From Anabaena sphaerica FACHB-251 (GTDB taxonomy: Bacteria; Cyanobacteriota; Cyanobacteriia; Cyanobacteriales; Nostocaceae), in the NCBI RefSeq assembly GCF_014696825.1, contig NZ_JACJQU010000011.1, positions 1-64,000 on the forward strand: DNA of 64,000 nucleotides, written 5' to 3'. The notes beneath the pieces were generated by a model. The model searched no databases, was not told the origin of the DNA, and saw only the letters and a list, made by a program, of their open reading frames with translations. Positions 1-64,000 of this stretch are shown here, piece by piece (the stretch's first letter is position 1; every line of letters starts with the position of its first letter). A program made the position numbers and the translations under genes.

Positions 1-514
1 CAATTATTCGAGCAACTTACTTTTGACGAGGTGATATCTATCTCATCTTATAACTTTATTCTCGAAGCTCTTTTCTATGCAGCTTCATATTAACTTGGTA
101 TTACACATAGATTTTCGATACAACTCATCTGTTTTTGGGTTGTTCATTTTTTGTATCTTTGGTAACGGAGTTGAGAGGCGTTTTCAGTAAAACTCAATCG
201 ATATAAAGCACAAGTATCTGCATTTTCAGTAAGTGGTAGAGATGTTGGCTATTTTCATCTTTTAGCAGCCATTTCCATAATTTTTCCAGCAGTAGCGTCA
301 GGATAACTTCTAGAGATTTGTTGAGTAGTTGGGTGGTTACAGTTTCTAGCATTGCGTTGCGATTGCCTCAGTAAGAATTTATTTTGTATTTACGCCTTTC
401 TAAAATCCCTCGAATCCTGTATTTACAAGGCTTGCTGGATGTGTGAGTTATGTAATCGCTATGTGTGACTTTTGCTAACGGCGCTACAATTGTGTCAAAA
501 TTGCTAAGTAAAAC
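1..514. other. Left-edge region without a convincing gene
   Basis: No clear gene is seen here. The minus strand has a short open frame at 194-352, reading MLETVTTQLLNKSLEVIL and ending after 52 codons. It could be the broken N-terminus of a larger cyanobacterial protein, but nothing identifies it. The last 100 bases presumably hold the promoter of the disrupted NACHT gene that starts at 515. Confidence 0.3.
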
Positions 515-1829
515 ATGGTTAAGCGATCGCTTCAGGCTTCTCAACAAGGGATTGAAAAGGCAAAATTAGCTTTAATTGACAAATTTGGGACACAGCAAAA
601 GCTTGCTGATGCACTAGCGGTAACTCGTCAACCAATCAGTAAGTTTTTCAATGGAAAGACAGTTGATAATGAGTTATTCGTGCGGATATGGGAAAAATTG
701 GGATTAAAGTGGCAAGAAACGTCTGAAAATCAACAAATTGAAGTTAAGGCAAGTTCAGAACAAGACTCTGAAATAGATGTTCTAGTCCAAGAAATTCGTG
801 CATTGGTAAAACCCCATATCAAAGAAAAATGTGGAACTATGCGCGTTTTAGATATGGCGCAACCGATAGAGTTAACTGGTGAGAGGGGTATTTATACAAA
901 TGTCAATATTTTGCAGAAACTCAACCGAAGTAGAAGAATAGAAATTGCTGAACTTTTACGTAGAAAGAGCAAGGGGAATCTATTCTTTTTCGCATCTGAC
1001 ATTTCATGAGTATTTTACAGCCAAGGAAATTGTTGCTAATTCTGCTTGGGATAGTTTAGTCGAACATATCACAGAAATACGCTGGAGGGAAGTATTTTTA
1101 CTTACGGTAATGATGCGTAAAGCTGATGATTTAGTGTTGTTGATGAAACAAAAAATTGATGAAATAGTTGCTAAAGATGAAAAAGTATTAATTTTCTTTA
1201 TTTGGCTTTTCCAAAAATCTCTTTCTGTTAAATGTTACGGAAGATTAGTCGAAACAAGAATATTTTTTTTACATTTAGAGTATATTAATAATTTTCAGTT
1301 TTTTACTAGCGATCAACACTTTGAATTAGCTGATTATTTTAATGTTCATACTCAGGTTGATCACTGGATTATTGATAAAACTGAATGTGGACTTAATAAT
1401 TCATATTATTTTTTTCTGGATTTTTATCATTATAATAATAGCTTCTCTCCCAATGATGCTATTTTTCAAGATATTGATGAACTTATCAGCTATGAGCCTA
1501 TTTTAGAACTAAAAGAAGTATTAGAAAAAATTAAGAATGAATTACCTGATCCCAAGCAAGAAAAAGCAAAATTTCAAGAATTATGCGGAGAAAATAGTAA
1601 TAGATGGTGGACAGAAATAAGGTATAATGTATCTAAATATCATAATATTTTTCATGACTGGCAGTTCAGTGATGAGCAAGATGAACTATTGCTTCAGTAT
1701 TACTCTGCTAATTTACTACTTATGGATTGCCTAAATAGCGATTGTTATGTCAGCCGCGAAGTTAGACAATACATTGAGGATACTTTACTGTTACCGATAA
1801 GTGAAATAGAAAAGAGAAAGAAACAATGA
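515..1829 (+). pseudogene. NACHT-family regulator lacking its ATPase domain (internal deletion plus frameshift)
   Basis: Two overlapping frames look like the two ends of one protein. The first (515-1009) begins MVKRSLQASQQGIEKAKLAL and contains a helix-turn-helix-like segment (QKLADALAVTRQPISKFF). This is the N-terminus typical of cyanobacterial NACHT NTPases. The second frame (TTG at 945 to 1829) opens with RARGIYSFSHLTFHEYFTA, the motif found just after the NACHT ATPase core, and continues as a helical C-terminal domain. The roughly 250-300 residues expected between them, with Walker A and Walker B, are missing. The frame changes near 955-970. The simplest reading is an internal deletion that removed the NTPase core and put the tail out of frame, so an active NTPase cannot be made. 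The N-terminal piece could still be expressed as a small HTH protein. The family assignment is from motif memory. Confidence 0.75.
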
Positions 1830-2007
1830 TGTTGTGCGTAATTAGAAGCTAATTAGGAAAATGAGTTAGGACGTTTTATCTATTTAACTTTCAGCAGCAA
1901 TATCATTTAAGAGTTGCTGAAATTCATATTCAGAAAGAATCATTTTTTATGAAATTGTTATTAATGCATATGAATTATTAATTTTTTACTGCATTAATAA
2001 CAATATT

Positions 2008-2985
2008 TTAAAGTGATGGTAATAATTGATCAAATTCAGAAAGTGAAGGAATTGATATCGCTCTTTTTAAGAGTGTTTTCAATACAGATAAATCATTGAT
2101 ATTATTCACCGCATCAATTATAGATGTTGGTATTTCACCAAATCGTGTTTCCAAGACTTCAATCACGCTATCTTGACTTGTTTGAAGAACTCCTAACTGA
2201 CGACCTTCTTCAATTCCCTCTTCAATTCCTTCTTGTTTAGCTAGTCTTTCAATACTGGTTACATAGCGCATTTTCCTTGCCTCTTCGTAACTTTTGATTT
2301 CTGTTTTAAAACTAATTGCCAGTTCTTCAGGTAAGACCATTATCCAGTCAATAAACCGGAACAATTGTCTGATATCTTGCCGACTGAAACCGCTTTCTAA
2401 GAGTAATCTGACTAAACTTAATTTCCACTGTAATCTATTTTCAGGACTGCGTTTAGTGGATTTACTCTTTAAATGTGCCATCACAACGATAGCAAAAGGG
2501 TTCTTGCTTGTTTCTAGACTTGACCAGGATGGTTCATAATCTAATAATTTAGCAATAGGAAATTCTAGACTAACTCTACACCCTCCTAATTGATAATTAT
2601 AACTAGATGGTCGCCAGTTTGCTTCTTCATCTGCTAAAACTGCCAAACTAATCACGCGCTTTTGATGACGGTCAAACAAGCGGTAATTATATGTATACAT
2701 TCTTTGAGTAAATGCACTGTCATATTGTCCTTGGACTTCTACATGAACCAAAACCCAAGCTTCTTCTCCATCCAGTAACCAAACTTTAGTAACTTTATCA
2801 ACTAAACGTTTACCAATTTCTGCATCTGGTTCTAGTTGATGTAGTTCTTTATCTAAAAATTGATAGGGACGGTTCCAGTCGATTTCTTCATAAGCTAAAG
2901 GAAAGAAAAATTCTAAAAATCTATTAAAATAGAGTTCTATAATTTCTTTCCAAGGACTATCATAATCAGTAAATTGTTCAGCCAT
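2008..2985 (-). CDS. Rpn/PD-(D/E)XK-family putative nuclease
   Basis: This 325-residue protein resembles the Rpn family (recombination-promoting nuclease/putative transposase), which is very common in Nostocales. The segment WVLVHVEVQGQYDSAFTQRM carries the E-V-Q element of the PD-(D/E)XK fold. It is followed by YNYRLFDRHQKRVISLAVLAD, a typical family signature. The tail contains an EGIEEGIEEGRQLG stretch, common in these proteins. Its start codon lies only 3 bases after the ureC stop, so it is probably co-transcribed as the last gene of the urease cluster, although a functional link to urease is not expected. Nuclease activity is inferred from the family. Confidence 0.75.
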   Translation of the reverse strand: MAEQFTDYDSPWKEIIELYFNRFLEFFFPLAYEEIDWNRPYQFLDKELHQLEPDAEIGKRLVDKVTKVWLLDGEEAWVLVHVEVQGQYDSAFTQRMYTYNYRLFDRHQKRVISLAVLADEEANWRPSSYNYQLGGCRVSLEFPIAKLLDYEPSWSSLETSKNPFAIVVMAHLKSKSTKRSPENRLQWKLSLVRLLLESGFSRQDIRQLFRFIDWIMVLPEELAISFKTEIKSYEEARKMRYVTSIERLAKQEGIEEGIEEGRQLGVLQTSQDSVIEVLETRFGEIPTSIIDAVNNINDLSVLKTLLKRAISIPSLSEFDQLLPSL

Positions 2986-2988
2986 AAA

Positions 2989-4695
2989 CTAAAACAAAAA
3001 GTATCTTTGTGCCATTGGTAAAACTGTTGCTGGTTCACAGGTTAATAACTCTCCATCTGCGCGAACTTCATAGGTTTCTGGGTCTACTTCAATATGAGGT
3101 AAAGTATCATTTAATTTCATATCCTGTTTAGTAATTTGACGAGTTCCAGAAACAGCAACAGCTGATTTTTTCAAACCTAACTGTTGGGGAATTTCTCTTT
3201 CTAAACTTGCTTGAGAAACAAACGTTAATGATGTTGCGTGACGCGCACCGGCAAAACTGCCAAACATGGGACGGGAATGTACAGGCTGAGGTGTGGGTAT
3301 ACTAGCATTAGCATCACCCATTTGTGACCAAGCAATCATTCCCCCTTTAATGACTATTTCTGGTTTTACGCCAAAAAATGCAGGTTGCCATAAACACAAA
3401 TCTGCTAGTTTCCCTGCTTCCACAGACCCCACATATTGAGAAATACCATGTGTAATTGCTGGGTTAATTGTGTACTTAGCAACGTATCTTTTCGCCCGTA
3501 AATTGTCTGCATTGCTATCACCAGCAAGACTTCCGCGTTGTACCTTCATTTTATGTGATGTCTGCCAAGTACGAATTATGACTTCACCTACACGCCCCAT
3601 TGCTTGGGAATCGGAAGCAATCATACTAAACGCGCCTAAATCGTGCAGAATATCTTCAGCAGCGATGGTTTCTCGACGAATGCGAGACTCAGCAAAAGCG
3701 ACATCTTCGGGAATTGCAGGATCTAGGTGATGACATACCATCAACATATCTAAATGTTCATCTAGGGTGTTGAGGGTGTAGGGACGAGTGGGGTTAGTGG
3801 AAGATGGTAAAACGTTGGTTTGTCCACAGACTTTGATGATATCGGGTGCGTGTCCTCCTCCTGCGCCTTCGGTGTGGTAGGTGTGAATGGCACGATGTTT
3901 AAAAGCAGCAATGGTATCTTCCACAAATCCTGCTTCGTTCAAAGTATCAGTGTGAATTGCTACTTGTACATCATATTCATCAGCAACGGTGAGACAGGTG
4001 TCAATGGTTGCGGGAGTAGTTCCCCAGTCTTCATGGAGTTTTAAGCCTATTGCACCTGCTTGGATTTGTTCTATTAGTCCTTGGGGTTGACTGGTGTTAC
4101 CTTTGCCTAAAAAGCCGATATTGACGGGGAAAGCGTCGGCTGCTTGCAGCATTCGGTACATATTCCAAGGGCCGGGAGTGCAGGTGGTGGCGTTTGTACC
4201 TGTTGCTGGGCCTGTTCCTCCACCGATCATGGTAGTAATTCCAGATGCGATCGCTACTTCAATTTGTTGAGGACAGATAAAATGGATGTGGGTATCTATT
4301 CCCCCCGCAGTCAAAATCATTCCCTCACCGGCTAAAGCTTCGGTTCCAGGTCCAATAATGATATCTATGTTGTCTTGAATATAGGGATTTCCGGCTTTAC
4401 CAATTTTGTAAATTTTGCCGTTTTTGATGCCGATATCGGCTTTCACAATACCCCACCAATCGAGAATCAAAGCATTAGTAATTACTAAATCTACTGCACC
4501 ATCAGCATTAGAAATTGGAGATTGTCCCATCCCATCCCTGATGACTTTTCCTCCACCAAATTTCACTTCGTCGCCGTAGGTTGTAAAGTCTTGTTCAACT
4601 TCAATAAATAATTCTGTGTCAGCTAGTCTGATGCGATCGCCTACTGTTGGTCCATAGGTTTGGGCGTAGGCTTGGCGGTTCATTCTGTAGGGCAT
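2989..4695 (-). CDS. ureC: Urease subunit alpha
   Basis: This is the catalytic subunit of urease, which hydrolyses urea to ammonia and carbamate at a dinuclear nickel centre in the cytoplasm. The 568-residue length is normal. The metal ligands are all visible: H136 and H138 in THIHFICP, the carbamylated lysine K219 in [10 protein letters not shown]248, and H274 in [15 protein letters not shown]. The mobile-flap Cys-His pair is present in MVCHHLDP, and the aspartate ligand in [11 protein letters not shown]. It is the fourth urease gene of a minus-strand operon (ureD, ureA, two inserted genes, ureB, ureC). The accessory genes ureE, ureF and ureG are not in the window. The 51-base gap to ureB contains a short repeat of the form cgcagaggcgcagag. 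Confidence 0.97.
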
Positions 4696-4746
4696 ATTTT
4701 TATCCTTTTTTGTATCACGCAGAGGCGCAGAGGCGCAGAGAGAAGT

Positions 4747-5052
4747 TTAGAGTTTTCCGTTTATTTTGTTGTTGAATCCGTAGATTTGGCGGCTACCGAC
4801 TAGGGGAATAAGGGTGATTTCTTTTTCGTCTCCTGGTTCAAATCTGACTGCTGTTCCTGCGGGAATATCTAATCTCATTCCTCGCGCTTTTTCTCTGTCA
4901 AAATCTAGGGCGTTGTTGACTTCGTAAAAGTGAAAGTGTGAACCAACTTGAATTGGTCTGTCTCCGGTGTTTGCTACTATTAATTGGGTGGTGGGACGAT
5001 TTGCATTGAGTTCGATTTCACCAAGTGGTGTGATTATTTCGCCTGGTATCAT
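4747..5052 (-). CDS. ureB: Urease subunit beta
   Basis: This small structural subunit of urease begins [16 protein letters not shown] and has the conserved [18 protein letters not shown] motif. Its 101-residue length is normal for the separate bacterial beta subunit. It assembles with UreA and UreC into the trimer of trimers. It lies directly upstream of ureC, but is separated from ureA by two foreign-looking genes (5071-6935), whereas ureA and ureB are usually adjacent. Confidence 0.96.
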
Positions 5053-5070
5053 AATTGTATTTCTCCTAAT

Positions 5071-5745
5071 TTAAAGATTTTCTAAAAATTGTACAAAGGG
5101 TTGGAAAGCTTGTGGACATCTTGCTGCTATATCTTGATATCTTGCACTTCCTAATATTCTTGGCGCATCTATAGATTCTTTATAACGTTTACCATAGTTT
5201 TTGAATATCTCCTCTACTATTCTTTTAGGTGGAACGTCATGATTTTGATCTTCAACAGGTATTGTCCATGTTTTTGGTATGGTATTAATGCCAAGTATAC
5301 TTGATAATTCACTTTCAGCAGCTAAAATTAATGCTTCTAAATCATGTTTAAAGCAGAAAATTTTAAAGCGTTCTTTTAACCGATGATCATTAATTCCTTT
5401 GTTGTGTAATGCTTGTTCAAAATTATTAAAAATTCCTTGTGCTAATTCTGCCACTGTTTCATGAGGAAAACCTTTATTTTTAGGATATAAATCTGGTATA
5501 ATTACTACAGTCGAATTTTGCTGATTTTTAAGAATATTAATTGCTCTAATTGGAGTTTGAGTTAATAAATCTTTTTTAGCATCTCCACCTCTACTATTAT
5601 CATTGCCTTTAACCGCAAAAAATTCAATACTGATACCCTGGTTTAGTTTCTCTTCAATTAATTGTGCTAGTAATGCTTCCATTGCTGATTTATCAGATGT
5701 CCCCTCAACATAAACTAAAATTCTCATGTAAGTCTCTCTAGTCAT
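5071..5745 (-). CDS. TOPRIM-like protein (DUF4276 type) paired with an AAA ATPase
   Basis: This 224-residue protein begins MTRETYMRILVYVEGTSDKS. The VEGxSDK motif and the later VVIIPDLYPKN match the acidic motifs of TOPRIM-like folds, as in the DUF4276 family. The start overlaps the stop of the upstream ATPase by 4 bases (ATGA), which implies translational coupling. An internal ATG at codon 7 (MRILVYVEG) is an alternative start. ATPase-TOPRIM pairs of this layout resemble OLD-type nucleases and several two-gene defence modules, but the exact family here is uncertain. It sits inside the urease operon, between ureA and ureB. Function is inferred only from fold motifs and pairing. Confidence 0.75.
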   Translation of the reverse strand: MTRETYMRILVYVEGTSDKSAMEALLAQLIEEKLNQGISIEFFAVKGNDNSRGGDAKKDLLTQTPIRAINILKNQQNSTVVIIPDLYPKNKGFPHETVAELAQGIFNNFEQALHNKGINDHRLKERFKIFCFKHDLEALILAAESELSSILGINTIPKTWTIPVEDQNHDVPPKRIVEEIFKNYGKRYKESIDAPRILGSARYQDIAARCPQAFQPFVQFLENL

Positions 5746-6935
5746 GGAAGTCTCTCTAGTTCATCGCTACGGTGTAATTGTTCTAATTCATCTGAACCAA
5801 AATCATTAAGCATATCAATTAAAACTGGAGAATTTCCAGGTTTAATAAATTTTGCTTCTCCTGTTTCTTTTCTGAGTACAGCAATTTGAGAAATATCAAA
5901 CTGAGTCAGAAAGTAAGAAGAGTGAGTCGCTAATAAAATTTGTGTCCGTTCAGATGCTTTTTCAAATAAACCAGCTAGAACCGGAAGTGTACGGGGATGT
6001 ACACCTTGATCTGGTTCATCAATACAAATTAAAGATGGTGGATTTGGTTGTACACATAAACAAATCCAACAAATTAACCGTAAAATTCCATCTGATAAGT
6101 CAGCTAAACTTAATTCTTGATTAACTCCTGATTCTTGCCAAAAAGCGATGACTTCTCCAGGTCCACCACGTGCTTTTACTGTTAAACCTTTAAACCCAGG
6201 AATGACAGAACGTAAATGTTGTTGTAGTTCATCAAATGCTGTTCTATGTTCAGTCATTAAAGAAAAGAGAACCGAACTTAAATTACCTGCATCTTCATGT
6301 AAAATAGGTTCTTGTTCCAGGGGAACTGATTTACGAATTTTATCATTTGCTATGTTGAAGGAACTATAAAATCTCCAATCACGAATATATTCACGTAAGT
6401 TATATAATGCTTCTAGTGATGGATTTGTCATTGCACTCAAGGTTAGTTGATTATGACGTTTTAAAGCAATATCTTGTTGTATGGCTGGTTTGATTTTGAC
6501 TTGTGTAAATCCTGTTTCTCCAGGTTCTCGAATCACACCTTTATTACCTCGAATATCCATATATATGTATGGATTAGGGTATATATCACTAAAAGGTTGA
6601 GATGATTCTACCCGTTCATAGGAAACTTGAGTTCGACCAACCGGACCCATCAGTTCCCCTAAATATCTAATACCAACTGGACGACCTGTATCAATTTCAA
6701 TATTCCATTGGAATTTTTCTGGTCCTGGAATATGAAAAATCTGTTGACCAATAGAACCAGGAACTATTTCAGGAGGTATATCTTGATAAAGACTATCTCG
6801 CAAAAATTTGAGAAATTCAAACAAACTTGATTTACCAGCACCATTAGCACCAACAATAATTTCTAGCGGTTCTAACTGTGCTGCAAAATTCCTGAAAGGT
6901 CGATAACCTTGAATATTGATGGATTTTAATCTCAT
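5742..6935 (-). CDS. AAA-family (ABC/SMC-like) ATPase of an ATPase-TOPRIM pair
   Basis: This 397-residue ATPase begins MRLKSINIQGYRPFRNF, the standard opening of OLD/RecF-like AAA ATPases. Walker A is GANGAGKSS (residues 29-37). A signature-like LADLSDGILRLI precedes Walker B, LICIDEPDQGVHP, and a D-loop/His-switch region, LLATHSSYFL. No nuclease domain is fused to it. The TOPRIM partner is the next gene, overlapping by 4 bases. The pair occupies 5071-6935 between ureA and ureB in the same orientation as the operon, so it should be transcribed with urease. Similar two-gene arrangements occur in phage-defence modules, but a defence role here is only a hypothesis. Confidence 0.85.
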   Translation of the reverse strand: MRLKSINIQGYRPFRNFAAQLEPLEIIVGANGAGKSSLFEFLKFLRDSLYQDIPPEIVPGSIGQQIFHIPGPEKFQWNIEIDTGRPVGIRYLGELMGPVGRTQVSYERVESSQPFSDIYPNPYIYMDIRGNKGVIREPGETGFTQVKIKPAIQQDIALKRHNQLTLSAMTNPSLEALYNLREYIRDWRFYSSFNIANDKIRKSVPLEQEPILHEDAGNLSSVLFSLMTEHRTAFDELQQHLRSVIPGFKGLTVKARGGPGEVIAFWQESGVNQELSLADLSDGILRLICWICLCVQPNPPSLICIDEPDQGVHPRTLPVLAGLFEKASERTQILLATHSSYFLTQFDISQIAVLRKETGEAKFIKPGNSPVLIDMLNDFGSDELEQLHRSDELERLP

Positions 6936-6979
6936 ATTATTTGTTAATTGGTAATTTTTCTGTTCTTACTCCTTTTATA

Positions 6980-7282
6980 CTATCTAATAGGATTATGCAC
7001 AGTTACTAACTTAGTTCCATCAGGAAAAGTTGCTTCTACCTGCACTTCATCAATCATTTCAGGAATACCTTCCATGACATCATCACAATTTAATAGGGTT
7101 GTACCATAACTCATTAATTCTGCCACCGTTTGTCCATCTCTTGCACCTTCCAAAATCGCAGCAGAAATAAAAGCAACTGCTTCTGGATAATTTAATTTCA
7201 AACCTCTATTTTTTCTTCTTTCTGCTACCAAAGCCGCAGTAAATATTAATAACTTGTCCTTTTCTTGCGGTGTAAGTTGCAT
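6980..7282 (-). CDS. ureA: Urease subunit gamma
   Basis: The 100-residue protein [20 protein letters not shown] is the gamma subunit of urease. It contains the conserved [13 protein letters not shown] and [20 protein letters not shown] segments and has the normal length. It follows ureD after 39 bases. The gap holds a short repeat of the ctctgcgtctctgcg type, related to the one between ureB and ureC. Confidence 0.97.
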
Positions 7283-7321
7283 TCTTATCTCCTCTGTGTA
7301 CTCTGCGTCTCTGCGATTCGT

Positions 7322-8161
7322 TTAAATTTGCCAGACTCTAGGTATACAATTACCACGATTTAACAACGATACTCGTAAAATTTGCCAAATATTTGTAAAC
7401 CAACTTCTGACTTCAGATGTAGAATTCCCACGATATCGACACAAAAATCCATGTTCTAAACGAGTTACCCCAGCATCAGAGTTTTGAACAATTGAAGAAC
7501 GTGCTTGTTTAATAATTTCCTGAGATATGGGAAAACCAACCCATAGGAAACTACCAACAACCGGGTTTCCTGCTAACCCGTGGGGACTGTGAAATACTTC
7601 TTCGCTACCAGGTAAATATTGCCTATCAATCCATAATGGGATATTATTTTGCCAGATTTCCGTGTGCGATCGCATCTCTCCCTGTACAAATTTCTCCCCT
7701 CTGGCACTTCTACCAAATCTCGTAATTTCCCACCCCAGAAAACTGCTTCCCGTAGCTAATTCTACCCGCACATCTTGGCGATAAACCGCACCATTAAATA
7801 AAATAGTTTCTTGGGGTAAATACTCTAAACAAGCCCCCTCATCAACTTGAATATTTACAATTTGTCTTGCTGGTAAACCGTTACTGCGATATATTTTACT
7901 AGCAGCAGCAGTAGTAATTAATACTTTTGTATCTGCTTGCAGGTGAATTTGGGAAGATAAGCTATCTCCTCCCACCACACCCCCAGCAGTGTGTAAAATC
8001 ACACTATGACATATTTGTTCACCCTCTGGGTAAAAAGGACGTTGAATCTTGAAAGGTGCTTGGTTGTGATTGTAAATTAACTGTGTGGAATCTTGGCGTT
8101 TAGCATAAACTAAATTCAGTTTACCATGCCAGTTTTTATCTATTTGGGTGTTATAGGTCAT
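7322..8161 (-). CDS. ureD: Urease accessory protein UreD
   Basis: UreD (also UreH) is the scaffold that binds apo-urease and recruits UreF and UreG for nickel insertion. The 279-residue protein has the family motif HSVILHTAGGVVGGDSL, followed by YLPQETILFNGAVYRQDVRV. It is the first gene of the urease cluster. Only about 40 bases separate it from the methyltransferase-like gene upstream, so either the promoter is very compact or the operon starts further up. No clear NtcA site was found in that gap. Confidence 0.95.
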   Translation of the reverse strand: MTYNTQIDKNWHGKLNLVYAKRQDSTQLIYNHNQAPFKIQRPFYPEGEQICHSVILHTAGGVVGGDSLSSQIHLQADTKVLITTAAASKIYRSNGLPARQIVNIQVDEGACLEYLPQETILFNGAVYRQDVRVELATGSSFLGWEITRFGRSARGEKFVQGEMRSHTEIWQNNIPLWIDRQYLPGSEEVFHSPHGLAGNPVVGSFLWVGFPISQEIIKQARSSIVQNSDAGVTRLEHGFLCRYRGNSTSEVRSWFTNIWQILRVSLLNRGNCIPRVWQI

Positions 8162-8201
8162 TTATTAATAGTGTCAAGTTTAACTTGCTTTTACCTATAA
8201 T

Positions 8202-9490
8202 TTAGCATGATTTTTTCGCCAAAATCACATAATCATCTAAGCTATAGTGAGTTTGATATTTTTGACCAAAATACTTTTGCAAAATTGCAGTCATAGACAA
8301 CTGCTTTGGTAGTTTATCTTTAGCAAATTTACCAAATTCAGAACTAGTTAAAGGTTTTCTTAAAGCAGTTGAAGTTAGATATTTATACCAAACTAATTCT
8401 AAATCAAGTTCTCCTAGAAATTTATCGACTACATTCTTTTCCTGTTCTTTATCTTCAACTTGAACAGCGTCGTAAGCCTTAAATAACTTCTTATCTTGGA
8501 CAATTAGCAGCACATAACCTTGAGCTTTAAGGCAATTTGCAAATATTTGTTTATAAATATTATTAGCTTGAATTCTTTTAGAGTTATCTGCAAAAAACAA
8601 TGAGACACAACAATAAAATCAAAAAACTCTGTAGGTATATTACTAGATTTGGCATCCCACGAAAATATGTCAGCAGTAACAAAGCGAAAGAAAGTATTTA
8701 CAGGAGTTATCCGTGACTCAATATATTTACGCCAAAACTGAAGTCCTCGATACTGAAAAGCATCTTGTTTTTCTAAAGAATAGTAAGATAAGTGCATTTG
8801 AGGTATGTCGAAGAAGTTGCTACAACTCTGGAATAACAAAGCCAAACCGTAAGCACTTGTTCCAGGACCCGCTGCAATATCAAGAATATTAAACTTAGTG
8901 GAAAGTAAACCATCTTGATAAATAAGAAACCAAGCTAAATATAGACAATATACATTTTCTAAAAAGTATTTCATGAAATAGACATGAGGAGTCAGACTAA
9001 AACGGTAGTCTGGGTCTTGTCCAATTTTTAAGCTATTAAGATCCTCAACAGCATCTTCTAATCTCATCGCTAGTTGTTGCTCAGGAATTTTACTAAATTC
9101 TGCTTGCAGATATTCAACTAGTTTATCTTCTAATTCATCAAATATTTTTTGATGTATTCCTGTTGATTGTAGCTTATATTCATCATGTTTCACCAATTTA
9201 AAAGTATTATATATATAGTTAATAAATTCAGCATCTGGCGTTAATAGCAAATTTTTTATTTGCTGCGATGCTTGTTGAAATTTCTTACTTAAACTAGCTA
9301 TTTCTTTTTTATAATCAAGGTGACTACGTTCAAGTTGCAGCTTATCTCTAAAAAGTTTTTCTAACCATGAAAATTTTGCACCAGATTTTTGAATAGCTTT
9401 TAATATTGAGATTGCCCGTCCGATATCACCACGCTGTAATGCTGATTTAAATTGTTGACTGCGCCACCAATTGACCAAAATATTACTCAT
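8202..9490 (-). pseudogene. Methyltransferase-like protein split by a one-base frameshift
   Basis: Two frames form one protein. The upstream frame (ATG at 9490 to about 8597) reads MSNILVNWWRSQQFKSALQR, has a coiled-coil-rich N-terminal half, and carries a SAM-binding glycine motif FNILDIAAGPGTSAYG near residue 205. The downstream frame (8202-8600) continues FADNSKRIQANNIYKQIF and ends DDYVILAKKSC. They join at six A's on the plus strand (8592-8597). One extra base there would restore VSHCFFADNSKRI. This looks like a single-base loss in a homopolymer, either real decay or a sequencing error. The chosen ATG overlaps the stop of the radical SAM gene (ATGAGTAA), suggesting coupled translation. 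The substrate is unknown. Confidence 0.75.
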
Positions 9491-10400
9491 AGCCAAAACC
9501 ATCTTTTCCTTCTTTTATTTCCACTCCTGAAAGCCGAGAAAGTAATTTCTCTTTAAATCTTATATAATTGTATTTTCCCTGGTCATACCACCAACTATAT
9601 TTATGCTTAAATTCTTCAGCTTCTTGACGAGTTGATGCTACAAGAGAGCGACTATCACTTTTGTGAAAATCCTGAATTACCACTCTATCAGCAATTGCTA
9701 ATCTCTCAATAAAATCATCTTCATCATTTACTAAAGTCGGCAGTAGTGGTGTAACAGTAATAGAAATTTTGGGAATAAAACCTTTAGAACTATCAATACT
9801 TTGCTTGATTTTATTGATAGCATTAAATCTAGCTTTAATACTAGGTGAACGAGGTTCAAAATCCTTTCGTACTGCTTCGCTTCCCGTCGTAATACTCATA
9901 TTAATTCGCAGCCTTTGAAATCTTTGTAAATAATCAATATCTCTAGTAATAATCGGACTACGAGTTTGAATTACTAGAGTTGGACGATAATCAAGCATCA
10001 CCTCTAATAAACTACGAGTTAATTGATGTTTAGATTCCAAAGGTTGATAAGGATCTGTTACACTACTCATGTAAATCCTGGGAGGCTGATTCGGATTTTT
10101 TCTATACCATTTTTCTAATTCTTTTCCCAAAATTTTAGCCGCATTTTCTTTGTAAATTACCCATTTACCCCAATCTTTTCGCATTTGAGTATTGGGGCTA
10201 AATGCAGCAGCATAACAATAACTACATCCATATTGACAACCCCGATAAGGATTGAGAGTAAAATCATAAGCAGCAATAAAACCAGTCGCTTTTGTTAGTA
10301 GTGATTTAGCATTTTGGAAATAAACATTGGTATCACCAAACTGTTCATTTACAAATCTGCTTGGTGTTTGTTCCTTATATTCATCTTGTAGTTTGGCCAT
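9483..10400 (-). CDS. Radical SAM protein, SPL/PA0069-like
   Basis: This 305-residue protein has the radical SAM cluster motif CxxxCxxC at C55, C59 and C62 in NPYRGCQYGCSYCYA. The following MSSVTDPYQPLESKHQLTRS, TRSPIITRDID and ITTGSEAVRKDFEPRSPS segments are typical of the group related to spore photoproduct lyase (SplB-like, PA0069 family). The physiological substrate of the cyanobacterial members is not known to me. It is the upstream partner of the methyltransferase-like gene, with overlapping stop and start. AT-rich DNA upstream (10401-10600) probably carries its promoter. Confidence 0.85.
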   Translation of the reverse strand: MAKLQDEYKEQTPSRFVNEQFGDTNVYFQNAKSLLTKATGFIAAYDFTLNPYRGCQYGCSYCYAAAFSPNTQMRKDWGKWVIYKENAAKILGKELEKWYRKNPNQPPRIYMSSVTDPYQPLESKHQLTRSLLEVMLDYRPTLVIQTRSPIITRDIDYLQRFQRLRINMSITTGSEAVRKDFEPRSPSIKARFNAINKIKQSIDSSKGFIPKISITVTPLLPTLVNDEDDFIERLAIADRVVIQDFHKSDSRSLVASTRQEAEEFKHKYSWWYDQGKYNYIRFKEKLLSRLSGVEIKEGKDGFGYE

Positions 10401-10643
10401 ATTTAAACTTGCTATTAGCTTAAATATAGGATAATCATATTCCAGATTACTCCATATTTAAATTTTACTTGATTACAAACGTATATTTACTTAAATTATA
10501 AAAATCACTAATTACTAAATAAATTTTTTATGGGTGGTTTGGTCATTTGGGATATATTAAGTTGACTTAGGATTGTAACTTTTGCACACTTTCAGGCAAA
10601 AATAGAATTATATCCCTTGAAAGGTGTCCCTCTACCAGGAACT

Positions 10644-11516
10644 ATGACAGCTAAAGTAATTAGTGTTTGCAACCTTAAGGGTGGAGTTGGCAAAACCACC
10701 CTCGTCATGGCCTTAGCGGAGTATTTAGCCGGAGATACCATGTATGGTAAGCGGGTACTTACTATTGACTTAGACCCTCAGAGTAATCTAACTAGCGCCT
10801 TGATGTCAGAAGAAGTCTGGGAATGGCAATATAATCAAAAGGGGTTGACATTACCTTTTCTCTTGAAAAATGCTGATTATTTTTTAGAACAGGGTAAGAG
10901 TCAAAAATTTATAGTCAAAGAGGAAGTTTCCAATGTCAGAAATAAAAACTCATTTAATTGTCTACATTTAATTCCTAGTAGTCCCAGATTATTTGAAGTC
11001 CAGGAATACTTACCAGCAAATGCGGTGGCAATTCTACATAACATTATCAATCCTTTAATAGAAGAATACGATTATATTCTCATCGATTGTCCGCCGAGTA
11101 TCAATAATGTGATCAAAAGTGCCTTTTATGCCAGTGATTTTTGTTTAATTCCTTGTGTACCTAGCCGAATGTCAATTAACGGCTTAGAACTTTTGTTAGA
11201 ACAAATTTCACAATTTAAGAAAGATTACGAACATAAAATTAGTACCATTGGCACTTTGATTTCTCGTTATAATGGTACTGTTGCCCAAACACACAATTTG
11301 AATTTTATTATTGTTAATCCCTTTTTCCCGCCAACTTTTGCAACGAGAATACCAGAAAGAGCGAAAATTGCTGAAGGTTTAGATTTTCATCATCCATTAA
11401 CCTATAAACAAAAATATGGTGATGGACATGAAGTAATGATTGAACTGACCAAAGAATTTATGCAAAGAGTCGATAGTAGTAACGTTTATGCACCGCTTAT
11501 GGCTAGTTTGTTGTAA
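10644..11516 (+). CDS. ParA/Soj-family ATPase
   Basis: The start is placed at ATG 10644 (MTAKVISVCNLKGGVGKTT), which has AGGA just upstream. An earlier ATG at 10617 adds only nine non-conserved residues. The deviant Walker A KGGVGKTT, the DLDPQSNLTSAL segment and IEEYDYILIDCPPSINN are diagnostic of ParA-type P-loop ATPases, which bind DNA or position cargo. No ParB gene adjoins it, so it is an orphan ParA-like protein. Its cargo could be DNA, a complex or a signalling array. That cannot be decided here. Confidence 0.85.
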   Translation: MTAKVISVCNLKGGVGKTTLVMALAEYLAGDTMYGKRVLTIDLDPQSNLTSALMSEEVWEWQYNQKGLTLPFLLKNADYFLEQGKSQKFIVKEEVSNVRNKNSFNCLHLIPSSPRLFEVQEYLPANAVAILHNIINPLIEEYDYILIDCPPSINNVIKSAFYASDFCLIPCVPSRMSINGLELLLEQISQFKKDYEHKISTIGTLISRYNGTVAQTHNLNFIIVNPFFPPTFATRIPERAKIAEGLDFHHPLTYKQKYGDGHEVMIELTKEFMQRVDSSNVYAPLMASLL

Positions 11517-11570
11517 GTGTTGTTTGAGTTAAGGAAACTTTTGCATCAACTAATTTTAAAATAGGTAAAA

Positions 11571-11766
11571 ATCCTGTCAATCCTTAAATCCTGTCAATCC
11601 TGATTCAGACAAAATATCATACTTCGTGAAGCATACTAAACCGACTGGGAATTAATTCCCAGTCTAAGAGCGAAAGTCTGTTAAAACAGACTAAAATAAT
11701 TTTGTATTTGTTAATAAATTCAATATCCTGTAAATCCTTAAATCCTGGATATCCTGATTCAGACAA
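11571..11766. repeat. Composite repeat: two AATCCTG-type copies flanking a double hairpin
   Basis: A repeat of the form aatcctgtcaatcc..cctgattcagacaa occurs at about 11571-11612 and again at 11724-11766. Between the copies lies a double hairpin. The first hairpin is GACTGGGAATT/AATTCCCAGTC (11643-11664) and the second is AGTCTG/CAGACT (11675-11692). The same double hairpin recurs at 34119-34166 and, more diverged, at 34846-34894. A relative of the flanking repeat lies near 46725-46760. Confidence 0.8.
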
Positions 11767-11773
11767 TTATTTT

Positions 11774-12682
11774 TCAAACACTCTTCACCCTAATCAAACC
11801 ACGGTCAAAAACACGGTTATCAGTACCAATACCACTCACCTCAATTCTATCTGCATACACATCATAAGCCGCAAAACTTAAATTACTTGTAGAATATTCA
11901 GTCCACACAGAACGACCTACAGGACGATTTCCCGCACCAGCACCACAAATTAAATAAGTCGTACCATTAATAGAACGAGTCCGTTCATAGTGATGTTCAT
12001 GACCATTAATATAAAGCTGCACACCGTATTTTTGAAATAAAGGCGTAAACGTCTTAATAAAATTCGCATTACTCCCATAAGCACCAGAAGCATAAATTGG
12101 ATGATGACCAAATACCACCTTCCAAGCAGCTTTACTTAAACTTAATTCCTTCTCTAACCAAATTAGCTGATTTTTCCAGTCAGCATTACCATTAGTATCT
12201 AAACCAAAAAACTGCACATTCTCCCGAATAAATGTATAGTATCGTCCCGTCATATTAAAGCCAGGATAATTTACCTGTGGAACACCATTATCAGTTCTAA
12301 TATCGTGATTACCTAAACAAGCGTGAAATTTCACATCTTTTTTGAGCAAAGATTGATAAGGACGCTCAAAAACTGCCCCTATTTTCTCAATTTCGCCATT
12401 GTTATAAATATTATCTCCAGCTAAAATAACTAAATTGTAGGGATTTTTCTGATGATAAAAATTCATCGCCCTAGCTACAGCGTACTGTCCTTTAGCACCC
12501 GTTCCCGTATCAGCAACAGACACAAAACGCAAGAACAAATCCTTTGGGTTTAAATTTCCAGCTATGGCGGTTTCTACAAAAGGATTATCAGCATTTTTAT
12601 AGGCTAACTTCCAACCGAAAAATCCTGAACCAATCGCACTAAGACTACCTAAAAATAAAAGTTGACGGCGTTTAAGTTTCAT
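11774..12682 (-). CDS. Exported metallophosphoesterase (purple acid phosphatase-like)
   Basis: The protein starts MKLKRRQLLFLGSLSAIGSG, a Tat/Sec-like signal, so it probably acts outside the cytoplasmic membrane. The calcineurin-like phosphoesterase motifs appear in order: VADTGTG, AGDNIYNNG, LGNHDIR, FGHHPIY and NGHEHHYER. These supply the Asp, Asn and His ligands of the two metals. The 302-residue size fits tartrate-resistant/purple acid phosphatases. It could release phosphate from organic esters. The substrate is not determinable. It stands alone, with repeat-filled flanks. Confidence 0.88.
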   Translation of the reverse strand: MKLKRRQLLFLGSLSAIGSGFFGWKLAYKNADNPFVETAIAGNLNPKDLFLRFVSVADTGTGAKGQYAVARAMNFYHQKNPYNLVILAGDNIYNNGEIEKIGAVFERPYQSLLKKDVKFHACLGNHDIRTDNGVPQVNYPGFNMTGRYYTFIRENVQFFGLDTNGNADWKNQLIWLEKELSLSKAAWKVVFGHHPIYASGAYGSNANFIKTFTPLFQKYGVQLYINGHEHHYERTRSINGTTYLICGAGAGNRPVGRSVWTEYSTSNLSFAAYDVYADRIEVSGIGTDNRVFDRGLIRVKSV

Positions 12683-12752
12683 AAATCAATAACTTCAATA
12701 AATGACACAATAGACATCTCCGGTAATTAAATGTGCGTGGTTTGAAACCCTT

Positions 12753-12781
12753 GTAGAGACGTTCCGCCGGAACGTCTCTAC
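12753..12781. repeat. 29-base perfect palindrome
   Basis: The left arm GTAGAGACGTTCC and right arm GGAACGTCTCTAC are separated by GCC. A half copy (GGAACGTCTCTAC) lies at 26527-26539, and the same left arm is amplified into nine tandem copies at 61541-61720, so this is a dispersed hairpin repeat family. Confidence 0.9.
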
Positions 12782-12868
12782 CATATTTCCGGAGAGGTCT
12801 AATATATAGCATTCTGACTTCTAACTTCTGACTCCTGATATTGATTCATTAATCTGAGTGAAAGTTCC

Positions 12869-13783
12869 ATGTCACAAGACAAGCGACGGAAACCAAGGGA
12901 TGAGCAAGAAACTCAACCTTCCCCAAAACTCTACCAGCAAAACCCGCCAATTTGGAAGACGACAATAATTCAATTTTTGCGAGGAACAATAGGGTTATTA
13001 GAAAATACAGTAGTCAAACTGGAAACAGAACCATCTCCCACTACTGAAAAAAAACCTCATCTTTTAGAAAGGGTTTTGCGGGGATGGGATAGATTTTTAC
13101 AGACATTCCGCTTGTTTTTACCATCAAAGGTTTCTAATAATGTATCAGATACAGTTTTGACGGGAATTCTAGCGGTAATTGCTGTGGTGATAGTTGGTAC
13201 AACTACATTTCTAATTACCTCTAAACCTGCTGAAATAGCAACCCTTCCCCCAGTTGAGGAAGTTCCCTCATCTACACTACCAGAGGCGAAACCAGAACCA
13301 ATTCCAACACCAACAGTAGAACCTGAACCAATTCCAACACCAACAGTAGAACCTGAACCAATTCCAACACCGACTGTAGAACCAGAACCAGAACCGATTC
13401 CAACACTAGAACCAGAACCAGAAAAGATTGTAGAATTGACACCGGAACAAGCTTTAATTGCAGCTATTGAAAATCAATTGACGGAAATTACCGTTCCCTT
13501 ACAGCAAACCGGAGATGAAAATATTTCTGTCAACCTGATAAAATCAATTCAAGCCAATTTCCGTACTAGCGATTTAACCATTAAAATAAGTGATGATTGG
13601 TACATCTTAGAACCATCACAACAGCAACAATTAGCAGCGGATATATTACAACGTTCTCAAGAACTAGATTTCACTCATTTACAACTTTTTGATTCTCAAG
13701 ATAAATTAATTGCACGTAGTCCAGTTGTGGGTAATGAAATGATAATCTTTAGTAAGCATTCAGGAGTCAGGAGTCATGACTAG
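12869..13783 (+). CDS. Single-pass membrane protein with Pro-Glu repeat linker
   Basis: I do not recognise this 304-residue protein. It has a charged N-terminal region, one membrane helix (about residues 93-118, GILAVIAVVIVGTTTFLI), and then a periplasmic linker of three exact PIPTPTVEPE decapeptides encoded by a 30-base tandem repeat at about 13290-13380. A C-terminal domain (ALIAAIENQLTEITVPLQQT onward, about 190-295) resembles small domains found after membrane anchors in cyanobacteria. The last residues, KHSGVRSHD, are read from intergenic repeat DNA (caggagtcaggagtc), so the natural end may have been eroded. The gene order with ferredoxin downstream gives no functional clue. Confidence 0.75.
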   Translation: MSQDKRRKPRDEQETQPSPKLYQQNPPIWKTTIIQFLRGTIGLLENTVVKLETEPSPTTEKKPHLLERVLRGWDRFLQTFRLFLPSKVSNNVSDTVLTGILAVIAVVIVGTTTFLITSKPAEIATLPPVEEVPSSTLPEAKPEPIPTPTVEPEPIPTPTVEPEPIPTPTVEPEPEPIPTLEPEPEKIVELTPEQALIAAIENQLTEITVPLQQTGDENISVNLIKSIQANFRTSDLTIKISDDWYILEPSQQQQLAADILQRSQELDFTHLQLFDSQDKLIARSPVVGNEMIIFSKHSGVRSHD

Positions 13784-13874
13784 CAGAATTTGTGGTCAAG
13801 AGTAACCATTGTTAAAGTTGCACATTATCAGATAAAATGAGTGATTTATCCGTTGAAAGACTCTGCTGTTATAT

Positions 13875-14189
13875 ATGTCTAAAACTTACACCGTTGAAAT
13901 TCACCACCAAGGCACAATTCATACCTTGCAAGTTCCCGAAGATCAAGCTATCCTCACAGTTGCTCAAAATTCTGGTTTAGACTTGCCAACTTCGTGTGGT
14001 GCTGGTGTTTGTACCACTTGCGCTGGTCAGCTTATTGAGGGAACTGTAGACCAAACTGACGGTATGGGTGTAAGTCTAGAATTGCAAAAACAAGGTTATG
14101 TCCTACTTTGTGTAGCTAAACCCCGTTCTGATTTAAAAGTTGAGACAGAAAAAGAAGACATCGTTTATCAGAAGCAATTTGGTAAGTAA
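13875..14189 (+). CDS. [2Fe-2S] plant-type ferredoxin
   Basis: This 104-residue soluble electron carrier has cluster ligands C41, C46 and C49 in SCGAGVCTTC, and C79 in YVLLCVA. The CxxxxCxxC...C spacing is that of plant-type ferredoxins. The sequence differs from photosynthetic PetF and has a slightly extended C-terminus (IVYQKQFGK), so it is more likely one of the minor ferredoxin paralogues. Its redox partners cannot be told from the context. Confidence 0.92.
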   Translation: MSKTYTVEIHHQGTIHTLQVPEDQAILTVAQNSGLDLPTSCGAGVCTTCAGQLIEGTVDQTDGMGVSLELQKQGYVLLCVAKPRSDLKVETEKEDIVYQKQFGK

Positions 14190-14214
14190 GTGGGCGTTAA
14201 AAAATATAATATAA

Positions 14215-14377
14215 ACCTAACCCCCCAGCCCCCTTCCCTACTAGGGAAGGGGGAGTCAAAGCCTCTCCCCTGGTAGGGGAGAGGTTTGGAGAGAGGTTTT
14301 ATATTTAATTGTGCCAAGTTACTTAAAGACTAGTAAACTGACTTTGGTAATGGGTAATGGGTAATGGGTAATGGGTA
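14215..14377. repeat. C/G-rich intergenic repeat followed by a TGGGTAA heptamer array
   Basis: Bases 14215-14299 form a cctaacccccc...ccctactaggg...gagaggtttgg element of paired hairpins. Relatives lie at 31005-31106, about 50383-50546 and 57964-58051. At 14347-14377 the heptamer TGGGTAA is repeated about four times. The upstream part of the open frame that precedes the small gene at 14461 is made of this repeat DNA. Confidence 0.85.
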
Positions 14378-14460
14378 GTATATTTTTCCCAATCACAAAT
14401 TACCAATTACCCAAAAATAGCTGTATTCTAGAAATAACCAAAACTCTATATTTTACAATC

Positions 14461-14640
14461 ATGACCACTCATTTTATTACTGCCGAAATCGACTTACAAG
14501 AAACACCCACAGAATTACAAAAAGCTATTGAAGCGGAACTGAAAAAACAAGGTGAACCCCTGCGCTGGGCTGTTACTTCCGTTGATGCAGAACAGGAAAA
14601 AGCCACAGTAGAAGCAGTTGTTACCACAGCAAATGCTTAA
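14461..14640 (+). CDS. Small conserved hypothetical protein (59 aa)
   Basis: The frame is open from 14371, but its first 30 codons are repeat DNA. The real start is taken as ATG 14461, giving MTTHFITAEIDLQETPTELQ and a 59-residue acidic protein ending VEAVVTTANA. I recognise no domain. The compact composition and high-quality reading frame suggest a true small protein. It lies 116 bases upstream of the DUF3326 gene. Confidence 0.6.
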   Translation: MTTHFITAEIDLQETPTELQKAIEAELKKQGEPLRWAVTSVDAEQEKATVEAVVTTANA

Positions 14641-14756
14641 TAATTAAGATTAAGGCGTTGCTGAATGAGCATGAAAAAATTGAGAAATTTACAATTAGCA
14701 ACTTTGTGCCTTTGCTCCTTTGCGCCTTTGCGCGAAACGTAATTTATAATGCCATC

Positions 14757-15797
14757 ATGCAACGCCCATACACAGCGATTTTAATTGTACCTACTGGCAT
14801 TGGAGCAGCCATTGGCGGTTATGCCGGTGACGCATTACCAGCAGCTAGAGTTATATCACAGGTGTGCGATCGCTTGATCACTCATCCCAACGTCCTCAAC
14901 GGTGCAAGTTTATACTGGAATATCCCCAACGCCTTTTATGTGGAAGGATATGGTTTGGATAAATTTGCGGCTGGTGAATGGGGTTTACGTCCTGTCCATA
15001 GTAACCGCGTTGGTTTACTTTTAGACCAGGGAATTGAACCAGAATTAATGCTGAGACACCTGCAAGCCGCAGATGCAGCCAGAGCCACATTAGGATTAAA
15101 TCTTACCAATCATGTAATTACAGATGCTCCATTAAACGTAGAATTACGCATATCTTCATCCGGCGCAAGTTGGGGAACTATTGGCAACCCAGATAGTTTA
15201 TTACGGGCTGCGGAAATATTGATTAAAAAAGAGCAAGCAGAAGCGATCGCAGTTGTTGCCCGTTTCCCCGATAATATAGATAAAGAAGCAACGCAAAATT
15301 ACCGTCATGGTAAAGGCGTAGACCCCCTAGCAGGCGCAGAAGCCGTAATTAGCCATTTATTAGTGCGAACCTTTCAAATTCCTTGCGCCCATGCTCCCGC
15401 CCTTGCACCAGCACCCCCAGAACCAGACTTATCCCCCCGTTCCGCCGCCGAAGAATTAGGTTATACTTTTTTACCATGTGTTCTTGTCGGCTTGAGCCGC
15501 GCTCCCCAGTTTATTGTCAACAGAGAATTTATCAATTCTTTACAAGCAGATATTTGGGCAGATCAAGTTGATGCTGTTATAGCACCAGCAAACGCTTGTG
15601 GGAGCAGCACCTTACTCAGTTTAAGCCAGAAGCAATGCCAGATCATTACAGTTACAGAAAATAAAACATTAATACAAGTTTCCGCGCCAGCGTTAGGAAT
15701 CAAATCTATACAAGTAAACTCATATTTAGAGGTAGTAGGTGTTTTAGTCGCTCACAAAGCAGGTATTAATCCTTGGTCATTAGTCATTAGTCATTAG
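14757..15797 (+). CDS. DUF3326 family protein
   Basis: The start is ATG 14757 (MQRPYTAILIVPTGIGAAIG). The 33 codons in front of it are repeat DNA (tgcctttgctcctttgcgcc) and are excluded. The 346-residue protein matches the cyanobacterial/plastid DUF3326 family, for instance in the PTGIGAAIGGYAGDALPAAR and GASLYWNIPNAFYVEGYGLD segments. Its function is unknown. The C-terminus runs into a TCATTAG heptamer array: the last residues, WSLVISH, and the stop codon are supplied by the repeat. Confidence 0.85.
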   Translation: MQRPYTAILIVPTGIGAAIGGYAGDALPAARVISQVCDRLITHPNVLNGASLYWNIPNAFYVEGYGLDKFAAGEWGLRPVHSNRVGLLLDQGIEPELMLRHLQAADAARATLGLNLTNHVITDAPLNVELRISSSGASWGTIGNPDSLLRAAEILIKKEQAEAIAVVARFPDNIDKEATQNYRHGKGVDPLAGAEAVISHLLVRTFQIPCAHAPALAPAPPEPDLSPRSAAEELGYTFLPCVLVGLSRAPQFIVNREFINSLQADIWADQVDAVIAPANACGSSTLLSLSQKQCQIITVTENKTLIQVSAPALGIKSIQVNSYLEVVGVLVAHKAGINPWSLVISH

Positions 15798-15902
15798 TCA
15801 TTAGTCATTAGTCATTAGTCATTAATTATTCTCCCCTGCTCCCCTGCTCCCCTGCTCCCCTGCTCCTCTGCTCCCCTGCTCCCCTGCTCCCCTGCTCCCC
15901 TA
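15777..15902. repeat. TCATTAG heptamer array followed by a CTCCCCTG octamer array
   Basis: Heptamer TCATTAG runs from 15777 to about 15824 (nearly seven units). It provides the end of the upstream gene. An octamer CTCCCCTG array of about eight units follows at about 15831-15902. These are short tandemly repeated repetitive sequences of the type known in Nostocales. Confidence 0.92.
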
Positions 15903-15930
15903 TTCCCCAGTCCCCATTATCTAAACGCCT

Positions 15931-16509
15931 GTGGTTGAACAAAAACAAGAACCAGAAATTCCTTACCTCACACGCACCCAAGTACTGGTGGCTATGGGGG
16001 CAACAGCGATTATTTTGTGGATAGTCGCCAAGCTGTGGTTGCGCTTTGGTAACTTTCCCCTGTTTAAGTTGTACTGGCAGCCCAGAGATTTATTTTTGGG
16101 TTTGGGGTTGGGTTTAGTCATCACTGTTTTCAGTGGTTTAGCTTATCGCTTTTCTCCTCCCTATCGTCAAAGTGCAGATTATTACCTAGAAATGGTACTT
16201 AAACCTTTAGCTTTACCAGACTTGATTTGGCTGGGGTTGTTACCGGGTTTAAGTGAAGAATTATTATTTCGCGGTGTCATGCTACCAGCTTTAGGTGCTG
16301 ACCATGTAGCCGTTATTGTCTCAAGTCTTTGTTTTGGAGTTTTACACCTCAGTGGTTCCGAACAATGGCCTTATGTGATTTGGGCAAGTATTATCGGTAT
16401 CATCTTGGCCTATAGCGCCTTATTGAGTGGCAACTTGTTAGTGCCAATACTGGCTCATATCCTCACAAATTGCCTATCTAGCTATTTGTGGAAAATCCGG
16501 CAATTATAG
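15931..16509 (+). CDS. CPBP (CAAX-like) intramembrane protease
   Basis: This 192-residue multi-pass membrane protein starts at GTG 15931. It carries the three CPBP/Abi motifs: SEELLFRG (glutamate pair and arginine), FGVLHLSG (histidine), and LAHILTN near the C-terminus. Family members are integral-membrane glutamic/metal-type peptidases. The cyanobacterial substrate is unknown. The GTG start follows closely on the CTCCCCTG array, so the gene has almost no conventional upstream region. Confidence 0.88.
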   Translation: MVEQKQEPEIPYLTRTQVLVAMGATAIILWIVAKLWLRFGNFPLFKLYWQPRDLFLGLGLGLVITVFSGLAYRFSPPYRQSADYYLEMVLKPLALPDLIWLGLLPGLSEELLFRGVMLPALGADHVAVIVSSLCFGVLHLSGSEQWPYVIWASIIGIILAYSALLSGNLLVPILAHILTNCLSSYLWKIRQL

Positions 16510-16510
16510 C

Positions 16511-16620
16511 CAGGTGACAGGTGACAGGTGACAGGTGACAGGTGACAGGTGACAGTAAAGATGGGGAGGTGGGGAGAAATAAATATTTACCTCCTGCCTT
16601 CTGCCTTCTGCCTTCTGCCT
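16511..16620. repeat. AGGTGAC and CTGCCTT heptamer arrays
   Basis: About six AGGTGAC units lie at 16511-16555, directly after the protease stop. About four CTGCCTT units lie at about 16592-16620. The reverse complement of the first heptamer (GTCACCT) recurs at 19458-19512 and 36968-36990. Confidence 0.9.
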
Positions 16621-16632
16621 CCTAAAAAGATA

Positions 16633-16668
16633 TTACACCCAGAAATTGTTTTAAACTTCTGGGTGTAA
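16633..16668. terminator. Hairpin between convergent genes
   Basis: TTACACCCAGAA (16633-16644) is a perfect inverted repeat with TTCTGGGTGTAA (16657-16668), separated by 12 bases. It sits between the convergent protease gene and the ParM partner gene. There is no strong T run, so it may act as a bidirectional terminator or RNA end-protector. Confidence 0.5.
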
Positions 16669-16730
16669 CTAATAAACTTCTTACACTTCCCGATTTATCT
16701 TGTAAAAACGCTTAATAACTGGTTTTTTCC

Positions 16731-17219
16731 TTAGAAATCATCAACCAAAGAACTCAGGCGACTAATTACAGGGTCAACCTCTTGGGGAGTGGTATCGGTA
16801 ATAAAAGCAGGATTGTTAACTACCTCTGCCGTTGGTACTGATGAACTTGCAGGCTGAATAGATCCTGCTTGATTGACCATAATTGCCAGTTGTGCCATTT
16901 GTTGACTAAGCTGCAATATCTGGCTTTCCATAGCCTGCAAACGATTGGATTCCTTAGCAAAAAAACGTTCCTCAAGTCCAGCTATTTGACGTTGCAACTC
17001 ACCGATTTGTTGTTCCATCGGCAGTGCTGCTGTATTCGGAGAAGGTGGTACAGAGTCCGGTACACATAAAGCTTGCCAAAGAGCCTCTTTACAGAGGTCG
17101 CTGAAAGTCTTTTCTGGCTGTGCCTCCAAGAAACTTTCTACCTGTGCTAACAAGCTCTCATCACCAATTTCTGGATTAAAAGTGACGGATTTAACTACCT
17201 TTTTTGACCATTGGAACAT
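16731..17219 (-). CDS. Coiled-coil partner of the ParM-like protein
   Basis: This 162-residue protein starts 8 bases after the actin-like gene and is clearly its operon partner. Residues 1-55 (MFQWSKKVVKSVTFNPEIGD onward) look like a small DNA- or protein-binding segment, with ESFLEAQPEKTFSDLCKEAL resembling plasmid segregation adaptors. Residues about 67-117 form a Gln/Leu-rich coiled coil. The tail ends VISRLSSLVDDF. By analogy with ParM/ParR or StbA/StbB pairs, it may bind a centromere-like site or control the filament. That is inference from position. Confidence 0.7.
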   Translation of the reverse strand: MFQWSKKVVKSVTFNPEIGDESLLAQVESFLEAQPEKTFSDLCKEALWQALCVPDSVPPSPNTAALPMEQQIGELQRQIAGLEERFFAKESNRLQAMESQILQLSQQMAQLAIMVNQAGSIQPASSSVPTAEVVNNPAFITDTTPQEVDPVISRLSSLVDDF

Positions 17220-17227
17220 CAGTTTTA

Positions 17228-18367
17228 TTACCTAGCAGCGCGAACAGCAGACAATTGCGCCTCTCCATAAAGATACTGCCCTAAAGCGTTAGCTTGGCGA
17301 GAGGGTGCAGCTAGATGGGCATTAATCTTGGCTTCTTTGAGCAGACGTTGTATATCTTCCCAGAAGAACTCTCCACCACCACCAGTAATAATCACATCTG
17401 TCACACGCTCTGGCAACCAGGCTAAAACGCGAGAACAAATTTCCCGCGAAAACTGCTCTGTGAGGTTAGGCAGAAAATCATCTAAGTTGGTGGGCTTGCT
17501 TTCACCTTTAGGACGATAAAAACGCTCACCTTTGGGCTTATTAACAGCAGAAATCAATGCGAGAGATTGACTATCAGCCCCGTGTATTTCGTTAGCCACC
17601 AGGTCATAAAACTTGTTCATGCCAAAGTCTTCACTTTGAGAAAGACCTCTAGCAAAGCGGAAGTTATCTACCATGATACAATCAATCGTTTGATGACCGA
17701 TATCGACAATGCCTACTGACATTTTTGTAAAATCGGGGGCTGTCGCTGGTTTATTAGGTTGAGCTTCAGACCATAGCAAACTGCCGTAACCTTCTGGCAT
17801 CACCCAAACTTTAGTGATATTGAGTGATAAAGATTCACCACGGAAATTTAATACATGGGGTCCGGTCACTAAGCTAATTAGCTGGGCTTTTTCCTTCTCA
17901 AATTGTTCTAGAGACAGGAAAGGCAAACCAACAATTACAGAAATTTCGTCCTTGAGTTTAAAGTAGCCAGCAGAAGCTAAAACTTTAGCTAGTGCATCCT
18001 CTACCTTAGATTGTCCAACTCCTAAATTTGCGCCAAAATCCGCTGCTAACTGCCCTACAGCATAGCCACTGCCTTTATATTCCAGCCACAAATCCATCAA
18101 AGGATCAGTTGCTTTGGATTCAAACACGCCACCCTTGATTTCTTCAATTGACATCTGCTTGACATTAGCAGGTATGAAAGCCACATTCGCAGGTTCACGG
18201 CTGACACAAGTTTTGGTAGAGGTTCTACCTAAGTCAACGCTGAGAATGTTTTTACCAGAAGTGCTGAGGGGCTTATTAGCATTATTATTTATAGGGGTTG
18301 CCGTTACTCGATTCATGGGTATAGCAGCGGCATTCATTGGGTTAGCTACGGGCGGTTGGTCTGTCAT
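17228..18367 (-). CDS. ParM/StbA-family actin-like ATPase
   Basis: This 379-residue protein has the actin-fold nucleotide motifs: phosphate-1 ILSVDLGRTSTKT (about residues 40-52), phosphate-2 VGIVDIGHQTIDC, and adenosine motif VIITGGGGEFFW. These place it with plasmid ParM/StbA proteins rather than MreB. A roughly 38-residue polar N-terminal extension (many Asn and Pro) precedes the fold. ParM normally builds filaments that push plasmids apart. Here the gene is surrounded by ordinary chromosomal-type genes with no replication gene nearby. It is followed by a coiled-coil partner. Confidence 0.85.
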   Translation of the reverse strand: MTDQPPVANPMNAAAIPMNRVTATPINNNANKPLSTSGKNILSVDLGRTSTKTCVSREPANVAFIPANVKQMSIEEIKGGVFESKATDPLMDLWLEYKGSGYAVGQLAADFGANLGVGQSKVEDALAKVLASAGYFKLKDEISVIVGLPFLSLEQFEKEKAQLISLVTGPHVLNFRGESLSLNITKVWVMPEGYGSLLWSEAQPNKPATAPDFTKMSVGIVDIGHQTIDCIMVDNFRFARGLSQSEDFGMNKFYDLVANEIHGADSQSLALISAVNKPKGERFYRPKGESKPTNLDDFLPNLTEQFSREICSRVLAWLPERVTDVIITGGGGEFFWEDIQRLLKEAKINAHLAAPSRQANALGQYLYGEAQLSAVRAAR

Positions 18368-18708
18368 GAAAGCTCCTATGTGGTGACTTAACTGTAAAAA
18401 GTTATCATGCCCATCTTACAAAAATGCAAGATCAGAAAAATTTTCAGTTGGGTCAAGTGTAGCTAGAAATACGTCAAAATTTATTGTAGGCGATTGAAAA
18501 TTTAGCATTATTTTGGCTTCATGGTATAGGCGAAATGTTCACATATAGCAAGTAGTCAGTGGATAAGTTCCGGTAGAAGGTTTGTAAAGCAGTCAGATTT
18601 GGAAAACCTTTGTCTAATCAGGAGTTGAGAATTTGAGCTTGTCAGCTTGTCCTCATCACCTTAGCAACTGCTATACATTGCTATACATATTGTTTGACTG
18701 AACTAAAT
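18368..18708. other. Intergenic region upstream of the ParM-like operon
   Basis: I see no gene here. The part next to 18368 presumably holds the promoter of the ParM-like operon. A short direct duplication, tgctatacattgctataca, lies at about 18669-18690. Confidence 0.4.
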
Positions 18709-19332
18709 TCATCTGCCAGTTCCTTGACGTTTGCGCTTGAGTATCCAAAGGAAGAATACCAGCACTACACCCCCCAGGACAATTTTAGATACAGGGGCAA
18801 GGTATGTATCCACAAGTTCATACTGAGTTCCTAACAAGTATCCAGAATATGTGAGCAAGGCAACCCAGGCAGCACTACCAAGGGTGGTGTAGAATAAGAA
18901 AGGCAGCAAGGGCATATTGCTCATACCTGCGGGAACAGAGATTAAGGTACGGATTCCCGGCACAAGACGACCAATTAATACTGCTTTCCCACCTTGTCTG
19001 TTGAACCAGCTTTTAGCCTTATCAATATCTTCGCTAGATATACTCAGCCACTTACCGTACTTGTTGGCTAGTTTTTTCAAGCGTCGTTCTTCCAAGAATT
19101 TACCTGGATAGTACCAGACCAGTGCGCCAGCTACTGAACCCAAAAGTCCTGATAAAAATACGCCCAATATATTTAGTTTTGCCCCTCCTGGTTGGTAAGG
19201 ACTGGCTGTAAATCCTGCCAGTGGCATAATCAATTCCGAAGGTATGGGGGGAAATACATTCTCCAAGAACATCAGTAGAGCGATTCCTGAATATCCCAAG
19301 GAGTTGATAGTGTTAGTTATCCATTCGAGCAT
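18709..19332 (-). CDS. DedA family membrane protein
   Basis: This 207-residue polytopic membrane protein has the DedA/SNARE-associated signature: ENVFPPIPSELIMPLAGF near the N-terminus, and GRLVPGIRTLISVPAGMSNM in the middle. DedA proteins are proton-dependent lipid carrier transporters, including undecaprenyl-phosphate and phospholipid flippases, in the cytoplasmic membrane. The precise substrate cannot be assigned. The C-terminus is basic (LKRKRQGTGR). Confidence 0.9.
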   Translation of the reverse strand: MLEWITNTINSLGYSGIALLMFLENVFPPIPSELIMPLAGFTASPYQPGGAKLNILGVFLSGLLGSVAGALVWYYPGKFLEERRLKKLANKYGKWLSISSEDIDKAKSWFNRQGGKAVLIGRLVPGIRTLISVPAGMSNMPLLPFLFYTTLGSAAWVALLTYSGYLLGTQYELVDTYLAPVSKIVLGGVVLVFFLWILKRKRQGTGR

Positions 19333-19515
19333 ATTAGGGAACAGGGAACAGGGAATAGGGATGAGGGATTAGGGAATAAAGAATAGGGAATAGGGAATAG
19401 GGAATAGGGAATAGGGATTAGGGAACAGGGAACATGGGAAGTGGGGAGAATAACCTTCTACCTGTCACCTGTCACCTGTCACCTGTCACCTGTCACCTGT
19501 CACCTGTCACCTCTT
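19333..19515. repeat. GGGAATA and CACCTGT heptamer arrays
   Basis: GGGAATA/GGGAACA-type heptamers run from about 19333 to 19435. CACCTGT heptamers follow at about 19458-19512 (roughly seven units). They lie immediately upstream of dedA on its strand. Confidence 0.9.
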
Positions 19516-19853
19516 CTAGACAGTTGGCGTTAATGATTGTACTGATTCATTTACGCGCTTACACATCTCAACACCGTTGAACAATGCTGAATATGTAACG
19601 ATCTCATCACCTTTCGGTGAAGGAGGAATCCCTCAAAGTTGTAGGTGTAAATCTACAACGCTTATTGACCACCTATTTTTCACGTCTTGGTTTTGACGCT
19701 GACGCTCTTAATCAACCATGACTTTCCTGCCACTGGTCAAAGCTATCAGGCACGGCGCAATGCCGATCAGGATTGATTTTAGCATCTCGCAATTGATACC
19801 TCAACACTCTAGCTTTGTTCAGCAATATTGAACATTGTTTAGTAAATAATCAA
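19516..19853. other. Intergenic region with a possible gene remnant
   Basis: No complete gene is visible. On the minus strand, about 19719-19845, an open frame without an ATG reads RVLRYQLRDAKINPDRHC and then PDSFDQWQESHG before a stop. It looks like the C-terminus of a real protein, but I cannot name it. A small hairpin (TTGTAG..CTACAA) lies near 19640-19660. Confidence 0.35.
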
Positions 19854-20972
19854 TCATGACAATGCTAATCTCGATTCGGATTGCCATTCTAATGGGTTCC
19901 AAACCCGCTCTTCTACAGCCATCTGCTCAATTAAACTGGCTAATCTCAGAGCTTTTAGGGCTTGTTCACCACCAACGGAAGGCTGATTGCCTCCATGCAC
20001 ACAGTTGACAAAATGCTCTAACTCTGCGCTAAGAGGTTGAACGTTACTAGTATAGACTTTTTCTATCAAACCATCTTGCCTGTAAAGGACTTGCCGATGG
20101 TCATTATGAGGATGGGAATTTTGGCGATGAATCAAAATTTCATTCTTGAGGAAATCGGCTTCAGTGAATGAATTTTTGCAATGGGCGACGATGCGGCGAA
20201 TTTTACGGTGAGTGACTTTACTGGCGGTGAGAGTGGCGACAATACCATTGGCAAAGCCCAAGGTGGCAGTCACATAATCTAAATAACCAGAGTCTAGGGA
20301 ACGAGTACCATTAGCTGTCAATTTGACGACGGGAGAACCAGCTAATTCTAAAAGTAGGTCAATGTCATGGATCATTAAATCCAGCACGACTGAAACATCA
20401 TTCGCCCTGGCTGAATAAGGACTCATCCGATGAGCTTCTAACGCCAGGACTTCCTCTGTTTTCAAGACTTGGCTCAGTTCTCTAAACGCTGGATTAAAAC
20501 GCTCAATGTGTCCTACTTGCAAAATACATTGAGACTCAGCAGCAGCGTTGACTAGAGATTCCGCTTCAGAAATACTCGCAGCGATTGGCTTTTCAATCAA
20601 AACATGAATTCCCGCTAACAGACAGTTGATGCCTACGGCATAATGTAAGCGCGTGGGAACAGCAATACAAACTGCATCTACATGGGGTAGCAAGTCGCAA
20701 TAATCTTCAAAAAAACGGACTTTGTATTTGCTGGCGGTTTCTAAGCCTCGTTCAACGTTAATATCGGAAACGCCTATCAGTTCAACATCTTTCATTGAAC
20801 TCAATACGCGGGTGTGATGTTGTCCCATGTTACCCACCCCAATCACGCCTATGCGGATTGCTCGTGGCTGGTTGCGCTGTGAATATAGATTTGGTTCTGC
20901 CACTGACATGCTATTCTGCACTATTATTTTCTCCTCAACCACCAAATTTAGAGACGCTACGGTCGTTGGCAT
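19854..20972 (-). CDS. Gfo/Idh/MocA family NAD(P)-dependent oxidoreductase
   Basis: The Rossmann motif IGVIGVGNMGQHHTRVLSSM (about residues 42-60), the EKPIA motif of the family and the catalytic-region VLDLMIHDIDLLLELAG are all present in this 372-residue protein. Family members oxidise or reduce sugars, inositol or related compounds. The substrate here is unknown. The start may be MSVAEPN (codon 22) rather than MPTTVAS, because the first 21 residues are not part of the fold. Divergent from queC, with a 480-base gap. Confidence 0.85.
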   Translation of the reverse strand: MPTTVASLNLVVEEKIIVQNSMSVAEPNLYSQRNQPRAIRIGVIGVGNMGQHHTRVLSSMKDVELIGVSDINVERGLETASKYKVRFFEDYCDLLPHVDAVCIAVPTRLHYAVGINCLLAGIHVLIEKPIAASISEAESLVNAAAESQCILQVGHIERFNPAFRELSQVLKTEEVLALEAHRMSPYSARANDVSVVLDLMIHDIDLLLELAGSPVVKLTANGTRSLDSGYLDYVTATLGFANGIVATLTASKVTHRKIRRIVAHCKNSFTEADFLKNEILIHRQNSHPHNDHRQVLYRQDGLIEKVYTSNVQPLSAELEHFVNCVHGGNQPSVGGEQALKALRLASLIEQMAVEERVWNPLEWQSESRLALS

Positions 20973-21453
20973 TTATACTGAACTGCCAGGTGCGATCCGT
21001 CTAAAACCATCCAGATGGTAACATAGTGGTTCTATTTATGAAGAATTTCAAAGTTTATGTTCAGTTCCCACTATCTTGCTAACTTTTGGATAGATAGTTA
21101 TTAATTGCCCTATTGTTTGTAATTGACACCAAAGAGAATGTGTTGTTTTGCTGACTTTACAATCTCTGTAAGACCTAAGTGATAGTTCTCAAGTGGCAGT
21201 TAGGCAATTAATAACTAAGATAACTACTTGATTTCGGGCTGGATAAATTGATTACATTTATGCTTCAGTAAAATTATCAATAACTGCAATTTTCAGCAAG
21301 ATTGTCTGTAAAAATGTTGCCATCGATACTGTAAATTATTTTTTGCATTTTGATTTGCATTTTGAACTTAATTTTCTGTTTGTTGCATTTTGTTGATTGT
21401 CTCACCTTTTGGGTGAAATTGGTGTTAGCGATTTTTTAGGGTGATTTTGAGTG
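20973..21453. promoter_or_regulatory. Divergent intergenic region before queC
   Basis: This AT-rich region separates the divergent oxidoreductase and queC, so both promoters should lie here. A hairpin, TCACCTTTTGGGTGA, sits about 50 bases before the queC start. I looked for a preQ1 riboswitch and did not find a convincing one. No gene is seen. Confidence 0.4.
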
Positions 21454-22128
21454 ATGAAAGCTGTAATTCTGTTGTCTGGGGGATTGGATTCTGCTACGGT
21501 TCTCTACCAAGCTAGGGCTGATGGTTGTGAATGTTACGCCATTTCCTTTGATTACCAGCAGCGACACCGCCGAGAGTTACAATCAGCTATGTTTGTAGCG
21601 AAATCTGTAGGGGTAGTTCAACATCAGATAGTTAATTTTGATTTACGGCTATGGGGTGGTTCAGCTTTGACGGATGATGCGATCGCTCTACCTGAAGATC
21701 GTTCCCTCGATGAGATGTCACAAAATATTCCTGTCACTTATGTCCCGGCTCGGAATACTATTTTTTTAAGTTTTGCTTTGGGTTATGCTGAGACTATCGG
21801 CGCACAACGTGTATACATCGGCGTTAATGCTTTAGATTACTCTGGTTATCCTGATTGTCGTCCTGATTATATCCAAGCGATGCAGGAAGTTTTCCGCTTG
21901 GGAACTAAACAAGGCCGGGAAGGGCAACCTATTAACATTATTGCACCGCTAATTAATTTGAAGAAAACCGAAATTATCCAACTTGGCAATCAGTTGGGTG
22001 TACCTTGGGAGTTAACTTGGTCTTGTTATGCTGGTGGTGATCAAGCTTGTGGGGTTTGCGATTCTTGTCGGTTGCGGTTAGATGCTTTTGCCCAGTTGGG
22101 TTTGAAAGATCCTGTTGATTATTTATAG
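21454..22128 (+). CDS. queC: 7-cyano-7-deazaguanine synthase
   Basis: QueC converts 7-carboxy-7-deazaguanine to preQ0 using ATP and ammonia, on the queuosine path. The PP-loop ATPase motif is LLSGGLDSAT. The C-terminal zinc site is the cysteine set in WSCYAGGDQACGVCDSC. VPARNTIFLS and YSGYPDCRPDYI are family hallmarks. The length (about 224 residues) is normal. The start is ATG 21454. The GTG one codon earlier is equally possible. No other que genes are adjacent. Confidence 0.95.
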   Translation: MKAVILLSGGLDSATVLYQARADGCECYAISFDYQQRHRRELQSAMFVAKSVGVVQHQIVNFDLRLWGGSALTDDAIALPEDRSLDEMSQNIPVTYVPARNTIFLSFALGYAETIGAQRVYIGVNALDYSGYPDCRPDYIQAMQEVFRLGTKQGREGQPINIIAPLINLKKTEIIQLGNQLGVPWELTWSCYAGGDQACGVCDSCRLRLDAFAQLGLKDPVDYL

Positions 22129-22151
22129 ATAGTCAGAATGATTTGTAAGCT

Positions 22152-22727
22152 TTGGCTAACCGTTATTATAATCAAAGAAACGGTAAACTCAGATCTTTAC
22201 TACCAAGTCATCAAAAGACATCTAAACGATTACAAAGTTTAACTAAAAAACGGAATTTTCGAGTAGATGATTATCTGCATAAAGCGAGTCGGTTAATTAT
22301 TGACCATTTAGCGAAGCAGGGGATTGGGACTTTAGTAATAGGTCAAAATCCACTGTGGAAGCAAAATGCTAATTTGGGCAGCCGAAATAATCAAAACTTT
22401 GTTTGTATTCCCCATGCTCGATTTGTGCAGCAGTTGAGTTATAAGGCGAAGTTAGTAGGGATAAAGGTATTGGTTGCTGAGGAGTCTTACACGAGTGTAG
22501 CTTCTTTTTTAGACCAAGATACTATTCCTACTTATGGCAAAGCTGACTCACAAGAAGTGAAATTTAGTGGTCGAAGAATCAGAACTAAGCTTTATAAAGC
22601 TGGTAATGGTAAACTGATTCACGCTGATGTGAATGGTAGTTTGAATATTTTACGTAAAGTAGTCCCGACAGCGTTTAGTCTAGGGATAGGGGGCGTTGTA
22701 GTGCCTCCTTCGGAGGAGCTTCGCTAA
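22152..22727 (+). pseudogene. 5'-truncated TnpB (IS200/IS605-type OrfB) fragment
   Basis: The frame (first usable codon TTG 22152) encodes only the C-terminal half of a cyanobacterial TnpB: NRYYNQRNGKLRSLLPSHQK, DYLHKASRLIIDHLAKQGIG, and the RuvC glutamate region LVAEESYTSVASFLD. The final RuvC aspartate lies in HADVNGSLNI. The N-terminal half with the first catalytic aspartate is absent, so RNA-guided cleavage is not expected. The usual CxxC zinc knuckles are replaced by a KFSGRRIRTKLYKAGNG-type loop, as in many cyanobacterial copies. No TnpA is nearby. It sits 23 bases downstream of queC, so one end of the old element abuts that gene. Confidence 0.85.
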
Positions 22728-22794
22728 CGCCCCGTCGGGGTTATTCCCGGCAAACGAAAGGCATGAGATATTTGTCTATGTTTTTTGGAACTAT

Positions 22795-24171
22795 TTAACC
22801 TGAAGCGTCATCTGGCAATTTTCTAATTTGAATTTGGTGCAAGCGGGGTCCAATAACTGACATGACCGTAAATTCAAGATTTTGATAATGTAAGATTTCC
22901 CCTTTAGTGGGAATTTTTTGTAACTGATAAAGTAAAAAGCCGCCCAAAGTTTGATATTCTCGTGTCAAGGGTAAGTTAATATTTAAGACTTCGTTGAGTT
23001 CTTCTAAGTTTATCTGTGCTTGCACTAAAAATGTTTGCTGGTCTAACATTTCGATGAGCAAGTCATTGCTGATTCCTTGTTCACCTGCATTACCAATAAT
23101 TTCAGCAATCACATCTTGAATTGTCACCAGTCCCACAATACCGCCAAATTCATTCACCACAATCACCATAGCTGGTTTTTCTTGCTGCATCATGGGCAAT
23201 AACTCGCTCAAAAGAGTCTGTTCTGGGACAAACCGGGGGGGACGCATCCAAGGGTGAATTTGTGTCTCTAATGTCAGTCTCCCAGTAGCTAAAGGTTTTG
23301 CTAAATCTTGAAAGTAAACAATACCGCGAATGTCGTCTAAAGATTCACCAATGATGGGATAGCGGGAATGACCAGTAGAGGTAATTTCCTGAAGTAATGA
23401 CTGGAAACTGGCATCTTCTGGTAAAGCGATAATGCTGGTACGGGGAATCATTACATCTTGGGCGGTGATGTCCCCAAACTCAAAGACGTTGTTAAGCAGT
23501 TCTCTTTCTGATAATTCTAAACCTGTTGATTCCCGTTCTGTAGATATAATCAGTTGCAATTCTTCAGGGGTAACTGGTGGTCTCCAACTTTGACCTGTGT
23601 ATTCAATGCCAAATAATCGTAACAGGTAACGGGTTGATTGGTTGAGAATCCAAATCACTGGGCTGAAAAAACGGACTATGGCTTTAACAGAAGGACCCAA
23701 AAATCTGGCCAGTTGTTCTGAATACAACATAGCAACTGATTTAGGAGATAACTCCCCTAAAACAATTTGCAAATAAGCAATTAAAAAAAAGGTCAGGGGA
23801 ACTGATAGAGAATGAGCTAGAAAATTACTCCAACTCCCAGGTAAAGGCCAGGATTTTAACCATGCTTCCACCAGCACCACAATGCTACTTTCTCCAATCC
23901 AACCTAATGCCAAACTAGAGAGGGTAATACCTAATTGAGCAGTAGATAGCAACCTGTCAATACTACGTTGTAACATTTCTACAGCGATCGCAGGTATGTC
24001 ACCAGCCTGAACCAGCTGATGGATACGAGTCCGCCGCACTGTCACCATTGAAAATTCCGCTGTCACAAAAAAGGCATTAATCGCAATCAGCAGTAGCACT
24101 GACAACAATTTCAACCCTAAATCTGTCCAAATTAACTCAGAAGAAGCACTCACCGCTAAAGCTCGTGTCAA
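22795..24171 (-). CDS. CNNM/CorC-HlyC family membrane protein with CBS domains
   Basis: This 458-residue protein begins with a DUF21 transmembrane module (about residues 15-200, several hydrophobic helices). A CBS pair follows (QDVMIPRTSIIALPEDASFQ onward, and VIVVNEFGGIVGLVTIQDVI). It ends in a CorC_HlyC domain (IGPRLHQIQIRKL). The annotation 'hemolysin' is historical. Current evidence for the family points to magnesium or other cation export/regulation. No partner gene adjoins it. Confidence 0.9.
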   Translation of the reverse strand: MTRALAVSASSELIWTDLGLKLLSVLLLIAINAFFVTAEFSMVTVRRTRIHQLVQAGDIPAIAVEMLQRSIDRLLSTAQLGITLSSLALGWIGESSIVVLVEAWLKSWPLPGSWSNFLAHSLSVPLTFFLIAYLQIVLGELSPKSVAMLYSEQLARFLGPSVKAIVRFFSPVIWILNQSTRYLLRLFGIEYTGQSWRPPVTPEELQLIISTERESTGLELSERELLNNVFEFGDITAQDVMIPRTSIIALPEDASFQSLLQEITSTGHSRYPIIGESLDDIRGIVYFQDLAKPLATGRLTLETQIHPWMRPPRFVPEQTLLSELLPMMQQEKPAMVIVVNEFGGIVGLVTIQDVIAEIIGNAGEQGISNDLLIEMLDQQTFLVQAQINLEELNEVLNINLPLTREYQTLGGFLLYQLQKIPTKGEILHYQNLEFTVMSVIGPRLHQIQIRKLPDDASG

Positions 24172-24207
24172 AATTACGCCGATACTAAAACGCTAACAAT
24201 AGCATTT

Positions 24208-24918
24208 CTATTTTTCCACAGGAATATCGGACACCTGTAACTTTAGTTTTTGAGCAGGATAATCCGTTAGTGCCAGTGATATATTACTGACATCATCCAG
24301 TAAAGCTGTGGGAATGCTGATTGTGCCTGTAAATGTCGGTCCCTTGCCTGGTAATTCGGCGGGTAGTCCTTCTGTGATGGCGCTTAAAGTTCTGCCTTTA
24401 TCATCAGTGACATCTAAAAAACTATAGAGGAACCGTACAGAATCAGCACTTTTATTTTGCATTTTCACTTTTAGTAATAGCTCACCACCAGAGTAACGAG
24501 CCGATTGTACAGACATGGTTACACCCTCGCTCTCAGCTACAACCGGAAATCCTGGTTCTAGTTTTTCTTCCGTGACTTCTTCGCGCTTTTCCTCGGCTTC
24601 AGACTTCTTGGCTTTGATTTCTTCTTCATCCTCGTCTTGTTTTTTGGCTTTGTTATCAGGTTTATTATCCTGCATTCGCGCTTTGACAGTTTTGAGAATA
24701 TCTTCCTCTTTTAAGAGGGCTACTCCTGCCGATTGAGCGTTATTATTCTTATTACTGGCAAATTTAGTTGTGGGACGACCATCTGGTGATGTCACACCCT
24801 TGAGAGCAGAACTTCCCATCGAAAACCCCAAAAAGGCGCTCACAGAACCTGCTCCCAGCATTAGGGTTAACAAAATCAACGTCAGAACTACAGTGGAATT
24901 TATTTTCATCGCTGACAA
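24208..24918 (-). CDS. Membrane-anchored/exported protein with charged coiled-coil linker
   Basis: I do not recognise a named family in this 236-residue protein. It has an N-terminal signal or anchor (MKINSTVVLTLILLTLMLGA). A strongly charged Lys/Glu-rich segment follows (about residues 85-125, EEIKAKKSEAEEKREEVTEE). The C-terminal beta-rich domain (about 130-235) resembles DUF4352-like immunoglobulin folds (GGELLLKVKMQNKSADSVRF). The start could be the first or the fourth codon. It lies downstream of a STRR-filled gap and is followed by the CNNM gene on the same strand (36-base gap), so the two may be co-transcribed. Confidence 0.65.
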   Translation of the reverse strand: MSAMKINSTVVLTLILLTLMLGAGSVSAFLGFSMGSSALKGVTSPDGRPTTKFASNKNNNAQSAGVALLKEEDILKTVKARMQDNKPDNKAKKQDEDEEEIKAKKSEAEEKREEVTEEKLEPGFPVVAESEGVTMSVQSARYSGGELLLKVKMQNKSADSVRFLYSFLDVTDDKGRTLSAITEGLPAELPGKGPTFTGTISIPTALLDDVSNISLALTDYPAQKLKLQVSDIPVEK

Positions 24919-24962
24919 GCTATTACAGAAAAAACGTAGTTTATATATTAGTCAAGAAAGAC

Positions 24963-25015
24963 AGGGACTGGGGACTGGGTATTGGGTATTGGGGACTGGG
25001 GACTGGGGAGAACAT
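24963..25015. repeat. GGGGACT-type heptamer array
   Basis: Units of ggggact/gggtatt type with a 7-base period fill about 24963-25015 between the membrane protein gene and the tRNA. The same heptamer recurs at 36896-36945, and in reverse complement inside the TamB gene (about 52780-52808). Confidence 0.85.
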
Positions 25016-25219
25016 TATTTACCTATTCCGTGTTCCCTTCTTTCCCAATTACCTGCCTAAACTAGAAATTTTTTTTTAATTTTGCTCATGTTGTAAAATC
25101 ATGCTATACTAATAGACGTGCATTTGTCTAAAAGTCAAAAATCATTGACTCAAGCTCAAATAATAACAAAGAGTTAGCATTAAAGCTTAAGTAGACAAAA
25201 CTAAAATCTAGCACAACAA

Positions 25220-25292
25220 GCGCCTTTGGCCGATTGGGGAGGCAACGAACTCATAATTCGTCTTCAGGCTGGTTCGATTCCAGCAGGGCGCA
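25220..25292 (+). tRNA. tRNA with CAU anticodon (Met or lysidine-type Ile)
   Basis: A full cloverleaf folds by eye. The acceptor stem is GCGCCTT with AGGGCGC. A D arm follows, then anticodon stem ACGAA/TTCGT with loop CTCATAA (anticodon CAU). The T arm is GCTGG-TTCGATT-CCAGC, and the discriminator base is A. CCA is not encoded, and a T run follows (cactttttaa). The CAU anticodon fits elongator Met or tRNA-Ile that is modified by TilS. It does not look like initiator tRNA, because the first acceptor pair is G-C and the three G-C pairs of the initiator anticodon stem are missing. Confidence 0.9.
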
Positions 25293-25449
25293 CTTTTTAA
25301 GATGATGTTAAATTTACATATTTAGGGCTTGCTGATAGCGATAACTAAAAAACCGCTAAAAAAATCATGTTTGAAAATCTGAAACCCAGGTTTCATATTT
25401 TGTATTTATTTTTAATGCGTAAGTCATGAATTATGTAAATGAAGCCTAA

Positions 25450-25689
25450 AATCTTAATTCAAAGTCGAATTCCTCAGCAATCCATGCCTTCTTTTGCGAT
25501 CGCTATCTATTGCGACTACAAATTGCTCAGTATCAGATCGCTTCCATTTCTCAACCAGTGGAAGGAATAATTTTTTTACCCCAACCAACCCCTTTATTAG
25601 CTATTTGGGATCAAAAGAATCAAGTGATTGAAATTACTGATTTGCCCCTGTTAGACGATTACCGCGCGATTGCTTTTCAAGTTTCTTAA
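25450..25689 (+). pseudogene. Unidentified C-terminal gene remnant
   Basis: An open frame without an ATG encodes an 80-codon segment including LQIAQYQIASISQPVEG, LLAIWDQKNQVIEITDLPLL and a stop after AIAFQVS. Its composition looks like real coding sequence, but the start is missing and I cannot name the family. It may be the end of a degraded gene. The 190 bases after it carry an ACTCAGGACTTACGCA half-repeat (25743) related to the ends of the insertion at 34629-34723. Confidence 0.4.
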
Positions 25690-25879
25690 ACTATGTTGCA
25701 ATGACCATATTATAATTTTTTTTATATCATTAAAACATCAAACTCAGGACTTACGCATTGACAAATTGGACAACAACGTTTGATGCTCACTGAGCATTTA
25801 TAGCGTTTCCCAGTCTAATGAAGTACACATCAATTTATTTTCTGTTCCCTAAAACTAAACAACCTTCTACCTCACGAGC

Positions 25880-26437
25880 ATGGGAACTGCTCTAGCAGAG
25901 GTAAATACTCTAGTTATTACTCCAGATGGTAAAACATTGATTAGTGGAAGTAGCGATAACACTATTAAAATCTGGAATTTACAAACTGGAGAATTACAAT
26001 GCACTTTTACCCAACATTCAACAGCAGTGTTATCTATAGCTATTCACCTAGATGGTAAAACTATTGCTAGTAGTAGCAAAGACGGAATTATCAAACTTTG
26101 GAATTTGCAAACTGGGGAAATTTTAGAAACTCTTTCTGGTATGAGTCCTATAACATTTTCACCTGATGGAAAAATTCTTGTTAGTGGTGGTGATGGTAGA
26201 ATAATCAAAATTTGGCAACAGCTAGAAAACAGCGAATATTTAACTTTAACTGGGGAATGGTGGGAAATATTAGGAGTTGATAAAAATACTCATCCTCAAG
26301 ATGTAAAACTTGCCTATCGACAATTGGCTAGATTATATCATCCTGATATTAACACAACGGCTACTGCTAAAGCTGCAATGCAAGCAGTTAATCAAGCTTA
26401 TCAACATTTTCAGATGCTTGTTAATGTTAAAAAATAA
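25880..26437 (+). CDS. WD40 repeats fused to a C-terminal J domain
   Basis: This 185-residue protein has about two and a half WD40 repeats (residues 5-112, for example LISGSSDNTIKIWNLQTGEL). They are followed by a J domain (about 126-180) with WWEILGVDKNTHPQDVKLAY and the essential HPD tripeptide (154-156). The J domain should stimulate an Hsp70/DnaK ATPase. A WD40 propeller needs about seven blades, so this looks like the C-terminal part of a longer protein whose 5' end is lost. The DNA just upstream contains an AGGACTTACGCA half-repeat. It may be a remnant or a small adaptor working with other blades. Confidence 0.7.
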   Translation: MGTALAEVNTLVITPDGKTLISGSSDNTIKIWNLQTGELQCTFTQHSTAVLSIAIHLDGKTIASSSKDGIIKLWNLQTGEILETLSGMSPITFSPDGKILVSGGDGRIIKIWQQLENSEYLTLTGEWWEILGVDKNTHPQDVKLAYRQLARLYHPDINTTATAKAAMQAVNQAYQHFQMLVNVKK

Positions 26438-27285
26438 ATCGGATTTTCCAACAGGAAATTGTGTAAGTAGTTACAGTTAATTTTTATTTTCAAGATGTTT
26501 CATGATTTGATGTAGCAACATTTCATGGAACGTCTCTACTTTGATTTTGAATCAAAAGGTAGTGGATGTAACTAAATTTAGTAGAATTGCAAAAATTAGG
26601 CGATTTTGGCTTTTATAGCTGCTAACAAGCTGTTAGGACAGGAAAAAAAGCCATGGGATAGTTTTACTGATGTATACGTCGTAGGTTGTAAATTTTCGAG
26701 TAGAAGCTAGTTATTTGCCCTGTTATTTGATTATTGGGTTAGAATATAAAGGTTTTGAGGAAAATTGACATTCTAAAGTTTTTAAACATCCATATTGCAT
26801 ATTGCGAAAAAAGGTTATAAATTGTTAAGTTATAGGGGAATAATTTAATTAGCAGTTTCCAACAGTCAATCCTAGTCAAGTAAATATACTGTAAGGGGTT
26901 TAAACTTCATAGAAGCCTTAAACAGCAGCGGGGATATGTTTTTGTTTGGTAAAGCACAGTCCTTGGTTTTATCATGGGATAATGCAGAATCTAAAAATAT
27001 ATCCTGATATCTTGCTGTCATTGCTCTGATGCAAATTTTTTTATTGATTAATGTGAATGACCAGATAACTGGCATTCACCGCAAGACAATTTATCAAAAG
27101 CAAATTAATTATTAGTTAATTTGCTAATATTCGGCAGTTGTAACTGTTCTTGTTCGAGGATCTCTATTGATGATTTATATTTGCTATTGCCAAAATCATG
27201 TTCTCATGATGATTATAGCAAATACCAATGATAAATCAAGGCGCATTCACCACAAATTCACTATGTAAATGGAGTTATTCTGGCG
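26438..27285. other. Long intergenic region before the invertase pair
   Basis: I see no convincing gene in these 848 bases. A 67-codon minus-strand frame at 26872-27075 has no coding character that I trust. Half of the GTAGAGACGTTCC palindrome lies at 26527-26539. The AT-rich part nearest 27286 should contain the invertase promoter. A long leader or a small RNA is possible but not shown. Confidence 0.4.
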
Positions 27286-28734
27286 ATGCAACTAAATGAA
27301 TTAAGCACAAGTGAAAATATAGAAAAAGAGGCATGGCAGGCATTAGAGAATTCAATTCTTTACTATAAAGGTCGTCCCATTGGGACTTTAGCCGCCTATG
27401 ATCCATCTGTAGAATCTCTGAATTATGACCAGTGTTTCGTTAGAGATTTTGTTTCTTCTGCACTGATTTTTCTGATTAAAGGTAGAACAGATATTGTTCG
27501 TAATTTCCTAGAAGAAACGTTAAAGTTACAGCCTAAAGAAAGAGCATTAGACGCATATAAACCAGGACGAGGATTGATACCAGCCAGCTTCAAAGTTGTC
27601 TCTGTCAATGGGGAAGAACATTTAGAAGCTGATTTTGGAGAACACGCGATCGCTAGAGTCACACCAGTTGATTCTTGTTTATGGTGGCTAATTTTATTAC
27701 GTGCTTATGTAATTGCTACAAATGATTATGCTCTAGCTTATCAACCTGAATTCCAAACAGGTATCAGGTTAATCATGGAAATCTGTTTGGCTAATCGTTT
27801 TGATATGTATCCAACCTTGTTAGTTCCCGATGGAGCTTGCATGATTGACCGACGTATGGGTATATATGGCCATCCTCTCGAAATTCAAGTTCTATTTTTT
27901 GCTGCATTGCGTGTAGCGCGTGAGCTACTAATTTGTCAAGGTAATCAAGATATTGTGGAAGCAATTGATAATAGATTACCCTTGTTATGTGGTCATATTC
28001 GTAAACATTATTGGATAGATATTTCTCGGTTGAATGCAATTTACCGATTCAAGAGTGAAGAATATGGGAAAGCGGCCGTGAATCTATTTAACATTTATGT
28101 AGATTCTCTGCCTTATTATGAATTAGATAAATGGCTACCCAGAAAAGGTGGTTATTTAGCAGGTAATGTTGGACCATCCCAGTTAGATACTCGTTTCTTT
28201 TCCCTCGGAAATTTAATGGCTATTATTTCCGATCTTTCTACAGAAGAACAATCTCAAGCGATTATGACTTTGATTGAAGAAAGATGGGATGATTTAGTGG
28301 GAGATATGCCCATGAAAATCTGTTTCCCGGCTTTAGAAAATGAAGAATACAGAGTTGTGACAGGATGCGATCCTAAAAACATACCTTGGTCTTATCATAA
28401 TGCCGGAAGTTGGCCAGTTTTAATGTGGATGTTAGCCGTAGCAGCAATGAAAACCAATAAAACTGGTATGGCCAGAAGAGCGATGGAAATAGCTAGAGCG
28501 CGTTTAAGTGAAGATGAATGGCCAGAATATTACGATGGTAAAAAAGGAAGACTAATTGGCAAACAAGCGAGGAAATATCAAACCTGGACTATCGCAGGAT
28601 ATTTATTAGCGAAAGAACTCATGGATAACCCCAATTTCTTGCCATTAGTTAGTTTTGATAAATTACCTCCAGAAACGGTTTCTAGAGCTTGTGAATTTGA
28701 AGTGGGCAGTATACAGCCTTATATGTCTCTATAA
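27286..28734 (+). CDS. Alkaline/neutral invertase (GH100)
   Basis: This 482-residue enzyme should split sucrose to glucose and fructose in the cytoplasm. It aligns by eye with GH100 invertases of cyanobacteria and plants. The catalytic acid region is [20 protein letters not shown], with Asp at position 188. The second catalytic residue is Glu414 in EWPEYYDG. These positions coincide with the Asp188/Glu414 numbering I recall for Anabaena InvA, so this copy should be active. It is the first of two tandem paralogues, separated by 373 bases. In heterocystous strains such enzymes serve sucrose breakdown in heterocysts or vegetative cells. Confidence 0.93.
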
Positions 28735-29107
28735 CAGATGTAGAAATGTTGTAAGAGTTCAGGAGTCAGGAGTTAGAATGTTTGATAAATTGGTAGATGA
28801 TCAAATAGTGAGTTTGATCACAAGCCTTCAAAAGCTGACTGTTGGCAACTTTACGCTGAATGCTTACGAAATTTTCACCATAGTTGAACTTCTACTAATC
28901 TGAAAAACTGTCCAAGGTAAACAATATTTTTAGCCCCTATGAGAAAATATGGGGCTTTTTTTATTTTATTGATAAATAGCTTTCAGTAACAAGTTAAAGA
29001 GGATATCATAAGAAAAGAATCAGAAAAAACCAAAAACCAAAATTTTTTCATCCAGAAAGCAAAGTATGACTTACTAAGCAATCTCATAAAAATGGAGTAG
29101 TTACCCT
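28735..29107. other. Gap between the two invertase genes
   Basis: This 373-base spacer has a short ggagtcaggagt repeat just after the first invertase, a terminator-like hairpin at 28932-28961, and an AT-rich stretch that probably holds a separate promoter for the second copy. No gene is seen. Confidence 0.45.
28932..28961 (+). terminator. Rho-independent terminator
   Basis: AGCCCC pairs with GGGGCT around a short AT-rich loop and is followed by seven T's. It would end the transcript of the first invertase, and so favours separate transcription of the second. Confidence 0.75.
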
Positions 29108-30523
29108 ATGAAAGAAGAAGAAAAATCAATAGTAAATACTCTAGAAAACCAGGCTTGGGAACTTCTAGAAAAATCAGTAACTTATTATAAAGGTAATCCT
29201 ATAGGAACAATAACTGTTTGTGATCAAACACAAGCTATATTAAATTTCGATCATTGCTTTATTCGTGATTTTGTGCCATCAGCTTTACTTTTTCTGATCA
29301 AAGGTAGATATGATATTGTACGTAACTTTCTCGAAGAGACGTTAAAATTACAACCAAAAAAAAGCCAATTTAATGCTTATACACCAAGTAAAGGTTTGAT
29401 ACCAGCCAGTTTTCAAGTTGTATCAATAGATGGAGAAGAATCCTTAGAAGCGGATTTTGGTGAACAAGGTATAGCTAGAGTTACACCTGTTGATTCTTGT
29501 CTGTGGTGGATTATTATCTTACACGCTTATGTGAAAGCGACAAAAGATGTAAAATTTGCCATGCAGCCTCAATTTCAGCAAGGCATTATGTTAATAATGG
29601 AACTTTGTTTAGCGACTCGGTTTGATATGAACCCAACGCTATTAGTTCCTGATGGTGCTTGTATGATTTACCGTCGGATGGGTATTTATGGCTATCCTTT
29701 AGAAATTCAATCTTTATTTTATGCCGCTTTACGTGCAGCACGTAAATTATTAATTTGTGCAGGTGATGAAGAGATTGTTACAGCTATTGAGAATCGCTTA
29801 CCTTTATTAAGAGATCATATTCGTCATCATTATTGGATAGATATGAAACGCCTCAATGTTATCTATCGTTTTAAAAGTGAAGAATATGGACATACAGCAG
29901 TAAACCAATTCAATGTCTATGCAGATTCAATTCCCTATGCTGATTTATCTGTTTGGTTGCCAAAACATGGTGGTTATCTAGCCGGAAATGTTGGACCTTC
30001 TCAATTAGATACTCGTTTCTTTTCTCTGGGAAATTTAATGGCTATTATTTGTTCTCTCACTAATGAACGTCAGTCCCAAGCAATTATGAATTTAATTGAA
30101 GAACAATGGGATGATTTAGTGGGAAAAATGCCTATGAAAATCTGTTTTCCGGCTTTATCAAAATCTGAATATAAAATTTTTACCGGTTGTGACCCTAAAA
30201 ATACACCTTGGTCATATCATAATGGTGGTAATTGGCCAGTTTTGTTGTGGGTTTTAACTGCTGCCGCTCAAAAAACAGGTAGAACTGATCTGAGTGAACG
30301 TGCTGTGGAAATTGCTCAAGCAAGGCTGAGTCAAGATGAATGGCCAGAATATTACGATGGTGCGCGTGGGTCATTAATTGGTAAAGAAGCGAGGAGATAT
30401 CAAACTTGGACAATTACAGGTTTTTTATTAGCAAAAGAATTAATGCGAAATCCTGCTTATTTAGAGTTAATTAATTTTGGAGAATCTGATATTGAGAAGG
30501 ATGAACGATTTTGTGATGTATAG
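29108..30523 (+). CDS. GH100 invertase paralogue with Tyr replacing catalytic Asp188
   Basis: This 471-residue protein aligns without gaps to the preceding invertase for at least the first 420 residues, so it is a tandem paralogue. The catalytic Glu414 (EWPEYYDG) is kept. In the other catalytic motif the sequence is PDGACMIYRRMGIYGYPLEI, with a TAC tyrosine codon at position 188 where the first copy and the family have Asp. A single G-to-T change explains it. Loss of that acid should abolish or greatly lower hydrolysis. The rest of the fold is well conserved, which argues for a kept function (binding, regulation or altered chemistry) rather than decay. It has its own likely promoter. Confidence 0.9.
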   Translation: MKEEEKSIVNTLENQAWELLEKSVTYYKGNPIGTITVCDQTQAILNFDHCFIRDFVPSALLFLIKGRYDIVRNFLEETLKLQPKKSQFNAYTPSKGLIPASFQVVSIDGEESLEADFGEQGIARVTPVDSCLWWIIILHAYVKATKDVKFAMQPQFQQGIMLIMELCLATRFDMNPTLLVPDGACMIYRRMGIYGYPLEIQSLFYAALRAARKLLICAGDEEIVTAIENRLPLLRDHIRHHYWIDMKRLNVIYRFKSEEYGHTAVNQFNVYADSIPYADLSVWLPKHGGYLAGNVGPSQLDTRFFSLGNLMAIICSLTNERQSQAIMNLIEEQWDDLVGKMPMKICFPALSKSEYKIFTGCDPKNTPWSYHNGGNWPVLLWVLTAAAQKTGRTDLSERAVEIAQARLSQDEWPEYYDGARGSLIGKEARRYQTWTITGFLLAKELMRNPAYLELINFGESDIEKDERFCDV

Positions 30524-30565
30524 TAGAGATAGGGAACAAATGACAGTGTTAAAATTGTGTTATTG

Positions 30566-31771
30566 CTAAAGGTTGGAAGATATCAAGCATTGGCGGAAAT
30601 TATGATGATAAAGGCGATAAACCGTAACATCAGTGATAGTTTCTACCTGTAAAAACTCAAACCAAGATTCTAAAATTTCCTCTACATCAAATTCATCACA
30701 ATCTAGGAAATTGGCAATATCTGCAACAGAGATAGGTTGTGTTTTCTCTGCTAAAACTTTCAAAATTGCTAGAGCAAAATCTTCATCTGTCGAGTCCAGC
30801 ATTTTTTGTAAATGCTGTTGGTAATAAGATTCTAAACCAGGTGATAGAGAGGTTTCTAACTGGGAAGGTTCGGTATAGAAACCGTCAGCAATAGCAGCTA
30901 AAACTTGACTCACGTACATGAAATTATTTTCGCTGCGGTTGGTTAAGTTAGAAATAAATTCTGCTTCATTTATTTGGTGGGTATTTAACCAAGATTTGAT
31001 AATAGACCTCTCCCCCAACCCCTATCCTGCGAGGAAAGGGGAGTTAGATAATTCTTGTTCCCCCATTCCCTTGTAGGGAAGGGGGGTTAGGGGGGTTAGG
31101 TTTTTTATAATATAAGCTTGAATATCTTGTTTATTTTCCTCTGGATAATCTGCTAAATTCAAACTTTGCACCGGTGCTTCAATTAATAAACCGGAATTAC
31201 TTGATAAAAACGGACGACGGGAAAGGAGAAAATACACCCCTTGGGGAAGGTAGCGGGGAAGATAAAAAATATTTGTTCCTGGTGGTTGTAAATTGCGGTT
31301 GATGCAGTTTAACCCGTCAATGACAATAATTAATTTTTGATTTGGTTGTAAACTGTCGCTGATTTGTTGGAGAAGCAAGGATAAAAACCAACTCCCTTCT
31401 GTTGCGTTATCTGGTAAATTTGGCAGGGATATATTTTGAAAGTTGGCGATAATTTGAGAACATACATAAGTTAAAAATTCCGCAGCGTGATTTTTACCCT
31501 CTAACTCCGCGTTGTAATAAATAACATGAGGATTTTCCTGAATATATTTAGCAATAATCGCACCTTTACCGCTACCCGGTGCGCCGATAATCGTAAAATA
31601 ACCCCGGTTATAGCGGTGGAGAAAATTATTAATAGCAGTAAACACGAAATCACGACCGATAAAATTCGCGCTTTTGGTGTTAATAACTTCCGTGAATTGT
31701 TGCTGAGTATCCAGGTAATTATTAACCGTTGGTGGTCTGGGTGTGGAGTTCATAAATTCACTCTCCCGCAT
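30566..31771 (-). pseudogene. STAND-type NTPase interrupted by a 102-bp repeat insertion
   Basis: The N-terminal part (31022-31771) has Walker A IIGAPGSGKGAIIAKY, a Walker B-like KLIIVIDGLNCI, and the sensor-like YFLLSRRPFL. The C-terminal part (30566-31018) reads SIIKSWLNTHQINEAEFISN and the winged-helix region typical of cyanobacterial STAND ATPases. The two parts are in the same frame. Between them sits a C/G-rich repeat flanked by an ATAATA duplication that brings a TAG stop at 31022. Removing the element and one duplication gives continuous IQAYIIKSWLN. The upstream WD40 gene overlaps the first ATG by 14 bases. MNSTPRP (31753) is a better-placed start behind GGGAGAG. Only a truncated NTPase is made unless the stop is bypassed. 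Confidence 0.8.
31005..31106. mobile_element. Miniature repeat element inserted in the NTPase gene
   Basis: A 102-bp C/G-rich element with internal hairpins is flanked by the direct repeat ATAATA at 30999-31004 and 31107-31112. It belongs to the same family as the intergenic repeats at 14215, 50383 and 57964. Element plus one duplication is 108 bp, a multiple of three, so the reading frame is kept, but an in-frame TAG lies within it. No transposase is encoded. It would have been moved in trans. Confidence 0.8.
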
Positions 31772-34016
31772 TTTCCAACTTTAAAAAATGCACCATCCCC
31801 GAAGCGTCACCCGCAACAATTGTTAACTTATCTGTGAATTTATTGGGGGGTGCAACTGCACAGGAATAGATAGAACTGTCACCTGTGAAAGTAGCTATAA
31901 TTTCCCCCGTCTCTAAATTCCACACCTTCACAGTATTGTCTAAAGAACCAGAAATCACCCGTTTAGAGTCGGTTGTGACTGCGACTGCGTATACCGAATC
32001 ACTGTGACCTCTCAGGGTTAATTGTTCCTCCCCTGTCTCTAAATTCCACACCTTCACAGTTTCATCAGATGAACCAGAAATTACCCGTTGAGAGTCGGCT
32101 GTGACTGCGACTGCTGATACCAAATCACTGTGACCTGTAAAGGTGAACTGTTCCTCTCCTGTCCCTAAATTCCACACCTTCACAGTTTCATCAGATGAAC
32201 CAGAAATCACCCATTTAGAGTCGGCTGTGACTGCGACTGCTGATACCCCACCGCTATGACCTTTGAGGGTGAACTGTTCCTCTCCTGTCTCTAAATTCCA
32301 CACCTTGACAGTTTCGTCAGATGAACCAGAAATTACCCGTTGAGAGTCGGCTGTGACTGCGACTGCGTATACCGAATCACTGTGACCTCTCAGGGTAAAC
32401 TGTTCCTCCCCTGTCTCTAAATTCCACACCTTGACAGTTTCGTCATATAAACCAGAAATCACCCGTTGAGAGTCGGCTGTGACTGCGACTGCTAATACCG
32501 AATCACTATCACCTCTCAGGGTGAACTGTTCCTCTCCTGTCTCTAAATTCCACACCTTGACAGTTTCGTCATATGAACCAGAAATCACCCGTTTAGAGTC
32601 GGTTGTGACTGCGACTGCGTATACCGAATCACTATGACCTTTCACGGTGAACTCTTTCTCCCCTGTCTCTAAATTCCACACCTTGACAGTTTTGTCACCG
32701 GAACCAGAAATCATCCGTTTGCCGTCGGTTGTGACTGCGACTGCTAATACCGAACTACTATGACCTTTCACGGTGAACTCTTTCTCCCCTGTCTCTAAAT
32801 TCCACACCTTGACAGTTTTGTCACCGGAACCAGAAATCATCCGTTTGCCGTCGGTTGTGACTGCGACTGCTAATACCGAACGACCATGACCTCTCAAGGT
32901 TAACTGTACCACCCCTGTCTCTAAATTCCACACCTTGACAGTATTGTCATATGAACCAGAAATCACCCGTTTAGAGTCGGCTGTGACTGCGACTGCTAAT
33001 ACCCAACTACTATGACCTTTGAGGGTGAACTGTACCACCCCTGTCTCTAAATTCCACACCTTCACAGTTTCGTCCCAAGATGCAGAAATCACTCGTTTAG
33101 AGTCAGCTGTGACTGCAACTGCTCTTACCCCACCGCTATGACCTCTCAGGGTGAATTGTTCCTCCCCTGTCTCTAAATTCCACACCTTCACAGTATTGTC
33201 AGATGAACCAGAAATCACCCGTTTAGAGTCGACTGTGACTGCAACTGCTCTTACCCCACCGCTATGACCTCTCAGGGTGAATTGTTCCTCCCCTGTCTCT
33301 AAATTCCACACCTTCACAGTATTGTCAGATGAACCAGAAATCACCCGTTTAGAGTCGACTGTGACTGCGACTGCTCTTACCCCACCGCTATGACCTCTCA
33401 GGGTGAACTGTTCCTCCCCCGTCTCTAAATTCCACACCTTGACAGTATTGTCTTCTGAACCAGAAATTACCCGTTTTCCGTCGGCTGTGACTGCGACTGC
33501 GTTTACCCAACTACTATGACCTGAGAGGGTGCGGAGTAACCTTCCTCCTGGTGGTGTGAGACTGGGGGTGAGGGTACGCAACCAAGGGTGAGTTTGAGTT
33601 TGTGATATTTGTTGTAATAGTTGTTGAATTTCTGTGGTGTGGATAGCTTGTAACCTTCCCCATAATTGACTAGGTAATTGTTGTTTATCCTGGGTGACAA
33701 TATGTGCCGACAGTCGCAGCGCACTTTGAATATATTTTAAGGTTTCGGTTTGGTCTGGGTGGTTTTGGGTTTGGTTATCATCTAGTAAATCATAATCTTC
33801 TATTAATGCCTGAATTCCAAATTCGGGATGATTAATTTTGGCGGATATGAATTTATAATCTGTGAGAGTTTGGTAATATTCAGCTAAATTTTCTGGTTTT
33901 CTTAAGACTGAGTTTGCCAAAGAATAAGGCAAACTCAAGTAAATTTTAAGAGCGAATTTATCCATAGATAAACCTTGTTTACCTGCTTCTTGGTTGAGAA
34001 ATTCTTGCCAAGTCAT
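31758..34016 (-). CDS. WD40 protein with 13 nearly identical repeats and an N-terminal helical domain
   Basis: Residues 1-160 are helical and resemble the linker that joins STAND ATPases to WD40 propellers (ALIEDYDLL, LSAHIVTQDKQQLPSQLWGR). From residue 161, thirteen 42-residue WD40 repeats of the type HSGGVRAVAVTVDSKRVISG follow, encoded by a 126-base unit, with a diverged fourteenth at the end. That is enough for two seven-bladed propellers. Repeats 2 and 3 are identical in protein. Differences cluster at the positions after the GH dipeptide and around SGSxDxT, on the expected binding face. The NTPase that normally precedes these domains is encoded by the next gene, overlapping by 14 bases. 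A role as sensor of a split STAND system is inferred. Confidence 0.88.
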   Translation of the reverse strand: MTWQEFLNQEAGKQGLSMDKFALKIYLSLPYSLANSVLRKPENLAEYYQTLTDYKFISAKINHPEFGIQALIEDYDLLDDNQTQNHPDQTETLKYIQSALRLSAHIVTQDKQQLPSQLWGRLQAIHTTEIQQLLQQISQTQTHPWLRTLTPSLTPPGGRLLRTLSGHSSWVNAVAVTADGKRVISGSEDNTVKVWNLETGEEQFTLRGHSGGVRAVAVTVDSKRVISGSSDNTVKVWNLETGEEQFTLRGHSGGVRAVAVTVDSKRVISGSSDNTVKVWNLETGEEQFTLRGHSGGVRAVAVTADSKRVISASWDETVKVWNLETGVVQFTLKGHSSWVLAVAVTADSKRVISGSYDNTVKVWNLETGVVQLTLRGHGRSVLAVAVTTDGKRMISGSGDKTVKVWNLETGEKEFTVKGHSSSVLAVAVTTDGKRMISGSGDKTVKVWNLETGEKEFTVKGHSDSVYAVAVTTDSKRVISGSYDETVKVWNLETGEEQFTLRGDSDSVLAVAVTADSQRVISGLYDETVKVWNLETGEEQFTLRGHSDSVYAVAVTADSQRVISGSSDETVKVWNLETGEEQFTLKGHSGGVSAVAVTADSKWVISGSSDETVKVWNLGTGEEQFTFTGHSDLVSAVAVTADSQRVISGSSDETVKVWNLETGEEQLTLRGHSDSVYAVAVTTDSKRVISGSLDNTVKVWNLETGEIIATFTGDSSIYSCAVAPPNKFTDKLTIVAGDASGMVHFLKLENAGE

Positions 34017-34118
34017 GGATGTTGTTTAGATTTTAGTAAGGATTATAACTGATTTTTGGTAAAAATGGTCTGGTTAATGTTTTTTAACCGTCATTTTTCG
34101 ATTTGCATTATAAACCGC

Positions 34119-34166
34119 CTGGGAATCAATTCCCAGTCTCATAGCGAAAGTCTACTAAAGTAGACT
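34119..34166. repeat. Double-hairpin repeat
   Basis: CTGGGAAT/ATTCCCAG (34119-34136) is followed by tctcatagcgaa and AGTCTACT/AGTAGACT (34149-34166). The architecture and linker match the copy at 11643-11692. Confidence 0.85.
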
Positions 34167-34198
34167 CAAAGAGGTTTTTGGATGTTTCAGTGACAACC

Positions 34199-34263
34199 AG
34201 ATCCCCGACTTCTGCAATCAATTCACAATTTATTGACAGGATAATAAAAGAAGTCGGGGATCT
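34199..34263. repeat. 65-bp element with 15-bp perfect inverted ends
   Basis: AGATCCCCGACTTCT and its exact reverse complement bound an AT-rich centre. A second 65-bp copy with the same ends and a different centre lies at 46631-46695. It behaves like a small dispersed hairpin element. Confidence 0.9.
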
Positions 34264-34478
34264 TATCACTCCACTCCTAAATGCTTACATGAATTCTAAT
34301 ATTTATACCTTCAATATACTTTCAATATACATCTAATGTACTTTGCATATACTTTACTTTATATCTACTTTGAATATACCTATCTCTATACTTGCACTAG
34401 ACTTCATCTCTGGAGATTCATGACAAGATAAAAACATGAAAGGAGCCAAAAACATTAATATAAAAGGTGAGTAAAACC

Positions 34479-34832
34479 ATGAAACAAGCAATTAATAACG
34501 AATTACTCCGCCAAGCAAAACTAACTTTTAACGTCGCTGTGTCTGTCTCTGCTATTTCAGCTATGATTACTTTATCTGGAGTAGCTTTAATCTATTTCAA
34601 TAAAATCTCAGAAGCGAGTTTAACTGCAACAGGACTTACGCAAAACAGAGCGGAAGTAGGGGTAATTCATGAATTACCCCTACGCAAGAATCAGGTTTTG
34701 AGTTCAATCTTGCGTAAGTCCTATGCAAGTGCTGGTGCTTTAGCAACTATGACTAGCTTGAATATGGCTAAAGAATCTAAAGATGAACTTTTGAAAATTC
34801 TGGAAGAAGAGGAAGAAGAACACGGAAAGTAA
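34479..34832 (+). CDS. Small membrane protein of the cyanobacterial TRADD-N-associated 2-TM type, carrying an in-frame insertion
   Basis: The start is ATG 34479, behind AAGGTGAG. A GTG four codons earlier is the longer option. MKQAINNELLRQAKLTFNVA leads into a hydrophobic helix (VSVSAISAMITLSGVALIYF). After SLTA comes a 33-residue segment (TGLTQNRAEVGV...RKSYA) encoded by an inserted repeat, and then SAGALATMTSLNMAKESKDE and an acidic tail. Without the insertion the sequence matches the short two-helix domain known beside cyanobacterial TRADD-N/STAND conflict genes (from memory of that family). The insertion lies between the two hydrophobic parts. Its neighbour, divergently across the gap, is the WD40/NTPase pair, which suits a membrane effector or anchor. 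That role is inferred. Confidence 0.7.
   Translation: MKQAINNELLRQAKLTFNVAVSVSAISAMITLSGVALIYFNKISEASLTATGLTQNRAEVGVIHELPLRKNQVLSSILRKSYASAGALATMTSLNMAKESKDELLKILEEEEEEHGK
34629..34723. mobile_element. 95-bp miniature element inserted in frame
   Basis: The inverted ends are AGGACTTACGCA and TGCGTAAGTCCT, with an internal palindrome around ggggtaattcatgaattacc. The direct repeat TGCA flanks it (34625-34628 and 34724-34727). Element plus one duplication is 99 bp, exactly 33 codons, with no stop in the host frame. A half copy of the end sequence is at 25743. Confidence 0.85.
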
Positions 34833-34845
34833 TTAGCCAAATTCA

Positions 34846-34894
34846 CCCGGAAATTGATTTCCGGGCTAATAGCTCAAGTAGGTTAAAACCTACT
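34846..34894. repeat. Diverged double-hairpin repeat
   Basis: CCCGGAAATTGATTTCCGGG (34846-34865) and then AGTAGG..CCTACT (34877-34894) repeat the two-hairpin plan of 11643-11692 with changed but compensated stems. A degraded inverted copy follows at about 34955-35005. Confidence 0.75.
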
Positions 34895-35070
34895 ATGATT
34901 AACTCAAACTTCAATCATAATTGATGGAAAAATATCTAATTAATGAATTGAAAATAGTCGGTTAAAACAGACTTCTGCTATGAGACTCTTAATTTATTCC
35001 CTGGCTGTTAAAATCTAGGAATGAAGAACACATAAATCACACCTTACAGTGAAAACTGTCCCTACCTTCC

Positions 35071-36411
35071 ATGACTAATTCCCGTCAAGTTGCATTTACC
35101 GCCCTGAAAGAAGTACACAAAGGAGCTTATGCTGATGTAGCCCTCGACCGTGTATTACAAAAGTATAAATTACCCGACAATGACCGTCGGTTAATGACAG
35201 AATTAGTCTATGGCTGTGTAAGAAGACAACGCACCCTAGACACTATCATTGACCAACTCGCTACCAAAAAAGCGCAGCAACAACCACCAGACCTCCGCAC
35301 TATTTTACATCTCGGTTTATATCAACTGCGTTATCAAGAAAAAATCCCTGATTCTGCTGCTGTAAATACCACAGTTGAACTAGCAAAAGAAAACGGTATT
35401 TCTGGTTTAACAGGGTTTGTTAATGGTTTTTTACGTCAATATCTACGTCTTTTAGAAACATCATCAGAACCTTTAAAATTACCTGAAAATCCGGTAGAAA
35501 GATTGGGAATTTTACATAGTTTTCCCGATTGGATAATTGAAGTTTGGTTATCACAATTAGGTTTTGCAGAAACAGAAAAACTCTGTGCATGGATGAATCA
35601 AACCCCGACAATTGATTTACGGGTAAATATTCTTCGCAGTTCATTAGAAGAGGTAGAATCAGCTTTTGAATCTGCTGGTGTTTTAGTGAGACCTATTCCC
35701 CATTTACCCCAAGCTTTAAGATTAATTAGTAGTACCGGAGCAATTCAAAATTTACCAGGTTTCCGTGATGGTTGGTGGACTATTCAAGATAGTAGCGCCC
35801 AATTAGTTGGTCATTTGCTTGACCCTAAACCTGGTGATGTGGTGATTGATGCTTGTGCAGCACCAGGGGGGAAAACTACTCATATTGCTGAATTAATGGG
35901 AGATAAAGGCAAAATTTACGCTTGTGATCAAACCGCTTCCCGATTACGTAAACTCAAGGAAAACGCTCAACGTCTGAATTTACAATCTATCGAAATCTGC
36001 ACGGGTGATACTCGCAACTTGACCCAATTTCACAACGTCGCTGATCGTGTATTATTAGATGCTCCCTGCTCCGGCTTAGGAACTATGCACCGTCATGCTG
36101 ATGCGCGTTGGCGACAAACTCCGGCTTCTGTTCAGGAACTTTCCCAACTGCAAAAAGAGTTATTATCACATACTGCTAATTTTGTCAAGACTGGAGGAGT
36201 TTTAGTTTATGCAACTTGTACACTGCATCCAGCGGAGAATGAAGAGGTGATTTCTGAATTTTTAGCAGCTAATTCCCATTGGCAAATTGAACATCCCAGC
36301 TTTGATTTCCTGGATATTTCTACCCCAGGGTGGTTAAAGGTATGGCCTCATCAACAGGACATGGATGGTTTTTTCATGGTGCGCTTAAGAAAAACCAAGG
36401 ATTCCGAGTGA
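35071..36411 (+). CDS. rsmB: 16S rRNA (cytosine-967-C5)-methyltransferase
   Basis: This 446-residue protein has an N-terminal NusB-like RNA-binding domain (about 5-135, MTELVYGCVRRQRTLDTIID) and a C-terminal m5C methyltransferase. The SAM motif is VIDACAAPGGKTTHIAELMG. The two catalytic cysteines are in DAPCSGLGTM (about residue 333) and YATCTLHPAENEE (about residue 382). It methylates C967 of 16S rRNA. It is followed after 57 bases by a TerB-like gene on the same strand. Confidence 0.95.
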   Translation: MTNSRQVAFTALKEVHKGAYADVALDRVLQKYKLPDNDRRLMTELVYGCVRRQRTLDTIIDQLATKKAQQQPPDLRTILHLGLYQLRYQEKIPDSAAVNTTVELAKENGISGLTGFVNGFLRQYLRLLETSSEPLKLPENPVERLGILHSFPDWIIEVWLSQLGFAETEKLCAWMNQTPTIDLRVNILRSSLEEVESAFESAGVLVRPIPHLPQALRLISSTGAIQNLPGFRDGWWTIQDSSAQLVGHLLDPKPGDVVIDACAAPGGKTTHIAELMGDKGKIYACDQTASRLRKLKENAQRLNLQSIEICTGDTRNLTQFHNVADRVLLDAPCSGLGTMHRHADARWRQTPASVQELSQLQKELLSHTANFVKTGGVLVYATCTLHPAENEEVISEFLAANSHWQIEHPSFDFLDISTPGWLKVWPHQQDMDGFFMVRLRKTKDSE

Positions 36412-36468
36412 ATACTGCTAACGATTGTACCATTTGATGAAAGACCGAATCTACTAGAGGAGGCAGCA

Positions 36469-36891
36469 ATGGTTAATCATTCCCATGTTAAAAACTTAGT
36501 TAAAATCCTGATTGGAGCAGCTTGGATTGATGGTAGAATCCAGCCGGAAGAAAGACAATATCTGCGGGAAATAGCTCAAGCTAAAGGTTTGGCTAGTGAT
36601 CCAGAGATTAAGCCATGGCTGTATGAATTAGTACCAGTCAAACCAAGTCAATGTTACGAATGGGTGAGAGAGTATTTAGGCGATCGCCCCAGCTTAGAAG
36701 ATTGCGAAAATCTCATTGAAGCTATTAGTGGATTGATTTACAGCGACGGTGAAGTTGCCATTGAAGAAGCTAAACTTCTAACCACATTGCAAGAGTTAAG
36801 TAAATCCCATGATACCACCCAACCAATTTATACCCCACTGCTAAAACAAATTAAAAAGCTTTACCGTCGCTGGGTGGATGTGCAGAATTAG
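36469..36891 (+). CDS. TerB-like protein
   Basis: This 140-residue, all-helical protein has paired acidic motifs typical of TerB/DjlA-like folds: GAAWIDGRIQPEERQYL near the start, and GLIYSDGEVAIEEAKLL in the second half. TerB domains bind metal and take part in tellurite-type stress modules, but solitary cyanobacterial copies have no known job. A good ribosome site (gaggaggcagc) precedes the ATG. It may be co-transcribed with rsmB. Confidence 0.8.
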   Translation: MVNHSHVKNLVKILIGAAWIDGRIQPEERQYLREIAQAKGLASDPEIKPWLYELVPVKPSQCYEWVREYLGDRPSLEDCENLIEAISGLIYSDGEVAIEEAKLLTTLQELSKSHDTTQPIYTPLLKQIKKLYRRWVDVQN

Positions 36892-36895
36892 GGGA

Positions 36896-36990
36896 TTGGG
36901 GAGATGGGGACTGGGGACTGGGGACTGGGAACTGGGGACTGGGAAAAATCTTTTCTCTTTCCTCTTCACTGTCACCTGTCACCTGTCACC
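36896..36990. repeat. GGGGACT and CACCTGT heptamer arrays
   Basis: Heptamers of the ggggact type run at about 36896-36945, and CACCTGT units at about 36968-36990, in the short gap between convergent genes. Confidence 0.88.
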
Positions 36991-37008
36991 TCTTCCTTCT
37001 ACCTCCAA

Positions 37009-37203
37009 TTATTCTTTATCGACTTTGGGTACAAAATCAGGACGATCTTTGCTTTCCCAACCTGCGGGACGTTTTGAGTTGTACCAAGCAATTGAACCGA
37101 TGGTGACAGCAGCAATAAAACCAACTACATACACTAAAGTAAAAGCTAGAGGAAAATGGGGACCGCTTGCTACTGGTGCTGCTATTTCGAGTAATAAAGT
37201 CAT
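37009..37203 (-). CDS. Small single-helix membrane protein, possibly Psb35-like
   Basis: This 64-residue protein has an N-terminal hydrophobic helix (FPLALTLVYVVGF-type, here LAFTLVYVVGFIAAVTIGS) and a polar tail with the strongly conserved-looking WYNSKRPAGWESKDRPDF. I believe this pattern occurs across cyanobacteria in a small photosystem II-associated protein called Psb35, but this is from memory and uncertain. An overlapping frame at 37037-37231 is a shadow. Its own upstream region (37204-37379) separates it from the PBP1A gene on the same strand. Confidence 0.75.
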   Translation of the reverse strand: MTLLLEIAAPVASGPHFPLAFTLVYVVGFIAAVTIGSIAWYNSKRPAGWESKDRPDFVPKVDKE

Positions 37204-37379
37204 GAGTAAATGATCCTACTATGCCTAACACTTCTTAACAAAGTATAAAACTAACTTACCATCTACATCTCCCCGTAGTTTGAAATACTTGCTATTTAGG
37301 GTGTAAAAAACCAGATGTAGCGACGAGGAAGTTAATTTTCTACCATTTTGTGTATTGTAAAACTTCGCCCAATATATTC

Positions 37380-39731
37380 TCAATCCGAGGAAGAAGAGGA
37401 TGAACCGGGTTTGAGTCGTTCCCTCCAAGAAGGTTGTAATGAGGAAGATTCAGAGGCACTCTTTTTTACAGGAGAAGAATTTGAATCTTGTCTTCTGTTG
37501 CGTCGTCGTGAACGAGATGATTCTGAAGAAGAATTATCGCTTGATTGTTGAGAATTGCTCCGTCGGCTTCTGCGAGTGGTATCTTCCTCTTGTTGACGGT
37601 AACGCCTTCTACGTCTTGGAGTGTAGTCTGATTGCTGTTCTACTTCCGTATTACTGCGTCTGCGTCTGCGTCTGGTGGATGAATTACCATGATCCTGATC
37701 TGAGTTTTCATCACTGGCAGAAATTGCGCGGTTGATAATTTTTTTCGGTTTGATGGGCTGGGCTTTAATTGTACCTTTACGATTTTCTAATTTAGGTCGT
37801 TCAGGAAACTTTTCTACTGGCATTCCCTCCACCGCTTTTTTCATAAATTCATGCCAGGTATAAGCGGCGCTACCGCTGCTACCATAGGTAGGGCGGTTAT
37901 CATCATTACCTAGCCAAACGCCTGCTACTACTTGGGGAATATAGCCAATAAACCACAAATCACGGGCTTGATCAGATGTACCAGTTTTTCCAGCTACCTG
38001 CCTATCATTTAATTGGGCAGCACCACCAGTTCCGTTTCTGACTACGTTCCTGAGCATCCAGGTCATAATGGCGGCGCTATCTGCATCTAAAGCCCGCTTA
38101 GGTTGAAAATCAGCAGTCCAGATCACATTACCCTGACGGTTGAGGATGCGGCGAATCCCATGCACGCCTGTATGTAAACCCTGAGTAGCAAAGGAACCAT
38201 AAGCACTGGTTAATTCCAGGAGATTCACTTCATTAGAACCCAGAGCCAAAGAGTAGGTAGGCTTGAGTTCGGATTGAATCCCCATATCCTGTGCCAGTTT
38301 AATTGTTGGCTCATATCCCACATCTATTAATACCTTCACCGCAATTGTGTTAATAGAACGGGTAAGGGCATCCCTCATGTTCATCGAGCCATAGAATTTT
38401 TCACTGTAGTTTTTTGGTTCATAACCATCTACTACCAAAGGTGCATCTAGATAGCCATCAAAGGGACTCTTACCTGTAGCTATAGCCGCAGCATAGACAA
38501 ATCCTTTAAATGTCGATCCTGGTTGCCTTTGTGCCTGCGTAACACGATTAAACTGGTTTTTACCAAAGTCTTTACCCCCTACCATGGCCTGAATTTCACC
38601 ATTCCTGGCATCAATGGCTACTAAAGCTGCTTCTTTAAAGTTTTCCCAACGACCTTGATTTCTGAGGGTTTTAGCCACTGCTTCTTCTGCCGCCTTTTGC
38701 CAAGTCGGGTTTAAGGTAGTTTCTACTACCAACCCTCCTGCTGCTAACACATCAGGCGCAACATATTTTGGTAATTCCTGCTGAACGTAGGTAGTAAAAT
38801 AAGGAAACTCGACTTGAAAGCGTCTGGGTAAATTGCTGTTAACGGTGAGTGGTTCTTGAATTGCTGCTTGCTTTTGTTCTAGTGTAATTACTTGATCTTC
38901 CTGCATCCTTTGTAACACCAGATTTCGCCTTTCTCTAGCCAGTTGGGGATTTTTATCGGGGGCGTAAATGTTAGGAGCAGGAGCGAGTCCGGCGATGGTG
39001 GCCATTTCTGACAAGGTAAGTTGATCCACCGATTTACTGAAGTATACCCAGGCTGCATCTCCGACACCATAAGCACCAGAACCCAAATACACTAAATTTA
39101 GGTAGCGTTCTAAAATCTCTTCTTTGCTGAGTTCTTGCTCCATTTTCTGAGCCAGACGGACTTCCTTAAGTTTGCGCCAAATAGTTCGCTCTTGGCTGAG
39201 GAAGAGAATTCGCGCTACTTGTTGGGTGATGGTACTACCACCTTCAACCACATTTTGCGATCGCAAATTATTCACAACTGCTCTGAGAATCCCCTGAGCA
39301 TCTACACCATTGTGTTGTTGAAATCTTCTGTCTTCTGAAGCGATAAAAGCGTTCTTTAAGTTATCGGGTATTTGTTCTAGCTTTAGCTGTTCCCTTGTTG
39401 CTTCTCCTTGCTGTTGAAGAACCGTACCATCACCAGCCTTAATAGTTAGTGTTTGCTCTCGTATTACAGCGTTGAGTTGAGATTTATCTGGTAAAGAACT
39501 ATCGATTGTTCTCATACCATAATTAAAGGCAATGATCCCGCCACCTAAACCTAAACCTGTCCAAAACCAAAGACGACGATAAAAAGGTTTATCGCTCCTA
39601 CCAATTCTGGCAGCCATTCCAGATGATACAGTCGTCATCTGGTTCAGTAACTGCCTTGCCTTTAGCAGCATTGTGGATGGTAAGTTGTCATTTGTGGACT
39701 CCTCGTTTTTGTGATGATTCCCAAGTGGCAA
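37380..39731 (-). CDS. Class A penicillin-binding protein (PBP1A family)
   Basis: This bifunctional peptidoglycan synthase of 783 residues has a cytoplasmic N-terminus, a membrane helix (about residues 53-72) and a GT51 glycosyltransferase domain with EDRRFQQHNGVDAQGILRA. The transpeptidase domain has the active-site serine in RQPGSTFKGF, the SxN motif in TRSINTIAV, and KTG in AGKTGTSDQA. The last about 120 residues are a low-complexity Arg/Ser/Glu tail (for example RRRRRRSNTEVEQQ), longer and more basic than usual. Divergent from folK. Confidence 0.93.
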   Translation of the reverse strand: MPLGNHHKNEESTNDNLPSTMLLKARQLLNQMTTVSSGMAARIGRSDKPFYRRLWFWTGLGLGGGIIAFNYGMRTIDSSLPDKSQLNAVIREQTLTIKAGDGTVLQQQGEATREQLKLEQIPDNLKNAFIASEDRRFQQHNGVDAQGILRAVVNNLRSQNVVEGGSTITQQVARILFLSQERTIWRKLKEVRLAQKMEQELSKEEILERYLNLVYLGSGAYGVGDAAWVYFSKSVDQLTLSEMATIAGLAPAPNIYAPDKNPQLARERRNLVLQRMQEDQVITLEQKQAAIQEPLTVNSNLPRRFQVEFPYFTTYVQQELPKYVAPDVLAAGGLVVETTLNPTWQKAAEEAVAKTLRNQGRWENFKEAALVAIDARNGEIQAMVGGKDFGKNQFNRVTQAQRQPGSTFKGFVYAAAIATGKSPFDGYLDAPLVVDGYEPKNYSEKFYGSMNMRDALTRSINTIAVKVLIDVGYEPTIKLAQDMGIQSELKPTYSLALGSNEVNLLELTSAYGSFATQGLHTGVHGIRRILNRQGNVIWTADFQPKRALDADSAAIMTWMLRNVVRNGTGGAAQLNDRQVAGKTGTSDQARDLWFIGYIPQVVAGVWLGNDDNRPTYGSSGSAAYTWHEFMKKAVEGMPVEKFPERPKLENRKGTIKAQPIKPKKIINRAISASDENSDQDHGNSSTRRRRRRSNTEVEQQSDYTPRRRRRYRQQEEDTTRRSRRSNSQQSSDNSSSESSRSRRRNRRQDSNSSPVKKSASESSSLQPSWRERLKPGSSSSSSD

Positions 39732-40000
39732 GAGCAGTTTCTCCTTGTCAGAGCTACTTAAATTTATTGATTGATGCCCAAAGTCCAGGGTTTGTATGCT
39801 AATCGCGTTAGTTTATAATATCCCATAAATAATCAACTTAATCAGAGCGCAAAATCCTATTACTTCTCAAACTCTTCGTCAAATTGGCTTCTGAACATGA
39901 TTAAATAATTTTTGGGACATCAAGACCATTGGCAAAGTCTGTAACCAATGAAGCAAAACTGATCCCCCGCCACCTAAAAAGAGCATTCGGCAAAGCAACG

Positions 40001-40540
40001 ATGTCTAAAAAATTGGCCAGAAGTGCCATCGCTCTCGGCAGTAATATGGGTGATCCCCAAGGAATTTTAGCAGCGTCTCTAGAGACTTTAGCCCAAACTC
40101 CTGGTATTATTCTCGAAGCAAAATCCAGCTGGTATAGAACCAAAGCCATCGGACCGCCCCAGCCCGATTATTTAAATGGCTGTGCCATATTGCAAGTAGA
40201 AATGCTACCCCAAACCTTGTTGGCAACATTGTTAGCTATTGAACAAAAATTTGGGCGTGTGCGTCAGGAACATTGGGGACCGCGAACCCTGGATTTGGAT
40301 TTGTTGTTATATGATGGCTTAATCTTAAATGACCCCAATCTCCAGATCCCCCATCCCCGGATGTATGAACGAGCTTTTGTATTAGTCCCACTGGCAGAAA
40401 TTGCCCCAGATTGGATAGAACCAGTCTCTGGGCGTATAATCCAACATCTGCTGCAAGAGATTGACAGTTCTGATGTACACTTAGTTAAGGATGAACAACC
40501 GACTATTACATTACCATCCTTGGCAGCAGAAATACCCTGA
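40001..40540 (+). CDS. folK: 2-amino-4-hydroxy-6-hydroxymethyldihydropteridine diphosphokinase
   Basis: HPPK transfers pyrophosphate from ATP to the pterin in folate synthesis. ATG 40001 gives MSKKLARSAIALGSNMGDPQ, the usual start of the enzyme. The frame extends 24 codons further to a TTG at 39929, without conserved sequence. WGPRTLDLDLLLYDGLILND and IPHPRMYERAFVLVPLAEIAP are the family signatures with the Mg/ATP aspartates. A Nudix gene follows after 56 bases. Confidence 0.93.
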   Translation: MSKKLARSAIALGSNMGDPQGILAASLETLAQTPGIILEAKSSWYRTKAIGPPQPDYLNGCAILQVEMLPQTLLATLLAIEQKFGRVRQEHWGPRTLDLDLLLYDGLILNDPNLQIPHPRMYERAFVLVPLAEIAPDWIEPVSGRIIQHLLQEIDSSDVHLVKDEQPTITLPSLAAEIP

Positions 40541-40596
40541 TTCCACAATAAACCCCCGTATATATTCTGTGTATCTACAGACAATAGAATTTTACT

Positions 40597-41145
40597 ATGC
40601 CACTAGGTAGAGAATTACCACAGCTACTCAAGCAACGTTTGTTTCATAAAGGACGCAAGTTTGACTTTGAAGTTAATCGCTTGCGTTTACCCAATAAATC
40701 CGAAGGAGAATGGGAGTGTATTCGTCATCCTGGTGGCGCTCTGGCTGTTCCCGTCACCGCTGAGGGTAAACTGATTCTTGTGCGCCAATATCGTTTTGCA
40801 GTTCAGGGAAGATTGTTAGAATTTCCAGCAGGAACTGTAGAACCCAATGAAGAACCCTTGGAGACAATGAAAAGGGAAATTGAAGAAGAAACAGGCTACC
40901 GCGCTCATAAGTGGGATAAACTGGGAGAGTTTTTCTTGGCTCCTGGCTATTCCGATGAAATTATCTATGCTTTCTTAGCTAGAGATTTGGAAAAACTGGA
41001 GACACCTCCACAACCAGAAGAAGATGAAGATATCGAAACAGTATTTTTCACTCCTGAAGAACTAGAAACAGCTATTCATGAAGGACAACCTGTAGATGCT
41101 AAAACGATAACCAGCTTTTTTCTAGCCCGTTCGTTTTTAATGTAA
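40597..41145 (+). CDS. Nudix hydrolase, ADP-ribose pyrophosphatase type
   Basis: The Nudix box is intact (GTVEPNEEPLETMKREIEEE then TGY), supplying the Mg-binding glutamates. The 182-residue size, VRQYRFAVQGRLLEFPAGTV and the acidic FLAPGYSDEIIYAFLA segment fit the ADP-ribose pyrophosphatase (NudF-like) group. It probably cleaves ADP-ribose or similar nucleotide sugars. It is likely transcribed with folK, an arrangement that I think is common in cyanobacteria. Confidence 0.9.
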   Translation: MPLGRELPQLLKQRLFHKGRKFDFEVNRLRLPNKSEGEWECIRHPGGALAVPVTAEGKLILVRQYRFAVQGRLLEFPAGTVEPNEEPLETMKREIEEETGYRAHKWDKLGEFFLAPGYSDEIIYAFLARDLEKLETPPQPEEDEDIETVFFTPEELETAIHEGQPVDAKTITSFFLARSFLM

Positions 41146-41227
41146 TCGCAATGTAGCAATCTATAAATATTTCAGCCTATACTGCGGTAAGCCTAGCCTA
41201 CAGCAAGCCGCTTTGCGTCTACGGTAG

Positions 41228-41497
41228 CTAAACTAATCCAGAGCGCAAAGCTACCACTGCTGCTTGTAGCCAATCATTGACTAGCAACTTATTCATAGTA
41301 AATTTCTTTGCGGCTGTAATCAGTGAAGTGATAGGAGGTTTTACCGACATTGGTAATTTTAATAATGAATCTACAATAGATTCAAAACTTGGATCAGCAT
41401 TAAATCCTGATTTATTTGCCAGCACTACCACACCAAAATTAGCAGATGGAATAGTTGTGAAATAGGAACCAATTAGTTTGAAATTTCTATATATCAA
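41228..41497 (-). CDS. Doubtful small open frame downstream of the DUF1634 gene
   Basis: This 89-codon frame starts with TTG, overlapping the DUF1634 stop by 4 bases (TTGA). It contains IPSANFGVVVLANKSGF, faintly like the end of beta-lactamase-type serine hydrolases, but the rest matches nothing I know. The opposite strand also has an open frame here. It may be a remnant or not a gene at all. Confidence 0.25.
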   Translation of the reverse strand: MIYRNFKLIGSYFTTIPSANFGVVVLANKSGFNADPSFESIVDSLLKLPMSVKPPITSLITAAKKFTMNKLLVNDWLQAAVVALRSGLV

Positions 41498-42051
41498 TAA
41501 TATGCCCCGATTAGGCTATAAGTTAAAGTAGCGAGAACTAAAGAGGTGATAATTACATAAATAAATTCTCGGTGCCATAGAAAAGTTAAAAAAGAGATAA
41601 TCACCCGTAAAATTGGAGTTGCAACTAACAGTAATAATCCTAATTGAATAATACCACTACTGCTACCTGATGCCACAGCATTTAATACACCAATTGGCGA
41701 TCGCAAATCAGATGGTGTACCTTGAAAAAACTGATATTTAGCAGGTTCTGCACCATGACGAACTAAGTACAATATGCCACCGAGAAAAACAACCGCACTA
41801 GCAATTAAAACCCCATATTTGAGCAAATTACTCAATAAATATTCTAATCGTTGGTCACTTGATGTTTTGGCAAAGTTGTAATTACTGTCAATTTCGCAGC
41901 AATTATTCAGCATTTCTACATTAGTTTGGTGCTGTTGTTCTAACTTTTGATTATCAGCATCTAGCTTTTCTGGCAACAAAGCTAGTGTTAGAGTTTCATT
42001 TTTTGTTGATGCTGTTGGAGTCCACCGAAAACCAGAATTAATTTGATACAT
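41494..42051 (-). CDS. DUF1634 membrane protein
   Basis: This 185-residue protein has a polar N-terminal half (about 1-75) that looks poorly conserved, and three membrane helices (LLKYGVLIASAVVFLGGILY, IIQLGLLLLVATPILRVIIS and IYVIITSLVLATLTYSLIGA), the DUF1634 pattern. DUF1634 genes regularly accompany TauE/SafE (TSUP) transporters, as here, with a 10-base gap behind the upstream transporter. A role as an accessory subunit is inferred from that linkage. Confidence 0.85.
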   Translation of the reverse strand: MYQINSGFRWTPTASTKNETLTLALLPEKLDADNQKLEQQHQTNVEMLNNCCEIDSNYNFAKTSSDQRLEYLLSNLLKYGVLIASAVVFLGGILYLVRHGAEPAKYQFFQGTPSDLRSPIGVLNAVASGSSSGIIQLGLLLLVATPILRVIISFLTFLWHREFIYVIITSLVLATLTYSLIGAYY

Positions 42052-42061
42052 AAAAATTCAC

Positions 42062-42937
42062 CTATAGACTGTTATAAATCATCTTCAAAGCCATCACCAC
42101 CAGAACCAGACTGAAGATAATTCTTAAAATTTGCGTTTTAGCTCCAATTAAGATTCTTGCTCCCAAAAAAGCACCAGGCAATACCCCTAAAACTACTGGC
42201 ATCGACAAACCTGGATCAATATAACCACGTGTTAAGTAAACCCCTGCTGATGCTGCGGCTGTCACACCAATCATAAAATTACTAGTAGTAGTAGAAACTT
42301 TAAAGGGTAAACGCATGGCTTGATCCATTGCCAATACCTTGAATGCTCCTGAACCAATTCCTAGTAAACCGGAAATTACTCCAGCTACTAACATGATACT
42401 AAACCCAGCTGGTAAAGAATGCGCCTGGTAAGATATCAATCCATCAGGGGTTGGATAAGTGCCATTAAGTTTGAGATATGCTGCTAAAGGTTCTAATGCA
42501 TCATTTTCAAAGTTTTCCGGTCTAGGTCGCTGAGACAGGTATGCTGAATAAATTAGCACGATTGCTAGGATAATTCCCAGGACTTTCACCGAAACAAAGG
42601 CTGCAACCATAGCGCCAATAATTGCACCAATGGTTGTGGCTACCTCCAAAAACATTCCCAACCGCAGATTTGTATAACCTTTTTTAATATAAGTAGATGC
42701 TGATCCTAAAGATGTAGCAATTACAGACACAAGTGAAGCACCCACAGCATAACGGATATCAACTCCAAACACAGAAGTTAATAAAGGAACTATTACTACT
42801 CCACCACCTAAGCCAGTTAAGGCTCCTAACAAACCAGCACCAAATGATCCCAGCCAGACTAGTAAAGAAAATGCCAGTATACTCAAAGTCTGTTCCTCTT
42901 TATTCAGATGTATTTTGCTTGAGAACTGAAACGGCAA
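42062..42937 (-). CDS. TSUP-family (TauE/SafE) anion exporter
   Basis: This 291-residue polytopic membrane protein has the two internally repeated motifs of the TSUP family: GALTGLGGGVVIVPLLTSVF in the first half, and ISGLLGIGSGAFKVLAMDQA in the second. Relatives export sulfite, sulfoacetate or other organosulfur anions. It forms an operon with DUF1634. A MITE-like element (42965-43076) lies 27 bases upstream of its start and may separate or alter its promoter. Confidence 0.9.
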   Translation of the reverse strand: MPFQFSSKIHLNKEEQTLSILAFSLLVWLGSFGAGLLGALTGLGGGVVIVPLLTSVFGVDIRYAVGASLVSVIATSLGSASTYIKKGYTNLRLGMFLEVATTIGAIIGAMVAAFVSVKVLGIILAIVLIYSAYLSQRPRPENFENDALEPLAAYLKLNGTYPTPDGLISYQAHSLPAGFSIMLVAGVISGLLGIGSGAFKVLAMDQAMRLPFKVSTTTSNFMIGVTAAASAGVYLTRGYIDPGLSMPVVLGVLPGAFLGARILIGAKTQILRIIFSLVLVVMALKMIYNSL

Positions 42938-43403
42938 GTTGAATATTATTGGCTAATGATAAAGGGCGTTGCTGATCAAGAGTATGATTTTGTTTCACGC
43001 AGAGGCGCTCCAGTCACAGAGAGTAAGAGTTTGAAATCATTGATTTTTCAATTTCATCCCCTAATTCAGCAACGCCTGATAAAGATAATAAATAATCATA
43101 ATAAACTAATTTAGTCTTCACGAAAAATCGAGATTTTCGTGCCTGGGAAATGGTGACAACCCTCAGATTCCCAATAAATTGTAGCTACAAGAGCCATTAA
43201 TACCCTACTATACAAGGGGTAATTCTAGGATACTTTTTTCAATATGCTGATGAAACGTGTACTACCGGATTATAAATACAGTGTTAGAGGATGTTAAACA
43301 ATTCAAAATTGAAAAACAAAAGTAAAACTTAACAATCGCTTGACCACATATCAAAATCCCTTTTTCTGAATTACTAAAACTTGCTTTTTAACATCACTGA
43401 TTT
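42938..43403. promoter_or_regulatory. Divergent region between two TSUP genes, with an inserted element
   Basis: Apart from the 112-bp element described separately, this region is AT-rich without a gene. It must hold promoters for both divergent transporters. Confidence 0.4.
42965..43076. mobile_element. 112-bp MITE with 8-bp target duplication
   Basis: The inverted ends GGCGTTGCTGA and TCAGCAACGCC bound a 112-bp sequence with no coding capacity. The direct repeat TGATAAAG flanks it exactly (42957-42964 and 43077-43084). A solitary end of the same type (GGCGTTGCTGAAT) is at about 14652. Confidence 0.9.
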
Positions 43404-44201
43404 ATGCACTATTTATTATTACCAGCTTTCAGCTTCTTCATTGGCATCATGGTTGGTTTAACCGGAATTGGTGGAGCTTCTTTGATTACCCCCATGTTGA
43501 TTTTTGTCTTCCAAGTGCCACCTTCTGTTGCGGTGAGTTCTGACGTTGTAGCGGCCACATTAATGAAGTTAGTTGGTAGTGTTAAGCACTGGCAACAGCA
43601 AACCCTAGACACAGAAATTGTCAAATGGTTAGCAATGGGTAGTGTTTCTGGATCACTGGTAGGTGTGGGAATTTTGCACCTGATTCGACGGAGTGGAGAA
43701 TATAACCTAGATCACATTTTGCTGCGGTTATTGGGGATCATGATTTTGTTAGTCACATTCTTGGCACTCATACAATTATTATTTATGAGTTTTTTCCCCA
43801 ATTTTAATTTACCTGAACTGCCAAAATTAGATATCACAACCAATCGGGGACGTTTTCTCACAATAACTATAGGAGCCATTTTAGGCTGTTTTGTTGGTTT
43901 AACTAGTGTTTCCTCCGGTTCAATGTTTGCGCTAGTATTAATTGGCTTTTTTCGCCTTGATGCCCGTAAATTGGTAGGTACAGATATTGCACAAGCAGCA
44001 ATTTTATTACTCTTTACCTCCCTGGGACATTTAACCTTGGGAACAGTTGATTGGAGTTTGGTTTTACCGATATGGTTAGGCTCAGTTCCGGGAGTTTTAT
44101 TAGGTGCAAAAATCTGCCAGATTGCTCCTCAACGTCCATTAAGGTTTATTGTTTATGCCATTTTGATGATAGTGAGTTGGAAATTAGTAGCTCCAGTTTA
44201 A
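43404..44201 (+). CDS. TSUP-family (TauE/SafE) transporter, second copy
   Basis: This 265-residue polytopic protein has the TSUP repeats GIMVGLTGIGGASLITPMLI and GCFVGLTSVSSGSMFALVLI. It is quite diverged from the copy at 42062, so it probably handles a different anion. Its stop shares the TTAA at 44198-44201 with the stop of the convergent PstB-like gene. Confidence 0.88.
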   Translation: MHYLLLPAFSFFIGIMVGLTGIGGASLITPMLIFVFQVPPSVAVSSDVVAATLMKLVGSVKHWQQQTLDTEIVKWLAMGSVSGSLVGVGILHLIRRSGEYNLDHILLRLLGIMILLVTFLALIQLLFMSFFPNFNLPELPKLDITTNRGRFLTITIGAILGCFVGLTSVSSGSMFALVLIGFFRLDARKLVGTDIAQAAILLLFTSLGHLTLGTVDWSLVLPIWLGSVPGVLLGAKICQIAPQRPLRFIVYAILMIVSWKLVAPV

Positions 44202-44977
44202 CGGAAGCGTCCAGAAACATAATCACGACTGCGAGAATTAAAAGTATGGGGTACGAGTTTCTTTGTGGGTGCAAATTCTAGCAGTTGCCCAATCCGATTT
44301 TCATTGTAGTGAAATAAAGCTGTAAAATCTGATAAGCGAGAAACTTGCTGAATGTTGTGAGAGACAAATACAATTGTCAATTCAGAACGCAAACATTCAA
44401 TTAGTTCCTCAATTTTCATGGTAGCGATGGGATCAAGTCCTACACAAAGTTCATCCATGAGGATAACTTGCGGTTTGACTGCTAAAGCACGGGCAATACA
44501 CAAACGCTGTTGTTGTCCAAAAGATAGTTCTAAAGCAGATTTATAGAGTTTATTTTTGACTTCTTCCCAAATATCGGCGGCTTTAAGTGCTAACTCGACA
44601 ATCTCATCTAATTCTACTTTTGGATGCCATCCGATTAATTTCACTCCATAGGCAACATTATCATAAATGCTCATGGGAAAAAGATTTGGTCTGGCATAAA
44701 TCGTGCTAATTTGACGACGTAAGCGATTTAAGTTGACACGACGACCATAAATATTTTGGCCAAAAAATTCTACTTTCCCTTCAACTTTCACTTCTCCTTC
44801 TAATTCATTCATACGATTTAGAGATTTCAAAAAAGTAGACTTACCACAACCGCTAGGTCCAATGATGGCTGTGATTTTATTTTGGGGAATCTCCATTGAC
44901 ACATCTTCAATGATTTTTTGATTGTCGTAATAAAAGCTAAAATTTTTGACTCTGATGGCAGTAATTATTTTATTCAT
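44198..44977 (-). CDS. PstB-like ABC ATPase with degenerate motifs
   Basis: This 259-residue protein follows the phosphate-transporter ATPase PstB: Walker A AIIGPSGCGKSTFLKSLNRM, and PNLFPMSIYDNVAYGVKLIG. Three motifs deviate. The Q-loop reads TIYARPN, so the expected Gln is missing. The signature is LSFGQQQR rather than LSGGQQQR. Walker B is VILMDELCVGLDP, with Leu in place of the usual Pro after the catalytic Glu. No pstS, pstC or pstA gene adjoins it. It may be a regulatory or specialised paralogue that works with a transporter encoded elsewhere. Confidence 0.85.
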   Translation of the reverse strand: MNKIITAIRVKNFSFYYDNQKIIEDVSMEIPQNKITAIIGPSGCGKSTFLKSLNRMNELEGEVKVEGKVEFFGQNIYGRRVNLNRLRRQISTIYARPNLFPMSIYDNVAYGVKLIGWHPKVELDEIVELALKAADIWEEVKNKLYKSALELSFGQQQRLCIARALAVKPQVILMDELCVGLDPIATMKIEELIECLRSELTIVFVSHNIQQVSRLSDFTALFHYNENRIGQLLEFAPTKKLVPHTFNSRSRDYVSGRFR

Positions 44978-45374
44978 GCTGACAAAACGTATACAACAAC
45001 TATTGACTGAGAAACATAGTAAAAATAAAAATCGATGCTAACGTTTCAGTATGCTGCTTTGTTGATTGTGTTACGAGTAGATGAGATGTATAAATAGCAA
45101 ATATGAGGTCATTGGATGTTTACGGTGGTCTTTGATATGAGTGTAATTTTATCTTCTAGAGAATTTTAATCACCAGTCTTAACTATATTACTGTGATTGG
45201 TGACATAAAAAATGACACATTCAAGAATTTAAAAAATAAATAGTTGATACAGACAACTCAAAATCAGGAACTCAATGTAATGGAAGATGGGGATAATTAT
45301 CGATCAGATGTGCGTCAAACAAGTTGTAATGCTAAATTCTCTAGACAATTTTCAACAGGACAGGAGGGTTGTTT
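44978..45374. promoter_or_regulatory. Divergent intergenic region
   Basis: This 397-base AT-rich region between the PstB-like and TPR genes shows no gene. It ends in a strong ribosome site (AGGAGG at about 45362-45367) that selects ATG 45375. Confidence 0.45.
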
Positions 45375-46598
45375 ATGCTAAGACGCTTAAGTTTTATAGT
45401 TACTACTATTATTTTCTGGCATCTGTGCAGTTTTGTCACACTGGCAGAAAGTAAAAAGCCAGAACAAATGGATAAGTTTCCTTCAGGTCCATTGGAGACT
45501 ACCACACCAGATCCTCTGGTCAGGGGTTCAGTGAAAAAACAGCCGTTAACTCCTGAAGAACTGCAAAAGCTGGAAACCGCGCTAGATAAGTTAAATCAAG
45601 AAGCTACAACGACACTACAAGCGGGGGATAAGGTAACAGCGTTTGATATTTGGAACCGAGAACTACGACTGCGGCGCTTTTTAGGTTCATTAGCTGAAGT
45701 GCAAGCATTATCACGGGTGGGTGCGATCGCTTGGAATGAAAATGAGCGTCAGGAGGTAAAATATATTACTGAGCGATTGCAGGTAATTGAAAAACAGATG
45801 CTGACTCAAAAAAGCACTGATGTAGAATTATGGCGATCGCTTGGTGAAGCTTACCAAAATCTTCGTGTTCCCAAACTGGCTGTAGGAGCTTATCAGCAGC
45901 TTTTAACATTAGTAAAAATGCAAAATAATACTACTGCTGAACTAGAAACTCTAAAGACAATTGGAGAATTACAACTAAGTTGGTTTGATTATTCCCAAGC
46001 TGCCACAACTTACCAAGAATTGCTAAATTTTGCTACTAGCAATGGTGATAGGCCAAATAAAGTTAATTATTTACAACAACTAGCTTATATTTATGACAAG
46101 GGAAAACAGCCTCAACAAGCGATAAATGTCCTGAATAAGTTAGCAGCAATTTACACTAGAGATAAAAATCTGACGCGAATTCCTGCCCTAAAAATAGCCA
46201 TAGCTGAAAATTATCAATCGGTAGCACGAGAAAATCCCAATTTACGGCAAGAAGCATTTAACAACTATCAAGAAGCTTACATTACCGCTTGGCAATTACA
46301 ACAGTACGTTACTGCTAGTGAAGCTTTGCAGAAATTAATCAAGCTTTACCGTTCCCAAAATCAAATTAATGAAGCTTTGCAAGCTAGTCAGATTTTGTTA
46401 GAAACCGAAACATTAGCTACCAACTTTTATGGTTTGATGCAAGCTTATGATCAAATGGGACAATTGTATTTAGAAAAAAAAGAAGATGCAAAAGCATTAG
46501 CAGCTTTTCAAAAAGGTTTAGAAATAGCGCGACAACTCAAACATCAAGAAACATATTTTGTTCAAAAGATTGAAACATTATCAAAGTCGAATTTGTAA
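45375..46598 (+). CDS. Exported TPR protein
   Basis: ATG 45375 is the best start because AGGAGG lies 8 bases before it. MLRRLSFIVTTIIFWHLCSF is a signal peptide or anchor, with likely cleavage near LAES. The remaining 380 residues are helical pairs of the TPR type (for example LWRSLGEAYQNLRVPKLAVG and AYQQLLTLVKMQNN), with about eight to nine repeats. TPR arrays are protein-binding scaffolds. The partner is unknown. It stands alone. Confidence 0.8.
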   Translation: MLRRLSFIVTTIIFWHLCSFVTLAESKKPEQMDKFPSGPLETTTPDPLVRGSVKKQPLTPEELQKLETALDKLNQEATTTLQAGDKVTAFDIWNRELRLRRFLGSLAEVQALSRVGAIAWNENERQEVKYITERLQVIEKQMLTQKSTDVELWRSLGEAYQNLRVPKLAVGAYQQLLTLVKMQNNTTAELETLKTIGELQLSWFDYSQAATTYQELLNFATSNGDRPNKVNYLQQLAYIYDKGKQPQQAINVLNKLAAIYTRDKNLTRIPALKIAIAENYQSVARENPNLRQEAFNNYQEAYITAWQLQQYVTASEALQKLIKLYRSQNQINEALQASQILLETETLATNFYGLMQAYDQMGQLYLEKKEDAKALAAFQKGLEIARQLKHQETYFVQKIETLSKSNL

Positions 46599-47007
46599 TT
46601 GATAACAAATTAGTAAATAGTGTCATGCGTAGATCCCCGACTTCTTACATCAATTTATAATTTATTTATAATATTAAAAAAGAAGTCGGGGATCTGATTG
46701 TGTGGGTTGGTCATTGTCAGAATCAGGATTTACAGGATTTGATGATTTACTGGATTTTAGAAAGAAATGGTATGGGGATTTTTTTAATGAAATAATTTTT
46801 CGATGTTACAGCATATTGCCGGTAAGTGAGGTACAAATAAGTTGAATCATCTACTGCAAAAGTCATCATTGCTTATTTCATTATGCCTGCCATAGAAAAT
46901 CCCATACTTTAATTATATGTGTCCAAATAAACCAAGATATATTGTAGTGATAAAATACTTCATGTAACAGGTAATACCTATTTGCAAACTGTACTGGAGT
47001 GTAGGGA
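46599..47007. other. Repeat-containing gap before the NACHT gene
   Basis: The gap holds the 65-bp inverted element at 46631-46695 and a relative of the ATCAGGATTTACAGGATTT repeat at about 46725-46760 (see 11571). The rest is AT-rich and presumably contains the NACHT gene promoter. No gene is seen. Confidence 0.5.
46631..46695. repeat. Second 65-bp element with 15-bp inverted ends
   Basis: It is bounded by AGATCCCCGACTTCT and its reverse complement. Length and ends are identical to 34199-34263, while the AT-rich centre differs. Confidence 0.9.
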
Positions 47008-50000
47008 ATGGCGACGCTGTGGAAGTTGTTGACAAGAAATATTTATCTTCGGGATTTGAACTGGGGACAAGGGGTAGAGGTAGTAAAAACTGGCTCAGAA
47101 GCCGCCAAAGCTGTGTTAGACCTGGCAAAAGCTGTCAATGAGCAAAAATCGAAGTTATCCGACCTCAAGCCATATGCAGAACAAATATCCTCGCTTCTAG
47201 ATGTCCTCAATGGTCCACTTGTTCAGGTTGCAGGTGCAGTCATTCCCTTTGCACCCATCGCGCTGACGATGATTAAATTAATTATTGATCAGACCAACAA
47301 AGAGTTAAATTTAGAACAGTGTGTGGCATTAGTTAGCCAAGCTGCTTATTTAGAAAGTTTTCAGGAACTTGTCAGAGAACAGCCAGAATTAATAGAGAAA
47401 TTAAATTTAAATAAATCTCCCGCTTCTGATGCAGTTGCACAGAAGATTAAAAAATTGGGTGAACAGGAATTAGATGAACGGGACGCGAAAAAAGCCATAG
47501 TTTATTTCCATGAATCCAAATTAGCGGCATCATTCAATGAAGTTTTACAACAACGTTTACAAGAAGCAGGTTTAGAAGCAGAAAAAGCAGAAATTTTAAC
47601 TGAACAAGTAGCACGAAAAACCGATGAATATCTGTTCTCAGAACTGGTAAAAACTGGGGATAAAGTTAAGCAGTTAGTAGAATGGTATAGCGTCGGGGGG
47701 AAAGAACAACTAGAGAAATATTTGAGTATAGAAGATTATTTAGAACAGCAAATTAAACCCAAACCAGAAGAAAAGATTTTTGACGAAAAAGAAATTACCT
47801 TCCGGGATTTGTATGTTCCTCTGCAAGTGCGTCCAGTAGATGATAATGGTAAACCTGTTGGGGATGAAAAGCTGCAAATAGAGGAATGGGTGATAAAAAT
47901 GCTAACTGACTCGGATAAACAACAGAAAGTTTTGTTTATTCAAGGTGAAGCCGGCAGGGGAAAGAGTGTTTTTAGTCGGATGTTTGCTGATAGGGTGCGG
48001 CGAGAATTACACCCCAGTTTTACGCCGATTTTAATTCGCTTGCGGGATTTACGGGTGTTAGGGGATAATCTGACTGAAACTTTGAAAAAGCATTTAGAAA
48101 CAGTTGATTTTGTTCAAAGTGATTCTGGTTGGTTGACGGATAAAAATACTCAATTTTTATTTTTGCTGGATGGATTTGATGAACTTTTGTTAGAAAGAAG
48201 AGAAAGCAGAGAAGCGCAAGAAGTTTTACAGCAAGTAGAGAGTTTTCAAAATAATAGCCATCATCGGTTTTTGGTGACAGGTCGCCCTTTAGCATTGCAA
48301 AACATTGAGCGTTTGATTACACAAACCAAATGCTTAACAAGAGTCGAACTTCAGCCGATGGATGATGAAATTAGGGAAACATGGCTGAATAAATGGGAAG
48401 CTAAATTTGGTAATCAGGAAACAACTGAATTTAAAGAATTTTTAGAATCTTGTCCTGAAGAAATTCAAGAGACACTAGCACGAGAGCCTTTACTACTTTA
48501 TCTCTTAGCAAGAATGCACCGGGAAAAACATTTTAATGCTCAGATGTTTGCAGGTGCAGAAGGAATTAAAGCCAAAATTCGCATTTATGATGAGTCAATT
48601 AAATGGGTTTTAGAAAAACAGCGTCAGGACGAAAACCTACGTTTGGCTGGACTAGAAAGCGAAGATTTGCGAGAGTTTTTAACTGAGGTGGCTTTGTGTG
48701 TGGTGCAGTCTGGTAATGAATCTGCCAATATCAAAATGTTAGAGGCAAGAATTAAAGACAATCAACCCATTGCCAATTTACTTCAGCAAGCCAGAAAGGA
48801 GATACCCTACGAAAAGCTGACAGAACAGAAAACATTAAATAACCTAGTAACAGCTTTTTACATTAAACCTGCTTCTGGGAAAGAAGGCGGTTCAATGGAG
48901 TTTGTTCACAAAAGCTTTGGCGAATTTTTATTTGCAGAACGATTGGTAAACAGTTTTTGTGATTGGACAGATCAAGTTACCAAGCGTAACCGTCAAGAAG
49001 ACTCAGTTTCAACAGATGTGATGGATAAACAAATTTATGATTTGTTGGGTTATGGAAATTTAACGCCGGAAATTGTTGAATATTTGATGGGGTTGTTAGC
49101 TGAAAGATCAGAATTTAATGCTAAATGCTATGTAAAACTGTTCCAAAGATTGGAGGAATTTTACCTGCGTTGGTGCGATGGAGAATTTATTGATGCACCT
49201 CCAGAAACAGAAATCTTGCCTCTGTTTAAGAAAGAGCAGTTGAAGAAGCTATTACCAGAGCGAGAAAAACATTTGGGACTGCGACAGGTGGATGTGTACA
49301 CGGGACTGAATGTGTTGATTTTGCTGTTGGAGTTGCATCGTTACGCTAAATTTAATGATGACTTGAAAGATGACATCAATTTTCATCCTTGTGGTCAGCC
49401 TAATACAGAGGGGTTTGATGACGAATGCTTACTTCGCATAATTGGCTATAGTCAGTGCTTAGGTGCTGACACCTTTAACAAAAATCTGGGATTTTTCCTC
49501 AGCCATGCGAACCTTAGCGGTGTCAACCTTGATGGTGCCGACCTCTACAAAGTCAATCTCAGTCAAGCTGATCTCAGCAATGCTAAACTTAAGGGTGTCG
49601 ATCTCCAATCAGCTTTGCTATACGGTGTTAATCTCACCGGAGCGTACCTTAACGGTGCTGACCTTTATAATGTTAACCTCAACGAAGCTGACCTTACAGA
49701 AGCTGATCTCATGGGTACTAGTTTAACCGAAGCTGATCTCATGGGGACGATCCTCAATGATGCCAGCCTCAACGGTGCCGACCTTAATGATGCCAACCTT
49801 ATCGGTGCGAAGCTTTTTGGTACTATTCTTGAAGCAATTCAATGGAACAATAATACAAGATGGGTAAACGCTTTGTGGCTGCATGAAGCTTTAAACGTTC
49901 CCTCAGAGTTGGCACAACAACCATTGTTTTCAGCTGCGGTGGCGTTAAGTGAGGGGATGAGTTTGGTAGGAGAAGGTAAGTTTGCAGAGGCTATTCAAGC

Positions 50001-50364
50001 TTACAATCAGGCTTTAAGCATAGACCCTAATTTACAGATTTCCGCCGAATCTTGGAATATTCTAGGTTGGTTTGGTACTCTTCATGGTGATCCTGCTGAT
50101 GTAATTTATGCCTGTGAAAATGCAGTTGCCTCAGAACCAGAAGATAAAATATGGCAAGATAGTCGAGGACTGGCTAGGGCATTAACAGGTAATTTAACTG
50201 GAGCATTAACAGACTTTCAATCAGCAGTAGATAGCAATGCGCTTGATTACTCAGAAGTTGATAAACAGCGCCGACTGCGTTGGATAGAAGCACTCAAAGC
50301 AGGTCTAAATCCTTTTACTCCAGAGGAATTGGAGGAAGTGCGAAAGGCTGAGGGGATGTTTTAA
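47008..50364 (+). CDS. NACHT NTPase with pentapeptide repeats and C-terminal TPR
   Basis: This intact 1118-residue STAND protein has, in order, a helical N-terminal domain (about 20-290, VEVVKTGSEAAKAVLDLAKA onward) and a NACHT NTPase with Walker A IQGEAGRGKSVFSRMF (about 311-325). Walker B is QFLFLLDGFDELL (about 380-392), followed by the arginine-sensor region FLVTGRPL and the FVHKSFGEFLFAERLV motif that closes the NACHT module. A pentapeptide-repeat solenoid follows (about 833-943, units like ANLSG/VNLDG/ADLYK) and then TPRs (AEAIQAYNQALSIDPN). Bacterial NACHT proteins act as intracellular sensors, and several protect against phage. The solenoid would be the sensor or scaffold part here. 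The N-terminal effector is unknown to me. Single gene, no partner. Confidence 0.9.
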   Translation: MATLWKLLTRNIYLRDLNWGQGVEVVKTGSEAAKAVLDLAKAVNEQKSKLSDLKPYAEQISSLLDVLNGPLVQVAGAVIPFAPIALTMIKLIIDQTNKELNLEQCVALVSQAAYLESFQELVREQPELIEKLNLNKSPASDAVAQKIKKLGEQELDERDAKKAIVYFHESKLAASFNEVLQQRLQEAGLEAEKAEILTEQVARKTDEYLFSELVKTGDKVKQLVEWYSVGGKEQLEKYLSIEDYLEQQIKPKPEEKIFDEKEITFRDLYVPLQVRPVDDNGKPVGDEKLQIEEWVIKMLTDSDKQQKVLFIQGEAGRGKSVFSRMFADRVRRELHPSFTPILIRLRDLRVLGDNLTETLKKHLETVDFVQSDSGWLTDKNTQFLFLLDGFDELLLERRESREAQEVLQQVESFQNNSHHRFLVTGRPLALQNIERLITQTKCLTRVELQPMDDEIRETWLNKWEAKFGNQETTEFKEFLESCPEEIQETLAREPLLLYLLARMHREKHFNAQMFAGAEGIKAKIRIYDESIKWVLEKQRQDENLRLAGLESEDLREFLTEVALCVVQSGNESANIKMLEARIKDNQPIANLLQQARKEIPYEKLTEQKTLNNLVTAFYIKPASGKEGGSMEFVHKSFGEFLFAERLVNSFCDWTDQVTKRNRQEDSVSTDVMDKQIYDLLGYGNLTPEIVEYLMGLLAERSEFNAKCYVKLFQRLEEFYLRWCDGEFIDAPPETEILPLFKKEQLKKLLPEREKHLGLRQVDVYTGLNVLILLLELHRYAKFNDDLKDDINFHPCGQPNTEGFDDECLLRIIGYSQCLGADTFNKNLGFFLSHANLSGVNLDGADLYKVNLSQADLSNAKLKGVDLQSALLYGVNLTGAYLNGADLYNVNLNEADLTEADLMGTSLTEADLMGTILNDASLNGADLNDANLIGAKLFGTILEAIQWNNNTRWVNALWLHEALNVPSELAQQPLFSAAVALSEGMSLVGEGKFAEAIQAYNQALSIDPNLQISAESWNILGWFGTLHGDPADVIYACENAVASEPEDKIWQDSRGLARALTGNLTGALTDFQSAVDSNALDYSEVDKQRRLRWIEALKAGLNPFTPEELEEVRKAEGMF

Positions 50365-50382
50365 ACTTACGTCAGTTCGATG

Positions 50383-50546
50383 AACCTCACCCCAACCCCT
50401 CTCCGACACGGAGAGGGGCATTTTAACCCCTCATTGGCAACATTAAATTAAGTTTTTAAGCCTCTCCAGTATTAAATGTTATTCCTTTTCCCTCTCCTCT
50501 TAGGAGAGGGTTAGGGAGAGGTTTGGAGAGGGGTTATTCCGTAAAC
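50383..50546. repeat. C/G-rich hairpin repeat between convergent genes
   Basis: Hairpins such as CCCCTCTCC/GGAGAGGGG and CCTCTCCTCTTAGGAGAGG belong to the same family as 14215, 31005 and 57964. They sit between the convergent NACHT and murQ genes and might also act as terminators. Confidence 0.8.
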
Positions 50547-50589
50547 TTTATGACTTTTTAAACATCCTCTTAGGGGTTAAGGTGATCTA

Positions 50590-51510
50590 TTATTTATCTT
50601 TTTTATAACTATCAACAGCAACACGCAAATTACCTTTATGCGCTGTTAATAGTTGTTCACCAGCGGTTTTATCTAAACCAGTCCACTGCATTAATAAAGC
50701 CAGTTTAACCTTCGTGCCACTGCGTTCTAGTAAAAAACCCGCTGCTTCCCGACTTAAACCGGTTAAATCTTGTAAAATTCTTAAAGCGCGATCGCGTAAT
50801 TTTTGATTTGTAACCGCTACATCAACCATGCGATTGCCATAAACTTTACCTAATTTCACCATCACCCCGGTAGAAAGCATATTTAAAGCTAATTTAGTTG
50901 CAGTACCAGCTTTCAAGCGAGTTGAACCGGCTAAGATTTCTGGCCCCGTTAACAAGCGAATATCAATATCAGCTTCAAAATCTACTTGTTCAGCAGGAAC
51001 ACAGGCAATAAAAACAGTTAAAGCACCCCGTTGACGGGCAGCATTTAAAGCACCGTGAACATAAGGAGTAGTTCCTCCAGCGGTGATACCGACGACTACA
51101 TCAAGTTGAGTAATTTGACGTTGAGCGATCGCACTTTCTCCATCTTCTGCCAAATCTTCTAAACCCTCAGAACTGCGTAACAGCGCCCCTGCACCACCAG
51201 CGATAATACCCTGTACCAACTCTGGGGGTGTGCAGAAAGTAGGCGGACACTCAGCCGCATCCAACACCCCTAATCTGCCACTGGTTCCCGCACCGATGTA
51301 AAATAAACGCCCACCTTGATGTAAACGCTCCGCCGTGCGTTCAATCGCTGCTGCTAACTGAACCTTAGCCCCTGCCACTGCCTCTACAGCTTTTTGGTCT
51401 TCATGATTAAATAACTCCACCAACTCCAGAGAATTGAGTTGGTCTAAATTCAGACTATTAGGATTTACCTGTTCTGTGAGGAGATGCCCGCGTTCCTGCA
51501 AATTTGTCAT
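50590..51510 (-). CDS. murQ: N-acetylmuramic acid 6-phosphate etherase
   Basis: MurQ removes the lactyl ether from MurNAc-6-P in peptidoglycan recycling. This 306-residue protein has the SIS-domain signature YIGAGTSGRLGVLDAAECPP, the catalytic-region LRSSEGLEDLAEDG and the family ending SGTKVKLALLMQWTGLDKTA. The length is normal. No muramidase or kinase gene is adjacent. It is followed by short ttccctgttccc repeats toward the DUF3110 gene. Confidence 0.95.
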   Translation of the reverse strand: MTNLQERGHLLTEQVNPNSLNLDQLNSLELVELFNHEDQKAVEAVAGAKVQLAAAIERTAERLHQGGRLFYIGAGTSGRLGVLDAAECPPTFCTPPELVQGIIAGGAGALLRSSEGLEDLAEDGESAIAQRQITQLDVVVGITAGGTTPYVHGALNAARQRGALTVFIACVPAEQVDFEADIDIRLLTGPEILAGSTRLKAGTATKLALNMLSTGVMVKLGKVYGNRMVDVAVTNQKLRDRALRILQDLTGLSREAAGFLLERSGTKVKLALLMQWTGLDKTAGEQLLTAHKGNLRVAVDSYKKDK

Positions 51511-51568
51511 GTTTGTTAGTTGTCAGTTGTTATTCTTCCCTGTTCCCTGTTCCCTATTCCCTGACTAA

Positions 51569-51985
51569 CTACAATAACCCTTCTAGTCGGCGACGGAGGC
51601 TGTCTAGATCAGAATCAGAAATTTCCGTTTCTGTCTCGCTTGCTGAACTAGGACGGTAAGAATCATCAGTGTCTTGGTTTTGGGCGTTCACTTGCCAATC
51701 AGTTTCTTCTACATTCAATTCTGGAGGAGTGATCACCAAATTACTATTTTCTGGCACAACTTCCCAGTCAAACCCAGCACCTTCACAAAATTCCTTGATA
51801 TCGTCAGCATTCATCATCTCCACTGTAGGAGTTGGGAAATCTTGAGCTTCTAACATTAAAGCAAAGCGTGTAGCGTCATCCTCTGACTCGAACATCATGA
51901 TTGTATTGCGATCGCCCACCCGAATCGAGTGAATTCCTTCATTATCAGTGCCAGCATTGAAAATTAATACAAAAACACGCATCAT
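51569..51985 (-). CDS. DUF3110 protein
   Basis: This 138-residue soluble protein begins MMRVFVLIFNAGTDNEGIHS and contains FESEDDATRFALMLEAQDFP and EEFCE-like acidic motifs, matching DUF3110, which occurs in cyanobacteria and plants. The C-terminal 45 residues are acidic and disordered-looking. Its function is unknown. It is divergent from the TamB-like gene. Confidence 0.85.
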   Translation of the reverse strand: MMRVFVLIFNAGTDNEGIHSIRVGDRNTIMMFESEDDATRFALMLEAQDFPTPTVEMMNADDIKEFCEGAGFDWEVVPENSNLVITPPELNVEETDWQVNAQNQDTDDSYRPSSASETETEISDSDLDSLRRRLEGLL

Positions 51986-52216
51986 TCATCCTTTGAGTTC
52001 ACGTCTATATTATTTCCATTAAAGTTCTAGATCGTGCCTCTGGTAAAGCCAACTATAGACCGAAAGGTATATTTTTGCCGATTTGAGGGAACTTAAGCAA
52101 TAATTATGGTAATCTCTGGCTACAACTTGGGGAAAAAGTTAACTGGTCTTTATATATGTGCTAATTATAAATAGCAGTTTGCCAACTAGCTGCGGCCATT
52201 TCCAGAGTGAAAACCC

Positions 52217-55200
52217 ATGTCTAACTCTTCCAAACAAGATCAACAGACTCCAACCACAGGTCGCAAACGCCTATGGTTGATGATATTGAGTCGTGGTAGC
52301 ATGGCTTTAGGAGCATTGTTACTACTCTTAATCATCGCTGGTATTTGGCGGTTACGGGATTTTATTCAAACAGAGTTAGCACCTTTAGCACAAAAAAACC
52401 TCACTAATACCCTCAACCGTCCCGTTGAACTCGGACAAGTAACAGAATTTTCCCTCACAGGAGTCAGGTTTGCTGCTTCAGCTATCCCCGCAACAGCTAC
52501 AGATCCAGATCGGGCAACTATAGAAGCCGTAGACGTGGGTTTTGATCCTTGGCAGTTAGTTGTTAACCGCCAACTAAAATTAGATGTCACTCTCATTAAC
52601 CCAGATATTTATATTCAACAAGATAACAAAGAACGCTGGATCACTACCACTATAGCCCCCGCAGGAAAACCAGGACTAATTAAAACCGACTTAGATAAAC
52701 TGCGCTTTCGCAATGCCAAGCTCGTCTTGCTAGGGAACCAGAGAACGGGGGAAGCAGGGGAGCAGAGAAGAAATATTAATTTCCCAGTCCCCAGTCCCCA
52801 GTCCCCAATACCTGTGGTATTTTCGGGGTTATATGGAACTGCCCAACTTGTAGAAAATAACCAACTGATTAAGTTTGACGTAGCAGGAAAACCTGAGAAT
52901 GGTGGTAATATTTTTCTTCAGGGAAATATCCGCGCCCAGTCAACTTTAGAAGGTAACTTAAGGGTAAAAACGCAAGATTTATTGGCAGCAGATGTTACTC
53001 GTTTGATTAAGTTACCACTAGATTTACAAGCTGGTCGGGTAAATGGTGATTTACAAATTCAATTGATACCACAACAACCAACTTTATTAGATGGCTCCGC
53101 TGCTTTACAAGGGGTAACGCTGCAAATACCAAAAGTACCCCAACTATTGAGCAATACTCAGGGAAATATCAAGTTTCAAGGATTGGCAATAGAGCTAGAT
53201 AATATAGTTAGCAATTATGGCAAAATTCCCTTAGTAGCTACAGGTATTATTGACCGGGACAATGGCTTTAAATTAGCAGGACGTGTTAATGCAGTAAGTT
53301 TATCAAATGCCCTAGAAACTCTCAAAGTTAAATCACCTTTCCCTGTAAGTGGGGTAGTCAAAGCAGATTTACAGATATTGGGTGGTATCGACAATCCAGT
53401 GCTTTCTGGAACAGTTTCTAATATCAAAACGGCTCAAATTGATAAAGTCGATTTTCAGAAAGTTAGTAGTAAATTTGAGCTTTCTACTCGTGATTCTCTG
53501 ATTACTCTTAAGGATATTCAAGGCAAAACTACATTAGGCGGTGAAGTTACGGGGGCGGGAAAAATCGCCCTTGGTAAAGTACCGCAAATAAATGTTAATT
53601 TAACAGCCAAAAATGTTCCGGGTGATGCGATCGCTAAACTTTATAATAATAATATTAACTCTACATTCCAAATCGGTACTGTCTCAGCTACAGCTAACAT
53701 CAGCGGTGCAGCTAATAATGTTCAGACTCTAGTTAAATGGCAAGCTCCACAAGCCACCTACGCTGCTACTGGGGAAACAATTATCAAAGCAGATCGTACT
53801 GTTGATTTTCGTGATATCGCTGTCAATATTGCTGGTAACATAGTGCGGGGTTATGGTAGTTATAATCGTCAAAGTTGGCAAGCTGTAGCTGTAGCTTCTG
53901 GTGTGAAATTAACACCATTCCTCAAAGAAGAACAACTCGAAAATATTTCTTTGGGAGACGCAACATTTAACGGTAAGTTATTAATATCAGGAACTTCTGA
54001 AAAATTTCAAGTTACTAATATTCGTCCAGAAGATGCAAATATTGATATTGCTGGCGGTAAAATTGCTATTTCTCGTCTACAGTTAGAAGATAAAAACTTT
54101 GTGGCTGACTTGATAGCCCAAGATGTGCGTTTGGGGAAAATATTAAAACAATCTCCTCCAATTTTAAATAATCCCATCGCAGGTAAATTCACTATTGCAG
54201 GTAATACCGAAAATTTCAGCCTCAATACTTTTGGTGCTATTGGTGAAGGCCGTCTAGAAGTTGGTAATGGGACAATTACAGCTAAGAATATTCAAGTTAG
54301 TAATGGTCGCTATAAGGCGCAAATTCAAGCTAAAAATGTACCTGTGCAGAGATTAGCAGATGTTCCACCTCAATTACAAGGTGTGTTAGCTGGTCAGTTC
54401 AATGTTGCCGGTTCTGTGGAGTCTTTTAAACCGCAAACTATCCAAGCTGTTGGTCAAGCACGGCTAAATATTGCAGGGGGAACAGTTACAGCGTCTAATA
54501 TCCAACTTGCTGATGGTCGTTACCAAGCTGTAGTTAATAGTTCAGGGGTACAATTAAATCGCTTAAATAAACAATTACAAGGTCAATTTGCAGGTCAATT
54601 ACAAGTTACTGGGATTGTCGGAACTGCGAAATTAGCTGATGTACGTGCTGCTGGTCAGGTGCAGTTTAGTAGGGGGATTCCGGGAATTAATTCTCCTTTA
54701 AATGCAGCGATTGTTTGGAATGGTCAACAACTCACTATTCCCCAAGCGAGAACTCCAAATTTAAATGCCAGTGGTTACATTTTAGCCAATGCTCAACAGC
54801 CAGGTATACCCGAAATTACTCAATTAAATCTGAATGTGCAAGCGCAAAATTATGACCTGCAAAAATTACCTTTTAAATTGCCTAATGCTGTAGATGTCGC
54901 CGGAAAAGTAGATTTTAGAGGACAAATTACAGGAAAACTCACAGCACCAAATGTTGTTGGTACTTTAGGTTTGCGAAATTTGCAAATTCAGAAATTTGCC
55001 TTTGAACCATTATTAACTGGTGAAATTAATTTGGTACAAGGACGGGGTTTAAGTTTGGATGTTGCTGGTGAACGGGACAGATTAGCAGCTAGATTAAATG
55101 CCAATAATCAACCTAGCGCCTTTTTGGTACAGTGGCAACAAGCACTAGCTACAGGTGAAGCTAAAGGAGATAATTGGGCAGTTAAAGTCAATAATTTTCC

Positions 55201-57712
55201 CTTACAAGCTTTAAATTTAAATTTACCTAATAATCCAATTTTGGGTAAAGGTGCATTAGCTGGGTTGTTGACCGGAGATTTGCAGGTTAATCAAAAGACA
55301 TTAGCAACTAGGGGAAATATTGCGATCGCCAAACCGCAACTTGGTAGAATTAAAGGCGATCGCTTTACCACTCAGTTGAACTATAACAATAATATAGCCA
55401 CCCTCACAAATAGCGAATTTACCGCCAACCAAAGCCGCTACCTCTTTGACGCTACCCTCCAACAAACCACCACAGGTCCCCAACTCCAAGCCAAAATTAA
55501 TATTAACCAAGGCAACATTCAAGATTTGCTCACCGTTGCCCAGATATTTGAACTCCAAGATTTACAAAGAGGTTTAACACCACCAAATTACGGCACATCT
55601 GCGGATTTAGCAACCAACCCGCGAGGCTTACCAAATCAACCTTTATTAACTCAAATTCAGCGTCTAGCAGAAATTGATGCACTCATAGCAGCAGAAGAAC
55701 AAAAACGGTTGGAATCTGAACCAATACCAGACTTAAAAGACTTAAAGGGAATCTTTAACGGTGAAATTGCCATCAATACCGCTACAAAAAACGGACTTGC
55801 AGTGCAGTTTGACTTACAAGGACAAAACTTTACTTGGGGTAGAGAAACAGAACCCAATCGTTTTTATCGGGCAGAAAAAGTCATTGCTGAAGGTAGTTTT
55901 GAAAAAGGCGTTTTGCGGTTACAACCTTTACGCATTGAAGCTAAAGAAAGACTTATCGCCTTTACTGGTAATATCGGTGGTGAAGAACAATCAGGAAAAT
56001 TAACAGTCAATAATTTTCCCATCCAACTATTAAATAATTTCGTCAAGTTACCAGTTGGGATTGCAGGTAATCTCAACGTTGATGCTGCTTTAGCTGGCAG
56101 TATAGCCAACCCTCAAGCTAGAGGACAATTGGAAATCACAGAAGGAACACTCAATCAAAAACAAATAGAATCAGCTACCGCAGGTTTCAGTTATACCAAT
56201 GGACGCTTAAAATTTGGAAGTCAGGTGGTAGCTGCTGGACCCGAACCTGTTAACATTAGTGGTGATATTCCCTATAAATTACCATTTGCATCTGTAGAAC
56301 CAGACAACAATCAAATTACTCTGGATGTAAAAGTAAAAGATGAAGGTTTAGGATTATTAAATCTGTTCACCAATCAAATAGCCTTCGAGAACGGAGAAGG
56401 AGAAGTAGATTTAACTGTCCGGGGAACCAGACAACAACCATTAGTTAAAGGTATTGCCTCTCTGAATAATGCCACATTTGTAGCTCAAGCATTACAAGGA
56501 AAGCTCACCAATGTTTCTGGAAGAGCGGAATTTGATTTTGATAAAGTAGTAGTAGAAAACCTCCAAGGTCAATTTAGCAATGGTAAAATAGAAGCCACTG
56601 GAGAAATCCCCATTTTTAATAGTCAAGACATCACAATCAATAATAAATTCCGTGTTAACCTAGAACAATTAACATTAAATCTCAAGGGATTATATCAAGG
56701 CGGTGCAAGTGGGAATTTAGAAATTACTGGTTCTGTATTGCAACCTGCAATTGGTGGTGAGATAGAATTATCAAATGGTCAAGTTCTACTAGCAGAATCT
56801 AACACCGCTACTTTATCTAAAACTAGTTCTGATTTATCCACCTTTGCAGCTAATAAACAAAACAAAATCAGTGATGTTGAAAGTGGAATTACAAAGTTAA
56901 ATGATTTAAAAATTAAGCTAGGGAAAAACGTGCAAATAGCGCGTCCACCTGTTTTCAACTTTCTAGCATCTGGTGATTTAACTGTGAGTGGTTCTTTAAG
57001 TGATCCTTTACCCACAGGAACTATCAGATTAACTAAAGGTGGTGTAAATTTATTTACTACTCAATTCACCTTAGCTCGCAACTATCAACATACTGCAACT
57101 TTTAGAACGTCTCAACCGCGTGATCCTGAATTAGATATTAAGCTATTTGCTAAAGTATTAGATGGAATCCAAACCAGTGATTTGAGCAGACAAGTTTCTA
57201 CAGGGTTATCAGCATTAGAAACCGTGCGCGTTGAAGCAATAGTCAAAGGTCCCGCTAGTCAACTGAATGAGAATTTAGAATTGAAAAGTAGTCCTAGCCG
57301 TTCACAAACAGAAATCGTCACTTTGTTAGGAGGTGGGTTTGTAGACACCCAAGGACGTGGTGACAGTACATTGGGTTTAATTAATATTGCTGGTTCGGCT
57401 GTTTTCAATAACTTTCAATCGGCATTTAACCAGATTGGTGATGTTTTTGGTTTAAGTGAACTGCGACTATTTCCTACTATTCTTTCTGATAAACCTGAAG
57501 CCGGTAAAAGTAGTTCGAGTTTAGAATTAGCATTAGAAGCCGGCGTTGATATTTCTAGCAGATTTTCTTTTTCTAGTATCAAAATTTTAACAGCTAGTGA
57601 CCCCTTCCAATGGGGGATTAATTACAGAATCAATGATGATTTTCGTGTCCGCGCTTCCACAAATTTAACTGATGATAGTCGTGCAGTTGTTGAATTTGAA
57701 AGAAGATTTTAG
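52217..57712 (+). CDS. tamB: TamB/AsmA-like translocation and assembly protein (DUF490)
   Basis: This very long protein (1831 residues) has a single N-terminal membrane anchor (about 19-46, LSRGSMALGALLLLLIIAGI). A repetitive beta-rich body follows, with many 'GNLRVKTQDL/AGGKIAISRL'-type strands forming a hydrophobic groove. It ends in a DUF490 domain (SGNLEITGSVLQPAIGGEIE to the final VEFERRF). TamB-family proteins span the periplasm and move lipids or outer-membrane proteins between membranes with an Omp85 partner. Residues about 176-198 (NQRTGEAGEQRRNINFPV then PSPQSP) are read from STRR-type DNA (ccccagt heptamers) inserted in frame. Confidence 0.9.
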   Translation: MSNSSKQDQQTPTTGRKRLWLMILSRGSMALGALLLLLIIAGIWRLRDFIQTELAPLAQKNLTNTLNRPVELGQVTEFSLTGVRFAASAIPATATDPDRATIEAVDVGFDPWQLVVNRQLKLDVTLINPDIYIQQDNKERWITTTIAPAGKPGLIKTDLDKLRFRNAKLVLLGNQRTGEAGEQRRNINFPVPSPQSPIPVVFSGLYGTAQLVENNQLIKFDVAGKPENGGNIFLQGNIRAQSTLEGNLRVKTQDLLAADVTRLIKLPLDLQAGRVNGDLQIQLIPQQPTLLDGSAALQGVTLQIPKVPQLLSNTQGNIKFQGLAIELDNIVSNYGKIPLVATGIIDRDNGFKLAGRVNAVSLSNALETLKVKSPFPVSGVVKADLQILGGIDNPVLSGTVSNIKTAQIDKVDFQKVSSKFELSTRDSLITLKDIQGKTTLGGEVTGAGKIALGKVPQINVNLTAKNVPGDAIAKLYNNNINSTFQIGTVSATANISGAANNVQTLVKWQAPQATYAATGETIIKADRTVDFRDIAVNIAGNIVRGYGSYNRQSWQAVAVASGVKLTPFLKEEQLENISLGDATFNGKLLISGTSEKFQVTNIRPEDANIDIAGGKIAISRLQLEDKNFVADLIAQDVRLGKILKQSPPILNNPIAGKFTIAGNTENFSLNTFGAIGEGRLEVGNGTITAKNIQVSNGRYKAQIQAKNVPVQRLADVPPQLQGVLAGQFNVAGSVESFKPQTIQAVGQARLNIAGGTVTASNIQLADGRYQAVVNSSGVQLNRLNKQLQGQFAGQLQVTGIVGTAKLADVRAAGQVQFSRGIPGINSPLNAAIVWNGQQLTIPQARTPNLNASGYILANAQQPGIPEITQLNLNVQAQNYDLQKLPFKLPNAVDVAGKVDFRGQITGKLTAPNVVGTLGLRNLQIQKFAFEPLLTGEINLVQGRGLSLDVAGERDRLAARLNANNQPSAFLVQWQQALATGEAKGDNWAVKVNNFPLQALNLNLPNNPILGKGALAGLLTGDLQVNQKTLATRGNIAIAKPQLGRIKGDRFTTQLNYNNNIATLTNSEFTANQSRYLFDATLQQTTTGPQLQAKININQGNIQDLLTVAQIFELQDLQRGLTPPNYGTSADLATNPRGLPNQPLLTQIQRLAEIDALIAAEEQKRLESEPIPDLKDLKGIFNGEIAINTATKNGLAVQFDLQGQNFTWGRETEPNRFYRAEKVIAEGSFEKGVLRLQPLRIEAKERLIAFTGNIGGEEQSGKLTVNNFPIQLLNNFVKLPVGIAGNLNVDAALAGSIANPQARGQLEITEGTLNQKQIESATAGFSYTNGRLKFGSQVVAAGPEPVNISGDIPYKLPFASVEPDNNQITLDVKVKDEGLGLLNLFTNQIAFENGEGEVDLTVRGTRQQPLVKGIASLNNATFVAQALQGKLTNVSGRAEFDFDKVVVENLQGQFSNGKIEATGEIPIFNSQDITINNKFRVNLEQLTLNLKGLYQGGASGNLEITGSVLQPAIGGEIELSNGQVLLAESNTATLSKTSSDLSTFAANKQNKISDVESGITKLNDLKIKLGKNVQIARPPVFNFLASGDLTVSGSLSDPLPTGTIRLTKGGVNLFTTQFTLARNYQHTATFRTSQPRDPELDIKLFAKVLDGIQTSDLSRQVSTGLSALETVRVEAIVKGPASQLNENLELKSSPSRSQTEIVTLLGGGFVDTQGRGDSTLGLINIAGSAVFNNFQSAFNQIGDVFGLSELRLFPTILSDKPEAGKSSSSLELALEAGVDISSRFSFSSIKILTASDPFQWGINYRINDDFRVRASTNLTDDSRAVVEFERRF

Positions 57713-57726
57713 GTAACTCGTAATTC

Positions 57727-57860
57727 AATACTGTTCGGTTAAGGCTAAAAAACGAAAATACGTAGGTTGGGTTTCGTGCCTCAACCCAACATTTTCAATG
57801 TTTTGTTGGTTTTATACAATGGGTTCTTTGCGTGGTCATTTTCGTTAACCGAACAGTATT
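57727..57860. mobile_element. 134-bp MITE-like element with 16-bp inverted ends
   Basis: The ends are AATACTGTTCGGTTAA and its perfect reverse complement, and the pairing extends imperfectly inward (ACGAAAAT). An inner hairpin, GTTGGGTTTC..CAACCCAAC, is present. There is no coding capacity, and no clear target duplication was found. Confidence 0.8.
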
Positions 57861-57963
57861 GGGTTGGGGGGATCAATCAGTGTGATAATAGTTCCAAAAA
57901 CTTTTGAAAAAACCTCTTAGAGGTTGTTTGAAAAGTATTAGATGAAACCAATAATCTTCAGTA

Positions 57964-58051
57964 ACCTAACCCCCCTTTCCCCCTTCCCTACGAGGGAATG
58001 GGGGTTTCAAAGCCTCTCCCCGCGTCGGGGAGAGGTTTGGAGAGGGGTTTA
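57964..58051. repeat. C/G-rich hairpin repeat
   Basis: This is another copy of the cctaacccccc...gagaggtttgg family, near the 3' end of the secreted-protein gene. It shares both hairpins with the copy at 14215-14299. Confidence 0.85.
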
Positions 58052-58095
58052 TTTATACATTCAAAACTTTTAAAACATCCTCTTAGAAGTTCGCC

Positions 58096-58485
58096 TTATT
58101 TTTTCTCAGCACAACCTTCTAAAACCCTGTTACCTAACATCAAAATAGCCGAATAGGGGTAACTTTTATCTGACATCCCATCACCACAATTGCTGACTTT
58201 TTTCAGAATTAACATATTGTTTTCCCTACCTCTAAATCGGTAAACTCTAACTAAATCCGTCGGTCTTCCTTGGGCTGTTAATGGTGCTGCATAAGGGAAA
58301 GTTTGCTGTTTAATTTCTGGTGAACTGTAAACTATTCCCCGTTTGCTAACAGTCACACTCCAAAAGGGTTCCGTCCCTCTAGCAGTGAATTCTTCAATCT
58401 TAGATGATTGGGCAATACTCTGATCAGACACTAATAAAGTAGAACTAATACCCAATACAGTGATAGCTGAAATTAAGAATTTCAT
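58096..58485 (-). CDS. Small secreted protein of COG3650-like type
   Basis: This 129-residue protein has a clear signal peptide (MKFLISAITVLGISSTLLVS, cleavage likely after SIAQ). The mature domain begins FTARGTEPFWSVTVSKRGIV, a motif seen in periplasmic/outer-membrane COG3650-type proteins, and has a cysteine pair (SNCGDG and EGCAEK) that may form a disulfide. The function is not known. Confidence 0.75.
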   Translation of the reverse strand: MKFLISAITVLGISSTLLVSDQSIAQSSKIEEFTARGTEPFWSVTVSKRGIVYSSPEIKQQTFPYAAPLTAQGRPTDLVRVYRFRGRENNMLILKKVSNCGDGMSDKSYPYSAILMLGNRVLEGCAEKK

Positions 58486-58587
58486 GATTAGTAATTTACT
58501 TCCTACAAACTAGGTTTTTTCCAACAATCAGATAGGATTCCTATATTATAGCTACAAAAATCAGAGCTATTTATCTCATGTTTCAAC

Positions 58588-59988
58588 TTAACCTAGTACA
58601 ACCCCAATGGGTAGAAAAACTTGAAAACTTGTTTTTCCTGGTTGAGAGTGGAGGTTTATTTGTCCGTGATGTTTATCAACTATGAGATTATGAACAATAT
58701 CCAAACCTAACCCACTACCTTTACCAACTCCTTTGGTGGTAAAAAACGGTTCAAAAATGCGAGACTGAATTTCTGGGGGTATACCAGGACCATTATCAGC
58801 AATTTCTACTATTAAATAGTCATGATTTTGGAAAGTACGTATGCAAATTTTACCTTTTCCATCTAGGGCATCAATAGCATTATCAATTAAATTTGTCCAA
58901 ACTTGGTTGAGTTCACTACCATAGGTGCTGATAACTGGTAAATTTTCTCCATACTCCCGTTTTATATCAATCCCACCTTTTAATTTATGACGAAGCATGG
59001 TGAGAGTATTTTCAATTCCTTCATGGACATCGACTTGATGAACTTGAAATTGATTAATGTGAGCATAGGATTTAACAGATTTTACCAACTCCGAAATTCG
59101 GGCGCTACTTTGGGCAATTTCTTTAATTAATGTTGTAGTTGTTAAATTAGCCGCTAACCAATGAATGACATCATTAATAGCATCATCAGGAATTTGAGAA
59201 GTGAGAAATTCTAGTTTTTGCCTATCTAAACCAGCATCAACCAAAGTTGAAGTAATTTCCCAACCTTTGCCTACTTGATGTTCTTCCAACCAATCTGTAA
59301 TTTCATCTTCCAAATCATTTTGCAAAATCAAATCAATTTTAGCAGTAGAAATACCAGCTTGTGCTTGAATTTGGAAATCAGCTAAAAAATCTAATTCTTC
59401 TTTAGCAAATGAATATTGATTCAGTCTTAAAGCTAAAGTTTGTGCTTCCTGAAAACGAGTTTGTAATTCTTCTGCTACCCTCGCTCCTGCTGCGGCTGGA
59501 TTTTTCAACTCATGAGCAATTCCTGCTGATAGTTTACCCAGAGATGCAAGTTTTTCCTGTTGTTGTAATTGTTGTTCAACCGTTTTTGTTCTCGCAGCTA
59601 AAGTGGAGATAACAATATCAGCCAAAGGTGGAAAAGTAGCAATAATTTGTTTAAAAGTTTTGAGTTCTAATTTGAGTACCCGACTAGCTAAAGTTGCATA
59701 TCCACTCACAATAGAATCAGCTTCGGTAAGAATAGAAAGCTCACCAATAAACTCACCGCGTTGATGTTGGGCAAGTATTTTTTCTTGTCCACCTATTTGC
59801 TTTGTTACCTGAATTTCTCCTTCTAAAACAACATGAAAATCATAACTCCTATCTCCTTCTTTAAATAAACACTCACCTACACTCAAATCAATCTCCGCTC
59901 CATATTTTTGCAGATGCTGTAAAACCTCATCTGACAACTTAGGAAAAAGAGTAGGAGAATTATTGGATTCTTGCAGCATAAAAAACAT
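58588..59988 (-). CDS. cNMP-binding-domain sensor histidine kinase (copy 1)
   Basis: This 466-residue protein has an N-terminal Crp-like cyclic-nucleotide-binding domain (about 20-130, LFKEGDRSYDFHVVLEGEIQ). A dimerisation helix with phospho-accepting His159 follows (KLSAGIAHELKNPAAAGARV), then a long middle insertion (about 185-300), and an HATPase domain with QVWTNLIDNAIDALDGKG, DNGPGIPPEIQ and GKGSGLGLDIV. No membrane helix is seen, so it is cytoplasmic. It is the last gene after the REC-reductase fusion and a paralogous kinase, all on the minus strand. Confidence 0.9.
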   Translation of the reverse strand: MFFMLQESNNSPTLFPKLSDEVLQHLQKYGAEIDLSVGECLFKEGDRSYDFHVVLEGEIQVTKQIGGQEKILAQHQRGEFIGELSILTEADSIVSGYATLASRVLKLELKTFKQIIATFPPLADIVISTLAARTKTVEQQLQQQEKLASLGKLSAGIAHELKNPAAAGARVAEELQTRFQEAQTLALRLNQYSFAKEELDFLADFQIQAQAGISTAKIDLILQNDLEDEITDWLEEHQVGKGWEITSTLVDAGLDRQKLEFLTSQIPDDAINDVIHWLAANLTTTTLIKEIAQSSARISELVKSVKSYAHINQFQVHQVDVHEGIENTLTMLRHKLKGGIDIKREYGENLPVISTYGSELNQVWTNLIDNAIDALDGKGKICIRTFQNHDYLIVEIADNGPGIPPEIQSRIFEPFFTTKGVGKGSGLGLDIVHNLIVDKHHGQINLHSQPGKTSFQVFLPIGVVLG

Positions 59989-60047
59989 CTCAGAAGAAAA
60001 AGTTCTGGAATTTTTGACTTTTAACTTTTAACTTTTGACTTGAATTG

Positions 60048-61451
60048 TCACCCGTCACATGATTTAATCTCAACTGGAAGACGAACTTGAAAACAGGTTT
60101 TACCAGAACAAGAGGTAAATCTGATATCACCTTTATGTTTGCCAACTACAGTCCTGTAAACAATATCCAAACCTAATCCTTTACCTTGTCCTACACTTTT
60201 TGTAGTGAAAAAAGGTTCAAAAATGCGGGATTGAATTTCCGGTGATATACCGTGTCCATTATCAATAATTTCTATTAAAACTTGATCATTTTCGCACTTA
60301 GTCCGAATAGAAATTTGACCTTGATTACAAATCGCATCCAAAGCATTATCAATCAGATGAGTCCATACTTGATTTAACTCACTGCCATAGGCGCTAATTC
60401 TGGGTAAATTACCGTATTCTCTAGTTATGACCACACCATCTTTGAATTTATGGTGCATCATCTTCAGGGTACTTTCTAAACCATCATGAACATTCACCTC
60501 TTGTAGAGGGGCGCGATCCATGTAGGAATAATCCTGAAGTGCCTTCACAAGCTCCGAGACACGATCTGAACCTGCTTTCAGTTCAGAAAGCAACCCCAAT
60601 CCAGTTAAAGTGGCTTCTAGCCAAGCCAAGATATCTCCTAAAGACTGATCAGGTACTTGCTGAGTAATTTTGTCGATGTCTTCACCATTGAGTCCTACTG
60701 TCACCAAAGTAGGGGCTAATTTCCAACCATCTTTAACTCCATGATCTTCTAGCCAATCGATTAACTCATCTTCCTGATCGCACCGAGTCAGAGGAGAAAT
60801 TTGAGAAGATTTTTGTTGACGTTCAATTACATCTTTTTGCAAATAAGCCAAATATTCAACTTGTTCTTTGTTGAGTTGCTGCTGACTAAGTTGAATAACC
60901 AAAGATGGCAAATGTTGAAACAGCTTTTGCAGTTCTCCAACACCACGTCTTACCGCTGCCATTGGGTTATTCATCTCGTGAGAAAGTCCAGCAGCCATTG
61001 TTCCCAAAGCTGCTAATTTTTCCCGTTGCTGGGACATAGATTGTAATTCTTGTAACCGCTGTGCCGTTGTTTGCAGAATAGAAGTAGTGACAGTAGGCAT
61101 CGTGGCCAGCATTTGCCAAAATGTATCTTTTTCTAATTCCAGAATATGGCAAGGTTGCACAGCTGTACCAGTACCCGGTAATTGAGTTTGTCCGGTTAAA
61201 ATTATCAACTCACCAAATAAGGTTTTAGGTCCATAATTTACCAAAACAATTTTCTCATTTCCTACTTGTTGACTAATTTGCACCTCACCGTCAATCAAAA
61301 CAAAAACTTGATCAGCCGGATCACCAAAATCGCGATGTATTTCACCTGGTTGAAGCCAAACTTCTTTTCCTTGTTCACACAACCACCGTAATTGTTCGTC
61401 ATTTAAACTGGCAAACAATTCTACTTGACGTAAAACTTCTATATCCAGCAT
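60048..61451 (-). CDS. cNMP-binding-domain sensor histidine kinase (copy 2)
   Basis: This 467-residue paralogue of the preceding kinase has the same layout. A cNMP fold comes first (about 15-125, VFVLIDGEVQISQQVGNEKI). His158 lies in TMAAGLSHEMNNPMAAVRRG, the middle region contains WLEDHGVKDGWKLAP (compare WLEEHQVGKGWEI in copy 1), and the HATPase has QVWTHLIDNALDAICNQG and GKGLGLDIVYR. The gap to the fusion gene upstream is filled by tandem repeats. The pair may form homo- or heterodimers that phosphorylate the receiver of the upstream fusion. That is inference from order. Confidence 0.9.
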   Translation of the reverse strand: MLDIEVLRQVELFASLNDEQLRWLCEQGKEVWLQPGEIHRDFGDPADQVFVLIDGEVQISQQVGNEKIVLVNYGPKTLFGELIILTGQTQLPGTGTAVQPCHILELEKDTFWQMLATMPTVTTSILQTTAQRLQELQSMSQQREKLAALGTMAAGLSHEMNNPMAAVRRGVGELQKLFQHLPSLVIQLSQQQLNKEQVEYLAYLQKDVIERQQKSSQISPLTRCDQEDELIDWLEDHGVKDGWKLAPTLVTVGLNGEDIDKITQQVPDQSLGDILAWLEATLTGLGLLSELKAGSDRVSELVKALQDYSYMDRAPLQEVNVHDGLESTLKMMHHKFKDGVVITREYGNLPRISAYGSELNQVWTHLIDNALDAICNQGQISIRTKCENDQVLIEIIDNGHGISPEIQSRIFEPFFTTKSVGQGKGLGLDIVYRTVVGKHKGDIRFTSCSGKTCFQVRLPVEIKSCDG

Positions 61452-61459
61452 TGTAATTT

Positions 61460-61732
61460 AGATGGGGAATGGGGAAGGGGTGCAGGGGTGCAGAGGTGCA
61501 GAGGTGCAGGGGTGCAGGGGAGAAATTTATTCTCCTGACTTTTGTAGAGACGTTCCGCCTTTTGTAGAGACGTTCCGCCTTTTGTAGAGACATTCCGCCT
61601 TTTGTAGAGACGTTCCGCCTTTTGTAGAGACGTTCCGCCTTTTGTAGAGACGTTCCGCCTTTTGTAGAGACGTTCCGCCTTTTGTAGAGACGTTCCGCCT
61701 TTTGTAGAGACGTTCCGCCGGAACGTCTCTAC
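61460..61732. repeat. GGGGTGCA octamers and nine 20-bp repeats ending in a palindrome
   Basis: Bases about 61475-61520 are GGGGTGCA/GAGGTGCA octamers. From 61541 to 61720 the 20-mer TTTGTAGAGACGTTCCGCCT is repeated nine times (the third has CATTCC, and the ninth ends in G). The last copy is closed by GGAACGTCTCTAC to 61732, recreating the palindrome at 12753-12781. The array abuts the stop codon of the REC-reductase gene. Confidence 0.95.
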
Positions 61733-63397
61733 TTACAACACCTTAGCCAGATATTGATGAATGAAACTCACACAAATTGAGCCTTCACCGACACCGGAAG
61801 CCACCCGTTTTACAGAACCATGATGGACATCACCGACGGCAAAAATACCGGGTACGCTGGTTTCTAATAAATAAGGCTCTCTGTCTACATACCATCCCTT
61901 TGGACGTTTACCATCTTTAAACAAATCTGGACCGGTGAGGATAAAACCGCGTTCATCTCGCTCGACAATTCCTTCTAACCAGTCGGTATGAGGAACTGCA
62001 CCGATGAAAATAAATAGGGAGTTAGCAGTAACAGTTTCTTGTTCACCAGTGACATTATTGAGAATAGTTAAGGCTTCTAAACTATCTTCACCTTTAGCTT
62101 CAATGACACTGCAATTGAGTTGAACAATAATGTTTTCTGTAGCACCAATCTGCTCAACGAGATACTGTGACATTCCCTTACCCAGATTGTCTGCACGGAC
62201 TAACATATGCACTTGTTTGGCAAATTTACTAAAGTGCATGGCGGCTTGTCCGGCGGAGTTTGCACCCCCAATAATGTAGACTTGTTCGTTGCTACATTCC
62301 ATTGCTTCGGTCATGGCTGCGCCGTAGTATACACCGCGACCTGTGAGTTTTTCGATTCCAGGGACGTTTAACCGTCGCCAAGATACACCCATTGCCAGCA
62401 TTAAGGCATGACAAGCAATTTCTGAGCCGTCTTTGAGGATAGCGTAACGATAGAAACCATCGATGCGAATACCGCTGACTTCTTGGGGTGTGAGAATTTC
62501 TACACCAAAGCGTTTGGCTTGGGTAACTCCGCGTCTGGCTAAATCTGCACCGCTAAGACCGACAGGAAAGCCAAGATAGTTCTCAATTCTGGAGCTTGTA
62601 CCTGCTTGTCCTCCGGGGGCTTCTCGTTCGATCATCACGGTTTTTAGCCCTTCTGATGCGCCATAAACTGCGGCGGCTAAACCTGCAGGACCACCACCAA
62701 CAATGGCTAGGTCATAAAATGGTTGTTTGGCTTGAGTTTGCAGTCCTACTTTTTCGGCGATTTGGATGTTACTAGGTTTAACTAAACGTTCTCCGTCTCC
62801 TAAAATGACGAGGGGGAGGCTGAGTTTGTTTTCACCGCTGTAGTTGAGTAGTTCTTGTCCTTCTTTGTCGCGTTCAATGTCTAACCATTGATAAGGAACG
62901 TGGTTACGGGCGAGGAAATCTTTGATGTTATGGGAGTCAGGAGACCAACGATTACCAATAATGCGAATACCTTCAAAGGGTGGATGGTAGGAGGCTAACC
63001 AGTCATCTAGTAAATCGTTGAGGATGGGATATAAACGTTCTTCTGGTGGGTCCCAAGGTTTGGTTAAATAGTAATTGATATTGGTTTTATTGATGGCGGC
63101 GATCGCTGCATCCGTATCAGCGTAGGCTGTGAGTAATGCGCGTTTGGCTTCGGGAAAGATGGTGATTGCTTCTTGCAGAAATTCTATGCCAGTCATTTGC
63201 GGCATTCTTTGATCCGCTAGGAATAAGGCTACTGTTTCATTACGTAATTTTAATTCTTTGATGGCTTCTAGTGCCTGTGCGCCTGACTCTGCGCGTAAAA
63301 TGCGGAAGCGATCGCCATATTCTCTTCGTAGATCACGAGCGATCGCTTGTAATACTTGCGGGTCATCATCCACGGTCAGAATCATCGGTTTAGCCAT
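61733..63397 (-). CDS. Receiver / glutaredoxin-like / thioredoxin-reductase-like fusion
   Basis: This 554-residue protein has three parts. Residues 1-125 are a response-regulator receiver with the acidic triad VDDDPQ, phospho-acceptor Asp62 (LFLADQRMPQMTG) and Lys in YLTKPW. Residues about 140-225 resemble a glutaredoxin/thioredoxin fold (IRIIGNRWSPDSHNIKDFLA), but the CxxC is replaced by WSPDSH. Residues 230-554 are a thioredoxin-reductase-like FAD/NAD(P)H enzyme with IVGGGPAGLAAAVYGASEGL, IIGGANSAGQAAMHFSKFA and GIFAVGDVHHGSVKRVASGV. The reductase CATC-type disulfide is missing: the site reads YYGAAMTEAMEC. It may sense or transfer redox equivalents without thiol chemistry. It starts a cluster with two histidine kinases. 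Confidence 0.88.
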   Translation of the reverse strand: MAKPMILTVDDDPQVLQAIARDLRREYGDRFRILRAESGAQALEAIKELKLRNETVALFLADQRMPQMTGIEFLQEAITIFPEAKRALLTAYADTDAAIAAINKTNINYYLTKPWDPPEERLYPILNDLLDDWLASYHPPFEGIRIIGNRWSPDSHNIKDFLARNHVPYQWLDIERDKEGQELLNYSGENKLSLPLVILGDGERLVKPSNIQIAEKVGLQTQAKQPFYDLAIVGGGPAGLAAAVYGASEGLKTVMIEREAPGGQAGTSSRIENYLGFPVGLSGADLARRGVTQAKRFGVEILTPQEVSGIRIDGFYRYAILKDGSEIACHALMLAMGVSWRRLNVPGIEKLTGRGVYYGAAMTEAMECSNEQVYIIGGANSAGQAAMHFSKFAKQVHMLVRADNLGKGMSQYLVEQIGATENIIVQLNCSVIEAKGEDSLEALTILNNVTGEQETVTANSLFIFIGAVPHTDWLEGIVERDERGFILTGPDLFKDGKRPKGWYVDREPYLLETSVPGIFAVGDVHHGSVKRVASGVGEGSICVSFIHQYLAKVL

Positions 63398-63440
63398 AAT
63401 TTTTCCGTATCCTTTAGGTTTACGATTGCCTGAAGTAGTG

Positions 63441-63527
63441 TTATTTCATCCGCGCTACGCTAACAGCAGTAGTCATCTCACGTTGCTGAGTATAACCGCA
63501 GTTAGCACAAATTATGAGTTCTGGGGT
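63441..63527 (-). pseudogene. Possible zinc-ribbon remnant
   Basis: A short open frame without a start reads TPELIICANCGYTQQREMTT and then AVSVARMK to a stop. The CxxC could be half of a zinc ribbon from a lost transposase or small protein. It is too short to name. Confidence 0.25.
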
Positions 63528-63614
63528 TTAAATTTTTGTAATCTTTGATATAGCAATCCTAAATTATCAGCCTTTCAGGCACTTAAAGAACTCTACAAAA
63601 AGAAATGCCCAATG

Positions 63615-64000
63615 TCATATATTTAGATTATTACTATCTTGTTGATTGATAAATAATCGCAAAACTGATAATCCTAAGATTATTAAAAATAACACTAATC
63701 CAATTGTACAAGCATAGCTGAATTCTAAATTACTAAATGCCTGTTCATACAAATAATAAACAATTGTCTTAGAACTATTCAGGGGACCACCTCCAGTCAT
63801 AATATAAACTTCTTCAAATACTTTAGTGGCAGAAATAGCAGAAATTACGGCTACTAAAGCTAAATAAGGCTGCATTAAAGGAATGGTAATATCTAAATGT
63901 TTGCGAATACCATCTGAACCATCAATTGCTGCGGCTTCGTAAATATCAGCAGGAATAGATTGCAACCCTGCTAAATAGATTACCATATAATATCCTAAGC
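63615..64000 (-). CDS. Sugar ABC transporter permease (MalF/UgpA type), 5' end outside the window
   Basis: Only the C-terminal part is present. The frame stays open to the right edge (LGYYMVIYLAGLQSIPADIY). The EAA loop that docks on the ATPase is EAAAIDGSDGIRKHLDITIP. The following MTGGGPLNSSKTIVYYLYEQ and the last helix (YACTIGLVLFLIILGLSVLR) are typical of the carbohydrate-uptake CUT1 permeases. The substrate is not determinable. The partner permease and binding protein are expected outside the window. Confidence 0.88.
   Translation of the reverse strand, partial: LGYYMVIYLAGLQSIPADIYEAAAIDGSDGIRKHLDITIPLMQPYLALVAVISAISATKVFEEVYIMTGGGPLNSSKTIVYYLYEQAFSNLEFSYACTIGLVLFLIILGLSVLRLFINQQDSNNLNI

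Follow-up and report, generated by a model that had tools for sequence, protein, structure and literature searches.

A repeat-rich WD40 protein of Anabaena sphaerica as the probable sensor of a split STAND receptor of the Apaf-1 type

The window analyzed here, a stretch of 64,000 nucleotides from contig NZ_JACJQU010000011.1 of the cyanobacterium Anabaena sphaerica strain FACHB-251, carries a gene, referred to below as W, whose product is probably the sensor subunit in an Apaf-1-like type of cyanobacterial STAND receptor that is split into separate proteins, with a propeller ready for recombination. Conserved gene neighbors (A upstream and B downstream), a characteristic domain content, two fusions of W with B, changes in array length, and highly variable (“hot”) codons at the predicted propeller face are observed.

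Gene W (31758..34016, minus strand) is an intact open reading frame (ORF) of 752 aa in which Pfam WD40 matches 13 stretches (436.6 bits), and its protein consists of a short leader, an APAF1_C-like helical domain, and 14 WD40 blades. The WD40 array proper (31884..33521, minus strand; residues 166 to 711) is made up of thirteen tandem units, each exactly 126 bp (42 aa) long, and is closed by a degenerate 14th blade (31761..31883, minus strand) in the sequence after unit 13. TRF gives a period of 126, 12.9 copies, and 89% matches, so that the ORF, the unit layout, and TRF all bear out the thirteen 126-base units described in an earlier note on this DNA, far above chance and with the right coordinates. 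The same note had repeats 2 and 3 identical in protein, as they are, their DNA agreeing at 125 of 126 positions; units 6 and 7 agree at 124 of 126, and both pairs look like products of recent tandem duplication. The description “near-identical” holds for these two pairs but not for the array as a whole, in which pairs of units are 74.6 to 99.2% identical in DNA (mean, 84.9%) and 64 to 100% identical in protein (mean, 77.9%). All Pfam matches of W, among the 25 of 54 listed, are of the propeller type, and its N-terminal domain gave no NTPase match in Pfam, NCBIfam, or PADLOC. The suggestion of a fungal-type, one-chain NLR therefore does not hold, since W showed no sign of an NTPase domain and the ATPases are encoded by separate flanking genes. 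The best match to W by sequence among solved structures is 2ymu_A (E value of 4.5e-128). When W is modeled at full length with AlphaFold2 (mean pLDDT, 79; pTM, 0.48), residues 158 to 493 fit 8-bladed folds best, whereas the blades in the crystal of the 2YMU protein, WRAP, are split 7+7 (PMC6805158, excerpt).

The helical N-terminal domain, or arm, of W (33525..33965, minus strand) was assigned to the APAF1_C (Apaf-1 HD2-like) type from AlphaFold2, VIA-align, and Pfam PF17908. Modeled alone, residues 1 to 164 of W form ten helices (pLDDT, 78), and the best VIA-align match is Apaf-1 (1z6t_B, residues 462 to 586; 120 aligned, rmsd of 2.9) with a Z score of 8.8, a value that, according to the tool's own warning, may in a helical domain reflect a common arrangement; the next row has a Z score of 6.8 and an rmsd of 6.5. 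Foldseek gave no match for the arm model at an E value of ≤0.001, and Apaf-1 came out on top only in the second look with VIA-align. Searches of the arm profile against sequences of solved structures (E value up to 10) and of the 164-aa N-terminal domain against NCBIfam and PADLOC (E value up to 0.1) returned no matches. Pfam APAF1_C (PF17908), by contrast with the weak match of the window arm itself (E value of 0.018, below the cutoff), was detected at E values up to 1 in 15 of 20 family members, the best E value being 5e-7, and exceeded the gathering score in 2 of 10. An APAF1_C-like helical domain in front of the WD40 blades is thus present at the level of the family. In Apaf-1, the helical arm is placed between the ATPase and the WD40 blades, and the arm of the W family occupies the same place in four long one-chain proteins (L152 to L155, three genomes), which were picked for their long frames and in which the NB-ARC label is a reading of motifs. 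The arm fold, the APAF1_C matches, and this shared position make W look like the sensing half of a protein of the Apaf-1 type that is produced as a chain of its own. Of 20 further WD40 ORFs in this genome, several of them truncated at the edge of the retrieved sequence, none was matched by a hidden Markov model of the arm.

The genes A, W, and B of the relatives follow a fixed order on one strand. Gene A lies directly upstream of W in 53 of the 56 named cyanobacterial loci, and gene B lies downstream of W in 37 of the 43 loci with enough flanking sequence; both are in place in 36 of these 43 loci, and one or the other is not in the remaining 7 of the 43 that were tested on both sides. The gap between A and W is at most 10 bp, or the genes overlap, in 32 of 54 measured pairs, and the same applies to W and B in 17 of 43, a spacing that suggests co-transcription of A, W, and B. 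In two loci, W and B form a single protein (983 aa in L131 and 1309 aa in L151). Among the A proteins, all five that were scanned first carry NNH5 (PF22736) and AAA/NACHT-type matches; two of five further ones have an HTH domain above the cutoff, the other three being without a named N-terminal domain above the cutoff, and a TIR match was seen in none of the ten. One A protein, when compared with the sequences of solved structures, gave no match at E values up to 0.01. The B protein is the downstream, shorter ATPase. In a sample of the order, the arm was detected (E value up to 1e-25) in 116 of 388 genomes. The genome of strain FACHB-251 itself carries a second cluster (L037), which consists, in this order, of an A gene, three W genes, one WD40 frame without a detected arm, and a B gene.

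No adjacent effector gene was recognized near A, W, or B in the 56 loci, and no cluster of same-strand ORFs other than A, W, and B recurs in more than 6 of them. One neighboring ORF cluster, perhaps Uma2-like, was found at 18 of the 56 loci; in 17 of these it lies on the strand opposite to that of W, and its median start is 8760 where W starts near 6500. A scan of defense models with seven sequences (three A proteins, two B proteins, the first part of B from the window, and the window arm, the WD40 array being excluded) identified no known anti-phage system with PADLOC or NCBIfam. The NCBIfam model Avs1b scored at most 27.9 bits with these sequences, against a cutoff of 1500; the best PADLOC match, in a tool that prints no cutoff, was likewise Avs1b (E value of 1.2e-12, over approximately 234 of 1924 model positions), others being weaker.

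In the window, the cluster is broken. The first 17 codons of gene A (33966..34016, minus strand; tblastn and blastn) stand in frame with W: residues 1 to 17 of gene A of L078 match at 34016-33966 with 88% identity in tblastn, and the blastn alignments of the upstream DNA with L077, L078, and L060 continue up to codon 17 of A and end there, a weak match to L060 (42 bp, 76%, E value of 0.003) restarting at the start codon of W. As the upstream alignments stop at codon 17, gene A appears to be deleted here, with its 17 codons fused in frame to W, and the W frame now begins with the start codon and the upstream region of A. Gene B is in two parts. The first (31022..31771, minus strand), which overlaps the end of W by 14 bp and is cut by an in-frame stop, encodes a P-loop STAND/NACHT-like ATPase, as judged from alignment and from a match to Pfam AAA_16 (E value of 2.9e-7; 31.6 bits against a cutoff of 32.6); the second (30566..31018, minus strand), recognized from its ORF and from alignment as the C-terminal end, continues in the same frame after the stop and has no Pfam match of its own. 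The first part is 51 to 69% identical to 11 other B proteins. The stop is carried by an inserted repeat element (31005..31103, minus strand), identified by its match of 94 to 96% identity over 99 bp to two copies in the paralogue L038, and a related LTPLPY segment is read through in frame in 7 of the 11 B proteins. The loss of A and the stop in B could also be assembly or base errors. Because the local cluster is degraded, with A deleted and B interrupted, W of the window would be either a relic or a partner of the paralogous cluster that the genome carries at another site, and the broken cluster may have no function in this strain. The adjacent genes in the window are Glyco_hydro_100 and RsmB/F.

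With codons of the unit numbered from the G of GH, the non-synonymous differences among the window units rank codons 7, 23, 5, 25, and 4 highest, and these are the very places that the earlier note had named as variable. In the WD40 units of Podospora, codons 7, 9, 25, and 27, which flank the conserved codons 8 and 26 and lie on the top face, are under strong positive selection (PMC1805685, excerpt). Mapping of the conserved positions 8 and 26 to V6 and D24 of the window unit converts the Podospora four into codons 5, 7, 23, and 25, i.e., the top four of the window, and the pattern of variation does resemble that of HET-E/HET-D in that the same four codons are the most diverse. The pN value of the window array is 0.538 at these four codons versus 0.089 elsewhere, the pS value of the array being 0.202, and only 4 of 100,000 random four-codon sets reached a pN value of 0.538. 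Variation is concentrated at the binding-face positions but is not confined to them, as had been claimed, since 21 of the 42 amino acid columns are variable. In the AlphaFold2 model, the first unit has codon 5 in the loop that precedes strand 1, codon 7 near the start of strand 1, and codons 23 and 25 in the turn between strands 2 and 3.

When changes were counted by parsimony on the tree of the window units, the four codons had 27 non-synonymous (N) and 3 synonymous (S) ones, as against 43 and 37 in the remainder of the unit (Fisher P = 2.4e-4). Against the neutral expectation, the ratio of 27 N to 3 S has a P value of 0.11, so neutrality is not rejected, and the window array on its own marks where change is tolerated without showing that it is favored. 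As this array alone did not reject neutrality, the family was tested. Out of a non-redundant set of 90 W genes, this test used the 44, that of the window among them, that have at least five full-length units and a mean DNA identity of at least 0.78. The four test codons come from Paoletti 2007 (PMC1805685, excerpt) and were chosen after the window ranking was seen, which makes the 43 other arrays the independent test, although these are not fully independent by descent. Taken together, codons 5, 7, 23, and 25 have a higher pN value than the rest of the unit in all 43 other arrays and a pN value above the pS value of the array in 39 of them, with a median dN/dS ratio of 2.48 as compared with 0.40 elsewhere; the tree-based ratio exceeds 1 at the four codons in 36 of the 43 arrays (medians, 1.81 versus 0.38). 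Pooled over the family arrays, the tree counts are 750 N to 135 S at the four codons and 1477 to 1266 elsewhere, and the former split departs from the neutral one with a P value of 3.9e-5, an approximation that uses the synonymous-site fraction of the window, 0.205. The pooled counts thus support positive selection as likely family-wide, which the window array alone does not.

The four codons are not the only diverse ones, nor the leading ones in each array: the mean ranking across the 43 arrays runs 23, 4, 5, 7, 42, and 25, with codons 4 and 42 above 25, and the top four of an individual array share 4, 3, 2, 1, or 0 members with the named four in 1, 15, 16, 7, and 4 of the 43 arrays, respectively. 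Counted array by array and summed, there are 354 distinct four-residue combinations among 407 units. Two loci of the same genome with other unit sequences, L142 and L053, show high pN at the same codons; the frame of L142 is cut by a contig end, and L053 encodes a 1397-aa protein with NNH5, NA-iREase1, and WD40, NACHT being absent from the 25 of 60 families listed.

Concerted evolution, also claimed in the earlier note, is supported by the finding that the nearest DNA relative of a unit lies inside its own array for 12 of the 13 window units; family-wide, this is the case for 423 of 624 units. No close copies of the window units were found outside the array, the second cluster of the genome giving weaker, partial matches. 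Recent exchange of units with that cluster was rejected, as the matches on its contig, C7, are partial and at most 90% identical. In addition to the terminal blade, the window array has 13 units, and those of six near orthologues, the arms of which are 70 to 78% identical, have 9, 9, 7, 5, 1, and 1, counts that short-read assembly may have distorted, two of the arrays containing runs of unknown bases; a seventh near orthologue, L059, which is cut by a contig end, was left out. Repeat number therefore differs widely among relatives, as anticipated, with the comparison made at the level of species rather than strains. Among the 50 of 90 W genes in which both ends were recognized, the commonest blade number is 14 (15 of 50, window included).

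From this material, we infer for W a complex, a ligand, a trigger, and an immune or self/non-self role. An intact cluster would give rise to three proteins: A, with NNH5, HTH, or an unnamed N-terminal domain followed by a NACHT-type ATPase; W, with an Apaf-1-like helical arm and WD40 blades, 14 being their commonest number; and B, another ATPase of shorter length. The W protein would contact A and B via its arm and could keep one or both of them inactive until a ligand (for example, a phage protein or a self marker) binds to the hypervariable face of the propeller and the ATPases are released. The released ATPases might then oligomerize, with the N-terminal domain of A triggering the response. 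Recombination between the similar tandem units would alter the blade number and reshuffle the contact residues, and selection would retain useful combinations of units, as in fungal HET-D/HET-E.

The same array could have been amplified recently and not diversified adaptively, with the identity of the units reflecting young age and the hot codons reflecting relaxed constraint on surface loops. Pereira and Lupas (2022; PMC9218822, excerpt) emphasize that propellers of this sort are amplified continuously and decay fast, Hu (2017; PMC5587647, excerpt) deduced young age from low dS, and the P value of 0.11 against neutrality at the hot codons of the window array fits this explanation. It is, however, at odds with the family, in which the hot codons exceed the pS value of the array in 39 of 43 cases and the tree-based ratio exceeds 1 in 36, the pooled N:S excess has a P value of 3.9e-5 (with the synonymous-site fraction of the window), and the 407 units carry 354 four-residue combinations; this explanation is unlikely, if well short of negligible. 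An even chance has to be given to the view that the locus is a decaying relic, an operon dismantled in this strain in which the array records past selection only. The loss of all of A but 17 codons, which now run in frame into W, the in-frame stop of B inside an inserted element, and the many disrupted propellers in the WRAP branch (PMC9218822, excerpt) all fit with decay; against it, W retains an intact 752-aa frame that now has the start codon of A and the region upstream of it, and the second cluster, with its own A and B, could supply partners.

Targeting by a diversity-generating retroelement (DGR) is highly improbable. Putative sensors of NACHT and of ternary systems are among the targets that DGRs diversify in multicellular bacteria (PMC10907252, excerpt), and the genome has three RVT_1 matches, but none of the three is inside the window. 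The 25 DNA matches to unit 2 are divided between the array itself (13) and the second cluster on C7 (12), which leaves no template repeat, and more than one base is subject to change (codon 5 reads TGG, GGG, TCG, or TTG). With no template repeat found in the genome and no reverse transcriptase match in the window, a DGR target was rejected. A housekeeping scaffold for the neighboring invertase or rRNA methyltransferase genes, suggested by the location of Glyco_hydro_100 and RsmB/F next to the W locus, is scarcely credible, given that same-strand ORF clusters besides A, W, and B recur in at most 6 of 56 loci, a count that covers the same strand and is compatible with opposite-strand linkage to the invertase or methyltransferase.

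The preferred reading of W as the sensor subunit of a split receptor bears on a more general question. The fungal HET genes are the classic case of repeat shuffling combined with selection at the binding face, and the same four codons are raised in dozens of bacterial arrays, within a cluster in which the halves of an Apaf-1-like protein are separated. Shared hot codons and a split cluster make it testable whether bacteria build recognition repertoires as fungi do, and the encoding of the ATPases and the sensor by separate genes means that the parts can easily be assayed singly. A wider proposal, somewhat less likely than not, is that the cluster is a three-part split Apaf-1/NLR of multicellular cyanobacteria in which one free WD40 wheel, ready for recombination, serves two different NACHT-type ATPases, and that a rapidly evolving repertoire for self/non-self or phage recognition has arisen independently in bacteria, its contact residues diversifying at the positions used in fungal allorecognition.

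Repeat-rich propellers of a related kind have already been described from STAND operons of cyanobacteria. The closest counterpart in kind, WRAP (Npun_R6612 of Nostoc punctiforme; PDB 2YMU), is a 14-blade propeller of recent amplification that forms part of a STAND protein, is coupled to a TIR-STAND gene, has disrupted relatives, and has been proposed to play a role in innate immunity (PMC9218822 and PMC6805158, excerpts). Judged by these excerpts, it resembles the W clusters in being cyanobacterial, in its highly repetitive WD40 domain with 14 blades, in its linkage to two STAND ATPase domains, and in its disrupted relatives. It differs from them in that the STAND ATPase and the propeller are on one chain in WRAP, whereas W is a separate chain with an APAF1_C-like arm, and in that the coupled ATPase carries TIR there, whereas the first ATPase carries NNH5, HTH, or an unnamed N-terminal domain here; accordingly, the window matches the WRAP type in its propeller of 13 units and a terminal blade and departs from it in the absence of a same-chain STAND ATPase. 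The highly repetitive WD40 proteins defined by Hu 2017, in which at least 6 of 8 contiguous repeats have pairwise identities that are all 0.7 or more, would include the window array at 0.762; in the excerpt of that paper (PMC5587647), NACHT has 0 mentions and site-specific diversity is not described. No description of the A-W-B layout or of the four shared hot codons in bacteria was found in the open-licence literature searched. Cyanobacterial and algal proteins with the architecture NB-ARC-WH-APAF1_C-WD40 exist (PMC8891106, excerpt), and these and Apaf-1 share with W the helical arm followed by WD40 blades. Proteins of the Apaf-1 type have their own nucleotide-binding domain in the chain, whereas in the W clusters the arm and propeller make up a gene of their own, flanked on each side by that of a NACHT-type ATPase. 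The Podospora HNWD proteins HET-D, HET-E, and HET-R are similar in having internally similar WD40 units, length change, and the same four hot codons (PMC1805685 and PMC12222747, excerpts), and the concerted evolution of their units is a feature of the window array as well. HNWD proteins are fungal and combine NACHT and WD40 in one chain, whereas the ATPases of the A-W-B clusters are separate genes; their units are exchanged between members of the gene family, whereas for those of the window the second cluster offers no more than weaker matches. HNWD units are >80% identical within a gene (PMC12222747, excerpt), a level that the window array passes in mean DNA identity (84.9%) but not over its whole range or in mean protein identity (77.9%).

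Repeat-rich WD40 arrays whose unit sequences are unlike that of the window's WD40 gene were found at two further loci, L053 (positions 3712-7905) and L142 (positions 1884-3548), both in the A. sphaerica FACHB-251 genome itself (L142 on C1). Despite these different units, non-synonymous diversity in both arrays is high at the same codons as in the window array (codons 5, 7, 23, and 25 of each unit).

In the window, the coding frame of the ATPase gene B is interrupted by an inserted repeat element of ∼99 bp (31005-31103), which is present in two copies in the paralogous locus L038 (4602-4700 and 4722-4820); related LTPLPY-type stretches are found in frame in several relatives. Short tandem arrays with 7-bp units are numerous in the window (15765-15824, 16511-16555, 19335-19432, 19460-19512, 24964-25009, and 36891-36943), and a further array at 61539-61719 consists of approximately nine copies of a 20-bp unit.

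The WD40 gene is adjoined by a tandem pair of Glyco_hydro_100 alkaline/neutral invertase genes (27286-28734 and 29108-30523, both on the plus strand). In a short plus-strand open reading frame of 185 aa (25880-26437), three WD40 stretches are combined with a DnaJ domain; this frame appears to be either a remnant or a small fusion of an unusual kind. Besides the WD40 gene cluster, the window encodes another NLR-like protein (47008-50364, plus strand) with the NNH3-NACHT-pentapeptide repeats-TPR domain order.

In L060, a relative's locus, and in L061, the counterparts of the WD40 gene (4485-5159 and 5573-6274, respectively) are reduced to a single WD40 unit and the terminal blade, too few blades for one propeller. 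Their products might still assemble, since two-blade fragments of WRAP, a repeat-rich WD40 propeller from Nostoc punctiforme, are described as forming oligomeric propellers in vitro (PMC6805158).
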